Source of the DNA: Hyphomicrobiales bacterium
Lineage (GTDB): Bacteria; Pseudomonadota; Alphaproteobacteria; Rhizobiales; JAJFHB01
Direction of reading: 5' to 3'
Assembly (NCBI GenBank): GCA_021775755.1
Contig: JAJFHE010000039.1
Location: 186,001 to 250,000 of the forward strand
DNA: 64,000 bases
Below are positions 1 through 64,000 of this stretch, in pieces (positions within the stretch are counted from its first letter, which is position 1; each line of letters starts with the position of its first letter). The notes under the pieces are model-generated. The model worked only from the letters and a program-made list of their open reading frames with translations, did no database searches and had not been told where the DNA came from. The translations under genes and the position numbers were made by a program.

Positions 1-888
1 AGGCGTTCGTTTTTCGCTGCCGAGCATCTGGAGATTGGCAATCGGCAGCACTGTTACCTGAATTTCGGCTTTTGCGAGTTTGTCGATTACGCGCGCCGCC
101 TCATCGTCCGGATAAACCGCAAGAGCGTTACAGTGGCCTGCAACCACGCGGCCCTGGAGTCCACGCTCGATCGTGACGTCCGCGGTTTTTTCAAGGGTCT
201 TGAATCTTTCGAGATCGGTGTAGTCGGCATGGATGTCGATCGGAACATCGAACTCTTCCGCGATGTCAAAGATCGTTCGTATGTGGGTGTCCTGGTCCTC
301 TTCCGTCTTCTCGAACTCCGGAAGACCGCCGATCACCTCTGCTCCCATGTTAAAAGCCTCGCGCAGCAGGTCGGGCGCTTTCGGGTCCGTCACGATACCT
401 TCCTGCGGAAAGGCGACGGGCTGGACATCAACCGACCCGGTAAATCTTTCCCGGGCGCGCAGGACGCCTTCGAGCGAAACCAGTCCGGTGGCAAAGTCCA
501 CATCGATCTGTGCTCGTAGCGCGCCGGTGCCCTGCGCAACCGCAAGCTCCAGTGCCTCGCATGCCCGGTCCTCGACATCGGCAACAGTAAATTGGGTCTT
601 CACGTCGCGCGCGTGCGCAAACGCTTCCTGGTAGCTCAAGGCGCCGAAAAATCCCCGACTCAGAACCTTGTCGAGGTGGAAATGTGCATCGGCGAAAGCT
701 GGAGATACAAGTCCACCGCGTGCATCGATGCGTTGCGCCGCCGGCGCAGAATCGCGCGCGTCCAAACTCTCTATCTGGCCGTTGCGTATGGCAAGTACGC
801 TGAGACCCTCGGTGTCAAGGAGCTGTGCGTTGGTGATCAAAAGATCAAATGGCCGCTCGGTGCTGTCGCCAGTGTTTGCGTTTGACAT
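1..888 (-). CDS. Cytosine-deaminase-like amidohydrolase, C-terminus cut by window edge
   Basis: The reverse strand is open from ATG at 888 to the window edge, giving the first 296 residues of a protein whose 3' end lies outside. An amidohydrolase barrel is shown by the HxH metal motif in ADAHFHLDK (H69, H71), a histidine in DIHADYTD (H220) and one in VAGHCNAL (H252), the same order as in cytosine deaminase. The residue three after H220, a catalytic glutamate in E. coli CodA (HCDE), is tyrosine here (HADY), so classical cytosine deamination is doubtful and another cyclic amide or amidine may be the substrate. It diverges from the creatininase-family gene, sharing a promoter region that contains a probable IclR site, so it likely belongs to the same malonate/amide regulon. 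Family confident; substrate unknown. Confidence 0.85.
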   Translation of the reverse strand, partial: MSNANTGDSTERPFDLLITNAQLLDTEGLSVLAIRNGQIESLDARDSAPAAQRIDARGGLVSPAFADAHFHLDKVLSRGFFGALSYQEAFAHARDVKTQFTVADVEDRACEALELAVAQGTGALRAQIDVDFATGLVSLEGVLRARERFTGSVDVQPVAFPQEGIVTDPKAPDLLREAFNMGAEVIGGLPEFEKTEEDQDTHIRTIFDIAEEFDVPIDIHADYTDLERFKTLEKTADVTIERGLQGRVVAGHCNALAVYPDDEAARVIDKLAKAEIQVTVLPIANLQMLGSEKRTP

Positions 889-981
889 CGGCAAGCTCTC
901 CAAAACCCCAGGCCCTGCGTATTGAACTGCAAACGGGCGTCCCCGGCCAGCCGCCTGGTGCGACGGCGTACGGATTATTCT

Positions 982-1007
982 GGATACTATATCCGCATTG
1001 CAGATAC
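982..1007. promoter_or_regulatory. Probable IclR operator, copy 1
   Basis: A 26-bp site starts with the perfect dyad GGATA-CTA-TATCC and ends in a further GATAC. It matches 22 of 26 positions of a site at 2743-2768 in front of the IclR and matB genes. It lies between the divergent amidohydrolase (start 888) and creatininase-family gene (start 1063), so it could control both. Binding by the local IclR protein is inferred from position and repetition. Confidence 0.7.
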
Positions 1008-1062
1008 GGCGTCAATGGACTATAGTGAGTTACTAGCCCAGACCGGTTGAGGAGATCCCGTC

Positions 1063-1854
1063 ATGACAAAGCAAATCGAAACACGAATGGCCCGCATGAC
1101 GCAGGACGAGATTCAAGAGGCGATTGACGCTGGGAGACTTGCAATCGTCCCGACGGGAGCAACCGAGGCGCACGGGCCGCATATGCCCACGGACACAGAT
1201 TCGCATCAGGCCGAACACATGGCCGTGTTGCTTGCGGAGAGGATCGACGCGGTCGTTGCTCCGGCGTTGCCCTATGCGATTTCGAAAACCTTCGAGCATT
1301 TTCCAGGAACGATATCGCTTTCGGTTCCCGTTTATCAGGAGGTTCTTTATGAAGTCTGCGCCGCGCTGGTACAACAGGGCTTCAAGCAGCTTTTGATTCT
1401 AAACGGCAACCGTCCAAACGGCACCTCGAACGATGCGGTCGCCCGCCGTCTGGTGGACGATCTTGATGAAGACTTTGGCTTCAAGGTGACGGCGGTGAGC
1501 TACTGGGAGCCGGGTGCACTCGCTATTCACGAGATGCGCAAATCGCCGGTCGGCGGCATGGGGCATGCTGGCGAGTACGAGACTTCCTTCCAACTGGCGA
1601 CAAGGCCTAAACTGGTCAAGATGGATCGCCTGGACGGGGTCGAAACGCAACTCGTCGGCTGGGATCTCGCGGCACCGATGGTGCCGGTTCGGACCTACGC
1701 CAAAAGGCCGCGGCCGGAGCGCGGGCATCCGGCGATATTCGGCGCTCCGAAGTTTGCTTCCGCCGAGGCGGGTGAAGAGTTCATCCGGGTAACCGTTGAC
1801 GCGCTTGTCGACATGATGGTGAACCTTCAGGGATCATACGAAGAACGCAAGTGA
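1063..1854 (+). CDS. Creatininase-family amidohydrolase
   Basis: A 263-residue cytosolic hydrolase of the creatininase (creatinine amidohydrolase) family, the usual family length. The metal-binding core is visible: E35 and H37 in TGATEAHGPH, D46 shortly after, and the later HAGEYETS motif giving the second histidine and glutamate. The family opens cyclic or linear amide bonds with a two-metal centre; members act on creatinine, formamidopyrimidines, mycofactocin precursors and others, so the substrate cannot be named. The ATG has a good ribosome site (GAGGAG, 9 bases upstream). It sits opposite an amidohydrolase and close to malonate-using genes, and an IclR-type site lies 56 bases upstream, suggesting it hydrolyses an amide intermediate in the same pathway. 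Confidence 0.85.
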   Translation: MTKQIETRMARMTQDEIQEAIDAGRLAIVPTGATEAHGPHMPTDTDSHQAEHMAVLLAERIDAVVAPALPYAISKTFEHFPGTISLSVPVYQEVLYEVCAALVQQGFKQLLILNGNRPNGTSNDAVARRLVDDLDEDFGFKVTAVSYWEPGALAIHEMRKSPVGGMGHAGEYETSFQLATRPKLVKMDRLDGVETQLVGWDLAAPMVPVRTYAKRPRPERGHPAIFGAPKFASAEAGEEFIRVTVDALVDMMVNLQGSYEERK

Positions 1855-1870
1855 ATTTGCGGCTCCAACC

Positions 1871-2671
1871 TTAGGTTCCGGGCCTCCAACCCAACGCGAT
1901 TGAAATCGACTGAGCAATCTGGAGCAACGATTCGAACAGTTGCTCCCGGCGCTCTTCGCGCTCCATCGTCGACTTGCGCGTGACGAACGACAGGCAGCCG
2001 ATAATACGCTTAGACCGGTCGAAGATCGGCGCGGACATGGAGGCCGTGAAGGGTTGCACGTCGGCAATCGTGACCGCATAGCCGTTTTGCCGAATGCCGC
2101 CGATGATCTCGCGGAGTTTGTCGGGATCGGTTATCGAGTTTGCGGTGAGCTTCTCAAGCGCGCCGCCGAGATAATCGTCTATGAATTCTTCATCTGCAAA
2201 TGCCAGCAGCACCTGACCTTTCGAGCCCGTATGCAGCGGGAAGTGGTAGCCATATGTCGCCTTGGTGATGTCTTCGCCGGTTTGGCTGGAGTAGAGGTTG
2301 ACGGCCTGTTTTCCGATGCGCTCGACAAGTTGCACCGTTACGCCGGACAGTTTTTCAGCTTCACGAAGGTAAGGTTGCGCCCGCTCCAGGAGTTTCTGGT
2401 TGGCGATGTAGGTGGCGCCGATCAGCCACAACCGTCGACCGATCTGATACTCGTTCGTTTCGTCGTCGCGCTCGAGGAATTCGCCTTGCTCAAGCTGGCT
2501 GAGTGTACGATGAAGCGTTGCCCAGGACAGGCCCATTCCTTCAGAGATGTCGATTGCTCGACCAGGATGAATGGCAACGTACTCCAAAACATCAAGCGCG
2601 CGCTGCACACCTTTCAGCGTCGTACCGTCGCCTGGCTTGGCGTTTGCGTCTTTCGATCTCTTGCGCGCCAT
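1871..2671 (-). CDS. IclR-family transcriptional regulator
   Basis: A 266-residue regulator with the standard IclR layout: an N-terminal winged helix-turn-helix (about residues 18-80, including GMGLSWATLHRTLSQLEQ) and a C-terminal effector-binding domain (about 95-260, with HTGSKGQVLLAFADEE and IIGCLSFVTRK). The first 15 residues are a basic tail. It faces the creatininase-family gene convergently and diverges from matB. The 26-bp site at 2743-2768 lies in its own promoter region and recurs at 982-1007, so it probably autoregulates and also controls the malonate and hydrolase genes. The effector is unknown; malonate or an upstream amide is a reasonable guess. Confidence 0.93.
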   Translation of the reverse strand: MARKRSKDANAKPGDGTTLKGVQRALDVLEYVAIHPGRAIDISEGMGLSWATLHRTLSQLEQGEFLERDDETNEYQIGRRLWLIGATYIANQKLLERAQPYLREAEKLSGVTVQLVERIGKQAVNLYSSQTGEDITKATYGYHFPLHTGSKGQVLLAFADEEFIDDYLGGALEKLTANSITDPDKLREIIGGIRQNGYAVTIADVQPFTASMSAPIFDRSKRIIGCLSFVTRKSTMEREERREQLFESLLQIAQSISIALGWRPGT

Positions 2672-2742
2672 TCGTTCCTCTTACATTCTATCAAGCGGAT
2701 GGCTATACGGATTGACGTTTCATTTCGTGGAATCTATAATAT

Positions 2743-2768
2743 GGATACTATATCCACATAACGGATAC
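2743..2768. promoter_or_regulatory. Probable IclR operator, copy 2
   Basis: Second copy of the 26-bp site, with the dyad GGATA-CTA-TATCC followed by CACATAACGGATAC, so a further TATCC/GGATA inverted pair follows. It lies between the IclR gene (start 2671) and matB (start 2823), and matches 982-1007 at 22 of 26 positions. Confidence 0.72.
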
Positions 2769-2822
2769 ATGTAAATAAACAATTCGGCCCCCATGACGCT
2801 TCGCCAACAGTGAAATTACACG

Positions 2823-4349
2823 ATGATGTCGCCACTAAACCTCTACGAGTTGTTCGAAAGCCGATTCTCGCAATCGCTGGACCAGCCTTTCATAAAGACT
2901 GTGTCCGGCACAAGCCACAGCTATCGGGCGCTGGCTGACGCGAGCGCCCGGCTCGCAAATCGCCTGACTGATCTCGGTGCGTCGCCTGGCGACCGTGTCA
3001 TGGTCCAGGTGGAGAAGTCGCCCTGGGCCGTTTTCCTGTACCTGGCCTGTATGAGGGCGGGCTTTGTCTTCCTGCCGCTGAACACCGGATACCGGGCAGA
3101 TGAGCTCTCGTACTTCATGCAGGACGCAGAGCCAGGGGTCGTCGTGGCTTCTCCCGGTTCCTCGCTGGCGGATATGGCCGGCACTGCACCTCATTGCGCG
3201 ATGCTGACGCTCGATGCAGATGGTGCCGGCACGCTGACGGACGGCATCAGTGCGGTCGAGACCAATCACACGATCGTTGCCACCCATGCCGACGACCTGG
3301 CGGCGATCCTCTATACCAGCGGAACGACGGGCCGACCCAAGGGCGCAATGCTGACACACGGCAATCTGGCGTCAAATGCAATCGCCCTCCACCAACTGTG
3401 GGGCTTTCGACCCGATGATGTGTTGCTGCATGCATTGCCGATCTTTCACACACACGGTCTGTTCGTCGCGATCAATTGTACGCTCCTCAACGCATCGCCG
3501 ATGATCTTTTTGCCGACATTCGACGCCGGCGAGGTCATTGGCCAGATGCCGGACGCGACCGTGATGATGGGGGTGCCGACCTTTTACACCCGGTTGCTCG
3601 CCCACGACGGTTTCACAGAAGCCCTGTGCCGTGACATGCGGCTGTTCATCTCCGGCTCGGCACCGTTGACGGCCGAGGTTCACGACGCCTTCCGGCAACG
3701 CACCGGGCACGCGATCCTGGAGCGTTACGGTATGACGGAAACGAACATGATCACGTCCAATCCACTCTCCGGCGAAAGGCTTGCCGGGACGGTCGGAATG
3801 CCACTCCCGGATGTCGACATCCGCATCTGCGACGATCAAGGCGATGCCGTCGAGGTGGGAGACATTGGAAACATCGAAGTCATGGGACCGAATGTTTTCA
3901 AGGGGTACTGGCGAAATCCCGAAAAGACCGCGGAGGAGTTCTGCGACGACGGGTTTTTCAAGACAGGCGACAAGGGGCGCATCGAAGAGCATGGCTATCT
4001 TCAGATTGTCGGCAGGTCGAAAGACCTCATCATTTCGGGCGGCTTCAATGTTTATCCCAAGGAGGTCGAGGTCGTTATCGATGAGCTCGACGGCGTGTCG
4101 GAATCGGCTGTTATAGGGGCGCCGCATCCCGACTACGGCGAGGGGGTGATCGCAGTGGTGATTTGCGCGCCGGGACAAACGGTCGACGAAAATTCGGTCA
4201 TCGCGCATGCCAAGTCTCATCTTGCGAGTTACAAGGCGCCGAAAGGCGTGATCGTGCTTGATGAGATTCCGCGCAACGCCATGGGCAAGGTCGAAAAGAA
4301 CAAGCTGCGCCAGCGCTTTGAGGGCTATTTTACCGAGGCAGTACAATGA
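2823..4349 (+). CDS. matB: Malonyl-CoA synthetase (MatB type)
   Basis: A 508-residue AMP-forming acyl-CoA synthetase that by family and context makes malonyl-CoA from malonate, ATP and CoA. Visible motifs are the phosphate loop LYTSGTTGRPKGAMLTHGN (about 162-180), ERYGMTETNMITSNP, which is typical of MatB, the hinge region GDKGRIEEHGYLQIVGRSKD and the catalytic lysine in PRNAMGKVEK near the C-terminus. There are two adjacent ATG codons at 2823 and 2826; the first is taken. It overlaps malonyl-CoA decarboxylase by four bases, the classic matB-matA pairing of rhizobia, which converts malonate to acetyl-CoA. A probable IclR site lies 55 bases upstream. Confidence 0.93.
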   Translation: MMSPLNLYELFESRFSQSLDQPFIKTVSGTSHSYRALADASARLANRLTDLGASPGDRVMVQVEKSPWAVFLYLACMRAGFVFLPLNTGYRADELSYFMQDAEPGVVVASPGSSLADMAGTAPHCAMLTLDADGAGTLTDGISAVETNHTIVATHADDLAAILYTSGTTGRPKGAMLTHGNLASNAIALHQLWGFRPDDVLLHALPIFHTHGLFVAINCTLLNASPMIFLPTFDAGEVIGQMPDATVMMGVPTFYTRLLAHDGFTEALCRDMRLFISGSAPLTAEVHDAFRQRTGHAILERYGMTETNMITSNPLSGERLAGTVGMPLPDVDIRICDDQGDAVEVGDIGNIEVMGPNVFKGYWRNPEKTAEEFCDDGFFKTGDKGRIEEHGYLQIVGRSKDLIISGGFNVYPKEVEVVIDELDGVSESAVIGAPHPDYGEGVIAVVICAPGQTVDENSVIAHAKSHLASYKAPKGVIVLDEIPRNAMGKVEKNKLRQRFEGYFTEAVQ

Positions 4350-5677
4350 GGCTCGTAAAACTCAACCGTGTGATCAACTCGATTGCCGATGCAGGCCTCG
4401 TTCTTTGGCGGCAGAAGTCGACGGAGGAAGCGGAGGCAGAAGAGAGAACGCCGGTCGAGCTATGCAATGAGCTGCTTTCGACACAGGGCGAAGCCTCCGG
4501 CACGGCGATCGCGCGCAAGATTGCGACTGCATACGCGGCGATGAGGGTGGAGGAACAGAGCGAGTTTTTTCACAACCTCCGGCATGAATTTCATCTCGAT
4601 CCGGAAGAAGTCGTTCAAGCCGCGGAGAATTATAAGGCGAGCCGGGATGACAAAGATCTCCGTGCGCTGGTTTCGGCTGCCGAACCGCGTCGCCAGGAGC
4701 TCATTCGCCGATTGAACATGGCGCCGAATGGAACGGCGTTCCTCGTCGGTATGCGCCGAGATTTGCTCGGCCATCTTGAGGAAAACTCCGAACTTGAAGC
4801 CGTCGACGACGACTTCGTTCACATTCTTTCATCCTGGTTCAACAGGGGTTTCCTGACGCTTGAACGCATCGACTGGAACACACCGGCCTCGGTCCTGGAA
4901 AAGCTAATCGAGTATGAAACCGTTCACGCCATGCGCGGCTGGGACGACTTGCGGCGCAGGCTTTCCGACGACAGGCGGTGCTTCGCCTTCTTCCACAGCG
5001 CACTTCCCGGAGAGCCGCTGATATTTGTCGAGGTCGCGCTGGTTCAGGGATTGTCTGCACAGATCGATCCGATAATTGCGGACGACCGCGAACACCTGAA
5101 TCCGGATGAAGCCGATACCGCGATCTTTTATTCCATCAATGCGTGTCACAAGGGGCTCAGCGGCATTTCATTCGGCGATTTCCTCATCAAGCAGGTGGTC
5201 GTCGAACTGAAGCAGGAATTGCCACAACTGGAAGCCTTCTCGACGCTTTCACCGGTACCGCGGTTCATCAGGTGGACGGAGGCGATGGCACGCGGCAGCG
5301 ACGAGCAGGTTCTCAAAGAGGCGGCGGTCGAAGCACTTGAGCTGCTATCAGATCCGCACTGGCCCGACGATGAGAACGTGCGGCAAAGGCTGGAGCCACT
5401 GATCATGCAATTGGCGGCCCACTACTTCTTCAACGCAAAACGCGGGGTCTATCCCTACGATCCGGTTGCCCGTTTTCATCTGCGTAACGGCGCACGCCTT
5501 GAGCGTATCAATTGGCTGGGAGATCTGTCGGACAAGGGCGTCGACCAATCGGCCGGGCTGATGGTCAATTATTTGTATGACCCCAAGGACATCGAAACAA
5601 ATCACGAGCGCTACATCAAGAACCATCACATAGCGGCGGCGGCAAATGTAACCGCATTGGCGGAGCAGGGCGCGTGA
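4346..5677 (+). CDS. matA: Malonyl-CoA decarboxylase
   Basis: A 443-residue malonyl-CoA decarboxylase, converting malonyl-CoA to acetyl-CoA and CO2. The family is clear from the C-terminal catalytic half: FSTLSPVPRFIRW (candidate catalytic serine), AAHYFFNAKRG and ARFHLRNGARLERINWLGD (candidate catalytic histidine). The N-terminal 160 residues are the helical oligomerisation domain. The ATG overlaps the matB stop (ATGA) and its own stop overlaps the amidase start (GTGA), so the three genes are translationally coupled. No targeting sequence is evident; it should act in the cytosol on the MatB product. Confidence 0.93.
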   Translation: MRLVKLNRVINSIADAGLVLWRQKSTEEAEAEERTPVELCNELLSTQGEASGTAIARKIATAYAAMRVEEQSEFFHNLRHEFHLDPEEVVQAAENYKASRDDKDLRALVSAAEPRRQELIRRLNMAPNGTAFLVGMRRDLLGHLEENSELEAVDDDFVHILSSWFNRGFLTLERIDWNTPASVLEKLIEYETVHAMRGWDDLRRRLSDDRRCFAFFHSALPGEPLIFVEVALVQGLSAQIDPIIADDREHLNPDEADTAIFYSINACHKGLSGISFGDFLIKQVVVELKQELPQLEAFSTLSPVPRFIRWTEAMARGSDEQVLKEAAVEALELLSDPHWPDDENVRQRLEPLIMQLAAHYFFNAKRGVYPYDPVARFHLRNGARLERINWLGDLSDKGVDQSAGLMVNYLYDPKDIETNHERYIKNHHIAAAANVTALAEQGA

Positions 5678-7101
5678 CTGCAGCCGCGCAATCGGCACAG
5701 AATGTCCAAGACTGGTGCCAGTGCCCGGCGCGGGACGTTGTTTCTGCCCTGAAGGCGGGCGAAGTATCGCCCCTTGAACTTCTCGACGAACTGGAGGCGC
5801 AAGTCCAACGCCTCGACAAGGCTATCAATGCACTGCCCACACTTTGCTTTGACGATGCCCGCCGGCGCGCCCGGCAATTAATGAGCGTGGCGCCGAAGGA
5901 GCGTGGCGTTCTGTGTGGCCTCCCGGTGCCGATCAAGGATTCCATACAAGTCCGCAATGTGCGGACGACCTTTGGATCGACGGTTTTCGAGAACCATGTG
6001 CCGCAGCACTCCGATGCCATCGTGACGACACTGGAGGGCAACGGTGCGATTGTCTTCGCCAAGTCCAACACGCCGGAGTTCGAAGCAGGTGCGAACACCT
6101 TCAATGATGTGTTCGGGGCCACGGTCAACCCATGGGATCACACTAAGTCGGCGGGAGGCTCATCCGGTGGTGCGGCAGCTGCGGTAGCCTCGCATCAGGC
6201 GTGGCTGGCACAGGGGACCGATTTTGCCTGCTCACTACGCAATCCGGCAAGTTTTTGTGGCGTCGTCGGCCTGAGACCGAGCCCCGGCCTCATCGCACAA
6301 GGGCCGAATTCCACGCCATATCAGACATTGTCGGTACCCGGGCCGATCGGGCGCGACGTGGAGGACGTTGCTTTGATGCTCGATGCCATGGTCGGATTTG
6401 ATGCGCTCGACCCTTTGTCCTTCCCGCCCTCCGCCGTGCCTTACCTCGATGCGGCTCGGCAAGATACCGAGGCGCGCCGCGTCGCTTACAGTCCAACGCT
6501 TGGGATCACCACCCTAGATCTGCAGGTCGCCGAGGTCTGTGAACGTGCCGTTGAACGGCTTGCGCGCGGATCGTGGTCGGTCGATCGCGGCCAGCCGGTG
6601 CTTGCAAATGTGCATGAGACGTTCAGGGTGCTGCGCGCGCATCAGTTCGCCGCAACTCGAGGTGAACTTCTGACGCACCATGGCGCGCAACTCAAACCCG
6701 AGGTGCAGTGGAACATCGAGGAAGGCATGAAGCTCGATGGCGAGAAGATCATAAGTGCCGAACGCCACCGTGGCGTCATTCGCCGGCAGTTCCTCGAGTT
6801 CTTCGATGTTTACGACTTCCTCATCACACCGGCCGCTATCGTGCCGCCCTATCCGGTCGAGAAGCGCTATGTCGACGAGTGCGCCGGGCGCCGCTTCGAC
6901 AATTACCTCGAATGGATGGCGATCTCGTATGCCGTCACGCTTGCGTCATGTCCGGCGATTTCCATCCCCGCCGGGTTCACCGAAGGCGGCCTTCCCATAG
7001 GCCTGCAGATCGTGGCGCCGCCTCGGGCTGAAGCCAGATTGCTTTCCTTCGCGCACAAATGTGAGATGATCCTTGAAGTTGACCGGGCTGTACCTGCCTG
7101 A
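5674..7101 (+). CDS. Amidase-signature hydrolase, probably malonamidase-like
   Basis: A 475-residue amidase-signature enzyme. The Ser-cisSer-Lys triad is visible as K88 (PVPIKDS), S163 (GGSSGG) and S187 (CSLRNPA). The 24-residue spacing between the serines equals that of malonamidase E2 of Bradyrhizobium. The usual glycines before the nucleophile (GGSxRxPA) are replaced by ALA-CYS (FACSLRNPA), which is unusual for the family. The start is GTG overlapping the malonyl-CoA decarboxylase stop by four bases. As third gene in a matB-matA operon it most likely releases malonate from malonamate or a related mono-amide; ureidomalonate is an alternative. Family is certain, substrate inferred from context. 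Confidence 0.88.
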   Translation: MTAAAQSAQNVQDWCQCPARDVVSALKAGEVSPLELLDELEAQVQRLDKAINALPTLCFDDARRRARQLMSVAPKERGVLCGLPVPIKDSIQVRNVRTTFGSTVFENHVPQHSDAIVTTLEGNGAIVFAKSNTPEFEAGANTFNDVFGATVNPWDHTKSAGGSSGGAAAAVASHQAWLAQGTDFACSLRNPASFCGVVGLRPSPGLIAQGPNSTPYQTLSVPGPIGRDVEDVALMLDAMVGFDALDPLSFPPSAVPYLDAARQDTEARRVAYSPTLGITTLDLQVAEVCERAVERLARGSWSVDRGQPVLANVHETFRVLRAHQFAATRGELLTHHGAQLKPEVQWNIEEGMKLDGEKIISAERHRGVIRRQFLEFFDVYDFLITPAAIVPPYPVEKRYVDECAGRRFDNYLEWMAISYAVTLASCPAISIPAGFTEGGLPIGLQIVAPPRAEARLLSFAHKCEMILEVDRAVPA

Positions 7102-7231
7102 GGTTCTCTCTCGGCTTGCGCGGGCATGCTGGCGTTCCCGTTCGCACTCGCAAGTATTTCCCTGTTGTGTGGGAACGACTCCCTGTTTGTCCGGAAATAC
7201 TCCCTGCAGCCACACTTAGGGAATTCATTGT

Positions 7232-7499
7232 CTAATACCATGGGCGGCAATTATGCACCCATTTCATGGGCCATTCCGGCTCGCTCGACGAGGCGCGGAC
7301 CGCAGTGCGATGCGGTGTATCGGACAAGGCCCGCAACGCGGTCGACGGGCCGGAATAGCCCACCGCAGGCCGGGTGCTTTTGCCCTCCAGCAGCGTTGCG
7401 TACTGCTTCCGGTATCTGTACCGCGGCGCAGTACGCGCCTTGCCGGAGGGTAAAATCATCCCGGTGAAACGGGTCAATAATTGCCGCCCTTGGTATTAG
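7232..7499. mobile_element. MITE-like element with 29-bp terminal inverted repeats
   Basis: The ends 7232-7260 and 7471-7499 are inverted repeats that match at 26 of 29 positions; both start CTAATACCA and contain GGGCGGCAATTAT. The 268-bp element encodes no transposase and has a second, inner inverted repeat (CCATTCCGGCTC near 7271 against GGGCCGGAATAG near 7355). This fits a miniature inverted-repeat transposable element mobilised in trans. The target duplication may be TA but is not certain, because the repeat itself ends in TA-rich sequence. A 15-bp stretch of the right end recurs at 34697-34711. Confidence 0.7.
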
Positions 7500-7664
7500 C
7501 TGGGTGTCTGGCGGTATCGTCTGACGCAGAGACTGCAAAATCCAGCATTTCTGCCGCAATTTCCCGTGGTGTCTCTGAGGACTCTTTTTGGCCACCAGAC
7601 GTTTGGGCAGTGTCATCTATGGACGCTGACCGTCGCTAAAACCCAACGCCGGTACGATCCCTGA

Positions 7665-7678
7665 TTGATTCACATCAA
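7665..7678. promoter_or_regulatory. FNR/FixK-type box upstream of the universal stress protein
   Basis: TTGATTCACATCAA is a perfect match to the FNR/FixK consensus TTGAT-N4-ATCAA. It lies 165 bases before the universal stress protein start, which implies induction under low oxygen, and parallels the box in front of the nitrate reductase operon. Confidence 0.75.
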
Positions 7679-7843
7679 CATCCTATGTGAGCCCAACAAC
7701 CTATGAATAAGATTAGTGGAGTTGTTCTTATCGACCATGCGTCGCGTTGATCTGTGGCCATTTCTGTTGGAAGCGGAGTGATTCGCAGGTCCGGAAGAAC
7801 GATGGATGTCCAACGCTAACCCGCCCAGCAAAGGAGACCCCTA

Positions 7844-8875
7844 ATGATCCGGACCATTGTGACACCGATTGACGGTTCAGTGCATGCGCAAATGGCCTTG
7901 GACATGAGCACAGACCTTGCCGCGAGATACGATGCTCAGCTGGTTCTGCTGAATATCGGTGTTCGCGACGACAATGTGCCGGAGGAGCTTTACAACGCTG
8001 CGTCACGCGAGCTTAAGGAGGCCGAAAGCAGCGGCCAGGAAACAGGCGTCCCACCACACCAATCGCAACGCCTTCGGGTTCTGGGGTACCTGGGACACAT
8101 GCTCTTGGGCAATGCGCAGCAGCAAGCCCAAAGCAAGGGCGTAAAACGCGTCGAGACCGTCATCGATCTTGGCGACGCGGGCGAACGGATTCTCCATCAT
8201 GCAAAGCAAAGGTCTGCAGATCTCATCATCATGGGTAGCCGTGGATTCGGCGAGCTCAAAGGGCTTGTTCTGGGCAGCGTCTCGCACAAGGTGTTCCACC
8301 TCGCTCCCTGTTCCTGCGTGACGGTACACCGTAAGGACGGGCAACCGGCTCCGGAACAGATCAAGAGCATCTTGGTGCCAACCGACGGTTCGGATCAGGC
8401 AGACAAGGCTGTCGATCTCGCGAGCGACATTGCCGCAAAAACCGAGGCGAAGCTGGTGCTCATGTACGCTATGTGGCGCGGTCCGTCGCTCGAAAAACTC
8501 CGCGCCTCGATCGACATGGATCAGCTTAGCGAGAGTACTCGTGAGGAACTCGACCCGGCGCTACATCCGATCGCCGAACATATGAGTAGTGCTTTCATTC
8601 CGCCGGTTGTCTCGAAGGAGGCGCTCAAGGAAATCGGCGAACAAGTTCTCGCACGCGCGCAAAAATCCGCCGAAGCAAAAGGTGTTAAAGTTGCGGACCT
8701 GGTCGTGATCGACGGTGACCCGGCGCGCAAGATCGTCCAGACCGCCAGGCACGAGAAAGCGGATTTGATCGCTATGGGTAGTCGTGGCCTTGGAGGGGCG
8801 GAAGGGCTACTCGCCGGCAGCGTGTCGTACAAGGTGAACCACACGGCGCCCTGCAGTTGCATGGTGGTTCGCTAA
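7844..8875 (+). CDS. Tandem universal stress protein (two UspA domains)
   Basis: A 343-residue protein with two UspA domains (about 1-163 and 170-343). Each ends with the ATP-binding pattern G-2x-G-9x-GS: GSRGFGELKGLVLGSVSHKV and GSRGLGGAEGLLAGSVSYKV. Tandem Usp proteins are cytosolic nucleotide-binding stress factors, often induced when oxygen falls. The ATG has an AAAGGAG ribosome site 9 bases upstream. The FNR box at 7665-7678 is the only clear regulatory signal. It is monocistronic, flanked by long non-coding stretches, and is not obviously linked to its catabolic neighbours. Confidence 0.92.
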   Translation: MIRTIVTPIDGSVHAQMALDMSTDLAARYDAQLVLLNIGVRDDNVPEELYNAASRELKEAESSGQETGVPPHQSQRLRVLGYLGHMLLGNAQQQAQSKGVKRVETVIDLGDAGERILHHAKQRSADLIIMGSRGFGELKGLVLGSVSHKVFHLAPCSCVTVHRKDGQPAPEQIKSILVPTDGSDQADKAVDLASDIAAKTEAKLVLMYAMWRGPSLEKLRASIDMDQLSESTREELDPALHPIAEHMSSAFIPPVVSKEALKEIGEQVLARAQKSAEAKGVKVADLVVIDGDPARKIVQTARHEKADLIAMGSRGLGGAEGLLAGSVSYKVNHTAPCSCMVVR

Positions 8876-9355
8876 CGCCCAACCAGCCCGCCCCGGTGGG
8901 CACATGGGGGAAGCCGAGCAAGGGTTCCAGCGAACAAGAAAATGCTAAGCCAAGGTGCTGTGCGGGTATTGTACCTCTTCGGTGTTGAGGGCAGTCACGC
9001 GTGCTAAGGCCAAAGTTCTCGGTCACGCGCATGGTTCTGATCGACCTAGGTGAAGCTAAATCCAGGGGATTATCTTTCCTCGAGGATCAGTTTTGGGACC
9101 GTCCTGAAGTCTACGCGATCGGCTTCAGGCATTTGAGCGGCGCGAAGCTCACCAAGTCCTTAAAACGATGTGGATCACCTCAGCGCAGCCCACGACGGGA
9201 TGGCTTACCTTCTGTGCCGGGCCGCATGGGACGATGACATTGGCGGGAATGTAATATTTGGCGATGCGGCGTGGATGGATGACGCCGATGAAATAACAAC
9301 TCATGTGCTTGCGCCGGGGAACTGGCGGTGATGTGCATTCGTAGGATGTAAGTCG
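8876..9355. other. 480-bp intergenic stretch, no convincing gene
   Basis: No recognisable gene, RNA or repeat. One reading of about 54 codons from GTG near 9171 (VDHLSAAHDGMAYLLCRAAW at its start) has plausible composition, but no homologue is recognised and it has no clear ribosome site; it may be a fragment. Confidence 0.4.
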
Positions 9356-11002
9356 ATGTGCCGAGCAATCGTGTTGATACTCCTGGTGTCGTCAATGCGG
9401 GCCGCTGACGCTGCGGCAAAACGCGTTGCACTCGTGATTGGCAATTCCGCTTACACAGAAGTTGCTGGTCTTCCCAACCCGCGAAACGACGCAGAATTGA
9501 TGAGTCGGGCCCTGAGCGATGTGGGATTTGAGGTGATCACTGTCACTGATGCCGATCGGCGTACCATGGGCCGGGCCATCCAGGACTTCGGCAGAGCTTT
9601 GCGGGCAGCGGGAATGGACGCTGTGGGGGTGTTTTACTATGCCGGACACGGTGTCCAATCACGCGGCCAAAACTATCTCCTGCCGCTTAACGCCAAGATA
9701 TTGGATGAAGCCGATCTCGATCTCGAAGCAATAAGCGCGTCCGACGTTTTGTCCCAGATGGAGGGCGCTGGGAACGCCTTGAACCTGGTGATCCTCGATG
9801 CCTGTCGCGACAACCCGTTCGCGCGATTGAGGGGGTCGCTTGGGCGCGGACTTGGAAGGGTCGATGCCGCAAGCGGTTCACTCGTAGCGTTTGCGGCCGC
9901 ACCGGGAGAAAGCGCCGCCGATGGTGACGGCGCCAATTCTCCGTACACCTCGGCACTGGCCGCCGCAATCAGAGAACCCGGTCTCTCAATTGAGCAGATG
10001 TTCAAACGCGTGCGAATACAGGTTCGCCAGGATACGGCAGGCCGCCAAACTCCCTGGGAGGAATCATCTCTGCTGGGTGATTTTTTCTTCGTGCCAGGCG
10101 CTCCGGAAACCGCAGGCGTTCCGCCTGATCCGGGTACGATATCCGATGACGCGAGCCGAATGGCCTGGGATGCTGTCAGGGATACACGCAGCCGCGAAGT
10201 TCTGGAGGCGTTCTTGAAAGAGTATCAAGATGGCGTCTATGCCGCACTCGCAATGGAAAAGTTGAAGGAAATTACGCGGGAGCAAACTTTAGATGGAGTT
10301 AGGTTTGCGAATTTTGACGATCTTTCCCGCTTTACACTGAATGGTGTGGCCGCCGATCTGGCGAACGATAACACACGAAATGGAGCCCTGCGTTTGACCA
10401 ATGCACTATATCAGGGTGGCAGCGCATTCCTCGACACTAGGATATCGATCGCCGAAGATGCCTCCTTCAGCACGTATTTTAGCTTCCGCATGACAAATCC
10501 AATGGGCCTCTCAGATGATGTTATGGGCGCTGACGGCTTGGTGTATATCATCCAGCTCAGCTCAAGCAATGTCGAGGCTGTCGGCGGAGGCATCGGCTAC
10601 GACGGACTGGCCCCCAGCCTTGGCATCGAGTTCGATACTTGGTGGAACGTAGGAGAGCCTGACGGCAATCATGTCGGCATCGATCTGGACGGGAACATGA
10701 ACTCTGTTGTCGCAAGACATGTCGACACACCCTTCAACAACGGAGAGATTTGGCACGCTTGGGTGGATTACGACGGGCATGTCGGTAGGCTCGAAGTCCG
10801 CTGGTCGAGCCGAGCCAAGCGACCCCGAGCCGCAATGCTCACTCATGAAATTGACCTGATGCCGGTGCTTCACGGGACCGATGTTTTTCTTGGATTTTCG
10901 TCCGGCACCGGCGCGGCTGGCAACACTCATGACATCCTTAGCTGGCAGTTCTTTGGAAAGTACGATCCAATACGTGTGCCGGTTGTGAGGAGCATTGACT
11001 AA
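9356..11002 (+). CDS. Exported caspase-like peptidase (C14) fused to an L-type lectin domain
   Basis: A 548-residue protein with a signal peptide (about 1-20). Residues 22-245 are a caspase/orthocaspase p20-like domain with the His-Cys dyad H98 (YYAGHGV) and C150 (VILDACRDNPF). Residues 260-310 contain a helical motif often found after bacterial C14 domains (DTRSREVLEAFLKEYQDG). Residues 313-540 form a legume-type (L-type) lectin sandwich: LGIEFDTWWN with E425/D427, NHVGIDLDG, and GFSSGTGAAGNTHDILSWQF. Prediction: a periplasmic or surface protease directed to glycans. The ATG follows an AGGATG ribosome site, and upstream in-frame stops exclude a longer start. It stands alone. Domain calls are strong; the role and substrate are unknown. 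Confidence 0.88.
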   Translation: MCRAIVLILLVSSMRAADAAAKRVALVIGNSAYTEVAGLPNPRNDAELMSRALSDVGFEVITVTDADRRTMGRAIQDFGRALRAAGMDAVGVFYYAGHGVQSRGQNYLLPLNAKILDEADLDLEAISASDVLSQMEGAGNALNLVILDACRDNPFARLRGSLGRGLGRVDAASGSLVAFAAAPGESAADGDGANSPYTSALAAAIREPGLSIEQMFKRVRIQVRQDTAGRQTPWEESSLLGDFFFVPGAPETAGVPPDPGTISDDASRMAWDAVRDTRSREVLEAFLKEYQDGVYAALAMEKLKEITREQTLDGVRFANFDDLSRFTLNGVAADLANDNTRNGALRLTNALYQGGSAFLDTRISIAEDASFSTYFSFRMTNPMGLSDDVMGADGLVYIIQLSSSNVEAVGGGIGYDGLAPSLGIEFDTWWNVGEPDGNHVGIDLDGNMNSVVARHVDTPFNNGEIWHAWVDYDGHVGRLEVRWSSRAKRPRAAMLTHEIDLMPVLHGTDVFLGFSSGTGAAGNTHDILSWQFFGKYDPIRVPVVRSID

Positions 11003-11624
11003 GTGGGGTGTTGTCACACTAACTGGATGGCCCGTCGCCAGCGGCTCAGTATCGTTGTCGGATGCAAAATGTTTCTTATACCCGACACCGATTCCCACCT
11101 GTGATCATTCAACATGCGGTATGGCGGCTCTGTCATCTATGGACACCCCCCTGATTGCAAGCGCTTTTTGAGGTGATAGGCGAGGTGGGTTTGCAGTCAT
11201 CTATCCGGCCTCTCGGTGCAGCATAGCGTTGCTGTGGGCCCTGATGGATTCCGAGGACCGACGCCCATCACAGTATCGAGCTTGTCGCCCTGAGGGATCT
11301 GGAACTCTCCACGCATCATGATTTCGGGGAAAGAAAAAACAACCGGGCCGAGAATTCTCAACTGCCAGCGCGGCGACGCGAACGACGAATGCAACTGTTC
11401 AAGTCAGCCAGTTCAGCGCAGCTATTCCTCTCACCACACGCCGCCATCTACAACACCTTCAACATTCAGCGTCATTTGATAGTCCGAAGAACATTGCGCC
11501 AGTTTTGCACGGGCGCAATGAGCGTATGGCAGGCCGTCACAGCCGGGGCGTGACCAGAACTGCTACGAAAAATTTATGTGTTCGCCGTTCAACAACGTGA
11601 CACCGCCATCCGTTCCACTATTTC
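11003..11624. other. Intergenic stretch with no supported gene
   Basis: About 620 bases without a convincing gene. A 65-codon minus-strand reading (11197-11394) has no recognised relative. Coding potential looks decayed, consistent with lying beside the IS6 remnant that follows. Confidence 0.4.
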
Positions 11625-11747
11625 AAAGACTCCGCCTGAGATTATCCGCCTCACGGTGATAATGTAGGTCCGCGTCCCCCTGTCATAGCGGCAAGTCTAA
11701 GATCTACTGTACGAGCGCGGGATTGACGTCAACTACGAGACCGTGCG
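11625..11747 (+). mobile_element. Decayed fragment of an IS6-family transposase gene (left of nar operon)
   Basis: This stretch aligns with the beginning of the IS6-family transposase remnant at 22331 onward (shared stretches include ATCCGCCT, CGGTGAT and CTACGAGACCGTGCG). Reading frame is lost and stops interrupt it. It ends 16 bases from the 3' end of the PPIase gene, at the distal edge of the nitrate reductase operon, in the same orientation as the larger remnant at the other edge. Confidence 0.65.
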
Positions 11748-11762
11748 TGCCTGACATGACCC

Positions 11763-12638
11763 CTATTGGGTCAGCGGACCGTCCGCGGTATTGAGGTCGA
11801 TACCGCGTAGCTTTGCTTTGCCGGCCAGGATGCCCAGATACTGCGCAACCGCCCTCGACCAGCTCGCGGCTTCGAGCCAGGCAGCGATACGCTCGTGCTG
11901 TGTTTCAAAGCTTAGCTGCCGTCCTGGTATGAGCCGGTCGAGCTTGATGATGTGATAGCCATAGCGTGTTTGCACAGGCGTGGCGGCAAGCTCTCCCGCC
12001 TCGAGCGCAAAGAGGGCCGCCTCGAATTCGGGCACGGTCGCCCCCTTGGTCAGCTGGCCCAGATTGCCGCCCTGTTCCTTTGACGGACAAGCTGAGTGCA
12101 GGGAGGCAAGCGCCACAAATTGCGATGGATCATCGTTGAGGATGGCAATAGCGGTTTGCGCGTCGGATTGGGCCTGTTTGCCGGCCGCCTCATCAGCCTG
12201 GGGGAAAGCGAACAAAATATGCCGCGCCTCATAAAGGGTTTCCGAGTGGAAGCGCGACGCATTGGTATCGTAATACCGGCGGCAGGCGTCTTCGTCGGCG
12301 GTTGGAGTTGTCACCGCCTGTTCAAGAAGAACCCGCACCGTGGCGTCCGTTTCCGCTTCGCACCGGCCGTCCCCCAGCACTTCGGGTTCGGCTTTGATCC
12401 CGCTGGCTTTTGCCTCTTGAAGCAGAAGTTCTTTTACCACCAGAGCCTGGGCGGCCTGCGCGAAGGCCTCGGAAGGGGTGTCGGCTTGGTGATGCTGTGC
12501 CTCGGCGCGAACGGCGTCGGCGGATATCTCCACTCCGTTGACTGTAATCGGCACGCCTTGATCGGCAGCGGGTGGTGCGGGCACCTTTACTTTGCCGGCT
12601 GGAAGCACGCCCGAGTTGGCATCAAACAGAGTGACCAT
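11763..12638 (-). CDS. Parvulin-type peptidyl-prolyl isomerase of the nar operon
   Basis: A 291-residue NifM/PpiC-like protein. Residues about 30-125 are the SurA/NifM-like helical part, and about 130-230 are the parvulin domain (ARHILFAFPQ, GNLGQLTKG, PVQTRYGYHIIKLD). The reading frame continues upstream through narI, but the ATG at 12638 is chosen because it lies 8 bases after the narI stop with a GAGG ribosome site; upstream residues are out-of-frame narI sequence. No signal peptide is seen, so it is probably cytosolic. A parvulin after narI is also found in pseudomonad nar operons, where a role in nitrate reductase maturation is assumed. The stop codon lies in a small hairpin (TGACCC/GGGTCA) without a T-tract. 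Confidence 0.85.
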   Translation of the reverse strand: MVTLFDANSGVLPAGKVKVPAPPAADQGVPITVNGVEISADAVRAEAQHHQADTPSEAFAQAAQALVVKELLLQEAKASGIKAEPEVLGDGRCEAETDATVRVLLEQAVTTPTADEDACRRYYDTNASRFHSETLYEARHILFAFPQADEAAGKQAQSDAQTAIAILNDDPSQFVALASLHSACPSKEQGGNLGQLTKGATVPEFEAALFALEAGELAATPVQTRYGYHIIKLDRLIPGRQLSFETQHERIAAWLEAASWSRAVAQYLGILAGKAKLRGIDLNTADGPLTQ

Positions 12639-12646
12639 GTTTGCCT

Positions 12647-13348
12647 CTATTCCGCCGTCGTCGGGCGTTTGGTGCGTACGATCTGATAGCCCGGACGCCA
12701 TATGTATCTGACGGGGGCCGATAGCATGTGTACCAGGCGGGTGAAGGGGAACAGCACAAAGATCGTGAGGCCTAAAGTGATGTGCAGTTTGAAGATCGGG
12801 TTCGCGTCGGCAACATAACTTGCCGCATCCGGGTTGAAGGTGAAAATACCCTGTGCCCAGGACATGAACCTCACCATCTCTTCGCCGTCGAGGTGCTGCA
12901 TCGACACCGCGATCGTGGCGAGACCAATTGCCAGCTGAACCCACAGGATCAGGATAATCATGTTGTCCGCAAACGTCGATGTGGCGCGCACGCGCGGGTC
13001 AAAAAACCGGCGGTGAATGAGCAATGTTGCACCGACGATGCCGCACACTCCCGCAACTCCACCGAGAACGATGGCGATCAATTGCTTGGCGCCATGACTG
13101 ACGCTCAATGCATCCCATATCCATATGGGCGTGAGCAAACCGACCAGGTGACCGGCAAAGATCGCCAGAACCCCGATGTGAAACAGCAAGGACCCGAGCA
13201 TCAACTGCTTACGGCGCAGGAGCTGGCTAGAACCGGATTTCCACGTATAGGGGTCGCGGTCGTAGCGGATCACCGAGCCGAGCGCGAGGACCGCGAGGGC
13301 AATATAGGGGTAAATTCCAAACATCAGTGTGTTGATGAATTCAGCCAT
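12647..13348 (-). CDS. narI: Respiratory nitrate reductase gamma subunit
   Basis: The 233-residue membrane cytochrome b of NarGHI. It takes electrons from quinol on the periplasmic side and passes them through two haems b to NarH. Five hydrophobic segments are visible, with haem-ligand histidines in LLFHIGVLAIFAGHLVG and near the C-terminus in FKLHITLGL and TRLVHML. The ATG at 13348 is chosen as it gives the standard start MAEFINTLMFG and sits one base after the narJ stop (TGAGATGG); a longer reading into narJ is an artefact. Length is close to E. coli NarI (225). Confidence 0.96.
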   Translation of the reverse strand: MAEFINTLMFGIYPYIALAVLALGSVIRYDRDPYTWKSGSSQLLRRKQLMLGSLLFHIGVLAIFAGHLVGLLTPIWIWDALSVSHGAKQLIAIVLGGVAGVCGIVGATLLIHRRFFDPRVRATSTFADNMIILILWVQLAIGLATIAVSMQHLDGEEMVRFMSWAQGIFTFNPDAASYVADANPIFKLHITLGLTIFVLFPFTRLVHMLSAPVRYIWRPGYQIVRTKRPTTAE

Positions 13349-13349
13349 C

Positions 13350-14063
13350 TCAGTGCCCCCCGTTGAGTTCAGGACGGGGCGCTGGACGCTGAGCCGCTCT
13401 GATTTGAGTGCGCAAGCGATCCGGACCGCAAGATGTGTTGTCGGCACCGCCGCCGAACGTGACGGCTTCTTCTTCCCAGATTTTGTCGAGGGCCCCGAGA
13501 TCAGTGGGGTCATCTTCAGGCTCTTCGAGAATTTGCGCGACCGCCTCAAGATCGGGTTTGGTGTCGGCGATCACCTCGAGTGCTAGAAAGGCGCCGGCAT
13601 AAACGCTCTCGCGTTTTTGCAGTCTCTGGCGAACGGCCGATATGATGTGCAGGGTTTGACCGAGCAGGTTGCACACCTCTTCTTGTGGCTGGGTCGAGAG
13701 GTATTCAAGGAAGAGCGGCAAATAGTCGGGCAGTTCGCTTGCGTCGACCTCGAAGCCGCGCGCCTGATACATGGTCGCAAGATCGACCATGGCCTGTCCA
13801 CGGTCGCGACTTTCACCGTGCACGTGTTCGAACAGATGCAGGGAAACCGCGCGGGTGCGGTCGAAGAGGAGCACATAACGCTCTTCCGCATCATAGATGT
13901 CACGCCCGCAAAGGTCGTCGATCAACGCGCCGAGCCACGCCTTTTCCCTCTCACCGGTCACCGTGTCGGATGCAAGAGCTGCATGGAGCTCGGGCCCGGC
14001 GTCTATGAGTTCCTTTGTCGGGTAAGACAGCAGGTTCGAAATAATCTTGAGTGCGTTTGCCAT
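13350..14063 (-). CDS. narJ: Nitrate reductase assembly chaperone (delta subunit)
   Basis: A 237-residue cytosolic chaperone of the NarJ/TorD family, needed for molybdenum cofactor insertion into NarG and membrane attachment but not part of the final enzyme. The all-helical family is recognised from the N-terminal LKIISNLLSYPTKEL, from YVLLFDRTRAVSLHLFEHVHGESRDRG and from LPDYLPLFLEYLS, all well conserved in NarJ. The C-terminal about 50 residues are low-complexity and acidic then basic. It lies between narH and narI with 5-base and 1-base gaps. Confidence 0.96.
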   Translation of the reverse strand: MANALKIISNLLSYPTKELIDAGPELHAALASDTVTGEREKAWLGALIDDLCGRDIYDAEERYVLLFDRTRAVSLHLFEHVHGESRDRGQAMVDLATMYQARGFEVDASELPDYLPLFLEYLSTQPQEEVCNLLGQTLHIISAVRQRLQKRESVYAGAFLALEVIADTKPDLEAVAQILEEPEDDPTDLGALDKIWEEEAVTFGGGADNTSCGPDRLRTQIRAAQRPAPRPELNGGH

Positions 14064-14068
14064 ATCAT

Positions 14069-15601
14069 TTAGCCCCTGATGTGCTCGGTCGGTGTTTGCA
14101 CGGTTCTGGTTTTCTTGGCGCCAAACAGATCAAGATCCGAGGTGCCGCCGGAGCAGCCGTTGCCGAAAGAGAACCCGCAGGAACCCCTCACGTCGTAGGC
14201 GTCTTCGCCAATCTCGCGATGCGTCGTGGGAATGACGAACCGGTCCTCATAGTTGGCGATGGCCATGACATGGTACATGTCTTCGATCATTTGGCCGGTC
14301 AACCCGACACGCCCGGCAATCGCCTCGTCGATCACGCCGTCGACTGTTTTGGAGCGCATGTAGGAGCGCATGGCGAGCATCCGTTCAAGGCCGGCTATCA
14401 CCGGTTCGTCCTCGCCCGCGGTGAGAAGATTGGAGAGGTAGCGCACCGGTATTCGCATCGACCGCACGTCAGGCAAATCGCCGTCCCAGCCGATCTTGCC
14501 GGCTTCGGCGGCTGACTGCAGCGGAGAGAGCGGCGGCACGTACCAGACCATTGGCAACGTGCGATACTCCGGATGCAGGGGAAACGCGACTTTCCAGTCC
14601 ATCGCCATTTTGTAGACGGGCGATGACTTGGCCGCCTCCAGCCAGGCTTCCGGAACGCCCTGTTTGCGCGCCTCGGCGATAACTTCCGGGTCGTTGGGGT
14701 CCAGGAACAGAGACAGTTGAGCCTCGTAGAGATCCTTCTCATCCGCGCTCGATGCGGCACTCTCGATGCGGTCGGCATCGTAGAGCAGCACTCCGAGGTA
14801 GCGAATGCGCCCGACGCAGGTTTCCGAGCAGACAGTCGGCTGCCCCGCCTCAATGCGCGGATAACAGAAGATGCACTTTTCCGATTTTCCGGAAGACCAG
14901 TTGTAATAGATCTTCTTGTAGGGGCAGCCGGATACGCACATGCGCCAGCCTCGGCACTTCTCCTGATCGATCAGGACGATGCCGTCGTCCTCACGCTTGT
15001 AAATGGCGCCTGACGGGCAGGCGGCGACGCAGGTGGGATTGAGGCAATGCTCGCAAAGACGCGGCAGATACATCATGAAGGTGTTTTCGAACTCGCCGTA
15101 GATTTCCTTTTCGATGCCATCGAAATTGTAATCCTGAGAGCGTTTGGAGAATTCGCCGCCGAGGATTTCCTCCCAATTCGGCCCCCACTCAATCTTTTCC
15201 ATGCGCTTGCCGGAAATCTTCGAGCGCGGCCGCGCGGTCGGGAATGCCTCCAGCTCGCCGGCGCTTTGCAGGTGCTCGTAGTCGAAGTCAAACGGCTCAT
15301 AATAATCGTCGATTTCCGGCAGATCGGGATTGGCGAATATCTTTGCCAGCACCCGCCACTTGGCACCCATTTTCGGCTGTATTTTACCGTTCGCCTTGCG
15401 GGTCCAGCCGCCGTTCCATTTCTTCTGGCTTTCCCATTCTTTTGGATATCCGATGCCGGGCTTGGTTTCGACGTTGTTGAACCAGGCGTATTCGACACCT
15501 TCTCTGTTGGTCCAGACGTTTTTGCAGGTGATCGAGCAGGTGTGGCAGCCGATGCACTTGTCCAAATTCAGGACCATGCCGATTTGCGCGCGAATTCTCA
15601 T
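14069..15601 (-). CDS. narH: Respiratory nitrate reductase beta subunit (Fe-S)
   Basis: The 510-residue electron-transfer subunit on the cytoplasmic face, carrying three [4Fe-4S] and one [3Fe-4S] clusters. The four cysteine groups are visible: CIGCHTCSITC near residue 16, CEHCLNPTCVAACP (about 184), CRGWRMCVSGCP (about 217), where tryptophan replaces a cysteine as expected for the [3Fe-4S] cluster, and CIFCYPRIEAGQPTVCSETC (about 244). Length matches E. coli NarH (512). Its ATG overlaps the narG stop by four bases. Confidence 0.97.
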   Translation of the reverse strand: MRIRAQIGMVLNLDKCIGCHTCSITCKNVWTNREGVEYAWFNNVETKPGIGYPKEWESQKKWNGGWTRKANGKIQPKMGAKWRVLAKIFANPDLPEIDDYYEPFDFDYEHLQSAGELEAFPTARPRSKISGKRMEKIEWGPNWEEILGGEFSKRSQDYNFDGIEKEIYGEFENTFMMYLPRLCEHCLNPTCVAACPSGAIYKREDDGIVLIDQEKCRGWRMCVSGCPYKKIYYNWSSGKSEKCIFCYPRIEAGQPTVCSETCVGRIRYLGVLLYDADRIESAASSADEKDLYEAQLSLFLDPNDPEVIAEARKQGVPEAWLEAAKSSPVYKMAMDWKVAFPLHPEYRTLPMVWYVPPLSPLQSAAEAGKIGWDGDLPDVRSMRIPVRYLSNLLTAGEDEPVIAGLERMLAMRSYMRSKTVDGVIDEAIAGRVGLTGQMIEDMYHVMAIANYEDRFVIPTTHREIGEDAYDVRGSCGFSFGNGCSGGTSDLDLFGAKKTRTVQTPTEHIRG

Positions 15602-18600
15602 GTCAGCGCCTCCACTTTTTCGCTCAGCGGACGCTCCAGCCAGTCGATCTTCTCCATCTTTCGCACAATGACGAACTCATCCCGGTTGGAGCCGACGGTG
15701 CCGTAGTAGTTGAAGCCGTATGATTGCTGGACATAACCGCCGATCATATGAGTTGGCTTGGTAATCGCCCGGGTGACCGAATTGTGGATACCGCCGCGGT
15801 TGCCGGTTGTCTCGGCCCCCGGTGTATTCACGATCTTTTCCTGCGCGTGATACATATAGATCGTCCCTTCCTTCATGCGTTGGGAGACGACCGCGCGGGC
15901 AACGAGCGCGCCGTTGACATTGTAGGCTTCCACCCAGTCGTTATCGACAATGTCGGCTTTCGCGGCATCGGTTTCAGATAACCAAACCACCGGTCCGCCG
16001 CGATTGAGCGTCAGCATCAACAGATTGTCCGAATAGGTGGAGTGAATGCCCCATTTCTGATGCGGTGTGATGAAGTTCAACACCACCTGTTTGTTACCAT
16101 TGGGCTTGGCGTCGATCACCGCGTTGATGGTTTTGGTGTCGATCGGCGGTCGATAAACGCAGAACGCCTCGCCGAATGCCCGCATCCACAGATGATCCTG
16201 ATAAAGCTGCTGCCGGCCGGTCAGCGTGCGCCACGGGATCAGTTCGTGGACGTTGGTGTAGCAGGCGTTGTAGCAGACCTTTTCGCTTTCCAGACCCGAC
16301 CAGGTGGGCGAGGAAATGATCTTGCGCGGCTGGGCCACGATATCGCGGAAGCGGATTTTTTCATCTTCCTTGGGGATGGCGAGATGGGTGTGATCACGGC
16401 CCGTGGCCTTGGACAGGGCCTCCCAGGCCTTGACCGCAACTTCGCCATTGGTCTCGGGCGCCAGCATTAGGACAACCTCGGATGCATCAATGTCGGTCTC
16501 GATTTTCGGCATGCCCTCGGTAACGCCCTCTTCGGTCACAACGCCACTTAGTTTGCCCAGCGCTTCGACCTCGTGCTCGGTGTTCCATGTAATGCCTTTG
16601 CCGCCGTTCCCGACCTTACTCATCAGGGGCCCAAGTGCCGTGAAGCGCTTGTAAAGATTAGGATAATCCCGCTCGATAACGGCTACATTAGGCATCGTCT
16701 TGCCCGGGATCGGGTCGATATCACCCGACTTCCAATCCTTCACATCAAAGGGTTGTGCGATTTCTCCCGCCGTATCGTGCAGAATGGGAACAAGCACGGT
16801 ATCCTTCTCGACGCCGAGCACTTCCGGAGCGACCTCAGAGAAGGACTTTGCCAAACCCTTGAAAATATCCCAGTCGCTTCGCGCTTCCCAGGCCGGGTCC
16901 GCCGCGCTCGACAACGGGTGGATAAAGGGGTGCATGTCAGAGGTGTTGAGATCGTTTTTCTCATACCAGGTGGCCGTTGGCAGAACGATGTCTGAGTAAA
17001 CGCAAGTCGTCGACATGCGGAAATCGAGGGTTACAAGAAGGTCGAGTTTCCCTTCAGGTGCATCATCGTGCCAAACGACTTCCTTGTTGGCCTGTCTGCC
17101 TTCTTCGCCGAGATCCTTTCCCATCACGCCATGAGTGGTTCCAAGCAGATGTTTGAGGAAGTACTCGTGACCCTTACCGGATGAGCCGAGAAGATTTGAC
17201 CGCCATACAAAAAGGTTGCGAGGCCAGTTGGCCGGGTCATCGGGGTCTTCGCAGCTCATCGTGAGCTCACCGGATTTCAAGGCGCCGGCAACATAGTCCT
17301 TGGGCTCTTTTTTTGCCTTGGCAGCTGCTGCGGCGATGTCCAGCGGATTGGATTTGAGCTGCGGTGCCGATGGCAACCACCCCATCCGTTCGGCCCGCAC
17401 ATTGTAGTCGATCAGCGCCGCGTCCCATGGTCCTTCCGGTGCAGTAGGCGACAGAATTTCGCTGACGCTCAACGTCTCGTAGCGCCACTGGTCCGTGTGG
17501 GCATAAAAGAACGACGTTGAGTTCATGTGGCGCGGCGGACGTGCCCAGTCGAGGCCGAAGGCCAGAGGCTGCCAGCCCGTTTGCGGTCTGAGCTTTTCCT
17601 GGCCGACATAGTGGCTCCAGCCACCACCGGACTGGCCCACACAGCCGCACATGATCAGGAGATTCATGATCCCCCGATAGTTCATGTCCATGTGGTACCA
17701 GTGGTTCAGTCCAGCTCCGAGAATGACCATCGAACGGCCATTGGTCTTTTCCGCGTTGGACGCGAACTCGCGGGCCACCGTGATGATGTGGTCAGCCGGG
17801 ACTCCGGTGATCTTTTCCGCCCAGGCCGGCGTGTAAGGTACGTTTTCATCAAAGCCCTTGGCGACATTGGCGCCACCGATGCCCCGGTCCAGCCCGTAGT
17901 TGGCGGCAAACAGATCGAACACGGTTGCGACCAGCGCATCGCCGTCCTTGAGCTTGACCTTCTTGGCCGGCACGGCGCGCACCAGAACGCTGTCATGGTC
18001 GGTGCCTTCGAAGTGGTCATGTTCACGATTGCCGAAATAGGGAAACGCAACTTCGGCGACGCTGTCGTGGTCGCCATCCTCAATGAAGCTCATCTGCAAC
18101 GAAACGTCAGAACCCTTGCCGTTTTTTTCCTCCAGGTTCCATTTGCCATCCTCGCCCCAGCGGAACCCGACGGACCCGTTCGGCGCAACGATGTTTTTGG
18201 TAGTCGCATCGACGGCGACTGTTTTCCACTCGGGATTGTTCTTCTCGCCCAGATTTCGTGCCAGATCGGAGGCGCGGACCAGACGTTCGGGCACATAGTG
18301 GCCGTTCTGCTTGACCAGACGCACCAGCATGGGCATGTCGGTGTAGCGACGGCAGTAATCCTCAAAATACCCAACCTGGCGATCGAGATGGAATTCGCGC
18401 AGGATGACATGGCCCATTGCCATGGCGAGCGCCGCGTCGGTGCCCTGCTTGGGATGCAGCCATAAATCGGAGAACTTGGCGGCCTCCGAGTAGTCGGGCG
18501 AAACGACGACCGACTTGGCGCCCTTGTAACGCGCTTCGGTATAGAAGTGGGCATCCGGCGTACGCGTTTGCGGTACGTTCGATCCCCACAGCATGAGGAA

Positions 18601-19344
18601 GCCGGCATTGTACCAGTCGGCGCTTTCAGGCACATCGGTCTGCTCGCCCCAGGTCATCGGCGAGGCAGGCGGAAGGTCGCAATACCAGTCGTAAAACGAC
18701 ATGCAGACCCCGCCCATGAGGGAGAGATAACGTGAGCCGGCGGCATAGGATATCATCGACATGGCGGGGATTGGCGAGAATCCGATGACCCTGTCCGGGC
18801 CATGCTTGCGGGCGGTGTAGGCGTTGGCCGAGGCGATGATTTCATTGACCTCGTCCCAGCTTGACCGCACGAAACCGCCATGACCGCGCACCTTGGTGTA
18901 GGAGTTCCGCTTGGCCGGATCTTCTACAATGGACGCCCAGGCGGCAACCGGCGTGCGGAGCGCCCTGGCCTCGCGCCACAGTTTGACCAGTCTCGATCGA
19001 ACGAGCGGGTATTTCACCCGGTTGGCGGAGTACATGTACCAGGAATAGCTGGCGCCGCGGGCGCATCCGCGTGGCTCGTGATTGGGTAGATCGGGCCGCG
19101 TGCGGGGGTAGTCGGTCTGCTGGGTTTCCCAGGTGACGATCCCGCCCTTGACATAGATCTTCCATGAACACGAGCCGGTGCAGTTTACGCCGTGAGTGGA
19201 GCGGGCAATTTTGTCGTGCTGCCAGCGCGAGCGGTAGGTTTCCTCCCAGTCCCGGCTTTCGCTGGACGTCACACCGTGGCCGTCAGAAAAAGTATCGACA
19301 CTCTTTCGCGTGAGGAAATTCAGTCGGTCGAGTAAGTGCGACAT
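15598..19344 (-). CDS. narG: Respiratory nitrate reductase alpha subunit (molybdenum)
   Basis: The 1248-residue catalytic subunit, reducing nitrate to nitrite in the cytoplasm with a bis-MGD molybdenum cofactor. The FS0 cluster ligands are seen in HGVNCTGSCSW and later RGCARGASYSW, and the molybdenum-ligating aspartate lies in WYCDLPPASP, followed by TWGEQTDVPESADWY as in E. coli. The ATG at 19344 gives the canonical start MSHLLDRLNFLTRKSVDTF, lies 10 bases after the narK stop and has a GAGGA ribosome site; the ATG at 19401 would overlap narK and is rejected. Length equals E. coli NarG (1247). Confidence 0.97.
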   Translation of the reverse strand: MSHLLDRLNFLTRKSVDTFSDGHGVTSSESRDWEETYRSRWQHDKIARSTHGVNCTGSCSWKIYVKGGIVTWETQQTDYPRTRPDLPNHEPRGCARGASYSWYMYSANRVKYPLVRSRLVKLWREARALRTPVAAWASIVEDPAKRNSYTKVRGHGGFVRSSWDEVNEIIASANAYTARKHGPDRVIGFSPIPAMSMISYAAGSRYLSLMGGVCMSFYDWYCDLPPASPMTWGEQTDVPESADWYNAGFLMLWGSNVPQTRTPDAHFYTEARYKGAKSVVVSPDYSEAAKFSDLWLHPKQGTDAALAMAMGHVILREFHLDRQVGYFEDYCRRYTDMPMLVRLVKQNGHYVPERLVRASDLARNLGEKNNPEWKTVAVDATTKNIVAPNGSVGFRWGEDGKWNLEEKNGKGSDVSLQMSFIEDGDHDSVAEVAFPYFGNREHDHFEGTDHDSVLVRAVPAKKVKLKDGDALVATVFDLFAANYGLDRGIGGANVAKGFDENVPYTPAWAEKITGVPADHIITVAREFASNAEKTNGRSMVILGAGLNHWYHMDMNYRGIMNLLIMCGCVGQSGGGWSHYVGQEKLRPQTGWQPLAFGLDWARPPRHMNSTSFFYAHTDQWRYETLSVSEILSPTAPEGPWDAALIDYNVRAERMGWLPSAPQLKSNPLDIAAAAAKAKKEPKDYVAGALKSGELTMSCEDPDDPANWPRNLFVWRSNLLGSSGKGHEYFLKHLLGTTHGVMGKDLGEEGRQANKEVVWHDDAPEGKLDLLVTLDFRMSTTCVYSDIVLPTATWYEKNDLNTSDMHPFIHPLSSAADPAWEARSDWDIFKGLAKSFSEVAPEVLGVEKDTVLVPILHDTAGEIAQPFDVKDWKSGDIDPIPGKTMPNVAVIERDYPNLYKRFTALGPLMSKVGNGGKGITWNTEHEVEALGKLSGVVTEEGVTEGMPKIETDIDASEVVLMLAPETNGEVAVKAWEALSKATGRDHTHLAIPKEDEKIRFRDIVAQPRKIISSPTWSGLESEKVCYNACYTNVHELIPWRTLTGRQQLYQDHLWMRAFGEAFCVYRPPIDTKTINAVIDAKPNGNKQVVLNFITPHQKWGIHSTYSDNLLMLTLNRGGPVVWLSETDAAKADIVDNDWVEAYNVNGALVARAVVSQRMKEGTIYMYHAQEKIVNTPGAETTGNRGGIHNSVTRAITKPTHMIGGYVQQSYGFNYYGTVGSNRDEFVIVRKMEKIDWLERPLSEKVEALT

Positions 19345-19354
19345 CTGGGTGTCC

Positions 19355-22090
19355 TCAGCTTGCTGTTTGGAGTTTGGAAGCGGCAGCTCGTTGGCGTTCA
19401 ACGTCGTGCAAGGTGCCGCCGGGGCGGGTGTAGATCCACCATGTGAGCAGTGCGCAGGTGACGTAGAAAATCATGAAGCTCCACAGCGCCGCAGAGGGTG
19501 CACCGGTCATTGCGATCGATGTGCCATAGGCTTTGGGGATGAAAAACGCTCCATAAGCGGCCATGGCGGACGTGAAGCCGATGATCGCTGCACTTTCTTT
19601 TTCACCCTGGCGGTTAGCGGCTTCGCCCTTGAGATTCGGCATCGTGCGCTCAACCACCTGGTGCATGATCACCGGGATCATCTGGAAGGTTGATGCATTG
19701 CCGATACCGGTAGCGAAAAACAACACCATGAAGCAGGCGAAGAAACCCCAAAACGCGATCGGCTGATCTTTGGTGGCGATGAAGTAAAGTACGCCACCGA
19801 CCGCGACTATCATCAGGATAAAGGTCCAGAAAGTCACGCGGCCACCACCCCAGCGGTCGGCAACCCAGCCCGTCGCGGCGCGCGACAGCGCACCGATCAG
19901 CGGTCCAAGGAAGACGAAGTTCAGTGAGTCGACCTCAGGGAACTGAGTTTTCGTCAGCAGTGGGAACCCGGCCGAATAGCCGATGAAGGATCCAAAGGTG
20001 CCCGTGTAGAGCCAGCACATGATCCAATTGTCCTTGCGCCCGAAAATCACGGCCTGATCGCGGAACGAGGATTTGGCGGACGCAATGTCGTTCATGCCGA
20101 ACCAGGCGAATGCGGTGGCAAGGATCAGGAACGGCACCCAGATAAAGCCGGCATTTTGAACCCAAAGCTTGCTTGTTTCATCGACTTGCTGAGGTTCGCC
20201 GCCAAGCGCGCCGAACACACTCGCGGTGATGACGATCGGCACGAGAAACTGCATGACGGATACGCCCGCATTGCCGAGCCCCGCATTCAGCGCGAGCGCA
20301 TTGCCCTTTTCCTTTTTCGGGAAGAAGAAGCTGATATTGGACATTGAAGAGGCGAAGTTGCCGCCACCCAGCCCGCACAGCAGCGCCAGAACCAGGAAGA
20401 TAAAGTAAGGCGTTTCGGGATCCTGCACGGCGTAACCGATGCCTAACGCCGGCACCAGCAGCGATGCCGTGGTCAGCGTGGTCCACAAACGTCCCCCGAA
20501 AATCGGCACCATGAAGGAATAGAATATCCTCAAGGTCGCGCCTGACAGGCCCGGCAAAGCGGCCAGCCAGAAGAGTTCGTCGGTCGCATAGGTAAAGCCA
20601 ATGCTTGGCAGCTTGGCCACGACCACACTCCACACGAGCCACACTGAAAATGCGAGCAGCAGGCTGGGGATCGATATCCAAAGGTTTCGCGTGGCAATGG
20701 CCTTGCCTTCTTTTTCCCAGAACTCGATGTCGTCCGGTCTCCAGTCCTGAAGCAGTTTCGATCTGCTGGGGTGTTGCTTTACATCGTGGATCGTTTGCAT
20801 TTCCGGCAATTCCGGCAGGGTGCTGAGTTCCTTGCCGAGCGCGGCTTTTTCCATCGCGCGGATGGAGAAGTGCATCCACAACAACGCCACTGCGACGATT
20901 AGGAAAAGCAGCATGAAGCAACTTGTCCACACGCCGGTGACGTCATTCATTACGCCAAAGGCGATTGGCAGAACAAACCCGCCGAGACCGCCGATCATGC
21001 CCACCAGGCCACCCACGGACCCAACATTGCCGGGGTAGTAGACGGGGATGTGCTTGTAGACGGCGGCCTTGCCCAGCGACATGAAGAAGCCGAGCACGAA
21101 AATGGTGATCACGAAGGGCACCAGACCCATTTCAGTCGAGAAGGAGATCGGCCCCTCAATGCCGTGAATAATGTATTCGGTGTGCGGATAGGACAGCATG
21201 AAGGTGCAAAGGGCCGACACGCCGAATGTCCAGTACATCACCATTCGGGCGCCGTATTTGTCCGAAAGATGACCGCCATAGGCGCGGAAGATACTGGCTG
21301 GGACCGAGTAGACGGCGGCGAGAATGCCGGCGGTTCTGATATCAAGATCGTAAACCCCGATCAGATAGCGCGGGAGCCACAGAGCCAAGGCCACAAATGC
21401 GCCAAAAACGAAGAAATAGTAGATCGCAAAGCGCCAGACCTGGATGTTTTTCAAAGGTTCCAGCTCCATCATGGTGGAGCGGTGTTTCAAGCCCTTTGCA
21501 CGCCGCTCGAGGAGCGCCGGGTCTTCTTTTGTGAAAATATAGAACAACACCGCAACGATAGCGAGAACGACCGAATAGATTTGCGCGGTTTGCTGCCATC
21601 CGAATGCAACCAGCAGAAACGGAGCACCGAAGCTTGTTACGGCTGCGCCAAAGTTGCCGACGCCGAAAATGCCGAGCGCGGTACCTTGTTTTTCGGACGG
21701 ATACCATTTCGAGATGTAGGCGATGCCGACAGCAAAGGAGCCGCCCGCCAGTCCGACACCAAGCGCTGCGACCAGAAACCATTCATAGGTCGACACGGTG
21801 GAAAGCAGCCACACCGCGATGGCGGAAGCAAGCATGACCAAGGAGAATACGCGCCGCCCGCCATACTGGTCTGTCCAGATCCCGAGGAAAATTCGGCTCA
21901 CGGAGCCGGTCAGGATCGGCGTTGCGACGAGCAGTCCGAACTGCGTTTCGTTCAGACCAAGATCGGCTTTGATGCGCACACCGATAATTGCAAAAATCGT
22001 CCAAACGGCAAAACACACCGCAAAGGCGAAAGTGCTCATCCCAAGCGCGGTATTCTGCTGGGTCCGTGTAACGCCCGCGAGATTGTTCAT
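19355..22090 (-). CDS. narK: Fused NarK1-NarK2 nitrate/nitrite transporter
   Basis: A 911-residue inner membrane protein made of two complete MFS transporters of the nitrate/nitrite porter family. The N-terminal half (about 1-420) starts with ALGMSTFAFAVCFAVWTIF and resembles NarK1 (proton-coupled nitrate uptake). A soluble linker (about 425-475, DWRPDDIEFWEKEGK) leads to the second half (about 475-905), which resembles NarK2 (nitrate/nitrite exchange). Both nitrate signature regions are visible (GVGNFGAAVTSFGAP; GLGGGNFASSMSNISFF). A fused NarK is known from Paracoccus. It is the first gene of the operon, 81 bases downstream of an FNR box. Confidence 0.95.
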   Translation of the reverse strand: MNNLAGVTRTQQNTALGMSTFAFAVCFAVWTIFAIIGVRIKADLGLNETQFGLLVATPILTGSVSRIFLGIWTDQYGGRRVFSLVMLASAIAVWLLSTVSTYEWFLVAALGVGLAGGSFAVGIAYISKWYPSEKQGTALGIFGVGNFGAAVTSFGAPFLLVAFGWQQTAQIYSVVLAIVAVLFYIFTKEDPALLERRAKGLKHRSTMMELEPLKNIQVWRFAIYYFFVFGAFVALALWLPRYLIGVYDLDIRTAGILAAVYSVPASIFRAYGGHLSDKYGARMVMYWTFGVSALCTFMLSYPHTEYIIHGIEGPISFSTEMGLVPFVITIFVLGFFMSLGKAAVYKHIPVYYPGNVGSVGGLVGMIGGLGGFVLPIAFGVMNDVTGVWTSCFMLLFLIVAVALLWMHFSIRAMEKAALGKELSTLPELPEMQTIHDVKQHPSRSKLLQDWRPDDIEFWEKEGKAIATRNLWISIPSLLLAFSVWLVWSVVVAKLPSIGFTYATDELFWLAALPGLSGATLRIFYSFMVPIFGGRLWTTLTTASLLVPALGIGYAVQDPETPYFIFLVLALLCGLGGGNFASSMSNISFFFPKKEKGNALALNAGLGNAGVSVMQFLVPIVITASVFGALGGEPQQVDETSKLWVQNAGFIWVPFLILATAFAWFGMNDIASAKSSFRDQAVIFGRKDNWIMCWLYTGTFGSFIGYSAGFPLLTKTQFPEVDSLNFVFLGPLIGALSRAATGWVADRWGGGRVTFWTFILMIVAVGGVLYFIATKDQPIAFWGFFACFMVLFFATGIGNASTFQMIPVIMHQVVERTMPNLKGEAANRQGEKESAAIIGFTSAMAAYGAFFIPKAYGTSIAMTGAPSAALWSFMIFYVTCALLTWWIYTRPGGTLHDVERQRAAASKLQTAS

Positions 22091-22170
22091 CAGAGAGTCC
22101 CCATGAGTGCAAGCTGAGTTTGGTTTCCGTTGAAGTTGAAAGACCTTGTCTTCAGTGGCCCAAATTATCC

Positions 22171-22184
22171 TTGATCTAAATCAA
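22171..22184. promoter_or_regulatory. FNR box of the nar operon
   Basis: TTGATCTAAATCAA is a perfect match to TTGAT-N4-ATCAA. It lies 81 bases before narK, so the operon should be induced by an FNR-type regulator without oxygen. It is 28 bases from the left end of the IS6-family remnant, so the insertion narrowly spared the promoter. Confidence 0.85.
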
Positions 22185-22211
22185 TTCTCTGCCGGCACGA
22201 CGAAGAAATTT

Positions 22212-22930
22212 GGCGTCGTTGCATAAACTGAAGATGGTGCGAGGCTCTGGGAGGGCGCTATCAGGGGAAACTGGCTTGAACCGGTGCATCTGATTTCATT
22301 GCGCCACCGGATGAGAACGCCCTTCCGTTCTTTCATATTTTCCCAGACATCATCCGCCTGGCGGTGATGAAGTTTGTGCACTTCCCCTGGTCGTTACGCC
22401 AGGTTGAAGATTTACTCTACCGTTGCAGAATTGACTTCAGCTACGAGACCGTGCGCTCCTTGTGGAACCGGTCCGGACCGATGTTCGCAGCAGAGATCAG
22501 AATGAGGCGATCAGCGCCGGTGCAAGACAAGACGCAGTGGCGTTGGCATCTGAATAATGTTTACGCGTGGATCAACGGTGAGGCCCACTACCTCTGGCGG
22601 GCCCTCGAAGCATTTGTCGCCAAGAAGCGAAATCACAAAGCCGCACTGACGTTCTCGAGGAAAGCAATGAAGCGGCACGGCCGGCTGGAATTGATCGTGA
22701 CCGACCGCCTTCGCTCCCAGACCGTTTCCATATGAACCCGAAACGGTCCAAGGTGCGGCGATGAACGCCATCGGGAATGCACAACTTCAACAGACCTGCC
22801 GTTGGCTGAACAATCGGACCGAAAACCGCCATCAACTGTTTCGACGACGGGAAACAGCGATGGCCAAGTTCAGACGCACCTCATGGCTTCAGAGGCGCAG
22901 TTTTGGACTGCTGGCAGAGGTCCGTCCCGA
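22212..22930 (+). pseudogene. IS6-family transposase remnant, frameshifted and 3'-truncated
   Basis: The left end GGCGTCGTTGCATAAACTG resembles IS6-type terminal repeats. From 22331 the plus strand encodes the start of an IS6/IS240-type transposase: FPDIIRLAVMKFVHFPWSLR, then YETVRSLW, then KTQWRWHLNNVYAWINGE (first DDE aspartate replaced by asparagine), then LELIVTDRLRS. The frame then breaks at an inserted hairpin (22720-22750) and continues in another frame from about 22761 as TCRWLNNRTENRHQLFRRRE and TSWLQRRSFG. The last about 30 residues and the right terminal repeat were not found. The element is inactive. Confidence 0.85.
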
Positions 22931-22995
22931 GTTGGGGGCCACAAATGAAATTTCCGGTGATTCAGACGCTTTTCGCCTGATTAGGAAAAGTGCCT

Positions 22996-23628
22996 TCATT
23001 CTGTCAGTTGATGCTCAAGTTCATCGCGGCGATCAGGATGCTTTTCGCCTTCGCCATCGAGACGTGAAAGAAGGGCGACCATTTCGGTGATCATCTGAGC
23101 TTCGCGATTTATCGATTGGCGGAGATTGTGACGCAGCCCGACGCCATCGAACGTGAACATGATCATGTGTGCCAGAGCGAGAAAATCGACCGAAGATGCT
23201 GATTCTGACCTAAACGTGTCTGACAGGACTTGCGCGATTTTGTGCTCGGTCCAGCGCAGCAGTTCAGGATTGTATTTGTCCTGTGGCGTGGCGGTCGCGA
23301 GTGCCTGCACAAGGGTCGTTGTAAGTCCGCGGGTGTCGTGGGGAATGTATTTCCACAGTCCCTCAAGGAGGCTGGTGAGCTTCTGTTCAACGGTGGTCTT
23401 GTCCGCTACCGCTTGCTCCAGGTCCAGTATCTGACGTTTGAACCAGGGCTCATAAACAGCAAGAACGATCTCGAGCTTGGACTGAAAGTAGACGTAGACA
23501 TTCGACGGTGCGGTTCCGGCCCGCCGGGCAATCTTGCTTATCGTCGCTTTCACATAGCCGTTCTCGGCGAACTCCTGTTCCGCTGCCAGGAGAATGGCGT
23601 CATGCACAGCCTGTCTTTTTACCCGCAC
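22996..23628 (-). CDS. TetR-family regulator of the pyridine-type catabolic unit
   Basis: A 210-residue TetR regulator. The N-terminal DNA-binding domain (about 5-55) has the helix-turn-helix ATISKIARRAGTAPSNVYVYF; the remaining helices form the ligand domain, with no recognised ligand class. The start is GTG with a GAGG 12 bases upstream. It diverges from the NicX-like dioxygenase, and the 154-base gap holds two matching dyads bracketing a good promoter, so it most likely represses the downstream dioxygenase, hydroxylase and transporter genes until its inducer binds. Confidence 0.92.
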   Translation of the reverse strand: MRVKRQAVHDAILLAAEQEFAENGYVKATISKIARRAGTAPSNVYVYFQSKLEIVLAVYEPWFKRQILDLEQAVADKTTVEQKLTSLLEGLWKYIPHDTRGLTTTLVQALATATPQDKYNPELLRWTEHKIAQVLSDTFRSESASSVDFLALAHMIMFTFDGVGLRHNLRQSINREAQMITEMVALLSRLDGEGEKHPDRRDELEHQLTE

Positions 23629-23663
23629 CCGAATATACCTCAGTTATGGCTTTCCTATATTAG

Positions 23664-23676
23664 CGAACGTCATTCG
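23664..23676. promoter_or_regulatory. TetR operator dyad 1
   Basis: CGAA-CGTCA-TTCG, preceded by TAG. It lies 3 bases upstream of the -35 element and is repeated at 23711-23723. Assignment to the adjacent TetR protein is inferred. Confidence 0.68.
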
Positions 23677-23679
23677 GTA

Positions 23680-23708
23680 TTGACAAGGTGGTATTTGTAC
23701 ATTTTAAT
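23680..23708 (+). promoter_or_regulatory. Sigma-70 promoter of the dioxygenase unit
   Basis: TTGACA at 23680-23685, a 17-base spacer, and TTTAAT at 23703-23708 (five of six to consensus). It is flanked on both sides by the CGAA-N5-TTCG dyads, so repression by occupancy is likely. Transcript start would fall inside the second dyad, about 65 bases before the first gene. Confidence 0.72.
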
Positions 23709-23710
23709 AG

Positions 23711-23723
23711 CGAACATAATTCG
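23711..23723. promoter_or_regulatory. TetR operator dyad 2
   Basis: CGAA-CATAA-TTCG, again preceded by TAG and located at the predicted transcription start. The two dyads are offset by 47 bases and share TAGCGAAC at the left and ATTCG at the right. Confidence 0.68.
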
Positions 23724-23782
23724 TTTATGATCGGTGCTGGCATAACGAAAGACAATCCGGTCGATATTGAGGAGGGGATCCC

Positions 23783-24859
23783 ATGGAATCGTCAATCCGC
23801 ACGCAGGAAGTCAATCCGGCGAAAATGACCATGCTGTTCAAGAAGCAGTTTGAACTGTGCAAGGTCGAAGAAGGTCAAACGGTGGCGATCGTCTCTGATC
23901 TGGGCACGCGCCGCGAGTACATCCAGGCAGCTTTTGCGGCGGCCGACGAAATCGGCGTAGACATCTACGAGATGTGCGTCAACATGATCCCGGGCTGGAC
24001 GAAAGTCGGCGTGCCCACGATCGGCAAGTGCAAGGGCACTTTAGAAGCGCTGATGGCGTGCGACATGGTCCTGATTTTCCATGTACCGCTGTTTGCCGCC
24101 TGGCTCAGGAAGGTCATGGACAACAAGGTCCGCGTCCAGATGATTATCGATGCGCCTGACGATCTGGAGCAGTTGCAGTCGCCTCCGGGCCTGAAGGAAG
24201 CGGTGTTGCACGCGCACAAAATCTACGAGAACACCAAGGATATCCACGTTACCAGCAAGGCCGGTACCGACCTGCATTACTCGCGTGGCGAATATCCGGT
24301 GATGAGCCAGTACGGCATGGCAGATGAGCCCGGTCGCTTCGATCACTGGGGCGTCGGCCTCATTCACACCTTCCCGAACGAAGGCAGTTCCCGTGGAACC
24401 GTGGTCATTCAACCGGGCGACATCGTCATATTACCCTACTGTCGCTATGTGGTGGATCCCATCCACCTGACGATCGAAGAAGGCCATGTGACTAATATCG
24501 AAGGCGGCCTTGATGCTGCTTTGATGCGGGAATGGCTGAAAGACGGCGAAGATTTCGAAGGTGACCGGGACCCTTATGCCGTGTCGCATCTTGGCTGGGG
24601 CATGAACCCGCAGTGCCGGTGGGATTCGATTGCACTTTATGGCGATGGTCCCGAGCGCAGCCGCGCCGCCTCGCGCTGCTTCCCGGGCAACTTCCTGTTC
24701 TCCACCGGTCCGAACTCGCAAGGTGGCGGCAAGCGCACGACCCGGGGACACTACGACGTTCCGATGCGCGATTGCACGATTGCCGTGGATGGCAAGGTTG
24801 TTGTCGAAGAGGGGCGCCTCACGGATCCTAAGATGATTGTGCCACGGGTTCCGCGCTAA
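23783..24859 (+). CDS. NicX-like 2,5-dihydroxypyridine dioxygenase homologue
   Basis: A 358-residue protein of the NicX / aminopeptidase-T-like family. In Pseudomonas NicX, Fe(II) is held by His265, His318 and Asp320, and the enzyme opens 2,5-dihydroxypyridine to N-formylmaleamate. Equivalent residues are visible with nearly the same spacing: H269 (AVSHLGWGMNP), H323 and D325 (RGHYDVPM). The N-terminal half contains a Rossmann-like part (GQTVAIVSDLGTRREYIQAA). It is the first gene of a TetR-controlled unit with a molybdenum hydroxylase and a formamidase-like hydrolase, which supports a ring-cleaving role on a hydroxylated N-heterocycle. The exact substrate is open, since the family also includes annotated leucyl aminopeptidases. 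A GAGGAGGGG ribosome site precedes the ATG. Confidence 0.82.
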   Translation: MESSIRTQEVNPAKMTMLFKKQFELCKVEEGQTVAIVSDLGTRREYIQAAFAAADEIGVDIYEMCVNMIPGWTKVGVPTIGKCKGTLEALMACDMVLIFHVPLFAAWLRKVMDNKVRVQMIIDAPDDLEQLQSPPGLKEAVLHAHKIYENTKDIHVTSKAGTDLHYSRGEYPVMSQYGMADEPGRFDHWGVGLIHTFPNEGSSRGTVVIQPGDIVILPYCRYVVDPIHLTIEEGHVTNIEGGLDAALMREWLKDGEDFEGDRDPYAVSHLGWGMNPQCRWDSIALYGDGPERSRAASRCFPGNFLFSTGPNSQGGGKRTTRGHYDVPMRDCTIAVDGKVVVEEGRLTDPKMIVPRVPR

Positions 24860-24892
24860 ACTCGTACACAGATCAGATACGAGGAGCCGCCG

Positions 24893-26356
24893 ATGCGTCT
24901 GGACGGGAACTTTGAGGTCAACGCTCCCCGGACAGTTGTCTGGGAACGGATCACCGATCCAGCTTTGATGGTGGGTTGCATTCCTGGCTGTGAGGAAATC
25001 GAACAGGTCGATGCGAAAAACTACAAGGCAGTTGTCGCGGTTTCTCTTGGTATCATAAAAGCCAGATTCCACCTGGCTGTCCAGATCACCGGCGAAGATC
25101 CGCCCAATGCAATCCACGCCACTACCAGCGGTGAGGAAGGTACGCGGGCGAGCACGGTGTCGGCTGCAAACGTCGTTACCTTGAGTGAAGTTGCGCCCGA
25201 CAAGACCCGCGTTGAGTACGTATCGGAAGTTTCCCTGTCCGGCCGGCTAGGCAAGTACGGCCTCGGCATGATGCGCAAACGCGCAACTGCGATGAGCGAT
25301 GAATTTGCGGCGAACTTCAGGCGTAAACTCGAAGGTGCGCCTGAGCCCGCTACAGCCGCGGCGCCATCGAAGGGCGAAGGTGCACGATGGCGCGGTGTTT
25401 TAGGTTGGCTGGGCGTTGGTACTGCCACCGACCGGCCGGATGCGGGCGGTTCTGAAACCCGTTCGCCATCGTCCGAGCCAATGCAGTCGGCGCGCGTCAA
25501 TGCCGACCGGAGCGTGCTGCGGCCGGCAACAGTCGATGACGCCATCGGAATGCTGTCGGAGCGTGCTCAGTCCTATCCCCTGTCGGGCGGGGCAACCTTG
25601 ATAGCAATGAAGAATGCCGGGCTGGTCGACGCACAAAGGTTTGTGAGCCTGGAGGCGATCGAAGAATTGTGCGGCATCGAGCAACGCCCTGACGGAAGCA
25701 TTCGCATAGGCGCAATGGCCCGGCACCGCGATACCGCCGCGTGCGAGCATCTGACCGGCACGCTGGAAGTGGTGCGCCAGGCCGCGTCGGTTATCGCCAA
25801 TCCCGTGGTACGAAATATGGGAACGATAGGTGGATCGCTCGCCAACGCCGACCCTGCCGCCGACTACCTCCCGGCACTGGTCTGCACCGATGCCCAAGTT
25901 GAAATCGCCGGGGCACAGGGGCGCCGGCGCGTTGCGATCGGCGAGTTTCTCACGGACTGGTACACGACCGCGCTGGAAATGTCGGAGCTCATCACCGCGA
26001 TAGAACTTCCAGCCGCCCGGGGAGGCTATTCCGCCTACCGCAAAGTGGCGCGGGTGTCCGGGGATTTTGCGACTGCCTCCTGTGCTGTGTCGGCCAAGTT
26101 TGATGATCCGACACCGCGCGCAGGTCTCGCGATCGGTGCCTGCGGTCCTTATCCGGTTCGCGATCGTGCGGCCGAGAAGGTGCTGTCGGAGAGTGCGATG
26201 AACGATGATGATGTTGCGGCGTTTGCAGCGAGACTGGTGGCGCTCTCGGATCCGATCGATGATGTGCGCGGTAGTGCGGATTATCGGCGGCTTCTGATCC
26301 CACGACTTGTCGCGGAAGCTCTGGCGGGTCTGGCGGCCGGGCGGGAGGCTGCGTAA
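24893..26356 (+). CDS. CoxG domain fused to FAD subunit of a molybdenum hydroxylase
   Basis: A 487-residue fusion. Residues 1-148 are a CoxG/SRPBCC domain (MRLDGNFEVNAPRTVVWERI, then MVGCIPGCEEIEQVD). Residues 149-203 are a linker containing the hydrophobic stretch ARWRGVLGWLGVG. Residues 204-487 are the CoxM/CutM-type FAD-binding subunit, with SGGATLIAMKNAG (about 231) and VRNMGTIGGSLANADPAAD (about 306) contacting FAD. Normally CoxG is a separate protein thought to link molybdenum CO dehydrogenases to the membrane and quinone. Here it is covalently joined to the flavin subunit, the point where electrons leave the enzyme. It is followed with a one-base overlap by the Fe-S subunit. Confidence 0.9.
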   Translation: MRLDGNFEVNAPRTVVWERITDPALMVGCIPGCEEIEQVDAKNYKAVVAVSLGIIKARFHLAVQITGEDPPNAIHATTSGEEGTRASTVSAANVVTLSEVAPDKTRVEYVSEVSLSGRLGKYGLGMMRKRATAMSDEFAANFRRKLEGAPEPATAAAPSKGEGARWRGVLGWLGVGTATDRPDAGGSETRSPSSEPMQSARVNADRSVLRPATVDDAIGMLSERAQSYPLSGGATLIAMKNAGLVDAQRFVSLEAIEELCGIEQRPDGSIRIGAMARHRDTAACEHLTGTLEVVRQAASVIANPVVRNMGTIGGSLANADPAADYLPALVCTDAQVEIAGAQGRRRVAIGEFLTDWYTTALEMSELITAIELPAARGGYSAYRKVARVSGDFATASCAVSAKFDDPTPRAGLAIGACGPYPVRDRAAEKVLSESAMNDDDVAAFAARLVALSDPIDDVRGSADYRRLLIPRLVAEALAGLAAGREAA

Positions 26357-26832
26357 TGGCGGATCGCGAAAAGCTCAACCTGACGGTCAATAGCGACAAC
26401 GCAACGGTCGACGCGGATGCGGGTGCAACGTTACTCACAGTCTTGCGCGACGAGTTGCGGATCCTCAGTCCCAAGCGAGGCTGCAATCAAGGCGTATGCG
26501 GTTCCTGTACGGTGCTGATCGACGGGACACCGCAAAGATCCTGTCTGACACTGGCGGTCACTTGCGAGGGCAAACCTGTACAAACGGTCGATGGTTTCGA
26601 CGCCGATACGAAAATGGCTTTGCTGCGCGATCAGTTTCAGCAAAACGGAGCGGTTCAGTGCGGGTTCTGTACGAGCGGGATGCTGATTTCCGCCTGGCAT
26701 TTGCTGCAGGAAGACGGTGCCCTGTCCAGGGAGGACATTAACGCCGGCTTGTCTGGTAATCTCTGCCGTTGCACCGGGTATCAGAAGATCGTCGACAGCG
26801 TGGCTGCAGCCTCAAAGGAGGCTTCGTCATGA
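26356..26832 (+). CDS. [2Fe-2S] subunit of molybdenum hydroxylase (cluster 1)
   Basis: A 158-residue subunit with two [2Fe-2S] clusters, passing electrons from molybdopterin to FAD. The N-terminal plant-type cluster is in RGCNQGVCGSCTVLIDG with one more cysteine in RSCLTLAV. The C-terminal helical cluster is in VQCGFCTSGM and NLCRCTGYQK. Length is normal for the family. Its ATG overlaps the FAD-subunit stop by one base, and its own stop overlaps the start of the large subunit (ATGA). Confidence 0.95.
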   Translation: MADREKLNLTVNSDNATVDADAGATLLTVLRDELRILSPKRGCNQGVCGSCTVLIDGTPQRSCLTLAVTCEGKPVQTVDGFDADTKMALLRDQFQQNGAVQCGFCTSGMLISAWHLLQEDGALSREDINAGLSGNLCRCTGYQKIVDSVAAASKEASS

Positions 26833-29180
26833 CCGTTGAAAACTCAAAGACCGGGGTCACTGCGGGCGTTGTCGGCCATCCGGTCGCGAAACTCGACAGT
26901 GGCGAAAAAGTTATGGGGCGGTCCGAGTATATCGCCGATCTATACCGCCCGAACATGGTGCATGGTGCAGTTCTAGGCAGTGCCCATGCTCATGCCCGGA
27001 TCGTCAGCTACGACACGAGCGAAGCCGAAAAGGCGCCCGGTGTGGTCGCCGTTTTAACCGGTGATGACGTGGGCGAAGGGCGCATGGGCGCGTTCATCAA
27101 GGACGAACATGCAATCGCCAAGGGAAAGGTGCTCTATCTCGGCGAACCGGTTGCAGCGGTTGTCGCGGAGACCGAAGAACAGGCGCGCTCTGCGGTCCGG
27201 CTGATCAAGGTCGAGTATGAAGAGCTCGATGCGGTCCTGAGCCCGGAGGCGGGGTTGGCAAAGGACGCGCCGATCCTGCACGAAAACCTCGATGACTACT
27301 TCAAGGTTTTCGACACGGGTTCGGCCGGAAATCTGGCATCCCGTACGGTGTTCGAGGAAGGCGACGTCGAGGCCGCGTGGGAAAGCTGCGATGTCATTGT
27401 CGAAGGCGAGTACACCACGGAACCGCAGGCGCATGTTGCTATCGAACCCTGTGGGGCGCTGGCGGAAGTGGACGCTGGCGGGCGCGTCACCTTGTGGTCG
27501 GCAAATCAATCGGTGTTTCGTGTCCAGGCGAATGTTTGCGAATCACTCAGCCTGCCGATGACGCGACTGCGGTGTCTGACGCCCCGCGTAGGTGCGGGTT
27601 TCGGCAACAAGATGGAAGCCCATGTGCAGCCGATTACCGTGGCGTTGACGCTCAAGTGCGGCCGTCCGGTCAAACTCATTCTCACGCGCGAAGAAGATTT
27701 CGAAATTGTAAGGGCGCGCCATCCCTTCAAAATCCGCATGAAAACCGGCGCGAAGAAAGACGGCACTTTGATTGCAAGAAAGTGCGAAGTGCTGCTGGAC
27801 TGCGGCGCCTTCGCCGACGACAGTCCGGGCGTTCTTGGCTACAGCCTCTTGATGGCGCGGGGGCCCTACCGGATTGCCAATGTACGCAGCGAGGGCAAGC
27901 TTGTTTACACCAACAAAATGCGCTTCGGCGCCTATCGCGGCTTCGGCAATCCGCAGGTTACATTCGCCGGTGAACAGCAGATCGACGATATTGCCGAGCA
28001 GCTGAACATCGATCCGATAAAGCTGCGGCGCAAGAACATGACGCACGAAGGCGACCCGTGGTTTCTCGGCCAGGAAGTTCGCTCCAACGGGCTGAAGCAA
28101 TGTCTTGATGAGGTCGAAGCGCGCAGCAACTGGAAGAAACGAAACCAGGCTGCGCAAAGGCCGGGCGTGAAACGGGGAACCGGTATCGCGGTCGCGGCGC
28201 ACATTTCCGGCCTTCTTGGCACGGGTGCGATTGTGCGCATGCTCGAAGACGGTTCGATTTCACTCAACACCGGGGCGACCGATATCGGCCAGGGATCCGA
28301 TACCGTGCTGGCACAGATTTGTGCGGAGACCTTAAAGGTTCCGCTCGAGAACGTATTTGTTTCGAGCCCCGACACGGACGGGTCACCTTACAACTGGGGA
28401 ACGACGGCGAGCCGGGTGACCTATACGACGGGCCGTGCCGTTGCGGCGGCCTCGGCAGATGTTGAAAAGCAGGTCAAAGAGCACGCGGCGCAAATGCTTG
28501 ACTGCGACATCGGCGATCTGGAATTGCGCGATGGCGGCCGCGTCGGCATCGTTGGCTCGAACACCGATCTGCCGTTCTTCGCAGTATCCGCCCACGCGCA
28601 TTGGGCAGTCGGTGGACCGTTGGTCGGCACCAGCACGCTTGTGTTTGAGCGAGATACCCTGGATCCCAAGCGCGCGGTGGCGCAGGGCCTGCCGTTCCCG
28701 CGCATCGGTGTCATGAGCTTCAGTGCGGTCGTGACCGAGGTTGAAGTCGACGAGGTGACGGGGCAGGCGAGGGTCGTGGAGGCGTGGTCCGCTGCCGATG
28801 TCGGCCGGGCAATAAACCCGCAGCTAGTTGAAGTGCAACTGGAAGGCGGGTTTCTTCAGGGAATGGGCTTTGCGCTTTATGAGGAAATGGTTTGGGACGG
28901 TGCGCGGCTCGCCAATCCATCGCTCATGGACTACAAGATTCCAACGACGCGCGACGCCCCCGGCGTGGTCCACCCGATCATTGTCGAAGCACCTGAACCC
29001 GATGGCCCCTTCGGCGCCAAGGGGGCAGGCGAGATTTGTATCAATGCCGTGCCGGCCTCGATCGCCAATGCGGTTGAGGATGCGACAGGTTTCCGTCACC
29101 GCAGTTTGCCGATGACCTCTGAGCGCGTGTTGCGGGGGATGATGAGCGCAGACAAAACTTCCGGGGAGGAGGCGTCGTGA
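26829..29180 (+). CDS. Molybdopterin-binding large subunit of molybdenum hydroxylase (cluster 1)
   Basis: A 783-residue catalytic subunit of the xanthine oxidase family. The ATG at 26829 overlaps the Fe-S stop and has an AAGGAGG site; an in-frame ATG at 26769 lies inside the Fe-S gene and is rejected. Visible features are the ab-hammerhead domain (about 15-130), molybdopterin motifs RVGAGFGNKMEAH and RFGAYRGFGNPQ, the Q-loop DIGQGSDTVLAQI, and the catalytic glutamate in FGAKGAGEICIN. The CO-dehydrogenase signature with S-selanylcysteine (AYxCSFR) is absent, so it should hydroxylate an organic ring, plausibly an N-heterocycle feeding the NicX-like dioxygenase. Substrate is inferred from neighbours only. 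Confidence 0.93.
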   Translation: MTVENSKTGVTAGVVGHPVAKLDSGEKVMGRSEYIADLYRPNMVHGAVLGSAHAHARIVSYDTSEAEKAPGVVAVLTGDDVGEGRMGAFIKDEHAIAKGKVLYLGEPVAAVVAETEEQARSAVRLIKVEYEELDAVLSPEAGLAKDAPILHENLDDYFKVFDTGSAGNLASRTVFEEGDVEAAWESCDVIVEGEYTTEPQAHVAIEPCGALAEVDAGGRVTLWSANQSVFRVQANVCESLSLPMTRLRCLTPRVGAGFGNKMEAHVQPITVALTLKCGRPVKLILTREEDFEIVRARHPFKIRMKTGAKKDGTLIARKCEVLLDCGAFADDSPGVLGYSLLMARGPYRIANVRSEGKLVYTNKMRFGAYRGFGNPQVTFAGEQQIDDIAEQLNIDPIKLRRKNMTHEGDPWFLGQEVRSNGLKQCLDEVEARSNWKKRNQAAQRPGVKRGTGIAVAAHISGLLGTGAIVRMLEDGSISLNTGATDIGQGSDTVLAQICAETLKVPLENVFVSSPDTDGSPYNWGTTASRVTYTTGRAVAAASADVEKQVKEHAAQMLDCDIGDLELRDGGRVGIVGSNTDLPFFAVSAHAHWAVGGPLVGTSTLVFERDTLDPKRAVAQGLPFPRIGVMSFSAVVTEVEVDEVTGQARVVEAWSAADVGRAINPQLVEVQLEGGFLQGMGFALYEEMVWDGARLANPSLMDYKIPTTRDAPGVVHPIIVEAPEPDGPFGAKGAGEICINAVPASIANAVEDATGFRHRSLPMTSERVLRGMMSADKTSGEEAS

Positions 29181-30007
29181 GGATATCGGACTATCCGCCC
29201 CAGGAAGCCTTCACAGCGATTGGCGAGCGCTATCACGAAGAGGTTCTGTCTCGCGCGGGGAACGTGCCCGGTGAAGACATCTCATATGGCGCCGACGCCT
29301 ATCAGTCACTGTGCGTCTATAGCGCCGCCGAGCCCAATGGAGATGTCTTGTGTTTCATGCATGGCGGCGGCTGGACGAACGGCTACAAGGAATGGATGGC
29401 GTTTATGGCGCCGGCGATAACCGGGCGCGGCGTGACATTTGTGAGCCTGGGATACAGACTTGCCCCGGCGCATGTGTTTCCCAAAGGGTTTGACGACTGC
29501 TGCGACGGCATCGCCGGGGTATATGAGCATGTCGCCAGGTTCGGCGGCGACGGCAACCGTATCTTCGTCGGCGGGCATTCCGCGGGCGCTCACTATGCAT
29601 CGCTTCTGGCGCTGCGGGCTGATTGGCAGTCGCCGCGGAACCTGCCCACTGATGTGATCAAGGGAGCATTGCCGGTTTCCGGCACATATTCCTTTGGTCC
29701 TGGCTCCGGGCTCTCCATGCGGCCCCGGTTTCTCGGACCGGAAGAAAATGGTGCAGACGAAGCCGCATCGCCAACGACCCATGTACACAAATCGGCACCG
29801 CCATTTCTTATCAGCTATGGCGAGGAGGACTTTCCGCACCTTGTCCGGCAGGCAGGTGAATTTGCAGATCTGTTGAAGCGCGCAAGCGTTGGCGTGCAGG
29901 TCATGCAACTTGCAGGTTGCGATCACCTCGGCGCGAGTTATGCGACCGGCGATGTGGATGGCGTGTGGATCAAAGGGGCGAGAGATTTCATGAGTTCTAT
30001 GCAGTAA
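29177..30007 (+). CDS. Formamidase-like alpha/beta hydrolase
   Basis: A 276-residue alpha/beta hydrolase resembling bacterial kynurenine formamidases (BD-FAE-like). The oxyanion motif HGGGW is at 62-66, the nucleophile S135 is in GGHSAGAH, and the triad is completed by an acid near D218 (YGEEDFP) and H250 (CDHLG). The start is GTG overlapping the large-subunit stop, with a strong GGAGG site. Position after a NicX-like dioxygenase suggests that it removes the N-formyl group from a ring-cleavage product, the step done by NicD in nicotinate breakdown. NicD is also an alpha/beta hydrolase, but this protein looks closer to the kynurenine formamidase branch. Function is an inference. Confidence 0.82.
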   Translation: MRISDYPPQEAFTAIGERYHEEVLSRAGNVPGEDISYGADAYQSLCVYSAAEPNGDVLCFMHGGGWTNGYKEWMAFMAPAITGRGVTFVSLGYRLAPAHVFPKGFDDCCDGIAGVYEHVARFGGDGNRIFVGGHSAGAHYASLLALRADWQSPRNLPTDVIKGALPVSGTYSFGPGSGLSMRPRFLGPEENGADEAASPTTHVHKSAPPFLISYGEEDFPHLVRQAGEFADLLKRASVGVQVMQLAGCDHLGASYATGDVDGVWIKGARDFMSSMQ

Positions 30008-30075
30008 ATGTCATCGAAACAGTGCACTAAACAGCACGAAACCGGCCAAAGAGCCGACAACCACGGAGGGAAGCA

Positions 30076-31239
30076 ATGAAGTATCTGTTATCACTCGTTA
30101 CAGCGCTGGCACTAGGTGTGCTGGCTGTGGCGGCAAATGCGGCAGAGCCTGTGCGCATTGGCTATTCGATTGCGAAGACCGGACTGTTTTCGCAGGCCGC
30201 GCCATCGCAAATCACCGCCTATGAGCTTTGGGCATCACAGGTCAATGCGGCGGGTGGCCTTGATGTCGCCGGTGAGCAGCGTCCCGTTGAGCTCGTCTGG
30301 TACGACGACGAATCCGATCCGGCAAAAGCCGCTCAAATATACGAGAAGCTGATTTCCGACGACGGCGTCGATCTTCTGCTTGCACCCTGGGGCACACCGC
30401 ACCACCTCAACGTTGCCGGTGTCGTTGAAAGCCATGGATTTCCGATGGTCGGCAACACCGCTGCATCGGTTGCGATCCGTGAAGTGCAGCCCGGCAACAT
30501 CTGGTTTCCGACATCTGCCATTCCGGACAAGATCGGTACAGAGCTTGCAGCACTTGCAAAGTCAGCCAACGTGACTTCCGTGGCGATCATTGCCAACGTA
30601 CTGCCGTTCGCTCAGGAGAATCTGCAATTCCTCGTGCCGGCGCTTGAAGCACAGGGCATCGAGGTGAAAGTCAACGAAAGCTACCCGCCGGACATTTCCG
30701 ACATGACGGCGCTGCTGACGCGGATCAAGAGTTCAGGCGTCGATGGGGTTATTGCGCTGTCTTACCCTGCGGACTCGTTTCTCTATATGGGGCAGGCCAA
30801 GGAGTTGGGCATCGATCAACCGTTCCAGTTCCTTCTCGTCGGGCCGACAATCGCCGCGTTCCAGGGAGCCTTTGGTGAAGTGGCCAACGGTATCGTTACG
30901 CTTGGCCACTGGAGCCCGCATCAGGCCGCGTGGCCGAAGGGCAAAGCGTTCTTCGACGCCTATGTTGAAGCGAACGGCATGGCCCCGGATTATCTCGACT
31001 CCGCCCTTGCTTACATGTCGTGTGAAATTCTGCAGCAGGCGGTTGCCGTTGCCGGACTGGACCGGGACAAGCTTCGCGAGGCGATCTCGTCCTCAACGTT
31101 CGACACGATCAACGGGCCGGTCCGCTTCGAAGGTGTTGAAAACGTCGTTACCCCCACTGCGTTCCTGCAGTTGCAGGGCGGCGACATGCATCTGGTCTGG
31201 CCTGCGGAAGCTGCAACCTCGCAGTATCAGCCTCGCTGA
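30076..31239 (+). CDS. HAAT-family ABC transporter substrate-binding protein
   Basis: A 387-residue periplasmic binding protein of the branched-chain amino acid/amide (LivJ/LivK) type. The signal peptide ends near residue 22 (VAANAAEP). The mature protein starts PVRIGYSIAKTGLFSQAAPSQ and has the two-lobe Peripla_BP_6 fold, with the lobe-1 ligand region in LLLAPWGTPHHLNVAGVVE. It has a strong GGAGG site. It begins the transporter part of the TetR unit and is followed by a stable hairpin and then both permeases and both ATPases. The ligand is probably the aromatic or heterocyclic growth substrate rather than leucine, judging from the neighbours. Confidence 0.92.
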   Translation: MKYLLSLVTALALGVLAVAANAAEPVRIGYSIAKTGLFSQAAPSQITAYELWASQVNAAGGLDVAGEQRPVELVWYDDESDPAKAAQIYEKLISDDGVDLLLAPWGTPHHLNVAGVVESHGFPMVGNTAASVAIREVQPGNIWFPTSAIPDKIGTELAALAKSANVTSVAIIANVLPFAQENLQFLVPALEAQGIEVKVNESYPPDISDMTALLTRIKSSGVDGVIALSYPADSFLYMGQAKELGIDQPFQFLLVGPTIAAFQGAFGEVANGIVTLGHWSPHQAAWPKGKAFFDAYVEANGMAPDYLDSALAYMSCEILQQAVAVAGLDRDKLREAISSSTFDTINGPVRFEGVENVVTPTAFLQLQGGDMHLVWPAEAATSQYQPR

Positions 31240-31264
31240 GACCAGGTAACTCAACGTTGAAACA

Positions 31265-31294
31265 GGGGCCGGTGCTTTAGAAAGCACCGGCCCC
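31265..31294 (+). terminator. 14-bp perfect hairpin between binding-protein and permease genes
   Basis: GGGGCCGGTGCTTT, a two-base gap, then AAAGCACCGGCCCC: a perfect GC-rich stem 26 bases after the binding-protein stop. No T-run follows, so it is probably an mRNA-stabilising or attenuating structure that keeps binding-protein levels above those of the permease genes, as known for other periplasmic-binding-protein operons. Confidence 0.8.
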
Positions 31295-31334
31295 GCCCAA
31301 CACGGCTGGACCGGCGCACAGGGAGGACGCAACG

Positions 31335-32222
31335 ATGGATATCCTGTTTTCCCCTCAGCTTCTGTTTTCAGCACTGGTGCTTGGAGCTCTCTACGCGCTT
31401 ATCGCGCTGGGCCTCAATCTGGTCTACGGCACGATGCGTCTGCTTAACATTGCCCACGGCGATCTGGTGATGATCGGCGCTTATGCTGCGTTCTGGCTGT
31501 TTACCCTCACCGGCATATCGCCGCTCATTGGGTTGCCGGTCATTGCCGTTTTGACGGCGGGTGTCGGCGTGGCGCTCTATTCGGTGCTGTTTCGGGGGCA
31601 GCTTGAAGGCACCCAATCCGTCGCGCAGCTTGAAGCGAACTCGCTCCTGCTGTTTTTCGGTATCTCCGTCGTTCTGCAAAACGTCATGGCGCTCGCGTTC
31701 ACCGCGTCACCGCGCGCCTATCGGCACCTCGACGATGTGTATCACGTGGCCGGCGTTGCCATGACGGGCAACCGCGTCGCAACATTGCTTATTGCTGTTC
31801 TGGTGCTGGCGGGCGTTGTCATATTTCTGAAAAGCACAATCTACGGGCTCGCGGTTACCGCCCTCATTCAAAGCCGCGATGCCGCGAAAGTTGTCGGAAT
31901 CAACGTTTCGCAGGTGCAAGTGGGCAGCTTTGCGCTTGGGTTCGGTGTCGCCGGCATCGCGGGAGCACTCATCAGCATGGCGGAGCAGATATCTCCGTTT
32001 ATGGGTTTTCCGTTCACCATCGCGGCCTTTGTCGTCATCATCCTTGGGGGGCTTGGAAACATTGCCGGAGGCATTATCGCCGGTGTCCTCTTAGGCTTCA
32101 TCGAAATCTACGCCGTGGCCCTCACGTCGGCGACCTATCGCTCCATTCTGCTCTACGGCATCTTTGTCGGTGTCCTCTTGATCCGTCCGCAGGGACTGTT
32201 CGGAAAGACGAGGGGCGGATGA
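31335..32222 (+). CDS. livH: HAAT ABC transporter permease (LivH type)
   Basis: A 295-residue inner membrane permease of the LivH family with about eight hydrophobic segments. Typical sequences are ALYALIALGLNLVYGTMRLL near the N-terminus, the AxxxGxN-like region ALIQSRDAAKVVGIN (about 176-190), and FTIAAFVVIILGGLGNIAGG near the C-terminus. It pairs with the LivM-type gene that overlaps its stop (ATGA). It forms the membrane channel for the ligand bound by the product of 30076-31239. Confidence 0.94.
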   Translation: MDILFSPQLLFSALVLGALYALIALGLNLVYGTMRLLNIAHGDLVMIGAYAAFWLFTLTGISPLIGLPVIAVLTAGVGVALYSVLFRGQLEGTQSVAQLEANSLLLFFGISVVLQNVMALAFTASPRAYRHLDDVYHVAGVAMTGNRVATLLIAVLVLAGVVIFLKSTIYGLAVTALIQSRDAAKVVGINVSQVQVGSFALGFGVAGIAGALISMAEQISPFMGFPFTIAAFVVIILGGLGNIAGGIIAGVLLGFIEIYAVALTSATYRSILLYGIFVGVLLIRPQGLFGKTRGG

Positions 32223-33142
32223 AAGAGATAACCCGCAACTGGCCGTTCCTGGGATGTCTGCTTGTACTTGCCGGTGCCGGCATCGCGACACCGCATCTCT
32301 TTGGTGCCTACTGGACCCTCGTCGCGCTGAACCTTGCGATGTGGATTGCGCTGACTCAGAGCTGGACACTGTTCTCCGGTATGACCGGATACATTTCGCT
32401 CGGCCACGTCGTGTTCTATGGCATTGGCGCTTACGTCGTCGTCGCGACCTTCAAGACGGTGCCGCTATGGATTTCCGTCCCCATGGGAGGCGTTGTCGCG
32501 GCGCTCTTTGCACTCATCGTGGCGCTGCCGGTGCTCAGGGTGCGGGGCCCCTACTTTGTCATACTGACGTTCGGCGTCGCGGAGCTCGTCAAGTTCATTA
32601 TTCTCAATATTGAGACCGGGCTCGGCAAATCGAGCCGGTTGCTGTTCGGCGCGCCGGGAGCCCAGACATTGCTCTACGTCATGATCTGTCTTGCCATTGC
32701 AGCAAGCGGCCTGACGCTGTTCGCCAAGGTATCGCGCTTTGGGCGCGGGCTGACGGCGATCCGGGAGGATGAAACGGCAGCAGAAACGGTGGGCATTCCG
32801 GTCGCGCGCTACAAGGTCATCGCCTTTGCCGCCTCGGCTGCAATTCCCGGCATGGTCGGCGGCCTTATGGCGCTGCGTTCGACTTACTTCGAAGTGCTGC
32901 AGGTGTTCAACCCGATCGTCTCCTTCACCATTGTCACCATGGCGATCATTGGTGGCAGTGGCGATGCGCGCGGGCCGCTGTTCGGCGCGGCGTTCATGGT
33001 CGGCCTGTCGGAGCTCTTGTGGGCCAATGCACCACGGCTTTACATGATCCTTCTGGGACTGTTTCTCGTCGGCTTCGTCGTATTCGCGCCAAGCGGGCTT
33101 GTCGGCCTGCTCGCACGCCGTGGCAGGGAGACGTCGGCATGA
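32219..33142 (+). CDS. livM: HAAT ABC transporter permease (LivM type)
   Basis: A 307-residue second permease, recognised by WTLFSGMTGYISLGHVVFYG in the N-terminal third, the coupling helix region TAIREDETAAETVGIPVARYK (about 178-198) and IIGGSGDARGPLFGAAF near the C-terminus. About nine hydrophobic segments. Overlaps livH by four bases at its start and the ATPase gene by four at its end. Confidence 0.94.
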   Translation: MKEITRNWPFLGCLLVLAGAGIATPHLFGAYWTLVALNLAMWIALTQSWTLFSGMTGYISLGHVVFYGIGAYVVVATFKTVPLWISVPMGGVVAALFALIVALPVLRVRGPYFVILTFGVAELVKFIILNIETGLGKSSRLLFGAPGAQTLLYVMICLAIAASGLTLFAKVSRFGRGLTAIREDETAAETVGIPVARYKVIAFAASAAIPGMVGGLMALRSTYFEVLQVFNPIVSFTIVTMAIIGGSGDARGPLFGAAFMVGLSELLWANAPRLYMILLGLFLVGFVVFAPSGLVGLLARRGRETSA

Positions 33143-33870
33143 GCCTCCTGATCGCAGATGGCATCGGCAAATCGTTCGGTGGGCTGAGGGCGCTGGCGGG
33201 TGTTTCATTTGCCGTCGACGAGGGGGAAATTGTCGGCCTAATGGGAGCGAACGGCGCCGGCAAGACAACACTGTTCAGTATAATCGCGGGACATCAGCGC
33301 GCCAGCGAGGGCGCCATCCGGTTCAAGGGCGCCTCAATTTCGGGGTTACGCCCGGATCAGGTCTGCCGTCTCGGCATCGCGAGGACGTTTCAGATCGTGC
33401 GCCCGTTTGCCGGTTTGAGTGCACGCGATAATGTCGAGACCGCCCTGCTGTTTGGAGGTGCTCAGCAAAGTGCTTCCGCGAAGGTTTCCGATCGCGCGAT
33501 GGAAATCCTGGAAGAAGTCGGACTTGTGGATCAATGGCAAAAGCCCGCCGGTGCGATGACGCTGTCGGGGCGTAAACGCCTGGAGGTGGCGCGTGCGCTG
33601 GGCACGGCACCTGAACTTCTGTTGCTCGATGAAGTGATGGCGGGTCTTACGCCGGCGGAAGTTGCGGAAATGCTGGAGACTTTGCGATCGGTTAAGCGGG
33701 GCTACAATTTGACGATTGTGATCATTGAGCATGTGGTTCGTGCGCTTGTCGAACTCTCCGACCGGATCATCGTGTTGCATCATGGCGAATTGATCGCAGA
33801 GGGCGCGCCGGCAGATATCGCCAAGGACAAGTCCGTGCGTGCGGTCTATTTCGGCGAGGAAGATGCATGA
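33139..33870 (+). CDS. livG: HAAT ABC transporter ATPase (LivG type)
   Basis: A 243-residue ATP-binding subunit. Walker A is GANGAGKTTL (about 36-45), the signature is LSGRKRLEVARAL and Walker B is ELLLLDEVMAGL; the signature LSGRK rather than LSGGQ is common in LivG. The LivG-specific RTFQIVRPFAGLSARDNVETA is present. The start is the ATG at 33139, which overlaps the livM stop; a longer frame reaching 33019 is rejected because it lies wholly in livM. The protein is slightly short for LivG (about 255). Confidence 0.94.
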   Translation: MSLLIADGIGKSFGGLRALAGVSFAVDEGEIVGLMGANGAGKTTLFSIIAGHQRASEGAIRFKGASISGLRPDQVCRLGIARTFQIVRPFAGLSARDNVETALLFGGAQQSASAKVSDRAMEILEEVGLVDQWQKPAGAMTLSGRKRLEVARALGTAPELLLLDEVMAGLTPAEVAEMLETLRSVKRGYNLTIVIIEHVVRALVELSDRIIVLHHGELIAEGAPADIAKDKSVRAVYFGEEDA

Positions 33871-34580
33871 GCGCAATCCTGCAAGCCAGAGAGCTGGTGT
33901 CGGGGTACGGCGATGTGCGTATTCTGCACGCCGTCGATCTGAGTGTTGCGGAGGGCGGGATCACCGCGGTACTCGGATCGAACGGTGCCGGCAAAACGAC
34001 GCTGTTTCGGACGCTTGCCGGCCTGCTCGCAGCTGGCGCGGGGCACATAGAATTTTGCGGTTCGCCTATCGAAACGCTGCCGTCGCATGTCCGCGTTGAA
34101 CGCGGCGTGGTTCTGGTGCCGGAAGGACGGCTCGTGTTCCCTGACATGAGTGTTGAGGAAAATCTGCGCATCGGTTCCGTGAACGCGCGTGCGCGTTCTA
34201 AATGCAGCAAGACATTGTCTACGGTCTATGACCTCTTCCCCCGCCTCGACGAGCGCCGTTCGCAAGCGGCCGGCACGCTGTCAGGTGGCGAGCAGCAGAT
34301 GCTTGCGCTGGGGCGCGGCCTGATGGCGTTGCCGAAGGTGCTGCTCTTGGACGAGCCGACGCTTGGGCTGGCACCGACGATGGCTAAGCAAATTTTCGAA
34401 ATCATCCCAAACCTTGTTGAACTGGGACTTTCTATCCTGATTGCCGAACAGGATGTGCACCGGACCCTGCAATGCGCCCAGTTTGGATACGTGCTGGAAA
34501 ACGGCAAGGTTGCCGTCAGTGGAACGGGGCCCGAGCTCATGCAGACACCCGCCGTTTCGGAAGCCTTTCTGGGTCACTAG
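33867..34580 (+). CDS. livF: HAAT ABC transporter ATPase (LivF type)
   Basis: A 237-residue second ATPase. Walker A is GSNGAGKTTL (about 32-41), the signature LSGGEQQMLALGRGLM and Walker B VLLLDEPTLGLAP, all as in LivF. It overlaps livG by four bases and ends the transporter operon. The following 400 bases contain no gene but hold repeats and a hairpin. Confidence 0.94.
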   Translation: MSAILQARELVSGYGDVRILHAVDLSVAEGGITAVLGSNGAGKTTLFRTLAGLLAAGAGHIEFCGSPIETLPSHVRVERGVVLVPEGRLVFPDMSVEENLRIGSVNARARSKCSKTLSTVYDLFPRLDERRSQAAGTLSGGEQQMLALGRGLMALPKVLLLDEPTLGLAPTMAKQIFEIIPNLVELGLSILIAEQDVHRTLQCAQFGYVLENGKVAVSGTGPELMQTPAVSEAFLGH

Positions 34581-34984
34581 GACCATATGAACGTGAAGCG
34601 GTCCAATGGGCGATGGTCGCTGGATGTCTTGTAAATTGCGAAACGGATTTCTAATCCAGCGACGCTATGAACCGTCCCGCGTTGCGACCATGGGAGATTG
34701 CCGCCCTTGGTTTAACTTGACGGTGCCGGAGAAATTGTTGTCTCGGTCGCATACATCATCGACCGCATGAAAGCGCTCCAGCGGGCACTGTCGCGTTAAC
34801 GACGCAGCAGGTACGAGAAGGAATCCGACCTGGAGCTCCGACGATCGCACCTGTAGTCCATTCTGTATGACAAGGTGTAGCTCAACGAACCTTGAGATGC
34901 GTTGTCCCAAATATTTGGCGAAAAAGTGTTTCCAGACAGGCGATGCGTAATACGCGGCTTTTCCGAGCATGCAGCCGTTTCCAG
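34581..34984. other. Intergenic region with repeat relics and a hairpin
   Basis: No gene seen. At 34582-34605, CCATATGAACGTGAAGCGGTCCAA closely matches the hairpin insert in the IS6 remnant (22728-22751). At 34616-34625 and 34654-34663, GTCGCTGGAT and ATCCAGCGAC form a 10-bp inverted pair that could terminate livF transcription, though no T-run follows. At 34697-34711, ATTGCCGCCCTTGGT equals 15 bases of the MITE right end at 7232-7499. The stretch looks like a dumping ground for small repeats between two catabolic units. Confidence 0.6.
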
Positions 34985-35995
34985 TCAGGCGCGGGGATCG
35001 ATCACCACTTTGCCCAGGACTTTCCTGCCGGTGAGTTCGTCGAACGCGGCGGCGAATTCTCCAAGCGGATAGCGCGCCCAGATGTTGGCGCGGAGCTTGC
35101 CATCGGCCGCCAGTGCGATCCAGGAGTTCGCGCCGCGGGCCATTTCGCCGTAGGCCATGTCGAAATGGATGTCGAGCGGTGCGCCCATGACACTGAGGTT
35201 GTTGTAGAGCAGGTAGTTGGCCTTTGCCGTCGGAATCGCACCACCGGCAAAACCGACGATCACCAGCTTGCCGGCGAAGCGGAGCACGCGCAGGCTCGCC
35301 TCGAACATGTCGCCGCCCACCATGTCGATGACCACGTCGCAGCCGCGCCCTTCGGGCGCGCCGGTGGCGGCGCTGATCTGCGCTTTCAGGTGGGTCTTGA
35401 GGGTGTCCGCGTCTGCGGCATTGGTGTCGACGAGGAAGTCTGCGCCATTGTCTTTTGCGAGTTTGCCCTTTTCGTCGCTGGACACCGCGGCAATCACGGT
35501 TGCGCCGCGCGCCTTGCAGAGCTGGGTTGCCGCCGTGCCGACCCCGCCCGCGGCTCCGGTGATCATGACCGTGTCGCCGGCCTTGACCCCGGCACGGATA
35601 TCCACGGCGACCCAGGCAGTGTTGAAGACAGTGATCATTGCCGCGGCATCGTCGAACGGAACGCTCTTCGGAAGGGCAAAACATCGTTTTTCGGGCGCGG
35701 GAACAAGTTCCGCGAATGCGCCTTTGAAGACCTGGGCGACGACGCGGTCACCGGGCTTGAAGCCGCTCACTCCGGCGCCTACCGCCTTGACGATGCCGGC
35801 GCAGTCGCGGCCTGGCACAAAGGGCTGTTCGGGCCGTTTTTGGTATTTTCCCTGCAACATCAGCGCATCGGGGAAGTTGATGCCGATGGCATGGTTTTCG
35901 ATGAGAACTTCGCCTTCGCCCGGTTCCGGATCGGCGATGCTTTCGACCGTGTGTGATGCGACCGGTCCGAACTCATTGACAACGACAGCGCGCAT
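34985..35995 (-). CDS. Zinc-free MDR-family NADPH:quinone/enoyl reductase
   Basis: A 336-residue medium-chain reductase of the quinone oxidoreductase type. The N-terminal GroES-like domain (MRAVVVNEFGPVASHTVE to about 120) lacks structural-zinc cysteines. The Rossmann domain has MITGAAGGVGTAATQLCKA (about 145) for NADPH, and later NYLLYNNLSVMGAPL, common in this group. It is the last gene of the minus-strand molybdenum hydroxylase operon, 9 bases after the Fe-S gene, and probably reduces a quinone or an unsaturated intermediate of the same pathway. Confidence 0.9.
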   Translation of the reverse strand: MRAVVVNEFGPVASHTVESIADPEPGEGEVLIENHAIGINFPDALMLQGKYQKRPEQPFVPGRDCAGIVKAVGAGVSGFKPGDRVVAQVFKGAFAELVPAPEKRCFALPKSVPFDDAAAMITVFNTAWVAVDIRAGVKAGDTVMITGAAGGVGTAATQLCKARGATVIAAVSSDEKGKLAKDNGADFLVDTNAADADTLKTHLKAQISAATGAPEGRGCDVVIDMVGGDMFEASLRVLRFAGKLVIVGFAGGAIPTAKANYLLYNNLSVMGAPLDIHFDMAYGEMARGANSWIALAADGKLRANIWARYPLGEFAAAFDELTGRKVLGKVVIDPRA

Positions 35996-36004
35996 GTCCG
36001 CCTC

Positions 36005-36517
36005 CTAACGTGCTTCCGCCTTGCTGGTGCGCAGCGCGGCGGCAGCGTCGATGCAGGCATTGATGATCTCGTGATAGCTGGTGCAGCGGCAGACATTGCC
36101 GCTGAGGGCGACCTTGATCTCGTCCACGCTCGGGTCCGGGTTGTCTTGCAGGAATTCGCTCAGGGACATGAGTATGCCAGGTGTGCAGAAGCCGCATTGC
36201 AGGGCGAAATTCTCATGAAAGGCCTGCTGAAGAATGCCGAAGCTGCCATCGGCGTTGGCGAGCCCTTCGATGGTGTCGATCTCGGCGCCATCGGCTTGCA
36301 CCGCGAGCATCAGGCAAGACCGGCTGGCAGTACCGTCGATCAGGATGGTGCAGGCACCGCAGACGCCGTGCTCGCAGCCGACATGGGTGCCGGTGGCGCC
36401 GACCTCGTGGCGCAGGAAGTCGCTCAGGAGCATGCGTGGTTCGGAGAAGCCCTCGACCGTGACGCCGTTCAGCCGGAACGTCACGTGATGGCGGCTGTCG
36501 CGGGAGAGGTTTTTCAA
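36005..36517 (-). CDS. [2Fe-2S] subunit of molybdenum hydroxylase (cluster 2)
   Basis: A 170-residue two-cluster Fe-S subunit. The plant-type cluster is in GCEHGVCGACTILIDG with a further cysteine in RSCLMLAVQ; the helical cluster is in LQCGFCTPGIL and VCRCTSYHE. The N-terminus has about 8 extra polar residues before the conserved VTFRLNGVTVEGF. The ATG overlaps the stop of the FAD gene. Gene order (large, FAD, Fe-S) differs from cluster 1 (FAD, Fe-S, large), so the two clusters are not a recent local duplication. Confidence 0.95.
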   Translation of the reverse strand: MKNLSRDSRHHVTFRLNGVTVEGFSEPRMLLSDFLRHEVGATGTHVGCEHGVCGACTILIDGTASRSCLMLAVQADGAEIDTIEGLANADGSFGILQQAFHENFALQCGFCTPGILMSLSEFLQDNPDPSVDEIKVALSGNVCRCTSYHEIINACIDAAAALRTSKAEAR

Positions 36518-37332
36518 CGGGCGGTCTCCTCGATTACCTTACGGCCCAGGTGCCGCACCAATTGCCGACGGTATTGCGCGGTCGCATGGATGTCGTCATT
36601 GCCGCCGAGTTCCCAGGCGAGGTCATTGAGGGCATCGTCGATTGCCGAGCCCTCAAGGCCCGTCCAGTGGCGTACTTCCGGACGGTCGGCAACGCCTCCG
36701 ACGGCCAGGCTTATTCGTGCGCCTTCGCTTCTTGCGGCAACCGCAACGACGGCGAAATCGCCATGGCGATGGTTGAATTCGTCAAAAGCGTAAGCCGCCC
36801 CGTTCGAGGCGGCGGGAAACACCACGTTCGTCGCCAACTCGTCCGCCTCGCGGGCCGTGTTCAGGACGCCTTGCTGAAAGTCGGAGGCCGGGACACGCCG
36901 CGCCCCCCGATCGCTGCGCAGCTCGACCTCGCCCTCCAGGAGTGCGAGGCATAGTGGCAGTTCCGATGAAGGATCGGCATGGCAGATCGAGCCGCACACG
37001 GTGCCCCGATTGCGTGTTTGAAAGTGGCCCACATTCGGGAGGGCTCTGGCAATGAGGGGCAAATCGGGTTCCAGCCCTACCCAGATGGCCAGCGCACCCT
37101 GGGTAACGCCGGCGCCAATGCGGACGCCGCTACCAGTCTTCTCGAGCTGCTTCAATTCGTCGAGCCGGGAAATGTCGATGAGGACTTCAGGTCGGACCAG
37201 ACGCATGTTCAGCATGGGAAGCAACGACTGTCCGCCGGCGATCACCCGTGCGTCGTCGCCATATTCGCCAAGTACGCCGATGGCCTCGTCGACGCTATCG
37301 GGCCGTATGTAGTCGAAGGGAGCAGGCTTCAT
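36514..37332 (-). CDS. FAD-binding subunit of molybdenum hydroxylase (cluster 2)
   Basis: A 272-residue CoxM/CutM-type flavin subunit of ordinary length, without the CoxG domain seen in cluster 1. FAD contacts are in VIAGGQSLLPMLNMRLVRP (about 31-49) and NRGTVCGSICHADPSSELP (about 109-127). The C-terminal domain follows from about 170. The ATG overlaps the stop of the large-subunit gene by four bases, and it lies 5' of the Fe-S gene with a four-base overlap. Confidence 0.94.
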   Translation of the reverse strand: MKPAPFDYIRPDSVDEAIGVLGEYGDDARVIAGGQSLLPMLNMRLVRPEVLIDISRLDELKQLEKTGSGVRIGAGVTQGALAIWVGLEPDLPLIARALPNVGHFQTRNRGTVCGSICHADPSSELPLCLALLEGEVELRSDRGARRVPASDFQQGVLNTAREADELATNVVFPAASNGAAYAFDEFNHRHGDFAVVAVAARSEGARISLAVGGVADRPEVRHWTGLEGSAIDDALNDLAWELGGNDDIHATAQYRRQLVRHLGRKVIEETAR

Positions 37333-40328
37333 CGGCCGCCTCCGACGAGCCGCATCAACCAGGCGAGGAAACCGGAACGGTGCCGTGCGGGTGCCGCCTG
37401 CCCACCGCCGCCGGCCTGTCTCACCAAAGCGCGCATGAAGCGGTCGATCAATTGCCGGGCCGCGCCCTTGATCATACGGCCGCCGACCGCCGCGACCTTG
37501 CCGGAGAGCTCGACCGAAACATCATAGGCGACCGTCGATCCGGCAGCGCTGTCTTCGATGACAAACGACCCTTGGCCCCTCGACGAACCGAGCGGCCCGT
37601 CCGCTGTGCCGGTCAATGTGGTGCGGCGGGGCGCGTCGAGCTCCGCCAGTTCGATGTTCACGTCGAACCGGCCCTTGACCGGTCCGACGCCGAGCATCAC
37701 CGTGCCGTTGAAGCGATCGTCGCCTGTCTTTACCAGCCGCTCGCATCCCGGAATCAGTCGGGCCATCCGGTCGGGGTCGAGCAGCAGGTCCCAGACTTCC
37801 TGCGGAGGCGCTGGAACCTCCATTTGCCCGCTTACTTCGATGGCCGAGGGATTGCGCTGTGCGGGCGCGTTGGTCTGGATGCCCTTGGACGGTGGCGGTT
37901 CGGCGCCACCGATCCACCGCAACACCTTCGCGGGCTTCAGGGGGAGCTGGACGTCTTCAATGCCGAGTGCGTCGGCCACGGCATTGGCGACGCAGACGGG
38001 CGTTGTGTATTGATTGCCCTCCGCGATGCCCTTGGCGCCCAGGCGGGTATAGGGCGAGGGGTGGGGGGTCGGGTGAACGATCTGGAAGTCCGGCAGTTCG
38101 GTGGCGGTCGGCACCAGATATTCCGCGAAGCTGCCCGATCTGAAGGTGCCGTCGTCGTCGTAGCAGAATTCCTCGATAAAGGTCGCGCCCCAGGCAGACG
38201 CCCACGAACCGCGTATCTGGCCCTCGGCGAGGCCCGGATTGAGAATGGTGCCGCAGTCGTGCGCCGATACATAGTGATCCACCCGGACGACGCCGGTGTC
38301 GCGGTCGATCTCGACGCCGCAGAAATCGAATCCGAAGCCATAGGCGAGCGAGGTGTTGATTTCGTCGTTCGCCGTCGTCGGCGTGAGTTCCGGTGCATTC
38401 CACATCGCCGTTTCACGGATGCCCGGTTCGACATCGTCCGGCAGGCTGGAGGGCGACCAGTGGGCAAGTCCGCCGACGCGGTAGAAGGGAATGGCGTTTT
38501 CCGGGTTGTTCGCGGCGTGGATGCGGCCGCCCGAGAACTCCACATCGCCCGGCGGCACGTTGAGGCGCGTGGCGGCAATCCGGGCCATCTTCTCGCGCAC
38601 ACGGAAGGCGGCCTGGTGAGCGGCGCTGGCGGACGCCGGCGCGAAGCGGCAGGAGTAGTTGCCGGCGGCAATCGACCATCCGTCCTTTGAGGTGTCGGTG
38701 TCTAGCGACACGACGATCTCCTCGGGGTCAAGGCCCAGCTGGTCCGCAACAATCTGGGAGAGCGCCGTCTGGTGGCCCTGGCCCTGCGGCACCGAATCCC
38801 CGATGACGTTCACCGATCCCAGGGCGTCGACGGAAACCGTGACGGAGGCCACCGCGCCGTCCTTTGGTCCGGCGCGTTCGCGCTCAAGTCCGGTCTTGAG
38901 CGTCGAAATGTAGCCCATGTTCGACTGGCTCGGCTCAACGCAGGCGGCGTAACCAATGCCGTAGAGTTTTCCCTGCGCGCGGGCTTCATCGCGGCGCTTC
39001 TTGAGGGCGTCGAGACCGCCCTCGGTGACGGTTTCGTCAATCGTGCGAAGGTAGTCGCCGGAATCGAGCAGCGCGCCGGCGATTGCCTTGTATGGGAACT
39101 GGTCGGCGCGGACCATGTTCCGGCGCATCAGCTCGAGAGGATCGATGCCAAGCTCGGTTGCGATCTTGTGCATCATGCGTTCTACCGCAAAGTAGAGCTG
39201 AGGCCCGCCAAAGCCGCGCACCGCGCCTGTCGGGCACTTGTTGGTCATGACGATGTGGTTGGTGACCGCGAGGTTTCGAATGTCATAGCCGTTGGTGGAG
39301 ACCCCGTGCATGCGATAGATCGGTGCCGGCATCGGCGCGCGCAAGTAGGCGCCATGATCGTCCCAGTGCGTGAGCCGCAAGCCCGTCACGATGCCGTCAT
39401 TGCCGTAGGCGGCTTCGACCCTGGTCACGCGGTTGGGGGCAACGCTGGAGGCGGAGAGATGTTCAAGCCGGTCCTCTATCCACTTTACCGGCCGCCGCGC
39501 CTTGCGGGCCAGCACGCAGAGCACGACGATATAGGGGAAGATAACGAGTTTTGAGCCGAAGCTGCCGCCTGAGTTCTTGGGGCTGCGGTGGCGCAGGGAG
39601 GCTGTTCTTATGCGCAGGGCCAGGGCCATGACCGTGTGCACCGAGAACGGCCCCTGAAAGTTGGACAGGACGTCGAAGCCGCCGGTCTCCGCGTTGGGCT
39701 CGGAAAGGACCGCGTAGGTCTCCATGGGCGTGATGGAATTGCGCGGATAGCGGATCGTCAACTCTGTTGTGCGGTCCGCCTCCGCGAAGGCTTTGTCCGG
39801 CTCGCCATGTACGAAGTTGCGCTTGGACACGCAATTGGAGTCGGCGCGCGGGTGAATGAGCGGCGCCTCCGGCTCGCAGGCCTCGACCGGGTCTACTGCT
39901 GCGCGGAGGACGTTGTAGGTCACCTCGATCAGGTCGAGCGCATCTTCCGCGCGATACCGGTCGACCGCCGCGACGGCGACCACCGGTTCGCCGACATAGC
40001 GCACCTTGTCCACGGCCATGCCGTAATAATCGATAGGGTTCTCAAAACCGACAATCATCGGATTGGTCTGCTCGGCGACTTCTCTTCCCGTGAGGACGGC
40101 GAACACCCCGGGCATCTCTTCGGCCCGCGACGTATCGATGTTGATGATTTCGGCGTGGCCGTGCGGCGACCGCAGAAAAGCGGCGTGCAGGGTGCCCTTC
40201 TTGACAGGCACATCGTCAACGAACTGGCCTTCGCCTCGCAGCAGGGAACGGTCCTCGACGCGCAGCATGCGCCGCCCGACATGGGTATCGCCTTCTCGAA
40301 TCTCTTCGGGCATGGCGAATTTCGTCAT
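37329..40328 (-). CDS. Molybdenum hydroxylase large subunit with C-terminal CoxG domain
   Basis: A 999-residue fusion, about 200 residues longer than normal large subunits. Residues 1-800 are the catalytic subunit: VGRRMLRVEDRSLLRGEGQF at the start, SGGSFGSKLVIFPY, GAVRGFGGPQLYF, QGQGHQTALSQIVADQLG and GAKGIAEGNQ with the probable catalytic glutamate. There is no CO-dehydrogenase cysteine motif. Residues about 830-970 are a CoxG/SRPBCC domain (MEVPAPPQEVWDLLLDPDRM, LIPGCERLVKTGDDRF), followed by a basic-hydrophobic tail RHRSGFLAWLMRLVGGGR that could attach to the membrane. It starts a four-gene minus-strand operon and diverges from hyuA. Its substrate is unknown, probably a heterocycle that is then opened by HyuAB. 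Confidence 0.92.
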   Translation of the reverse strand: MTKFAMPEEIREGDTHVGRRMLRVEDRSLLRGEGQFVDDVPVKKGTLHAAFLRSPHGHAEIINIDTSRAEEMPGVFAVLTGREVAEQTNPMIVGFENPIDYYGMAVDKVRYVGEPVVAVAAVDRYRAEDALDLIEVTYNVLRAAVDPVEACEPEAPLIHPRADSNCVSKRNFVHGEPDKAFAEADRTTELTIRYPRNSITPMETYAVLSEPNAETGGFDVLSNFQGPFSVHTVMALALRIRTASLRHRSPKNSGGSFGSKLVIFPYIVVLCVLARKARRPVKWIEDRLEHLSASSVAPNRVTRVEAAYGNDGIVTGLRLTHWDDHGAYLRAPMPAPIYRMHGVSTNGYDIRNLAVTNHIVMTNKCPTGAVRGFGGPQLYFAVERMMHKIATELGIDPLELMRRNMVRADQFPYKAIAGALLDSGDYLRTIDETVTEGGLDALKKRRDEARAQGKLYGIGYAACVEPSQSNMGYISTLKTGLERERAGPKDGAVASVTVSVDALGSVNVIGDSVPQGQGHQTALSQIVADQLGLDPEEIVVSLDTDTSKDGWSIAAGNYSCRFAPASASAAHQAAFRVREKMARIAATRLNVPPGDVEFSGGRIHAANNPENAIPFYRVGGLAHWSPSSLPDDVEPGIRETAMWNAPELTPTTANDEINTSLAYGFGFDFCGVEIDRDTGVVRVDHYVSAHDCGTILNPGLAEGQIRGSWASAWGATFIEEFCYDDDGTFRSGSFAEYLVPTATELPDFQIVHPTPHPSPYTRLGAKGIAEGNQYTTPVCVANAVADALGIEDVQLPLKPAKVLRWIGGAEPPPSKGIQTNAPAQRNPSAIEVSGQMEVPAPPQEVWDLLLDPDRMARLIPGCERLVKTGDDRFNGTVMLGVGPVKGRFDVNIELAELDAPRRTTLTGTADGPLGSSRGQGSFVIEDSAAGSTVAYDVSVELSGKVAAVGGRMIKGAARQLIDRFMRALVRQAGGGGQAAPARHRSGFLAWLMRLVGGGR

Positions 40329-40411
40329 GTTGATGCCACTCCCCTACGCCCTTTAAGTCCTGATCGTTCCGCCGGGTTCAATGAATTTGTTATAGACACG
40401 ACCATACAAAT

Positions 40412-40436
40412 ATACAATATGTATTTTAATATGCCA
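40412..40436. promoter_or_regulatory. Candidate GntR operator between the hydroxylase and hyuA operons
   Basis: ATACA-ATA-TGTAT (40412-40424) is a dyad, and it runs into GTATTTTAATATGCCA (40421-40436), whose reverse complement TGGCATATTAAAATAC matches TGGTGTATTAAAATA at 45978-45992 in front of the GntR gene at 13 of 15 positions. Location in a divergent promoter region suggests one regulator for both operons. Confidence 0.55.
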
Positions 40437-40453
40437 CAGCATGGAGCGAACAC

Positions 40454-42532
40454 GTGAACTGGTTTGTTGGCGTCGATGTCGGAGGGACCTTCACCGACTT
40501 TTTCGCGGCGTCCGTCGCCGACGGCACGCTGCGCTACTTCAAGCATCCGTCGACGCCGCACAATCCCGGCGAGGCGATCGTCTCCGGACTGACGGAGATG
40601 TGCGCGGCACTTGGTATCGATCCGGCGGAGATCCTTCGTGTCTGTCACGGAACGACCGTCGCCACGAATGCCCTGATCCAGCGCCGGGGCGGCAGTGTGG
40701 CGATGATTACCACCGCCGGATTTCGTGACCTGCTCGAGATCGGACGGCAGACCCGCCCGCACATGTTCTCGCTTCAGGCGGACCAGCCCGCGCCGCTGGT
40801 GCCGCGCGAACGGCGCTTCGAGGTTATCGAGCGTATTGACGCGCAGGGTGAGGCGGTGGTTGCGCTCGACGAGGAGCATGCCGCCGGCGTCATCGAGGCG
40901 GTTGAAGAAAGCGGGGCGGGGGCCTGCGCGGTCTGTGGTCTGTTTGCCTTCGTAAACGATGCGCATGAACGCCGGATCGGCGAAATGCTGCGCGACCGGC
41001 TGCCGGGTCTTCATGTGTCGCTGTCGTCAGAAGTGCGGCGCGAATTCCGCGAGTTCGAGCGCTTCTCAACGACAGTGTTGAATGCTTATCTGCAACCGGT
41101 CATGTGCGATTATCTGGATTTCCTGCAGTCGAGGATTGCCGAACTTGCCCCACGGGCGCCGGTGCGCATCTATCAGTCAAGCGGCGGTTTGATGTCGGTC
41201 GATACGGCAAAGGCATTTCCGATCCGGACAGCCCTGTCGGGGCCGGCAGCCGGCGCGGTCGGCGCGGTTCACACGGCGAGGCAGGTCGGCCGCCCCAAGG
41301 TCGTTACCCTCGACATGGGCGGAACGAGTGCCGATGTGGCGCTTATCCGCGACTACGACGCCGGTATCAGCACGGACCGCGACGTTGCCGGATTTCCGGT
41401 GCGTTTGCCGATGGTCGACATCAACACGGTCGGCGCCGGTGGCGGATCGATTGCGTGGTTCGATAAAGACGGCCTTTTAAAGGTCGGTCCGGCGAGCGCC
41501 GGCGCGGATCCGGGGCCGGCCTGTTATGGCAAGGGCGGTTCCGACGCGGCGGTCACCGACGCCAATCTTGCGCTCGGGCGCCTGTCGCCGGGGGGCCTCA
41601 TCGGCGGGCGCATGGAACTGGACACGGTTGCGGCACGCACGGCCATCGCGCCGATCGCCGACGCGCTGGGCTTCAGCCTGGAGAAAGCCGCCCAGGGCAT
41701 CCTTGGCATTGTCGTCGCCAACATGGTTCGGGCGATCCGCGCGATCTCCGTGGAGCGTGGCCTCGATCCGCGCGACTATGCGCTGATGGCGTTCGGCGGG
41801 GCGGGGCCGTTGCATGCCGCAGAAGTGGCGCGGGTCCTTGGCATGAACGAGATCATCATCCCGGTGGCGCCGGGGATACTCTGTGCCCAGGGGCTGATCG
41901 TCTCCGATCTGCGTGAGGAGTTCGTCAGGTCCGGGCGCTTCCCCGCGACCTCGGAGCATTATGCCGAAATCGAGCGGTTGCTTGAAGAGCTGGTCGCCGC
42001 GGCGCAGTCCTGGTTCGACAACGAGGATGTCGCGGAGCCGGACCGGAGGCTGTCGATCGCATTTGATGCGCGGTATGTGGGCCAGAATTTCGAGCTCCCG
42101 ATCATCTTTACTGACGGCGAGCGGGGAAAAGTGCCGGCACCCGACGGGGCCGGCGCTGTGACGGCGGCGTTCCACGACGTGCACGAGCGTTTCTACGGGT
42201 TCCACTCGGTGCAGGAGCCGGTGGAAATCGTCAACATCCGCGTCATCGCATCGGGACGTCTTGCGCGGCTTGCCGACTGCGTGGAGGGCAAAGCATCTGA
42301 TGGCGAGGCAACGGCGACCGGCAGCCGCGCCGTGTGGTTCGATGGCGATCATCCGGTCGACACTCCGATCTATGACCGCGACACTCTCGTTGCCGGCATG
42401 ACCCTCACCGGGCCCGCCATCGTCGAGCAGCTCGATACGACAACCGTGGTGTTCCCCGGCGACCGGCTCACCGTCGACCCGTCGATGAATCTCGTGATCG
42501 CGGTCGCTTCCAAAGAAGGACAGGTGCAATGA
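40454..42532 (+). CDS. hyuA: Hydantoinase/oxoprolinase A-type subunit
   Basis: A 692-residue HyuA protein, the ATP-using half of N-methylhydantoinase, oxoprolinase and caprolactamase-type enzymes. The N-terminal nucleotide motif VGVDVGGTFTDFF is at 5-17 and a second one, TLDMGGTSADVAL, near 285. The start is GTG with a GGAG site 10 bases upstream; an ATG at 40441 is in another frame. It overlaps hyuB by four bases. The pair should phosphorylate and open a lactam or cyclic imide. Neighbouring molybdenum hydroxylase, hydrolase and acyl-CoA synthetase genes suggest that the lactam is an oxidised N-heterocycle. Confidence 0.92.
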   Translation: MNWFVGVDVGGTFTDFFAASVADGTLRYFKHPSTPHNPGEAIVSGLTEMCAALGIDPAEILRVCHGTTVATNALIQRRGGSVAMITTAGFRDLLEIGRQTRPHMFSLQADQPAPLVPRERRFEVIERIDAQGEAVVALDEEHAAGVIEAVEESGAGACAVCGLFAFVNDAHERRIGEMLRDRLPGLHVSLSSEVRREFREFERFSTTVLNAYLQPVMCDYLDFLQSRIAELAPRAPVRIYQSSGGLMSVDTAKAFPIRTALSGPAAGAVGAVHTARQVGRPKVVTLDMGGTSADVALIRDYDAGISTDRDVAGFPVRLPMVDINTVGAGGGSIAWFDKDGLLKVGPASAGADPGPACYGKGGSDAAVTDANLALGRLSPGGLIGGRMELDTVAARTAIAPIADALGFSLEKAAQGILGIVVANMVRAIRAISVERGLDPRDYALMAFGGAGPLHAAEVARVLGMNEIIIPVAPGILCAQGLIVSDLREEFVRSGRFPATSEHYAEIERLLEELVAAAQSWFDNEDVAEPDRRLSIAFDARYVGQNFELPIIFTDGERGKVPAPDGAGAVTAAFHDVHERFYGFHSVQEPVEIVNIRVIASGRLARLADCVEGKASDGEATATGSRAVWFDGDHPVDTPIYDRDTLVAGMTLTGPAIVEQLDTTTVVFPGDRLTVDPSMNLVIAVASKEGQVQ

Positions 42533-44238
42533 GTTTCCCCGAACGCGCAAACGCCGGCACGCTCGACCCGGTCCGGCTGGAGATCATGTTCAACGCGCTA
42601 CGTTCTGCCGCCGATGAGAGTTTCATTGCTCTCATGAAGAGCGCCTACTCCACGAACATCAAGGAACGCCGCGATCATTCCACGGCGGTCATGGATCCAT
42701 CCGGACGTCTGATCGTACAGGCGGACGCATCGCTGCCGATCCATCTTGCCTCCATGGGCGGACTGATGGAGGCGCTGCTCGGCAAGTTCGGCGGGGACAT
42801 TCACGAGGGGGACATGTTCATCGCCAACGACCCCCACGTTGCGGGTGGCACACACCTGCCGGATATCAATATGGCGATGCCGGTGTTCCACGACGGCGAG
42901 TTGGTCGCCTTCATCTGCAACATCGCACATCACGCGGACATCGGCGGTTCGGTTCCAGGCAGCATGGCCGGCGGTATGACCGAAATCTATCAGGAAGGGT
43001 TGAGGGTGCCCGTGGTCAGGCTGTTCCGGCAGGGCGAGTTGCAGCAGGACCTCCTGGATATCGTATTGCTCAATGTTCGCGTGCCGGTGGAACGGCGTGG
43101 CGACTATTACGCCCAAATTGCCGCCTGCAGGCTGGGAGCTACCCGCCTCTCCGAGATCTTTTCCCACTACGGTGTCGCGGCGGTGCGCGAAGGCTTTGAG
43201 CAGGTCATCGAGCGGACCTCCAAACGCATGCGCGCGGCCATAGCGGACCTGCCCGACGGGATCTACCGGTTCGAAGACGTGATGGACGATGACGGTGTCG
43301 AGACCAGCGATATCGCGATCAAGCTCGAAATCACCATAAGCGGAGACGATATCCATTTCGATTTCCGGGGCACCGCGCCGCAGGTCGCCGGGAACATCAA
43401 CGTCACGCTCAACGCCACACAGGCTGCGGTGTGTTATACGCTGATTGCCCTGCTGGATCCGGACGCTCCCAACAATCAGGGTGTTCTGGACCTGCCCAGG
43501 ATCACGGTCGAGAAAGGGACCCTGCTCGATGCGGTGTTTCCCGCCCCCGTCGCGGCGCGGGCCAACACCTGTCAGAGGATTATCGATGTGATCCTCGGTG
43601 CGCTTGCCGATGCCCGGCCGGAGGCGGCGGTTGCCGCGGCAAACGGGGCCAACACGACCGCAGTCTTCTCAGGCGTGGATCCGCGCACCGGCGACTCATA
43701 TGTGTATCTGGAGACGATTGGCGGCGGTTTCGGCGGCCGCTCGGCCAAGGACGGCAAGGACGGCGTCCAGGTCCACATCACCAACACCTCGAACCTGCCT
43801 GTAGAGTCGATCGAGCAGGAATACCCGCTGATGGTGCGGTCCTACGGATTCATTGAGGATTCAGGCGGTGCGGGCCGGTTCCGTGGCGGCCTTGGTCTTG
43901 AGCGTATCGTCGAGCCCGTCGGCCACACGTGCACGTTCAACGGGGCCGGCGAACGGTTCACGCATGGCCCATGGGGCCTCTTCGGGGGCTGCTCCGGGAA
44001 GCCGGGCGAGTTTCGTCATATCGACGGCGGCGGCACGCAGTCGCGGCTGCCGAACAAACCCAATGGCGTGAAGCTGCGGCCGTCCGAGGCGATCATGATA
44101 CGCTCGCCGGGTGCGGGCGGCTACGGTGATCCGGGCGAGCGGGAAGCCGCAGACCTTGAGGGCGATGCTGTCTCCGGCAAGTTCAGCGACGAGTTCCTTG
44201 CCGGGCACTATCCGCACCACGGCCGGGACGAAAAATGA
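42529..44238 (+). CDS. hyuB: Hydantoinase/oxoprolinase B-type subunit
   Basis: A 569-residue HyuB protein, the hydrolytic half of the ATP-dependent cyclic amidase. Family sequences are visible near the start (ADESFIALMKSAYSTNIKER and DHSTAVMD), in IANDPHVAGGTHLPD (about 98-112) and at the end (RSPGAGGYGDP). It overlaps hyuA at its start and the alpha/beta hydrolase gene at its end by four bases each, so the three are one translational unit. Confidence 0.93.
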   Translation: MSFPERANAGTLDPVRLEIMFNALRSAADESFIALMKSAYSTNIKERRDHSTAVMDPSGRLIVQADASLPIHLASMGGLMEALLGKFGGDIHEGDMFIANDPHVAGGTHLPDINMAMPVFHDGELVAFICNIAHHADIGGSVPGSMAGGMTEIYQEGLRVPVVRLFRQGELQQDLLDIVLLNVRVPVERRGDYYAQIAACRLGATRLSEIFSHYGVAAVREGFEQVIERTSKRMRAAIADLPDGIYRFEDVMDDDGVETSDIAIKLEITISGDDIHFDFRGTAPQVAGNINVTLNATQAAVCYTLIALLDPDAPNNQGVLDLPRITVEKGTLLDAVFPAPVAARANTCQRIIDVILGALADARPEAAVAAANGANTTAVFSGVDPRTGDSYVYLETIGGGFGGRSAKDGKDGVQVHITNTSNLPVESIEQEYPLMVRSYGFIEDSGGAGRFRGGLGLERIVEPVGHTCTFNGAGERFTHGPWGLFGGCSGKPGEFRHIDGGGTQSRLPNKPNGVKLRPSEAIMIRSPGAGGYGDPGEREAADLEGDAVSGKFSDEFLAGHYPHHGRDEK

Positions 44239-45137
44239 CAGTGCTGCAAGCGCCGGCTCCCGACTGGATGGTCGATGTGCCCCTGTCGGACGGGGAGAGG
44301 ATCGTGCTCAGGCGCTTTTCCAATCCCGGCAGGCCGGCTGCCGCGCTCTGCCACGGCAACGGCTTTGCCATTAATGCCAGCGCGCCTTTCTGGTCTCTGC
44401 TGATGCGCGATTTCGACCTGTTCATCTTCGACCTGCGCCATCATGGGTTGAACGCGCCGCAGGAACCGTTGCGGACAGGGTTGGAGCAACTCGCCGACGA
44501 CCTCGATCACGTCTACGCGGCAATCCGCGAGATGGCGCCGGGCGTGCCGCTGGTGACGGGTCATCATTCGCTTTCGGCGATTGCGACGATCGTGCACGCG
44601 GCACACCATGACATGCCGCCCGATGTGCTGATCCTGTTCGACCCGCCATTGCAGCCGCCAGAGGGGCACCGTCACCACGAAACCGCGCGCGCCTTCGAAC
44701 TGAAGCTTTCAGACTGGTCGAAGGGTCGACCCGCCAGTTTCGATGCGCCGGAAACCCTGGCCGCACAATTCGGCAAATCGCGGTCGCTGTCGGGGTGGAT
44801 CGACGGTGCGCATCGGCTGATGGCGCAGTCGATCCTCCGTCCGCAGAGCGATGCCTGGGCCCTTTGCTGTCCGCCGGCGGTCGAATCGCAAAACTATCTC
44901 GACAATGCCGACCTCAACTCCTGGGAGCTTGCGGTCTCGCTCGAATTGCCTCTTGCACTGATCGCCGCCGACCCGTCGCACCCGGCCGGCCAGTCGCCGG
45001 CGGTGAGCTGCGAACACATCGCAAATGAACACGGGGTCCGCCGGGAGTGGATTGCCGGCACCACGCACATGCTGCAGATTGAACGGCCCGATGCGTGCAG
45101 GGACGCCTTTGCCGCCCTGTTGGAGGAACTGACCTGA
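44235..45137 (+). CDS. Alpha/beta hydrolase
   Basis: A 300-residue alpha/beta hydrolase. The oxyanion region is HGNGFAIN (about 40), followed by FIFDLRHHGLN. The nucleophile region reads VTGHHSLSAIATIV, giving S112 in H-H-S-L-S instead of the usual G-x-S-x-G, a notable deviation. The candidate catalytic histidine is H278 in GTTHMLQIERP. It is cotranscribed with hyuAB and probably hydrolyses an ester or amide produced after ring opening. Ends two bases before the convergent GntR gene. Confidence 0.85.
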   Translation: MTVLQAPAPDWMVDVPLSDGERIVLRRFSNPGRPAAALCHGNGFAINASAPFWSLLMRDFDLFIFDLRHHGLNAPQEPLRTGLEQLADDLDHVYAAIREMAPGVPLVTGHHSLSAIATIVHAAHHDMPPDVLILFDPPLQPPEGHRHHETARAFELKLSDWSKGRPASFDAPETLAAQFGKSRSLSGWIDGAHRLMAQSILRPQSDAWALCCPPAVESQNYLDNADLNSWELAVSLELPLALIAADPSHPAGQSPAVSCEHIANEHGVRREWIAGTTHMLQIERPDACRDAFAALLEELT

Positions 45138-45139
45138 TG

Positions 45140-45880
45140 TCAGTCGCCGCCAATCCCGATCTCCGCGGCCGCATTGATTTCGATGGCCTTGAGGATCCGG
45201 TTGCGGAAAAGGTCAGTGTGCATGCGGCCAAGCTTTTCCGCCGCGTCGCCATCGCGCTTTTCAAACGCCGAGATCATGGCGTTGTGCTGGTCGACGACGG
45301 TGGAAAAATACCCTTCATCGACCTCGCTTTCCGCAAACGCGGTGTCGAATGCGGAGTGCGCGAGGCGCAGACCGACACCGAGCAGGTCGATGTAGAACGC
45401 ACTCACGTATTTGTTGCCGCAGGCTTCCGCCGTGAGGAGATGGAAGTCCCTGTTGATCTCGCTCATGGCAATGACATCGTGGTGGGCAGCGGCCTCTGCG
45501 AAGTCGGTGTTCAACCGGCGCAACCGCTCGATCTGGTCCGAACTGCAGCGCAACGCGGCAAGACGCAGCACCATGCGCTGGCACACATCCATGGTCTCGA
45601 AGAACTGCGGCACGTCGGAAAAATCGATGCCGGCGACGGTGGCGCCGCGATTGGGAAGCAGGGTGATGAGTCCGTCGGACGCCAGGCGGATCAGGGCTTC
45701 GCGCACCGGCGTGCGCGAGACGCCGTGGCGGCGTTCAAGCATTGCTTCTTCGATGCTCGATCCCGGCGGCAAACGGTGATGCAGGATGTCGTCGCGCAGT
45801 CCTGCATAGACACGCTGCGCGCCGGTGCCTTTGGGACGGCCCCGTATCGCGGTCGGTTCCTTGACGCTGCTGGCGGTCAC
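45140..45880 (-). CDS. GntR-family (FCD subgroup) regulator
   Basis: A 246-residue FadR-like regulator. The N-terminal winged helix is at about 20-85 (RVYAGLRDDILHHRLPPGS, ERRHGVSRTPVREALIRLAS). The FCD effector domain spans about 95-230, with metal-type residues in EINRDFHLLTAEACGN. The reading frame runs far upstream without a stop, but the GTG at 45880 has AGGAGA 8 bases before it and gives the normal family length. A shared motif lies in its promoter region and at 40421-40436, so it probably controls the hyuAB and hydroxylase operons and the divergent acyl-CoA synthetase gene. Confidence 0.9.
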   Translation of the reverse strand: MTASSVKEPTAIRGRPKGTGAQRVYAGLRDDILHHRLPPGSSIEEAMLERRHGVSRTPVREALIRLASDGLITLLPNRGATVAGIDFSDVPQFFETMDVCQRMVLRLAALRCSSDQIERLRRLNTDFAEAAAHHDVIAMSEINRDFHLLTAEACGNKYVSAFYIDLLGVGLRLAHSAFDTAFAESEVDEGYFSTVVDQHNAMISAFEKRDGDAAEKLGRMHTDLFRNRILKAIEINAAAEIGIGGD

Positions 45881-45977
45881 TGCGATCTCCTGCGACGGTT
45901 TTCGAATCCTATGGCGAAGCGGCCTGAGACGGTATCCCGTATCTTGCGGCTGCCGTTGTTCGCCAACAAAAAATATT

Positions 45978-45992
45978 TGGTGTATTAAAATA
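45978..45992. promoter_or_regulatory. Candidate GntR operator, second site
   Basis: TGGTGTATTAAAATA lies between the divergent GntR gene (start 45880) and the acyl-CoA synthetase gene (start 46076). It matches the reverse complement of 40421-40436 at 13 of 15 positions. The only evidence is this repetition in two divergent promoter regions of one unit. Confidence 0.5.
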
Positions 45993-46075
45993 GTGCAGAA
46001 TTCGGATTTTGCAAAACCGTCAAAAATCGCAGTGCTGCTCGGGGCGGGTTGAACGGAGAGTTTCAGGGGAAGACG

Positions 46076-47695
46076 ATGACCAAGATGGTGGATTTTCCAC
46101 GGCACACAAAAGCGCAGGCGTCGGCCTTCCGCGCGGCCGGCTACTGGAATGACGACACGCTCGTCACTTATCTTGAAAAATGGGCGCGCGAAACGCCCGA
46201 GAAGGTGGCGATTGTCGCGCCGGGCAGGGAAGTGACCTACGGCGAATGGCACGACCGGTCGCTGCGGTTTGCCAACGCGCTTCTCGGGCTTGGCCTTGCG
46301 CGCGGCGATGTGGTGGCGATCCAATACCCGAACCACCCTGAATTCCTCATTGCGTTTCTCGGCGTTTCCATGATGGGCGGCGTCCTGTGCACAATGCACA
46401 TGCCGTATCGTGCCGGTGAGATGGCGCCGCTGATGAACCATGGCCGGGCGAGGGCGGTGATCTGCACGCCGGGAGACGAGAAGTACAGTGCGCCCGTGAC
46501 GATGGAGGGCCTGAAACGTGACGTGCCGACGCTCGAGCACGTCATCGTCATCGGCGGCGACAGCGAGACCGGCCATCATGCGTTCGAGGCGATGGTGGCG
46601 GGGGCCGAAGCGGTGGCCATAACCGACCCGCCGGTTGCTGCGGATCCCTGCATTCTCTGCTTCACATCGGGTACGTCCGCGTCCCCGAAGGGCGTTCTGC
46701 GCACCCACGAAACATTCACGTCGAACCTGCGCATCTATCCGCCGACAATCGAACTGACCGATAACGACCGTGTCATGGTGGCGCCGCCCTTTACCCATGT
46801 GTTCGGGCTGACCTGCGGTGCGCTGACGCTCTGTTTCGGCGCAACGAACGTGCTGATGCCGCCGTTTACGCCGGAGGTTTTCTCGGACCGTCTCGTCAAC
46901 GGCAAGCCGACAGTGGTGTTTTGCGCACCGGCCCATATCGCCGCGTCCGTCAAGGCCGGACTGCTCGACGGCGTCGACCTGTCGTCAATCCGCGAAGTGA
47001 TCATTGCCGGATCCGTGTGCCCGCCCGAAGTGGCAGCCGAACTGGAGCGGCGCATGCCCAACGGCCGCTCCGGGCAGTTGTTCGGCATGACGGAGACCAT
47101 CCTCATCATGCAGACACCGCTCGATGAGATACCGCAGGTGCGGCACACGAGCACCGGACGCAAGACCGCCGGCATCGATTTCCGCATCTGCAGCGCCGAG
47201 AACGACACGGAGGTGCCGCTTGGCGAGGAAGGCGAATTGCAGCTCAAGGGCTATTGCATCTTCCCCGGCTATCTCAACAACCCCGACGCCAATGCCGTCG
47301 CGTTCACTGCCGACGGTTTCTTCCGAACAGGCGATCTCGCCACCGTCGATGAAGATGGGAATGTCGTCATCACCGGGCGCGTCAAGGACGTGATCAACCG
47401 CGGTGGCATCAAGATCAACCCGACCGACATCGAAAACCTGCTCCAGGCCCACCCGGCGATCGTGCTGGCAGCGATCGTGCCGATGCCGGACGACGTTTTG
47501 GGAGAACGCATCTGCCTGTTCACGACGCTTGCCCCTGGCGCGTCGCTGACCTTTGAAGAAGTGACGTCATATCTGGACGGGAACGACGTTGCCAAGATGC
47601 GCTGGCCGGAGCGGCTTGAGGTCATCGATGAAATGCCGATGACGCCGACGCGCAAGATCCAGAAGAGCGTCCTGGCGCAGCGGCTGAAAGGTTGA
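46076..47695 (+). CDS. AMP-forming acyl-CoA synthetase
   Basis: A 539-residue adenylating enzyme. The phosphate loop is LCFTSGTSASPKGVLRTHET (about 193-212), with FGMTET near 334, FRTGDLATVDEDGNVVITGR near 415 and the catalytic lysine in TPTRKIQKSVL at the C-terminus. It looks nearest to the 2,3-dihydroxybenzoate-AMP ligase and cyclohexanecarboxylate-CoA ligase branch, so a ring or branched acid is a likely substrate. The ATG at 46076 has an AGGGGA site; an upstream in-frame TTG at 46049 is rejected. It is divergent from the GntR gene. Confidence 0.9.
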   Translation: MTKMVDFPRHTKAQASAFRAAGYWNDDTLVTYLEKWARETPEKVAIVAPGREVTYGEWHDRSLRFANALLGLGLARGDVVAIQYPNHPEFLIAFLGVSMMGGVLCTMHMPYRAGEMAPLMNHGRARAVICTPGDEKYSAPVTMEGLKRDVPTLEHVIVIGGDSETGHHAFEAMVAGAEAVAITDPPVAADPCILCFTSGTSASPKGVLRTHETFTSNLRIYPPTIELTDNDRVMVAPPFTHVFGLTCGALTLCFGATNVLMPPFTPEVFSDRLVNGKPTVVFCAPAHIAASVKAGLLDGVDLSSIREVIIAGSVCPPEVAAELERRMPNGRSGQLFGMTETILIMQTPLDEIPQVRHTSTGRKTAGIDFRICSAENDTEVPLGEEGELQLKGYCIFPGYLNNPDANAVAFTADGFFRTGDLATVDEDGNVVITGRVKDVINRGGIKINPTDIENLLQAHPAIVLAAIVPMPDDVLGERICLFTTLAPGASLTFEEVTSYLDGNDVAKMRWPERLEVIDEMPMTPTRKIQKSVLAQRLKG

Positions 47696-47738
47696 GCAAA
47701 AGCAACTTCCATGGATGGCGCCGCGGTCTTGATGTAGT

Positions 47739-48953
47739 GTGACGTTTGAGGAAATGGATGCGCGAGGCGTGCGTCAGGGGACCGGCAGAGTGGGCGAAAC
47801 GCTTGAAAACACGGTGGGGATACTCGAACGTCTGGTCGGCTTCGACAGCATTTCCGGGCGCCCGACGCACGGTATCGTCGGCTGTATTCAGGACTATCTC
47901 GCCGGCCAGGGCATCACGACTCACCTGAGCTACGACGCGGCAGGGGAACGCGCCAATGTGTTCGCGACCATCGGCCCGGAAGTCGATGGCGGCGTTGTCC
48001 TGAACGGCCACACCGATGTGGTGCCAGTGGATGGGCAGGTATGGGCGAGTGACCCGTTCACCCTGACGCGAAGGGGCGACCGGCTTTACGGACGCGGGTC
48101 GGTCGACATGAAGGGCTTCCTCGCCTGCGTGCTGGGATCGGTTCCGGCGTGGAAGTCGATGGATCTCAAGGTCCCGATCCATATTGCGTTTTCCTACGAT
48201 GAGGAAACCGGCGGCTTCGGCATGCCGGTACTGCTCGACGATATGGCCGGCAGGTCCTACCGCCCGTCGCTGGTGATCGTCGGCGAGCCGACGGAGATGA
48301 AAATCGTTTCCGGCCACAAGGGCGGCTACGAATTACGCACGGAGATAACCGGGCTTGAAACCCACTCGTGCAACCCCCTCAACGGGGTGAGTGCGATTTC
48401 CTATGCGGTGCGGTTGATCGCGAAGATCGAAGAAATGGGACGTGAACTTGCATCGCGGCCGGACGAGAATTCTCCCTTCGAACCGCCTTATGCGACGATC
48501 AATATTGGCACAATCAACGGTGGCACCGCGCGAAACGCTACCGCCGGGTTCTGCGGTTTCGATTGGGAGTTGCGGCCGATGCCGGGCGAGGATGCCAGCG
48601 GTGTCCTGGCCAAGATCGATCTTTATGCCCGGGACACGCTGCTTCCTGAAATGCGCCAGGTTCACCCGCACGCGGATATCGTGACCGATGCCTTGGCGCT
48701 GGTCCCCGCTCTGGACAACCGCAACGCCGCCGACGCGGTCGCATTCATCTGTGAGATCACAGGCCAGAACGCCGAGAACGTGGTGTCGTTTGGGACGGAC
48801 GCCGGCTACTTCAGCAACGCTGAATATTCAACGGCGGTATTCGGGCCGGGAAGTATATTCCGCGCGCACAAACCGGATGAGTATATCGAAATCGATGAGT
48901 TGGCTCAGGGGTTGCGGTTTCTCGAACAGGTCGGCAGGCGCCTTTCCCCATAG
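47739..48953 (+). CDS. M20-family deacylase (ArgE-like)
   Basis: A 404-residue zinc amidohydrolase of the acetylornithine deacetylase type. Metal and catalytic residues are visible in VVLNGHTDVVPV (H and D), YGRGSVDMKGFLA (bridging D), AFSYDEETGG (EE pair) and, near the C-terminus, FGPGSIFRAHKPDEYIE (last H). The start is uncertain: GTG at 47739 gives the longest form, but ATG at 47754 or a GTG closer to the conserved part (ETLENTVGILERLVGFDS) is possible. It follows the acyl-CoA synthetase by 43 bases. In this context it may cleave an N-acyl intermediate rather than acetylornithine. Confidence 0.88.
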   Translation: MTFEEMDARGVRQGTGRVGETLENTVGILERLVGFDSISGRPTHGIVGCIQDYLAGQGITTHLSYDAAGERANVFATIGPEVDGGVVLNGHTDVVPVDGQVWASDPFTLTRRGDRLYGRGSVDMKGFLACVLGSVPAWKSMDLKVPIHIAFSYDEETGGFGMPVLLDDMAGRSYRPSLVIVGEPTEMKIVSGHKGGYELRTEITGLETHSCNPLNGVSAISYAVRLIAKIEEMGRELASRPDENSPFEPPYATINIGTINGGTARNATAGFCGFDWELRPMPGEDASGVLAKIDLYARDTLLPEMRQVHPHADIVTDALALVPALDNRNAADAVAFICEITGQNAENVVSFGTDAGYFSNAEYSTAVFGPGSIFRAHKPDEYIEIDELAQGLRFLEQVGRRLSP

Positions 48954-48967
48954 TTCGTGATCCCGCT

Positions 48968-50569
48968 CTATGGCGCTTCATCTGACAAACGCACATAGAT
49001 GCGCATGCCGAACTCATCGCGCCAGGGGACAAACACGGCACGCCACGCCGGGTTGCCGTCGAGTCGCGCCTGGATTGACGGTAGGAACTTTGTTGTCGGC
49101 AGGTGCGGGTGCTCCCGCACGGCGCCCAGCGTATGCGTCACGACGATGTTGGATCGCGCCATGTCCTCCAGAAGTGAGCTTTCCGTCCGACCGGTGACGC
49201 GATTGACGCATGTTACCTCGGGTTTGCGCTGGAAGATGCGAATGGCGTTCATCTGGCTGCAGGCGAAAACCGAGTATGAGACGACAAACACAGACGGGTC
49301 GGACACGCCGGTCATGGCCCGGTCGACGGCGTCAAACGTCCGGATTCGGTAGTCGCGAAGGCTCTCTCCGGGATAGACGCCGGCCAATCGATCGAATTCG
49401 GCCAAGGCGAACACCGAGTAGGCACCGATCAACACGACCGGAACGGCCTTGCGCATACCTTCACTGCGTTTCCACAGTTCATATGCCCAGCGTCCGACAA
49501 TGGCCAGCAATACGAGACAGGGCACATAGAACGTGTAGGCGATCGGGTAGGATTTCATGTCGCTTGTGGAGATGGCGAGGTAGATTAAAAGCACGAACAG
49601 CGTGAAGTAGAGGGTCAGTTTTCGCTGCGGGTTCGCGCGGTCGAACATCGCCAGGCACGCCAGCGTAAACAGTATGAAAACAGCGCCCGGCGCGAAGGCC
49701 ACATTGTAGCGGCCCAGATATGACGTGTACCTGTCGAAAAGGCCCGTATTGGCGACTGCCCACACGTCCTTGTTCGTGATCAGAATTTTGAGAATGTAAT
49801 CCACGGAACGGGGATACAGAAAGTATACGAACAGCAGAATGCTTGCTCCCGCAAACACCAAAAGCATAATGTTTTTTGCCAGATCCGTGCGGTTTCTGGT
49901 GAAAAGCGCGAAATCCAAAAGACAGATCAGGGCGAGGATCACGAGTGTTACCGCGCCGACGGTCATGAATGACGTCTTGATGAGCATGGCTGCATAGAAC
50001 AGCAACAGCACGATGGCGGTGTCGGTGCCTCGCCGCGCGCTCAGAGTTTTCAGAAACCAGAATGCGAACAGGGCGAGGAAAAGGCTGGAGGGCCAGTCGG
50101 GCCGAAATCCTGTTACGGAGGCGTAGGTTCCAGGCGTGCACAACAGCGGCACGACGGCAAACAAAGACGCGGCGGCGCGGAACCCGAAAAGGTTCTGGAC
50201 CCAGATCAACAGGGCGAACAGAAACAGGGAAAGCCCGATATAGCTGGAGCTGAGATGAAACCCCGCTACGGCAAACCCAAAATATGACGCGATGTCGAAC
50301 ACGGGTGTCCTGGTGTCCAAAAATGCGTCGAGGCTCAATCCTTCGAGATAGTGGCGCGCGTTGGTCAGGATGTATTCGCTGTCATCGAACAGCGGTTGCG
50401 TCGACAGCCGCATTTCGTTGAATGAGTAGACGGTGACCAGCGCACAAACGGCGGCCGACAGCACAGCGGCAACGAGAATGCCTGTAAGCCGCTCACGGGT
50501 GAGTACCTGCAACACACCGCGAAGCCAGTTGACGGCGCCGCTGCCTTGGGTGCTGGACGTCAGGGGCAT
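48968..50569 (-). CDS. Polytopic membrane protein, GT-C glycosyltransferase-like
   Basis: A 533-residue protein with about 11-12 hydrophobic segments and a soluble C-terminal domain (about 400-533). The first extracytoplasmic loop carries an acidic pair in LFDDSEYILTNARHYLEG, a pattern of GT-C enzymes (PMT, ArnT and related), which use polyprenyl-phosphate sugars. No specific family is recognised. The ATG at 50569 is preferred over a TTG at 50599. It is convergent with the M20 gene, with 14 bases between, and is not obviously related to neighbours; it could be a small horizontally acquired surface-glycan gene. Confidence 0.75.
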   Translation of the reverse strand: MPLTSSTQGSGAVNWLRGVLQVLTRERLTGILVAAVLSAAVCALVTVYSFNEMRLSTQPLFDDSEYILTNARHYLEGLSLDAFLDTRTPVFDIASYFGFAVAGFHLSSSYIGLSLFLFALLIWVQNLFGFRAAASLFAVVPLLCTPGTYASVTGFRPDWPSSLFLALFAFWFLKTLSARRGTDTAIVLLLFYAAMLIKTSFMTVGAVTLVILALICLLDFALFTRNRTDLAKNIMLLVFAGASILLFVYFLYPRSVDYILKILITNKDVWAVANTGLFDRYTSYLGRYNVAFAPGAVFILFTLACLAMFDRANPQRKLTLYFTLFVLLIYLAISTSDMKSYPIAYTFYVPCLVLLAIVGRWAYELWKRSEGMRKAVPVVLIGAYSVFALAEFDRLAGVYPGESLRDYRIRTFDAVDRAMTGVSDPSVFVVSYSVFACSQMNAIRIFQRKPEVTCVNRVTGRTESSLLEDMARSNIVVTHTLGAVREHPHLPTTKFLPSIQARLDGNPAWRAVFVPWRDEFGMRIYVRLSDEAP

Positions 50570-50657
50570 GGGCGTTCCAAAACCGCTAGCCGGGGGCAAT
50601 GATTGAGCTGGAAAGGCGGTGTCATGAGGCGGCGTCCATTCAATTCATAAACAGTTT

Positions 50658-51761
50658 CTAAGCTGCTTCGCTCATCTGATGGTCCGCGCGCTCCAGCCAC
50701 TCCGGATTGATTTCAACGCCCCAGCCCGGGGCGTCGGGAATGGTCGCTTTCCCGTCAACTATGTCAAAAGGCGAGCGAACGTACAGACCGTCCTGCCAGG
50801 GGTAGTAGTCGGCGCCCTCGATCGAAAATTCCAGATACTTGCCGGCGTTGGGAATGGCGCCGAGCAGGTGCATGGTGAAGAGCGTGACCATGGAGAGGTT
50901 GGCGCAATGGGGTGTGCAGGGAAGGCCCGCGTCCGCGCCCATCTTTGCAACGCGCAGGGTCCGTGTCAGGCCGCCCAGATAACATACATCGGGTTGAATG
51001 ATGTCGACCGCCCGGCGATCGATCATATGCCGCCAGGTGGCGAGATCGCAGTCCTGCTCGCCGCCGGTGACGTCGATGGAGAGAGCGTCGGTGACCTGCT
51101 TGGTCTGCTCAATCTCCCAGTAGGGGCAGGGCTCTTCGAAATGGCTGACACCGTTGTCTTGAAGCATGTGGCCGACTTCGATGGCCCGATCGGGTGAAAA
51201 CCCGCTGTTGCCATCCACCAGCAGGCTCGCATCGTCGCCGAGCGCTTTTCGAATGACCGGCACAATGGCTTCGGTGCGGCCGGGCCAGTGATCCACATCG
51301 CGACCGCATTCTGCCGCAACGCGGAATTTGAAGGCATCGAAGCCGTATGCGTCGCGTAATTTCAGGAACCTGTCGGCTTCCTGTTCCGGCGTGATGTCGC
51401 GTTTCATGGAGGACGCATAAGCCCGGATGGCCCTTGGCTTGCCGCCGATCAGTTCGCACACGCTCTTTTCTTCGAGCCTGCCGCGGAGATCCCAGAGAGC
51501 GGTATCCAGTCCGGCCATCGCGCGGCGCAGGTAAGAACCTGGAAACTTGTGCTCACGCTCAGGGATAGTGTCCATGAGGTGATCGATGTCGAATGCGTTG
51601 GCGCCCAGGGCATGCGGTGCGACCTGCCGGTGCAGGACCAAAGATGTGATGTCGGAATGATAGGTCGAGACCTGGCCCCAGCCATGGGAACCGTCATCTG
51701 CCGTGACACGCACGAACCCGACGTAGCGGCTGCAGAACGTCTCAATTCTCTTGATGTTCAC
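50658..51761 (-). CDS. Enolase-superfamily enzyme, mandelate racemase group
   Basis: A 367-residue sugar-acid dehydratase or racemase-like protein. Metal ligands D183 (LVDGNSG), E209 (FEEPCPYW) and E235 (GGEQD) are each 26 residues apart, and D258 (IIQPDV) and H285 (CTPHCAN) form the His-Asp dyad, spacing identical to mandelate racemase. The second-strand base motif is K145-F-R147 rather than KxK. The frame continues upstream without a stop, but the GTG at 51761 with a GGAGG site 6 bases before it is taken as the start. Substrate not predictable; probably an acid sugar. Confidence 0.9.
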
Positions 51762-51926
51762 GATGCCTCCAAATTTTCCGTCCCGCAGATGCGGCAGCGG
51801 CTTTTCCAACCGCGATATAGCCGGTTTGAATCGGGTTGGCGATAAGCGGCGTGCCCACCAGCCGGGAATTCCGTCGCCGGTGTGCAGCCTTGACACTGTG
51901 GCGGGCGCACTGATCAGATCACGGCG

Positions 51927-52703
51927 ATGGGCAAGCGCAGGCAATATTCCGACGAGATGCTGGCCGGCATGCAGGCGGCATATGGCAAGGGCTTTCTGTC
52001 GCCGGGCGCGGCGGCGGACATGCGGCGGTTGATGGCGCCGGTCGATGCCGCGGGCAAATGTGTGCTTGACCTTGGATGCGGCGTCGGCGGTGCCACGGTG
52101 ATGCTGGCGGGCGAATTTGCCGCCGGCTCGGTCATCTCCGCCGACCTCGAGCCGGAAGCGCTTCGGCAAACTCGCGAGCGGATCAATGCCGCGGGCCTTG
52201 AGGGCATCGCAACGACCGTTCAGATAGAGCCTGGAGTGTTGCCCTTCCCCGCGGCCAGTTTCGATATCGTCTACAGCAAGGACGTGATTTGTCATATCGA
52301 GAACAAGGTGAAGCTGTTTATGGATCTGCGTCGTTTGCTCAGACCCGGCGGCGTGGTGGTTCTCGGCGACTGGATGGCCGGTAATGCGCCGGAAGGTGCC
52401 GACGCCTTTCAGAGTTGGGAGCGACACCTGAATGCCGGAGGTCTGGAGTTCTACTTTGAGTCCGGCTCGGCCTATGCTCGGGCGTTTCGCGAAGCGGGCT
52501 TTGCTCAGGTTGAAGTCGACGATGAGTCGCCAGCGTTTCTTGCCGGAGCGGAACGCGAGCTGGCAAAGCTCATGAACGTTGATGAACTTGGTGTGGAGCT
52601 GGGGGAAGAGGCGGCTTCCCGGCGGATCGGTTTGACGCAGGCGCGCCTCGATGCTCTCAGGCCGGGTGGGCTCGCATACTGCCACATCCGCGCACGCGTG
52701 TAG
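51927..52703 (+). CDS. SAM-dependent methyltransferase
   Basis: A 258-residue class I methyltransferase. The SAM-binding motif I is [19 protein letters not shown] (about 46-64), the acidic motif II residue is in ISADLEPE, and motif III is [14 protein letters not shown] (about 112). It resembles N-methyltransferases acting on phosphoethanolamine, sarcosine or dimethylglycine (the GKGFLSPGA region and the KDVICHI stretch), but the substrate is not known. It is alone between the divergent enolase-superfamily gene and the convergent PLP-enzyme gene. Confidence 0.87.
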
Positions 52704-52743
52704 GGCGCTGGAGGCCAATTGCCTTCGTAGCGAGGGGAACGGG

Positions 52744-54027
52744 TCAGTAGCTGTCTTCGCGATACGTGCCCGCCTGCTTGTTCGCCCGCACGTAATCAAC
52801 TGCCGCCGCAACATCGCGCACATATTCATCGACGATCGGCAAATGGACCGGGTTGACGCCCTGTTGGATGGCCAGCGGCTCTCGCATGCGGCCCGGGAAC
52901 CAGCCGTTCTCCTGCAACACATCGGCAACCGCCATGATGTCGACACCGGGGTCGTCCGAGACGAAATTGTAGACGTTGGTTTCACCGATCGGCCGCAGGC
53001 AGCGCAGCCCCTCGATCGCGTCGATGCCTTCGATGAAGCCCATGGTGGCGTCCATCGCCGCTTTGGTGGTCTCAAGGTAGCCTTCGAACCCGAGATGACG
53101 CATGACCGCCCAGGCCGATGCGATGGCGCCCGCCGGGCGGCTTCCCATAAATGTCGGGGTGGCGTAGGTGCCGCGCGGCCATCCGGAGAACTCGAACCGC
53201 TCGTACTCTTTCAAGGCTACGTCCCGGAAGATCAGCAAGGACGCGCCTTTCGCCGAGAAGCCGAACTTGTGGATGTCGGTTGAAATGCTGGTGACGCCGG
53301 GAACAGAAAAGTCCCAGTCGGGGATTGGGTAGCCGAGCTGCTTGGCGAACGGTGAAACGAAACCGCCCCAGCAGGCATCCACGTGGAACCAGAGGTCGCG
53401 CTCAAGTGCGAGCCGACCGAGCTCGGCTGTCGGGTCGAAGACGCCGTAAGGAAAGCAGGGAGCCGACCCGAATAGCAGGATCGTATCGTCCGTAATGGCA
53501 TCGGCCATCGCCGCGGTGTCGCCGCGGTATTCTGGGCCAAGCGGCGTGCGTATGATCTCGACATCGAGGATCTCTCCCGCCTTGTCGAGGGCGGCATGGG
53601 CGGTTACCGGTGCGACGACATTCAAAGTGCCTGAGCTTTTGCGGTGTGTCCGGTGCCACTTGCGCGCCGTTTTGACGACTTCGAACAGTCCCTCCGTGCC
53701 GCCGGACGTGAAGGACATGCCGGCGCTTTCGGGCGCGTTGTAGAGGTCGAACGCCATGGTGGATATGTCATCCAGCATGCGTGTCAGGCTTTTGAAGACC
53801 TTGCCTTCGCCAAGGGCGTTCTCGACCGAGTAGAGCGAATAGGCCTCAGAGCTTACGCGCACGAGTTCGTCGTTGAAGTAGTAGATGTATGCGGGAAGCC
53901 GTCCGCCGCGCCAGTCGTGATCAAGCTCCTTGAATTCAAGCATTTCCTGCTTGAGAGTTTCCCAGGCGGTGCCGCTTTGCGGAAAGCCGGCGACGTTCCT
54001 GCCGTGTTGCGGCGCCTTCGGTGTCAT
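52744..54027 (-). CDS. PLP-dependent decarboxylase/sphingosine-phosphate-lyase-like enzyme
   Basis: A 427-residue group II decarboxylase fold. The PLP lysine is K254 in [16 protein letters not shown]217 ([11 protein letters not shown]) contacts the pyridine nitrogen, and [10 protein letters not shown] (about 107) holds the phosphate. The acidic N-terminus ([20 protein letters not shown]) with [13 protein letters not shown] is typical of bacterial sphingosine-1-phosphate-lyase-like proteins. No transmembrane anchor is seen. It lies 31 bases after the TetR gene on the same strand, so the two are likely cotranscribed. The substrate is uncertain: an amino acid decarboxylase or a phospho-amino-alcohol lyase. 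Confidence 0.87.
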
Positions 54028-54058
54028 CGGCTCGTCCTTCTGAATACGGCGGGGCTGT

Positions 54059-54751
54059 TCAATCCTGATCCAAATCGGTGCGGATCAGAAGATGATCTTT
54101 CATAATGCCGGCGAAGCGGTCGAGCATGCGCGTCTGGAAATCCGGATCGGCGACGAACCGCTCGTGAATGAGAAGGCCACGGAAGAAGGCCCGGCAGATG
54201 CTCCACACCAACGCGGCATCGTCGGGCGCTTCGCTGGATCCGCGGTAGCACTGCATGATCGAGGCGGCGCTTTGCGTGTCCCAATCATGGAGCCGTTCGG
54301 CGAGGACCCCGTGCAGCTCCTGATCGGTGCGGCAGGCGGTGAGGATTTCGATAAAGGCGCGGCCTTCGCGGGTGTTGGCGACATTGTTCCAGGTGTCGCG
54401 AAGCAGGAGCTCGGTGGGCTTTGGCGGTTTGGCCCGGCCATCCTTGCCGGTCCCGGCGATCGGTGTGAGCGCGGCTTCGAGCAGACGCATGGCGGTTTCC
54501 GCGACAAGATCCTGTTTGGTCGGAAAGTGATGGGTCAGCGCACCGCGCGAAACATCGGCACGTTCTTGTATGCGGTTGATGGATGTCTCCGCATAACCCG
54601 CCTCGTCGAGGCAATCGACGACCGCACTGCAAATCCGTGCCCTGGTGGCTTCGGCCTTGATATCTTTCTTCGACACTTTCAAGGTCGGGCTGGCGGTTGG
54701 CGTTTGGGACATTTTCCGGGACGGTTCAAAAGTGTTCGCTCTGGAGGCCAT
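54059..54751 (-). CDS. TetR-family regulator next to the Atu-type operon
   Basis: A 230-residue TetR protein. The DNA-binding domain is at about 35-85 (CLDEAGYAETSINRIQERADVSRGALTHHFPTK); the first about 30 residues are a variable tail. An alternative ATG at 54712 (MSQTPTAS) would shorten the tail; neither has a strong ribosome site. It is divergent from the AtuA-type operon, and the gap holds a perfect 14-bp palindrome, so it likely represses that operon, as AtuR does in Pseudomonas. Confidence 0.9.
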   Translation of the reverse strand: MASRANTFEPSRKMSQTPTASPTLKVSKKDIKAEATRARICSAVVDCLDEAGYAETSINRIQERADVSRGALTHHFPTKQDLVAETAMRLLEAALTPIAGTGKDGRAKPPKPTELLLRDTWNNVANTREGRAFIEILTACRTDQELHGVLAERLHDWDTQSAASIMQCYRGSSEAPDDAALVWSICRAFFRGLLIHERFVADPDFQTRMLDRFAGIMKDHLLIRTDLDQD

Positions 54752-54801
54752 TGAGATGAACCGACATTAACGCTTGACCCGCCGAGGTTCAACAGTTAGA
54801 A

Positions 54802-54815
54802 ACCGAACGTTCGGT
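54802..54815. promoter_or_regulatory. TetR/AtuR-type operator palindrome
   Basis: ACCGAACGTTCGGT is a perfect 14-bp palindrome in the promoter region between the TetR gene (start 54751) and the AtuA gene (start 54841). The form is typical of TetR operators. It lies 25 bases before the AtuA ATG, so bound repressor would block initiation or elongation. Confidence 0.78.
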
Positions 54816-54840
54816 CTGTTATGTGAGGTCGCAAGAATAT

Positions 54841-56637
54841 ATGACCCGGGAAACAATCAATATCGGCGGTGCCAGCGGGTTCTGGGGCGAGGCGTCTCAT
54901 GCCACCGGTCAACTGTTGACCCACCCGGATCTGGACTTCCTGATCTTCGACTATCTTGCAGAGATCACCATGTCGATCATGGCGCGGGCGCGAATGAAAG
55001 ACCCGGCTCGCGGCTATGCGGTCGATTTCGTGTCCGACGTTATGACCTCGAACATTGCGGCCATCGCGGAGCGCGGTGTGCGGGTTCTCTCAAATGCCGG
55101 GGGCGTAAATCCGCAAGCCTGTGCCGATGCGTTGCGCGATGTGGTCGAAGCGGCGGGTGTGTCGCTGAAGATTGCTGTCGTGACGGGCGACGATCTGCTG
55201 GCGCGTGCTGGCGACTTTGCCGATGCGCAGGAGATGTTCGACGGAGGCGCGTTTCCCGATGCCGGCAAGATTGCCTCCATCAACGCCTATCTGGGGGCTT
55301 TCCCGATTGCGGCGGCGCTGGAGGCAGGTGCCGATATCGTCATCACGGGCCGCTGTGCGGATAGCGCCCTTGCCCTTGCCGCGTGCATCCACAGCTTCGG
55401 CTGGCGCGCGGACGATGTGGACAGGCTGGCCGCGGGCTCGCTCGCAGGACATCTCCTCGAATGCGGCCCGCAGTCGACCGGCGGCAATTTCACGGATTGG
55501 CGCGAGGCTGGAAACATTGCGGATATCGGCTATCCGATTGCCGAAGTTTCAGCCGATGGTGTCATGGAGCTGACGAAGCCCGAAGGCACCTCAGGTACGG
55601 TCACACGTGCTTCCGTCGGTGAACAGATGCTCTACGAGATCGGCGATCCGGGCGCCTACGTCCTGCCCGACGTCGTCTGCGATTTTACCGGCGTGCGACT
55701 TGAACCATCGGGTGAGAGCCGTGTTCGTATCAGCGATGCGAAGGGTCGCCCGCCAACCGGCTTCTACAAGGTTTCATCCACATTTATGGACGGCTTTCGA
55801 GCTGGAAATCTGTTTTATTTCAATGGTGTAGGAGCGCGCAATAAAGCTCGGGCGTTTGTTGAGGCAGGGCTTGAGCGGGCGCGGCGAAAACTGTCTCAAA
55901 GCGGTGCGCCGGATTACCGGGAAACCTCGATCCAGACCTTCGGCGGTCGTCCGGGGGAGAGCGACTATGAAGAAATTACCGTCAAGGCCGCGGTGCGTCA
56001 TGACGATGCCCGCGCCGTGGGGTTGTTCCTGAAGGAACTGATCGGCGGGGCGCTTGCGACGCCTCCGGGGCTGCATTTCTTCACCGCTGCCGGACGGCCC
56101 AAGCCATCGCCGGTCGTCAGGTTGTTCTCGTTTCTGGTGGCGTCTGACAAGGTGCCGGTTGCGGTGGCGCTGGATGGCACGGATCTTGGATACGTACCGC
56201 CGGAGATCCCGGTTGAGGACGGGGAGTGTTATGGAGCGGGCGTGCCGGATGCACCGGATGCACCGGATGCCGATGGCGAAGCGCTGGTAACGTGCCGCCT
56301 GGAAGACCTCGCCTGGGCCCGGTCCGGAGACAAGGGCGATGCCGCCAACATCGGCGTTATCGCCAGGCGGCCGGAGTTGATGGCGTGGATCTGGCGGGCG
56401 CTCGACGAGAAGACGCTTGCGGCAACCTTTCAGCCATGGCTCAAAGGGAAGGTTGAGAGGTTCTACCTGCCGGGTACCCATGCCATGAACATCCTTATGC
56501 ACGGCGCTCTGGGCGGCGGCGGGATCGCCAGCCTGCTCAATGACCCGCAGGGCAAAAGCTATGCGCAGGTGTTGTTGTCGGTGCCGGTCGATGTGCCGGA
56601 ACGGCTGGTTGAAGCAAGCCAGGGAGATGCAGTCTGA
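54841..56637 (+). CDS. atuA: AtuA-family acyclic terpene/branched acid utilisation protein
   Basis: A 598-residue AtuA (DUF1446) protein. The main domain runs to about 450 (INIGGASGFWGEASHA, ADIVITGRCADSALALAA, SLAGHLLECGPQSTGG) and the C-terminal AtuA-like ferredoxin-fold domain from about 490 to the end (DLAWARSGDKGDAANIGVIA). In Pseudomonas, AtuA is needed for citronellol breakdown but its biochemical activity is not known. The ATG at 54841 is preferred because GAGG lies about 12 bases upstream; a GTG at 54823 would add six residues. Near 56243 a short in-frame repeat (PDAPDAPDAD) sits between the domains. First gene of the operon. Confidence 0.93.
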   Translation: MTRETINIGGASGFWGEASHATGQLLTHPDLDFLIFDYLAEITMSIMARARMKDPARGYAVDFVSDVMTSNIAAIAERGVRVLSNAGGVNPQACADALRDVVEAAGVSLKIAVVTGDDLLARAGDFADAQEMFDGGAFPDAGKIASINAYLGAFPIAAALEAGADIVITGRCADSALALAACIHSFGWRADDVDRLAAGSLAGHLLECGPQSTGGNFTDWREAGNIADIGYPIAEVSADGVMELTKPEGTSGTVTRASVGEQMLYEIGDPGAYVLPDVVCDFTGVRLEPSGESRVRISDAKGRPPTGFYKVSSTFMDGFRAGNLFYFNGVGARNKARAFVEAGLERARRKLSQSGAPDYRETSIQTFGGRPGESDYEEITVKAAVRHDDARAVGLFLKELIGGALATPPGLHFFTAAGRPKPSPVVRLFSFLVASDKVPVAVALDGTDLGYVPPEIPVEDGECYGAGVPDAPDAPDADGEALVTCRLEDLAWARSGDKGDAANIGVIARRPELMAWIWRALDEKTLAATFQPWLKGKVERFYLPGTHAMNILMHGALGGGGIASLLNDPQGKSYAQVLLSVPVDVPERLVEASQGDAV

Positions 56638-58256
56638 TGGAATTTGCCAGCCAGATTGACCAAACCTCTGAGTCCTTTGCGACGAACCGCACGGACATGC
56701 TCGCACTGATCGAGCGGTTGCGGGAGTTGGAAACCCGTGCGGCGACCCTATCTGAAAAACGCCGGCCGCGGTTTGAAGAGCGCGGACAGATTACGCCGCG
56801 CGAGCGGTTGGCTCGGTTGCTGGATCCGGGCATGCCCTTCGTTCAGCTGCATACCGTGGCCGGATACCTGCTCGACAAACCAGACCCTGAGGCAACGGTT
56901 CCGGGCGCATCGATCATCTGCGGCATCGGCTTTGTCGCCGGAGCGCGATCGATGATCTGGGTCGACGACAGCGGCGTCAAGGCGGGGGCAATTTCGGAGA
57001 TGACGCTGCCCGCGATCCTCAGCATTCAGGAGCTTGCACTGCGCCACAAGCTGCCGCTCATACACCTGGTGGAAAGCGCCGGCGCAAACCTCATGGACTA
57101 TCAGGTGGAGTTCTGGTCTAGAGCCGGTGCGATTTTCTACAATCTCGCGCGTCTCAGCTCGGCGGGTGTGCCGACCGTGGTTGTTCTGCATGGACCATCT
57201 ACCGCCGGCGGCGCCTACATGCCCGGTATGTCGGACTATGTCGTCGGCGTGAAGAACAATGGCATGGCAGCACTCGGCGGTGCGGCTCTGGTGCATGCGG
57301 CAACCGGCGAGGAAGCCGATGATCGCGAACTGGGCGGGTCCGAGATGCACGCCACCACATCCGGGCTTGTTGAATATCTCGCCGAAGACGACGCGCATGG
57401 CGTGGAGCTGGCGCGCCAGGTGCTCGACCACCTTAACTGGAACCGGCGGCTGCGGGCGGAGCCGGCGCGTGAATTTGCCGAGCCGCTATTCGACGTGGAC
57501 GAACTGGCGGGCGTCGTGCCCACGGACTACCGCATACCCTATGAAGTCAGAGAGATCGTTGCCCGCGTTGTCGACGGATCGCAGTTCTCCGAGTTCAAGC
57601 CGCGATATGGCATCTCCACCGTTTGCCTGCAGGCAAGCATCAACGGCATCTCCTGCGGCCTTATCGGCAATAACGGCCCGATCGATCCTCAAGGGGCGAC
57701 CAAGGCAGCTCAGTTCATTCAGCTGTGCGATCAGGCGGATGTGCCGTTGATATTCTTCAACAACACGACCGGCTACATGGTCGGCACTGAATATGAGCAT
57801 GCCGGGATGATCAAGCATGGCGCGAAGATGATCCAGGCGGTGTCGAACACGCGCGTGCCGCGCATCACGCTCTATATCGGCGCGAGCTTCGGGGCCGGAA
57901 ACTACGGCATGAGCGGATTTGCCTACAAGCCTGACTTTCTATTCTCCTGGCCCAACGCGACGACGGGTGTGATGGGCGGCGAACAGGCGGCAAAAACCAT
58001 GTCGATGGTCGCCCGCGGTTCTGCCGCACGCAAAGGGGTCGAGGCCGATGAGGAGGCGCTTGCCGCCCAACACAGCAGGATCGCGGAGCATTTCGACCGC
58101 CAGTCCGACGCGTTCTACACGTCCGGGCGCTGTCTCGACCACGGCGTCATAGACCCGCGCGACACGCGCAAGGTGCTGGGCTTTTGTCTGGAAACCTGTC
58201 TGGAGGCCAGAAATCGCGAACTTCAGCCGAACACGTTCGGCGTGGCGCGGATGTAG
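56637..58256 (+). CDS. Acyl-CoA carboxylase carboxyltransferase subunit (AtuC/LiuB-like)
   Basis: A 539-residue beta subunit of a biotin-dependent acyl-CoA carboxylase, transferring CO2 from biotin to an acyl-CoA. The N-terminal crotonase fold (about 30-290) has TPRERLARLLDPG and GPSTAGGAYMPGMSD; the C-terminal fold has NNTTGYMVGTEYEHAGMIKH and GASFGAGNYGMSG, as in methylcrotonyl- and geranoyl-CoA carboxylases. The FGAGNYGM motif carries glycine; I cannot decide between geranoyl-CoA and 3-methylcrotonyl-CoA by eye. The ATG overlaps the AtuA stop (TGATG). Confidence 0.93.
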   Translation: MEFASQIDQTSESFATNRTDMLALIERLRELETRAATLSEKRRPRFEERGQITPRERLARLLDPGMPFVQLHTVAGYLLDKPDPEATVPGASIICGIGFVAGARSMIWVDDSGVKAGAISEMTLPAILSIQELALRHKLPLIHLVESAGANLMDYQVEFWSRAGAIFYNLARLSSAGVPTVVVLHGPSTAGGAYMPGMSDYVVGVKNNGMAALGGAALVHAATGEEADDRELGGSEMHATTSGLVEYLAEDDAHGVELARQVLDHLNWNRRLRAEPAREFAEPLFDVDELAGVVPTDYRIPYEVREIVARVVDGSQFSEFKPRYGISTVCLQASINGISCGLIGNNGPIDPQGATKAAQFIQLCDQADVPLIFFNNTTGYMVGTEYEHAGMIKHGAKMIQAVSNTRVPRITLYIGASFGAGNYGMSGFAYKPDFLFSWPNATTGVMGGEQAAKTMSMVARGSAARKGVEADEEALAAQHSRIAEHFDRQSDAFYTSGRCLDHGVIDPRDTRKVLGFCLETCLEARNRELQPNTFGVARM

Positions 58257-58265
58257 GGGGAAACA

Positions 58266-59072
58266 ATGTTCGACCTTCCTGAATGCGCATCCCTCGATCT
58301 CGAACTGGACGCTGGATGGCTGACGGTCTGGTTCAACCAGCCGGAGAAACGAAATCCGCTGACGAATGAACGCATCGATGACCTGATACGCCTCTGCGAA
58401 GGGCTCAACGGCGCACGGGATGTGCGCGGCGTGACCTTCAGGGGCCGCGGCGGGGTATTCTGTGCGGGCGGCGACCTCAAAACCTTCAAGACCGTCTTTC
58501 AAGGCGGCGGCACGCCCGCCGATGTCATGGAAACGAGCATCAAGGCGGCGCGCATGATGGATGCGGTGAACGCACTTCCGCAGGTGACGGTGATGGCCGT
58601 AGAGGGGGCCGCGATGGCGGGCGGCTTCGGTCTTGTCTGCTGCGGCGATGTTGTGGTCGCGGATGCGAACGCGAGATTTTCGCTGACCGAAACCATGATC
58701 GGCCTGGCACCAGCGCAGATATGTCCCTTCGTGCTGCAACGGCTGGGCGCCCGCGAAGGCCGGCGGCTGATGCTGCTCGCCTCAAGCCTAAAGGGAGAAG
58801 AGGCCCGCAACGCCGGTCTTGTCGACACTCTGGTTGAGGGAACGGAGGAGCTCGACGCAGCACTGGCCGGTGTCGGCAAACAGGTGCGACGCTGCGCGCC
58901 CGGCGCGGTGGCTGAAACCAAGCGGTTGATCCTGACACTGCCGCAGCTGTTGCGCGATGAGCAATTGCGCGTCGCCGCGGAAAGCTTCGCCGAGCGGATC
59001 ATGTGCGAGGAGGGCCGCGAAGGCATTGCCAGTTTCTTTGAAAAACGCACGCCTCAGTGGGCGGATGGCTGA
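58266..59072 (+). CDS. Enoyl-CoA hydratase/isomerase (AtuE/LiuC-like)
   Basis: A 268-residue crotonase. Oxyanion-hole sequences are visible: FRGRGGVFCAGGDLKTF (about 59) and AVEGAAMAGGFGLVCCGDVV (about 116). The second catalytic glutamate region reads TETMIGLAPAQICPFV (about 143). In atu or liu operons this step hydrates the glutaconyl-CoA made by the carboxylase. Located 9 bases after the carboxyltransferase and 3 bases before the biotin carboxylase. Confidence 0.92.
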   Translation: MFDLPECASLDLELDAGWLTVWFNQPEKRNPLTNERIDDLIRLCEGLNGARDVRGVTFRGRGGVFCAGGDLKTFKTVFQGGGTPADVMETSIKAARMMDAVNALPQVTVMAVEGAAMAGGFGLVCCGDVVVADANARFSLTETMIGLAPAQICPFVLQRLGAREGRRLMLLASSLKGEEARNAGLVDTLVEGTEELDAALAGVGKQVRRCAPGAVAETKRLILTLPQLLRDEQLRVAAESFAERIMCEEGREGIASFFEKRTPQWADG

Positions 59073-59075
59073 ACA

Positions 59076-61058
59076 ATGAGCATCACGTCAATTCTCATCG
59101 CCAACCGTGGCGAAATCGCCTGCCGGATCATCGCAACCGTGCAGCGTCTGGGCCTGCGCGCAATTGCGGTTTACTCCGATGCCGACCACGATGCGCCGCA
59201 TGTGGCGAGGGCGGATGACGCATTTCTGATCGGGTCTGGCCCCGCCGCCGAGAGCTATCTTGATAGCAACAGGATTCTGGCCGCCGCGCGAGCTGCCGGT
59301 GCCGACGCGGTCCATCCGGGGTACGGATTTTTGTCGGAGAACGCGGACTTCGCCGAGGCAGTGCAGGGTGCCGGCTTGACCTTTATCGGGCCCGATGCGA
59401 GCGCCATCCGGTCCATGGGGAACAAGGCAGAGGCGAAACGCGCGATGATTGCCGCGGGCGTGCCATGCGTTCCAGGATACGAGGGTGGCAATCAGGGCGA
59501 TGGTGCTTTTGCCGCTGCGGCTGCGGACATCGGCTATCCGGTGATGATCAAGGCGGCGGCGGGCGGCGGCGGACGCGGCATGCGCCTGGTCACGCAGGAG
59601 GGCGACCTCGATGCGGGCTTGTCTCTTGCGCGCTCGGAGGCGCTTAACGCCTTCGGGTCCGATGAGCTTATCTTGGAAAAAGCAATCGCCAGACCTCGCC
59701 ATGTCGAGATTCAGGTCTTTGCGGATGCGCATGGTAGCTGCATTCATCTCGGTGAACGCGATTGTTCCGTGCAGCGCCGCCACCAAAAGGTGATCGAGGA
59801 AGCGCCATGCCCGGTCATGACGCCGGAACTGCGTGAGCGTATGGGGGCGGCGGCCGTTGCGGCGGCAAATGCAGTCGACTATCGCGGTGCGGGCACGGTG
59901 GAGTTTTTGCTCGATGAGGCGGGCGCGTTCTATTTTCTGGAAATGAATACGCGGCTGCAGGTCGAGCATCCGGTAACGGAGATGATCACCGGCCTCGATC
60001 TGGTCGCGATGCAGATCGCCGTGGCGTGCGGCGAACCGCTTTCTCGTGCACAGGAGGATGTGACCTTGACCGGCCATGCCATTGAGGCACGGCTTTATGC
60101 GGAAGATCCGGCCAACGGGTATCTGCCGGCCACCGGCCGGATCGAACTGTGGGAGCCACCTCGCGGCGAGGGCGTGAGAACCGATGCCGGAATTGCCGGG
60201 GGACAGGAAATTTCAGCGTTCTACGATCCGATGCTGGCCAAGGTCATCGCCTGGGGAGAAACGCGCGAACTGGCGCGGGTACGGCTGATAAAGGCGCTTG
60301 CGGAAACTGTGCTGATCGGCCCTGAAACAAACATTGCCTTTCTGGCCAACGCGCTCGCGCAAGATGCCTTTGCGGCCGGCGAGGCGACGACGGCGTTCCT
60401 GGAAGAAACTTATCCCGACGGTGTTGGGCGTATTGTTCCAGATGCCGGTGAAGTCGCGCTCGCGGCAGCTGTTCTTCTGAAATCACGCCAGGAGAGGGCG
60501 TTCCGCTCGGCCGGCTACCTGTCCGGCAATCAGCTTGGCTGGTCGTCGTCGGCAGTGCTGCCGGTGCCTCTCGATCTCGTATCGGGTGACAAGGCCTGGC
60601 AGGTCAGCGCCCTGTGCCGGGGGACGGTCTGGGATGTGGGCGTGGACGGGGAAAGCGTGAGCGTCGAGATCGCCTGCACGGAGGGAACCGGAAACCGGGC
60701 CCGCGTCGGGGACCGCCGTCTTATCTTTTCGGCCAGCATTCGCGATGACGGAAGCCTCGGGCTTGCGGTCGGTGAGCGGTGTTACGATTTCAGGTGCCGA
60801 GCAGCGGGAGTTGCGGAAGAGGCGGGCTCAAGCGGACGTGTGGTTGCGCCGATGCCCGGGTCCGTGATCGACATCGTCGTATCGGAGGGCCAGAAGGTCG
60901 CGAAAGGAGATCCGCTTGCCGTACTTGAAGCGATGAAAATGCAGCATCAGATCACGGCGCCCGTGGATGGAGTTGTGGTGCACATCGCGGTCGCGGCGGG
61001 AACCCAGCTTGGATCGGGAGATTTGATGATCGAGGTGGATGAGCGGGCGGCTGAGTGA
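59076..61058 (+). CDS. Acyl-CoA carboxylase biotin carboxylase/carrier subunit (AtuF/LiuD-like)
   Basis: A 660-residue alpha subunit. Residues 1-450 are biotin carboxylase: IANRGEIACRI, the glycine loop MIKAAAGGGGRGMRLV (about 152), ERDCSVQRRHQKVIEEAP and FLEMNTRLQVEHPVTE. A short BT-like region follows, and the C-terminus is the biotinyl domain with the biotin lysine in LEAMKMQHQ (K621). It pairs with the carboxyltransferase gene two genes upstream. The order CT, hydratase, BC matches Atu and Liu operons. Confidence 0.94.
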   Translation: MSITSILIANRGEIACRIIATVQRLGLRAIAVYSDADHDAPHVARADDAFLIGSGPAAESYLDSNRILAAARAAGADAVHPGYGFLSENADFAEAVQGAGLTFIGPDASAIRSMGNKAEAKRAMIAAGVPCVPGYEGGNQGDGAFAAAAADIGYPVMIKAAAGGGGRGMRLVTQEGDLDAGLSLARSEALNAFGSDELILEKAIARPRHVEIQVFADAHGSCIHLGERDCSVQRRHQKVIEEAPCPVMTPELRERMGAAAVAAANAVDYRGAGTVEFLLDEAGAFYFLEMNTRLQVEHPVTEMITGLDLVAMQIAVACGEPLSRAQEDVTLTGHAIEARLYAEDPANGYLPATGRIELWEPPRGEGVRTDAGIAGGQEISAFYDPMLAKVIAWGETRELARVRLIKALAETVLIGPETNIAFLANALAQDAFAAGEATTAFLEETYPDGVGRIVPDAGEVALAAAVLLKSRQERAFRSAGYLSGNQLGWSSSAVLPVPLDLVSGDKAWQVSALCRGTVWDVGVDGESVSVEIACTEGTGNRARVGDRRLIFSASIRDDGSLGLAVGERCYDFRCRAAGVAEEAGSSGRVVAPMPGSVIDIVVSEGQKVAKGDPLAVLEAMKMQHQITAPVDGVVVHIAVAAGTQLGSGDLMIEVDERAAE

Positions 61059-61084
61059 ACTGATTACCGGTTCGGAGGAATACC

Positions 61085-61882
61085 GTGGAACAAGCATCTG
61101 ATTTTCTTGCGGAAAGTGAAGCGCTGTCGGCGCTTCTGAAGGGGCGGATGGAGGCCGACTGGAACCGCTCCACGCAGTTCAAGAACTGGACCGTCAACGA
61201 TGTGCTGGTTCACCTCTATTTCTGGAATCGGGCAGCGGATCAGTCGCTGACCGACCCTGATCTCTTCGAACCTTTCATCGTGGAAGTTCTCGATGAGATG
61301 CAAACTTCGACCATGCGCGCTATGGAGAATGCGAGGGTCGCGGAGCGCGGAACCGACCTGCTCAACGCCTGGCAATCGCAATACCGCGTCATGGCGGAGC
61401 GTTGGTCACGGCTCGACCCGAAGACCAGAGTGAAATGGGCGGGTCCCGAAATGTCTGTCCGATCTTCCATCACCGCGCGGCAAATGGAAACCTGGGCACA
61501 CGGACAGGCCGTTTATGATGCGTTCGGCATCGAGCGCGAGCCCGAGGACCGCATCCGCAACATTGTCGTTCTGGGCGTGAACACTTTCGGCTGGTCTTTC
61601 AAGGTACACGGATTTGATGTTCCGGAAGCGCTGCCGCAGGTGCAACTGACGGCGCCGTCCGGTGCTGTTTGGGAGTTCGGAGAAAGCGGCAATCCGAACC
61701 GTATCGAGGGTTCAGCACTTGAGTTTGCCCAGGTGGTTGCGCAGACGCGGAACATCGCGGATACCGGCTTATGGGTCGATGGTCCCGTTGCCGCCAAATG
61801 GATGGAGAGCGCGCAGTGTTTTGCCGGGCCGCCCGAAACACCGCCACAACCGGGCAGCCGCCAGGTCGAAAAGTGCACATGA
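61085..61882 (+). CDS. DinB-like metal-binding protein of the TIGR03084 type
   Basis: A 265-residue protein of the DinB / mycothiol-dependent maleylpyruvate isomerase fold, of the group often seen beside AtuA genes. Candidate metal histidines are H43 (WTVNDVLVHLYFWNRA) and H139 (METWAHGQAVYD), with helices between. The C-terminal about 100 residues form the additional domain (FGWSFKVHGFDVP, WVDGPVAAKWM). Its activity is not known; alphaproteobacteria do not normally make mycothiol, so any thiol partner would be different. It ends the operon, 26 bases after the biotin carboxylase. Confidence 0.82.
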   Translation: MEQASDFLAESEALSALLKGRMEADWNRSTQFKNWTVNDVLVHLYFWNRAADQSLTDPDLFEPFIVEVLDEMQTSTMRAMENARVAERGTDLLNAWQSQYRVMAERWSRLDPKTRVKWAGPEMSVRSSITARQMETWAHGQAVYDAFGIEREPEDRIRNIVVLGVNTFGWSFKVHGFDVPEALPQVQLTAPSGAVWEFGESGNPNRIEGSALEFAQVVAQTRNIADTGLWVDGPVAAKWMESAQCFAGPPETPPQPGSRQVEKCT

Positions 61883-62047
61883 CAGGATATCCGGCGTCAT
61901 GCCGGCCTTGTGTCAAATTAACCACTCTTCGCATATTTCACACGCTCGTGAGTGAAGGTTGTTCGAATGCCCATGAATCGCCTTGCGTGGGCGATGTCCT
62001 TCAAGTTTACTAAGAAAAACAATCGTTAGTGGTTAGCAGGGACGAGT

Positions 62048-63427
62048 ATGAGGGCGATTTACGCGGGGGTCATATGCGCGGCCGGGATTTTTCTCGCCGC
62101 GCAATCTGCTGTCGCAATGTCACTGCGCGAGGCGGTGCACCATACGGTACACACGAACCCCGAAATCGGCGCGGCCCGTGCCGACCGGCGCGCCAACGCC
62201 TATTCGCTCCTGCAGTCGCAAGGCCGGCTGGCTCCTGAAATTGATGTTGCCGCTGACGTCGGCGCTCAGCGTGTCGACCGCCCGAACGGACTTGCAGCCA
62301 ACTTGAACCGTGTGTGGCGCAACCGGCGCCAGGCGGCGGTTACCGTGCGCCAGATCCTGTTCGATGGCTGGGAGCGCGCCAACGACATCTACCGTGCGGC
62401 GGCACGACTCGATGCCTCGGCGTTGCGCGTGATGGAAACCTCGCAGCTCATCGCCCTGTCGGCGGTTGAAGCCTATATCGATGTTCGCCGGCATCTGGAA
62501 CTGCTCGGCATTGCGCGCACCAATCTGACGCGTCACGAAGAGATATTGCGGATCGTGCGAGCGCGCGAAGAGGGCGGCAAGGCACCGGCGAGCGAGGTCG
62601 ACCAGACAATTGAACGCGTTGCCGCCGCGCAAACCGCGGTTGCTGAAGTGCAGCAGGCGTGGCTCGAGGCGGTGGCGAAGTTCCATCGCGTGGTGGCGCT
62701 TGAGCCGGGTAACCTCGAACGCGTCGGCCTGCCGAGCCAGCTGCCGCGTTCCGTGCAGGCAGCGATCGATGCGGCGCGGCAGAACAATCCGGGCATTCAG
62801 GCTGCGGACGCGGACATCGATGCGGCGGCCTATGAGCGGGCGCAGTCGGAAAGCGGCTACTTGCCGGAAGTGTCGTTGCAGGGGACTGCGACTTTCGGTT
62901 CGGATATCGGCGGCACGCCAGGACGCAGCAACGATCTGACTGGTCAGGTCGTGCTGTCGTGGAACCTCTTCAACGGCTTCCGGACGACCAACCGCTACCG
63001 CGAACTGGCGGAACGGGAAAACCAGTCGCGTCTGTTGCGCGAGGCGCGCACCAGAGAAGTGTCGGAAGGGGTTGAAAGAGCCTGGGCGGTGTTTACCATC
63101 GGCCGCGAGCGTGTTGTGCTGTTTGAGCAGCAGGTCGCCGAGAACGTCAAGGTGGTGGAAGCCTACAAACAGGAATACGAGCTCTCGAAGCGAAGCCTGC
63201 TCGATCTCCTCGATTCGGAACGGGCATTGTTCAACAGCAGGTTTCAGCTGATCAGCATCCGCGCGGTGCGCACGTTTTCCGCCTATCAGCTGCTCGCCAG
63301 CATGGGCGAAATTCTGCGCGCCCTGAACGTCGACGCGCCACGGGAAACCGTTGCCGATCACCGCCGCCAGAGCCAGGAGCCGCTGGGAATTTTCAATATC
63401 CAGATCGAGCCGCTGCGGCAGGACTAG
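62048..63427 (+). CDS. TolC-family outer membrane channel of a type I secretion system
   Basis: A 459-residue outer membrane efflux protein. The signal peptide ends near residue 23 (QSAVAMSLREAV). Two OEP repeats follow, with the typical starts SLREAVHHTVHTNPEIGAAR and PRSVQAAIDAARQNNPGIQAADADIDAA, each leading to coiled-coil helices. The next gene is an ABC exporter of the LapB type, so this is probably the LapE-like channel for secretion of a large adhesin or RTX protein. It has an AGGGACGAG site just upstream. Confidence 0.9.
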   Translation: MRAIYAGVICAAGIFLAAQSAVAMSLREAVHHTVHTNPEIGAARADRRANAYSLLQSQGRLAPEIDVAADVGAQRVDRPNGLAANLNRVWRNRRQAAVTVRQILFDGWERANDIYRAAARLDASALRVMETSQLIALSAVEAYIDVRRHLELLGIARTNLTRHEEILRIVRAREEGGKAPASEVDQTIERVAAAQTAVAEVQQAWLEAVAKFHRVVALEPGNLERVGLPSQLPRSVQAAIDAARQNNPGIQAADADIDAAAYERAQSESGYLPEVSLQGTATFGSDIGGTPGRSNDLTGQVVLSWNLFNGFRTTNRYRELAERENQSRLLREARTREVSEGVERAWAVFTIGRERVVLFEQQVAENVKVVEAYKQEYELSKRSLLDLLDSERALFNSRFQLISIRAVRTFSAYQLLASMGEILRALNVDAPRETVADHRRQSQEPLGIFNIQIEPLRQD

Positions 63428-63477
63428 AGGTCAAACCGATATAAGTGGCATAGTGGCGGGGCTGTGGAGTTAGGAAT

Positions 63478-64000
63478 TTGGACGCACCCCACCAACAGGA
63501 CACGAATGCGCTGGCCGCTCCCGGCTCAACCGGTGAAGACGGGCCGGACGAGAGCGGTGAGGACTCGCTCCTTATGTGCCTGCGCTATGTGGCGGTGTCG
63601 CTAGGGCGGCCCTATTCCCGCGACGGCGTTCTCAACGGCCTACCGCTTCAACAAGACAAACTGAGCGTGGATCTTTTTACGCGTGCCGCCGAGCGGCTCG
63701 GGTTGCGTGCCAAACTGGTGGAGCGCCGGATTTCCACGGTACCGGCGATGCTCGCGCCGTTCGTTGTTCTCACGAAGAGCGAAGGTGCCGTTGTCGTTGT
63801 CGGCAAGAGCACTTCGGACAACACGGTTCAGATCGTCGTGCCGGCCGTTTCGGATGACCCCAAGACAGTACCGATCAGCGAACTTGAAGCCGAAGCAGGC
63901 GGGTATCTTTTCTACATTACGCTGGACGATGCGCGTTCCGCGCCGGCAGCGGAGGGACGCGGCCATTGGTTCTGGTCGAGTGTCCGGCGGTTCTGGCCCT
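63478..64000 (+). CDS. Type I secretion ABC exporter with degenerate C39 domain (N-terminus only)
   Basis: An open frame from TTG at 63478 to the window edge, 174 residues. After a 30-residue acidic tail comes a C39-peptidase-like domain: LLMCLRYVAVSLGRPYSRDG, then LSVDLFTRAAERLGLRAKL and PAMLAPFVVLTKSEGAVVVV. The Gln and Cys-Gly environment of an active C39 peptidase is missing, as in LapB- and HlyB-type exporters that use the domain for substrate recognition. It ends with SSVRRFW, the point where the transmembrane domain should start. TTG is the only start codon after the in-frame stop at 63451. It follows the TolC-family gene by 50 bases. Confidence 0.85.
   Translation, partial: MDAPHQQDTNALAAPGSTGEDGPDESGEDSLLMCLRYVAVSLGRPYSRDGVLNGLPLQQDKLSVDLFTRAAERLGLRAKLVERRISTVPAMLAPFVVLTKSEGAVVVVGKSTSDNTVQIVVPAVSDDPKTVPISELEAEAGGYLFYITLDDARSAPAAEGRGHWFWSSVRRFWP

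Follow-up and report, generated by a model that had tools for sequence, protein, structure and literature searches.

A candidate TetR-controlled catabolic operon for an N-heteroaromatic compound, with a NicX-like dioxygenase that carries glutamine at the position of NicX Glu177

The stretch of DNA analyzed here (the window; 64,000 nt, positions 186,001-250,000 of contig JAJFHE010000039.1, forward strand) contains, at 22996-34580, what may be a catabolic operon, repressed by a TetR protein and inducible by its substrate, for an N-heteroaromatic compound. In this reading, which we hold with moderate confidence, the ring that is cleaved is probably not unsubstituted 2,5-dihydroxypyridine. Every gene that an earlier note had described in this locus is an intact open reading frame (ORF), with order and strands as described there, according to the ORF list (Table 1). 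Pfam profiles recognized each tested gene of the operon, the dioxygenase excepted. The HAAT importer claimed for the cluster is complete, with a binding protein, two permeases, and two ATPases (five genes, 30076-34580). An Rfam search of the window returned no match.

Table 1. Features of the locus, in window coordinates, with the evidence for each.
Feature	Position	Strand	Evidence
TetR/AcrR-family repressor, divergent from the operon	22996..23628	-	PF00440 E 2.8e-13; in most relatives, TetR homologue beside nicX or divergent from it
Predicted palindromic operator 1, TAGCGAACGTCATTCGGTA	23661..23679	.	perfect fit to TANCGAA-N5-TTCGNTA
Predicted palindromic operator 2, TAGCGAACATAATTCGTTT	23708..23726	.	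1 mismatch to TANCGAA-N5-TTCGNTA
NicX-like Fe(II) ring-cleavage dioxygenase, "Q-type" subfamily	23783..24859	+	7cn3 E 8.6e-66; AlphaFold2 model; residue survey
CoxG (SRPBCC) domain fused to FAD subunit, xanthine-oxidase-family hydroxylase	24893..26356	+	PF06240, PF00941, PF03450
2Fe-2S subunit of molybdenum hydroxylase	26356..26832	+	PF01799, PF00111
Molybdopterin (MoCo) subunit of hydroxylase	26829..29180	+	PF02738, PF20256; nearest solved 1rm6, 1t3q, 7dqx
Alpha/beta hydrolase, HSL/BD-FAE type, proposed deformylase/deacylase of ring-opened product	29177..30007	+	PF07859, PF20434
HAAT periplasmic substrate-binding protein	30076..31239	+	PF13458 E 9.7e-57
HAAT permease 1	31335..32222	+	PF02653
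HAAT permease 2	32219..33142	+	PF02653
HAAT ATPase 1 (LivG-like)	33139..33870	+	PF00005, PF12399
HAAT ATPase 2 (LivF-like)	33867..34580	+	ORF; homologue syntenic in relatives

The only significant solved relative of the dioxygenase is NicX (7cn3), with which it shares about 36% identity, and its AlphaFold2 model aligns with that structure over the whole length (Z 44.7, rmsd 1.9 over 340 residues). The iron ligands H269, S307, H323, and D325 (H265, S302, H318, and D320 in NicX numbering) are invariant in 81 relatives, as is the supporting R298. The earlier note had proposed a NicX-like enzyme with H269, H323, and D325 kept; the predicted fold and the invariance bear this out and add the fourth ligand, S307, and R298, both of which it had missed. 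In NicX, Glu177 binds the ring nitrogen N1 and O1 of 2,5-dihydroxypyridine, and the E177A variant retains 2.7% of activity (PMC7910607). The corresponding residue of the window dioxygenase is Q176. This position is Gln in 81/81 close relatives, and Glu in 22/22 distinct sequences of the nicF- or nicD/E-linked NicX type, annotated NdpE included. The Q-type proteins form their own clade apart from NicX/NdpE, and nine genomes carry an "E-type" nicX beside nicF plus a separate Q-type cluster. Because the residue contacting the ring nitrogen and O1 is Gln, not Glu, throughout the subfamily, unsubstituted 2,5-dihydroxypyridine is probably not the ring cleaved. We conclude that the window dioxygenase belongs to a distinct NicX subfamily, one that probably acts on a different 5-hydroxy-2-pyridone-type ring, which lends support to the earlier suspicion that the substrate may not be that of the nicotinate pathway. 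A change of H105 to Phe was also considered as a specificity marker and was dropped, since Phe also occurs there in annotated NdpE and in NicX proteins beside nicF. A search of plasmid records for close Q-type relatives of known substrate yielded none above 60% identity.

The gene set is conserved in both alpha- and betaproteobacteria. Of 53 relatives whose downstream sequence extends for 9 kb or more, 29 have the hydroxylase, the hydrolase, and the importer, and an arrangement kept in dozens of genomes is far beyond chance. In 10 loci, nicX and the hydrolase gene are directly adjacent with no molybdenum gene between them, which couples the dioxygenase step to the hydrolase step. The proposal that the hydroxylase and hydrolase act together with the dioxygenase is supported by conserved synteny.

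Control of the operon by the divergent TetR protein, likewise claimed before, is predicted from a conserved putative palindromic operator. The motif TANCGAA-N5-TTCGNTA was found in 40/42 homologous TetR/nicX intergenic regions, with 45 sites in these regions versus 2 in shuffles. Both copies in the window lie between the TetR gene and the dioxygenase gene, and with at most one mismatch the motif occurs at only six places genome-wide, two of them in the TetR/nicX intergenic region. A perfect match at C13:107040 falls within an unrelated ORF.

The MoCo subunit has its catalytic Glu in the sequence PFGAKGAGE. In the fusion protein, Pfam places CoxG at residues 5-146 and the FAD domain at 208-478. 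The combination of the pathway genes with this fusion had been flagged as unfamiliar. The fusion is real, but sporadic: by an in-frame test on 38 relatives, CoxG is fused to the FAD subunit in 3, and 35 have it as an adjacent gene of its own. It is a minor feature, the occasional joining of two normally adjacent genes, and an N-heteroaromatic hydroxylase containing CoxG has already been reported. The hydrolase carries the motifs HGGGW and GHSAG, with nucleophile S135, and H250; its catalytic motifs are conserved in 16 relatives. The kynurenine formamidase branch, to which the earlier note had likened it, could not be told apart from general HSL-type esterases by these comparisons: the best solved relatives of the hydrolase are general esterases, and the fold search is too general to name a substrate. 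No match to NicD of Azospirillum, Salipiger, or Variovorax was found at E 1e-5, which sets the hydrolase apart from the NicD type.

We infer a pathway that would begin with uptake of the N-heteroaromatic by the HAAT importer. The substrate would probably already carry a hydroxyl group in the beta position relative to the ring nitrogen, as in compounds of the 3-hydroxypyridine type. The molybdenum hydroxylase would then place a water-derived oxygen on the alpha carbon, which would produce a ring of the 5-hydroxy-2-pyridone type. CoxG is known to dock enzymes to the membrane (PMC4240915, PMC11962113), and here the CoxG domain may dock the hydroxylase so that electrons pass to the respiratory chain. 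The NicX-like Fe(II) enzyme, with O2, would split the C5-C6 bond and yield an N-formyl (or N-acyl) amide, from which the alpha/beta hydrolase would take off the acyl group.

Less probable in our view is that the ring is 2,5-dihydroxypyridine after all. The route from 3-hydroxypyridine through 2,5-dihydroxypyridine to N-formylmaleamate is documented (PMC6525221). Deformylation would lead on to maleamate, to be finished by unlinked NicF-like and maleate-isomerase-like enzymes. The earlier note had reported NicC, NicF, and NicE as absent and had suggested a genome search for the missing steps. The ORF list and Pfam searches place none of NicC, NicD, NicF, or NicE in the window cluster. However, NicF- and NicE-like genes do exist elsewhere: the genome search turned up a NicF homologue (E 9.7e-73 to 3ot4/3uao) adjoining a maleate-isomerase-like gene on another contig (C30:13.2-14.6 kb), and the 2,5-dihydroxypyridine route consequently stays a live rival. 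A four-part hydroxylase with CoxG, as encoded with a separate CoxG gene in 35 relatives, also fits what has been reported of 3-hydroxypyridine dehydrogenase. Other observations count against our preferred reading. The change from Glu to Gln could merely tune the binding of 2,5-dihydroxypyridine. A NicF homologue lies away from the Q-type cluster in 18/32 genomes holding a Q-type gene, and, as in the present genome, would suit a maleamate product. In a few loci, NicC-like monooxygenases near Q-type nicX look nicotinate-like. A distant Gln-bearing homologue lies in a Rhodococcus cluster with isochorismatase- and Asp/Glu-racemase-family genes. Against 2,5-dihydroxypyridine stand the Gln found in every close relative and a hydrolase that is not NicD. 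Furthermore, NicF is near Q-type nicX in only 1/80 loci, and 10/32 Q-type genomes have no close NicF (two of the ten are incomplete MAGs, and one, Ruegeria, has a broken nicX-like gene). The operator, when sought at the unlinked NicF/NicE region and at the nicX paralogue region of this genome, did not rise above chance.

It is unlikely that the molybdenum enzyme and the importer have some other role, such as the oxidation of an aldehyde, a purine, or a CoA ester, with the NicX-like enzyme acting on a ring other than pyridine, for example a diazine or a fused heterocycle. The best solved relative of the MoCo subunit, 4-hydroxybenzoyl-CoA reductase (1rm6), does outrank quinoline 2-oxidoreductase, and the change from Glu to Gln leaves room for a different ring. 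However, hydroxylated pyridines are the substrates of the dioxygenase's known relatives, and the nicX-hydrolase pair and the conserved operon point to a single pathway. Least probable by far is an M29-family aminopeptidase in a peptide-utilization operon, the outcome that the earlier note had named as telling against its proposal: a remote resemblance in fold to AmpT, PepS, and AmpS (Z about 22) and plasmid homologues that carry the annotation "leucyl aminopeptidase" or "peptidase M29" are outweighed by the match to NicX with all of its iron ligands, by the absence of PF02073 from both protein and genome in a search that does find matches in control genomes, and by the location of the plasmid "leucyl aminopeptidase" genes in nic clusters. 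With many homologues labeled as aminopeptidases in databases, the N-heteroaromatic pathway that we favor has been largely hidden.

Among known systems, HpdA, the 3-hydroxypyridine dehydrogenase of Ensifer adhaerens HP1, is described as a molybdenum hydroxylase of four components, with a CoxG homologue as the proposed membrane anchor (Wang et al. 2020, AEM 86:e01313-20, cited via PMC11962113). Compared by part list, the CoxG/SRPBCC, FAD, 2Fe-2S, and MoCo parts are all present in the window, and as four genes in most relatives. Two Ensifer adhaerens plasmid matches were considered as the HpdA cluster and set aside: the nicX-like match is a third nicX type beside an acyl-CoA dehydrogenase gene, and the molybdenum match is a purine-type cluster. 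Accessory PEP-utilizing and pyruvate-phosphate dikinase genes, reportedly part of the HpdA cluster, were not seen in the window operon. Aerobic CO dehydrogenase with CoxG has xanthine-oxidase-family subunits and CoxG docking in common with the window. However, the MoCo subunit has GAYRGFG where the active-site Cys loop AYxCSFR was sought, with no Cys motif, and it scores 302 bits against the CODH profile TIGR02416, where 991 are needed. In plasmid records of Azospirillum, Rhizobium, Roseomonas, and Pseudosulfitobacter, some nic clusters have a TetR gene beside nicX and an alpha/beta hydrolase gene, and one, a complete nic cluster in Azospirillum, is flanked by a HAAT importer. Unlike the window, where none of these is linked, they hold most or all of nicC, nicD, nicE, and nicF together with an E-type nicX.

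The closest comparison is with the 2,5-dihydroxypyridine 5,6-dioxygenases, NicX of Pseudomonas putida KT2440 (7cn3) and NdpE/Hpo. The window dioxygenase shares with them the full-length fold, the four iron ligands, R298, L103, and H188. It differs in having Gln for Glu177, and its operon differs in having another hydrolase and a molybdenum hydroxylase in place of NicC/NicF/NicE. To our knowledge, few enzymes that open N-heterocyclic rings are known, and NicX itself has been reported as specific for 2,5-dihydroxypyridine. The Gln-type NicX proteins may represent a new ring-cleaving specificity, and the operon may encode a so far undescribed route for the breakdown of a common natural N-heteroaromatic and have reached alpha-, beta-, and gammaproteobacteria by horizontal transfer; we see this reading as a whole as evenly poised. 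An operon that is conserved, regulated, and widely shared, and in which the substrate pocket is systematically altered, gives a defined starting point in the search for a new ring-opening reaction. The Glu/Gln switch, being invariant, offers a one-residue test of what sets specificity.

The genes between 22996 and 34580 are best read as an inducible operon for a 3-hydroxypyridine-type N-heteroaromatic, which would be imported by the HAAT transporter, alpha-hydroxylated, opened by the NicX-like dioxygenase and then deacylated. ORF reading gives eleven intact genes, and Pfam assigns all those tested but the dioxygenase. Since the plus-strand genes are tightly packed, with several starts at or within the preceding stop, their spacing is consistent with one ten-gene operon. 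The 154-base gap between the TetR and nicX genes holds the palindrome TANCGAA-N5-TTCGNTA twice. At least one site was found in 40 of 42 homologous gaps, for 45 sites against 2.0 expected from shuffled sequence; because the motif itself comes from this set of related sequences, this count is supportive and not a probability. Across the source genome (5.47 Mb, 77 contigs), a search allowing one mismatch finds just six sites, of which two lie in this gap. The operon's TetR probably binds these palindromes.

Features of the operon, its surroundings and the extracted loci (L handles; G000, source genome; C30, one of its contigs; window, G000:C33:186001-250000)
Feature	Position	Strand	Remarks
TetR regulator	first gene of 22996-34580	-	faces the ten-gene run
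Ten-gene run, in order		+	NicX-like dioxygenase, CoxG-FAD fusion, 2Fe-2S protein, molybdopterin subunit, alpha/beta hydrolase, HAAT binding protein, two permeases, two ATPases
Palindrome copy 1	23661-23679		perfect match to motif
Palindrome copy 2	23708-23726		one mismatch
IS240-type DDE transposase remnant	22364-22735		just upstream of TetR gene
Creatininase-family, AMP-ligase and amidase genes	1063-7101		~16 kb upstream
Second Mo hydroxylase	34985-40328	-	CoxG fused to C-terminus of MoCo subunit (999 aa); adjoins quinone-oxidoreductase-like gene
Hydantoinase/oxoprolinase A and B, alpha/beta hydrolase genes	40454-45137	+	divergent from second Mo hydroxylase
Third-type nicX paralogue	L083 (G000:C30:134000-148279), 8955-12063		adjoins another alpha/beta hydrolase and an acyl-CoA dehydrogenase-like gene
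HpaB-like flavin monooxygenase, NicF homologue, maleate-isomerase-like gene	C30:11.7-14.6 kb; L099 (G000:C30:3000-22900), 8760-11614		in a row, without nicX
Tandem Q-type nicX pair	L012, 3013-5286		55% and 83% identical to window protein
Second, different alpha/beta hydrolase	L170, 912-1844; L171, 1415-2320		after HAAT genes of Q-type operon, some Burkholderiales

NicX is the sole significant solved relative of the dioxygenase (E 8.6e-66). The AlphaFold2 model (mean pLDDT 85.5) aligns with NicX of Pseudomonas putida KT2440 (7cn3) at Z 44.7 and rmsd 1.9 over 340 residues; the next-best structures, M29 aminopeptidases, reach Z about 22, and an M29 profile matched neither the protein nor the genome. 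In NicX, iron is held by H265, S302, H318 and D320, the last positioned by R293 (PMC7910607). The equivalents, H269, S307, H323, D325 and R298, are invariant across 81 Q-type relatives (those with Gln at NicX position 177). The earlier note took iron ligands lying apart in a predicted structure as grounds to reject its reading; they are predicted to lie together, as judged by superposition on NicX rather than by measured distances.

NicX contacts its substrate through E177 (N1 and O1), H189 (O1) and L104/H105 (PMC7910607), which correspond to Q176, H188, L103 and F104 of the window's dioxygenase. Position 177 is Gln in 81/81 close relatives and Glu in NicX and all 22 distinct E-type sequences, including the annotated NdpE of a nicotine cluster. 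This residue matters, because the E177A variant of NicX has only 2.7% activity (PMC7910607). The split between the types has full support in the tree, and E-type genes lie beside nicF or nicD/E in Azospirillum, Rhizobium, Mesorhizobium, Shinella, Salipiger, Variovorax and others. Phe at 105 was ruled out as a diagnostic marker, being common to both types. A third type, with Ile, Val or Thr at 177 and His at 105, includes the source genome's own paralogue (C30:143 kb) and also occurs in Ensifer adhaerens, adjoining a glutamine-synthetase-family gene. Gln is also present in one more distant homologue, from Rhodococcus, whose Rieske-dioxygenase cluster includes isochorismatase- and racemase-family genes. 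The new element of the operon is best taken to be the distinct Q-type NicX subfamily.

In nine genomes, the Q-type cluster is accompanied by an E-type nicX that lies elsewhere and immediately adjoins nicF; the presence of both systems suggests that such genomes handle two substrates. A ring related to, and different from, 2,5-dihydroxypyridine is somewhat ahead of 2,5-dihydroxypyridine itself. The latter would possibly be finished by the maleamate route, for which the steps missing from the operon were sought elsewhere in the genome; a NicF homologue (E 9.7e-73 to 3ot4/3uao, which we take to be NicF) and a maleate-isomerase-like gene were found on C30, unlinked to the operon. However, neither linkage nor the operon's regulator indicates this route, since just one of the 80 Q-type nicX loci (L005) has NicF within 10 kb and the operator is not above chance in the C30 NicF region. 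A close NicF occurs somewhere in 18 of 32 genomes and is lacking from ten, among them two incomplete MAGs and the Ruegeria with a stop in its nicX-like frame; in several other genomes the homologue is solitary. A Peribacillus plasmid carries HpaB, racemase, isochorismatase, hydrolase and nicX together.

Scanning named genomes yielded 80 dioxygenase relatives at 63-87% identity in alpha-, beta- and gammaproteobacteria. Among the 53 with at least 9 kb of downstream sequence, the hydrolase is present in 39, the same Mo hydroxylase (at least 55% identity) in 30, the same binding protein in 31, and all three together in 29. Ten loci pass directly from nicX to the hydrolase without Mo genes between, which argues that these two form the core, with the Mo hydroxylase as one of several feeders; at other loci nicX is accompanied by a NicC-like monooxygenase and a different Mo enzyme. 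Horizontal transfer is pointed to by the rarity of close copies within the order (2 of 60 relatives), the greater identity of betaproteobacterial Variovorax copies (78-81%) than of a same-family copy (69%), and the nearby IS240-type remnant. In Ruegeria lacuscaerulensis HKCCD5857 (L006), one internal stop interrupts the nicX-like frame and the remaining operon is intact. Three Q-type clusters (L033, L038, L067) have, judging from their binding proteins, a ribose-type (CUT2) importer instead of HAAT, hinting at a glycosylated substrate.

The hydrolase (model pLDDT 92) keeps the HGGGW and GHSAG motifs and the C-terminal His. It resembles HSL-type esterases in general, with no match to NicD-type deformylases. 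Its position behind nicX favours the ring-opened product as its substrate, from which it may remove a formyl group. Elsewhere in the window, the genes at 1063-7101 suggest a nitrogen-compound catabolic region, and those at 34985-45137 resemble a further pathway for an N-heterocycle or lactam.

Among solved structures, 4-hydroxybenzoyl-CoA reductase, quinoline 2-oxidoreductase and 6-hydroxypseudooxynicotine dehydrogenase come closest to the MoCo subunit, in which a motif check found no CO-dehydrogenase Cys loop. The CoxG-FAD fusion, whose combination with such a pathway the earlier note did not recognize, is indeed present, in the window and three relatives, but 35 relatives encode CoxG in a neighbouring gene of its own. 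CoxG brings CO dehydrogenase to the membrane, where electrons are passed to quinone (PMC4240915). It also anchors a glycerol-3-phosphate dehydrogenase in archaea, and the same role has been proposed for it with 3-hydroxypyridine dehydrogenase (PMC11962113). Because CoxG is mostly separate and has already been proposed to act with that enzyme, the fusion is a variant of a reported architecture.
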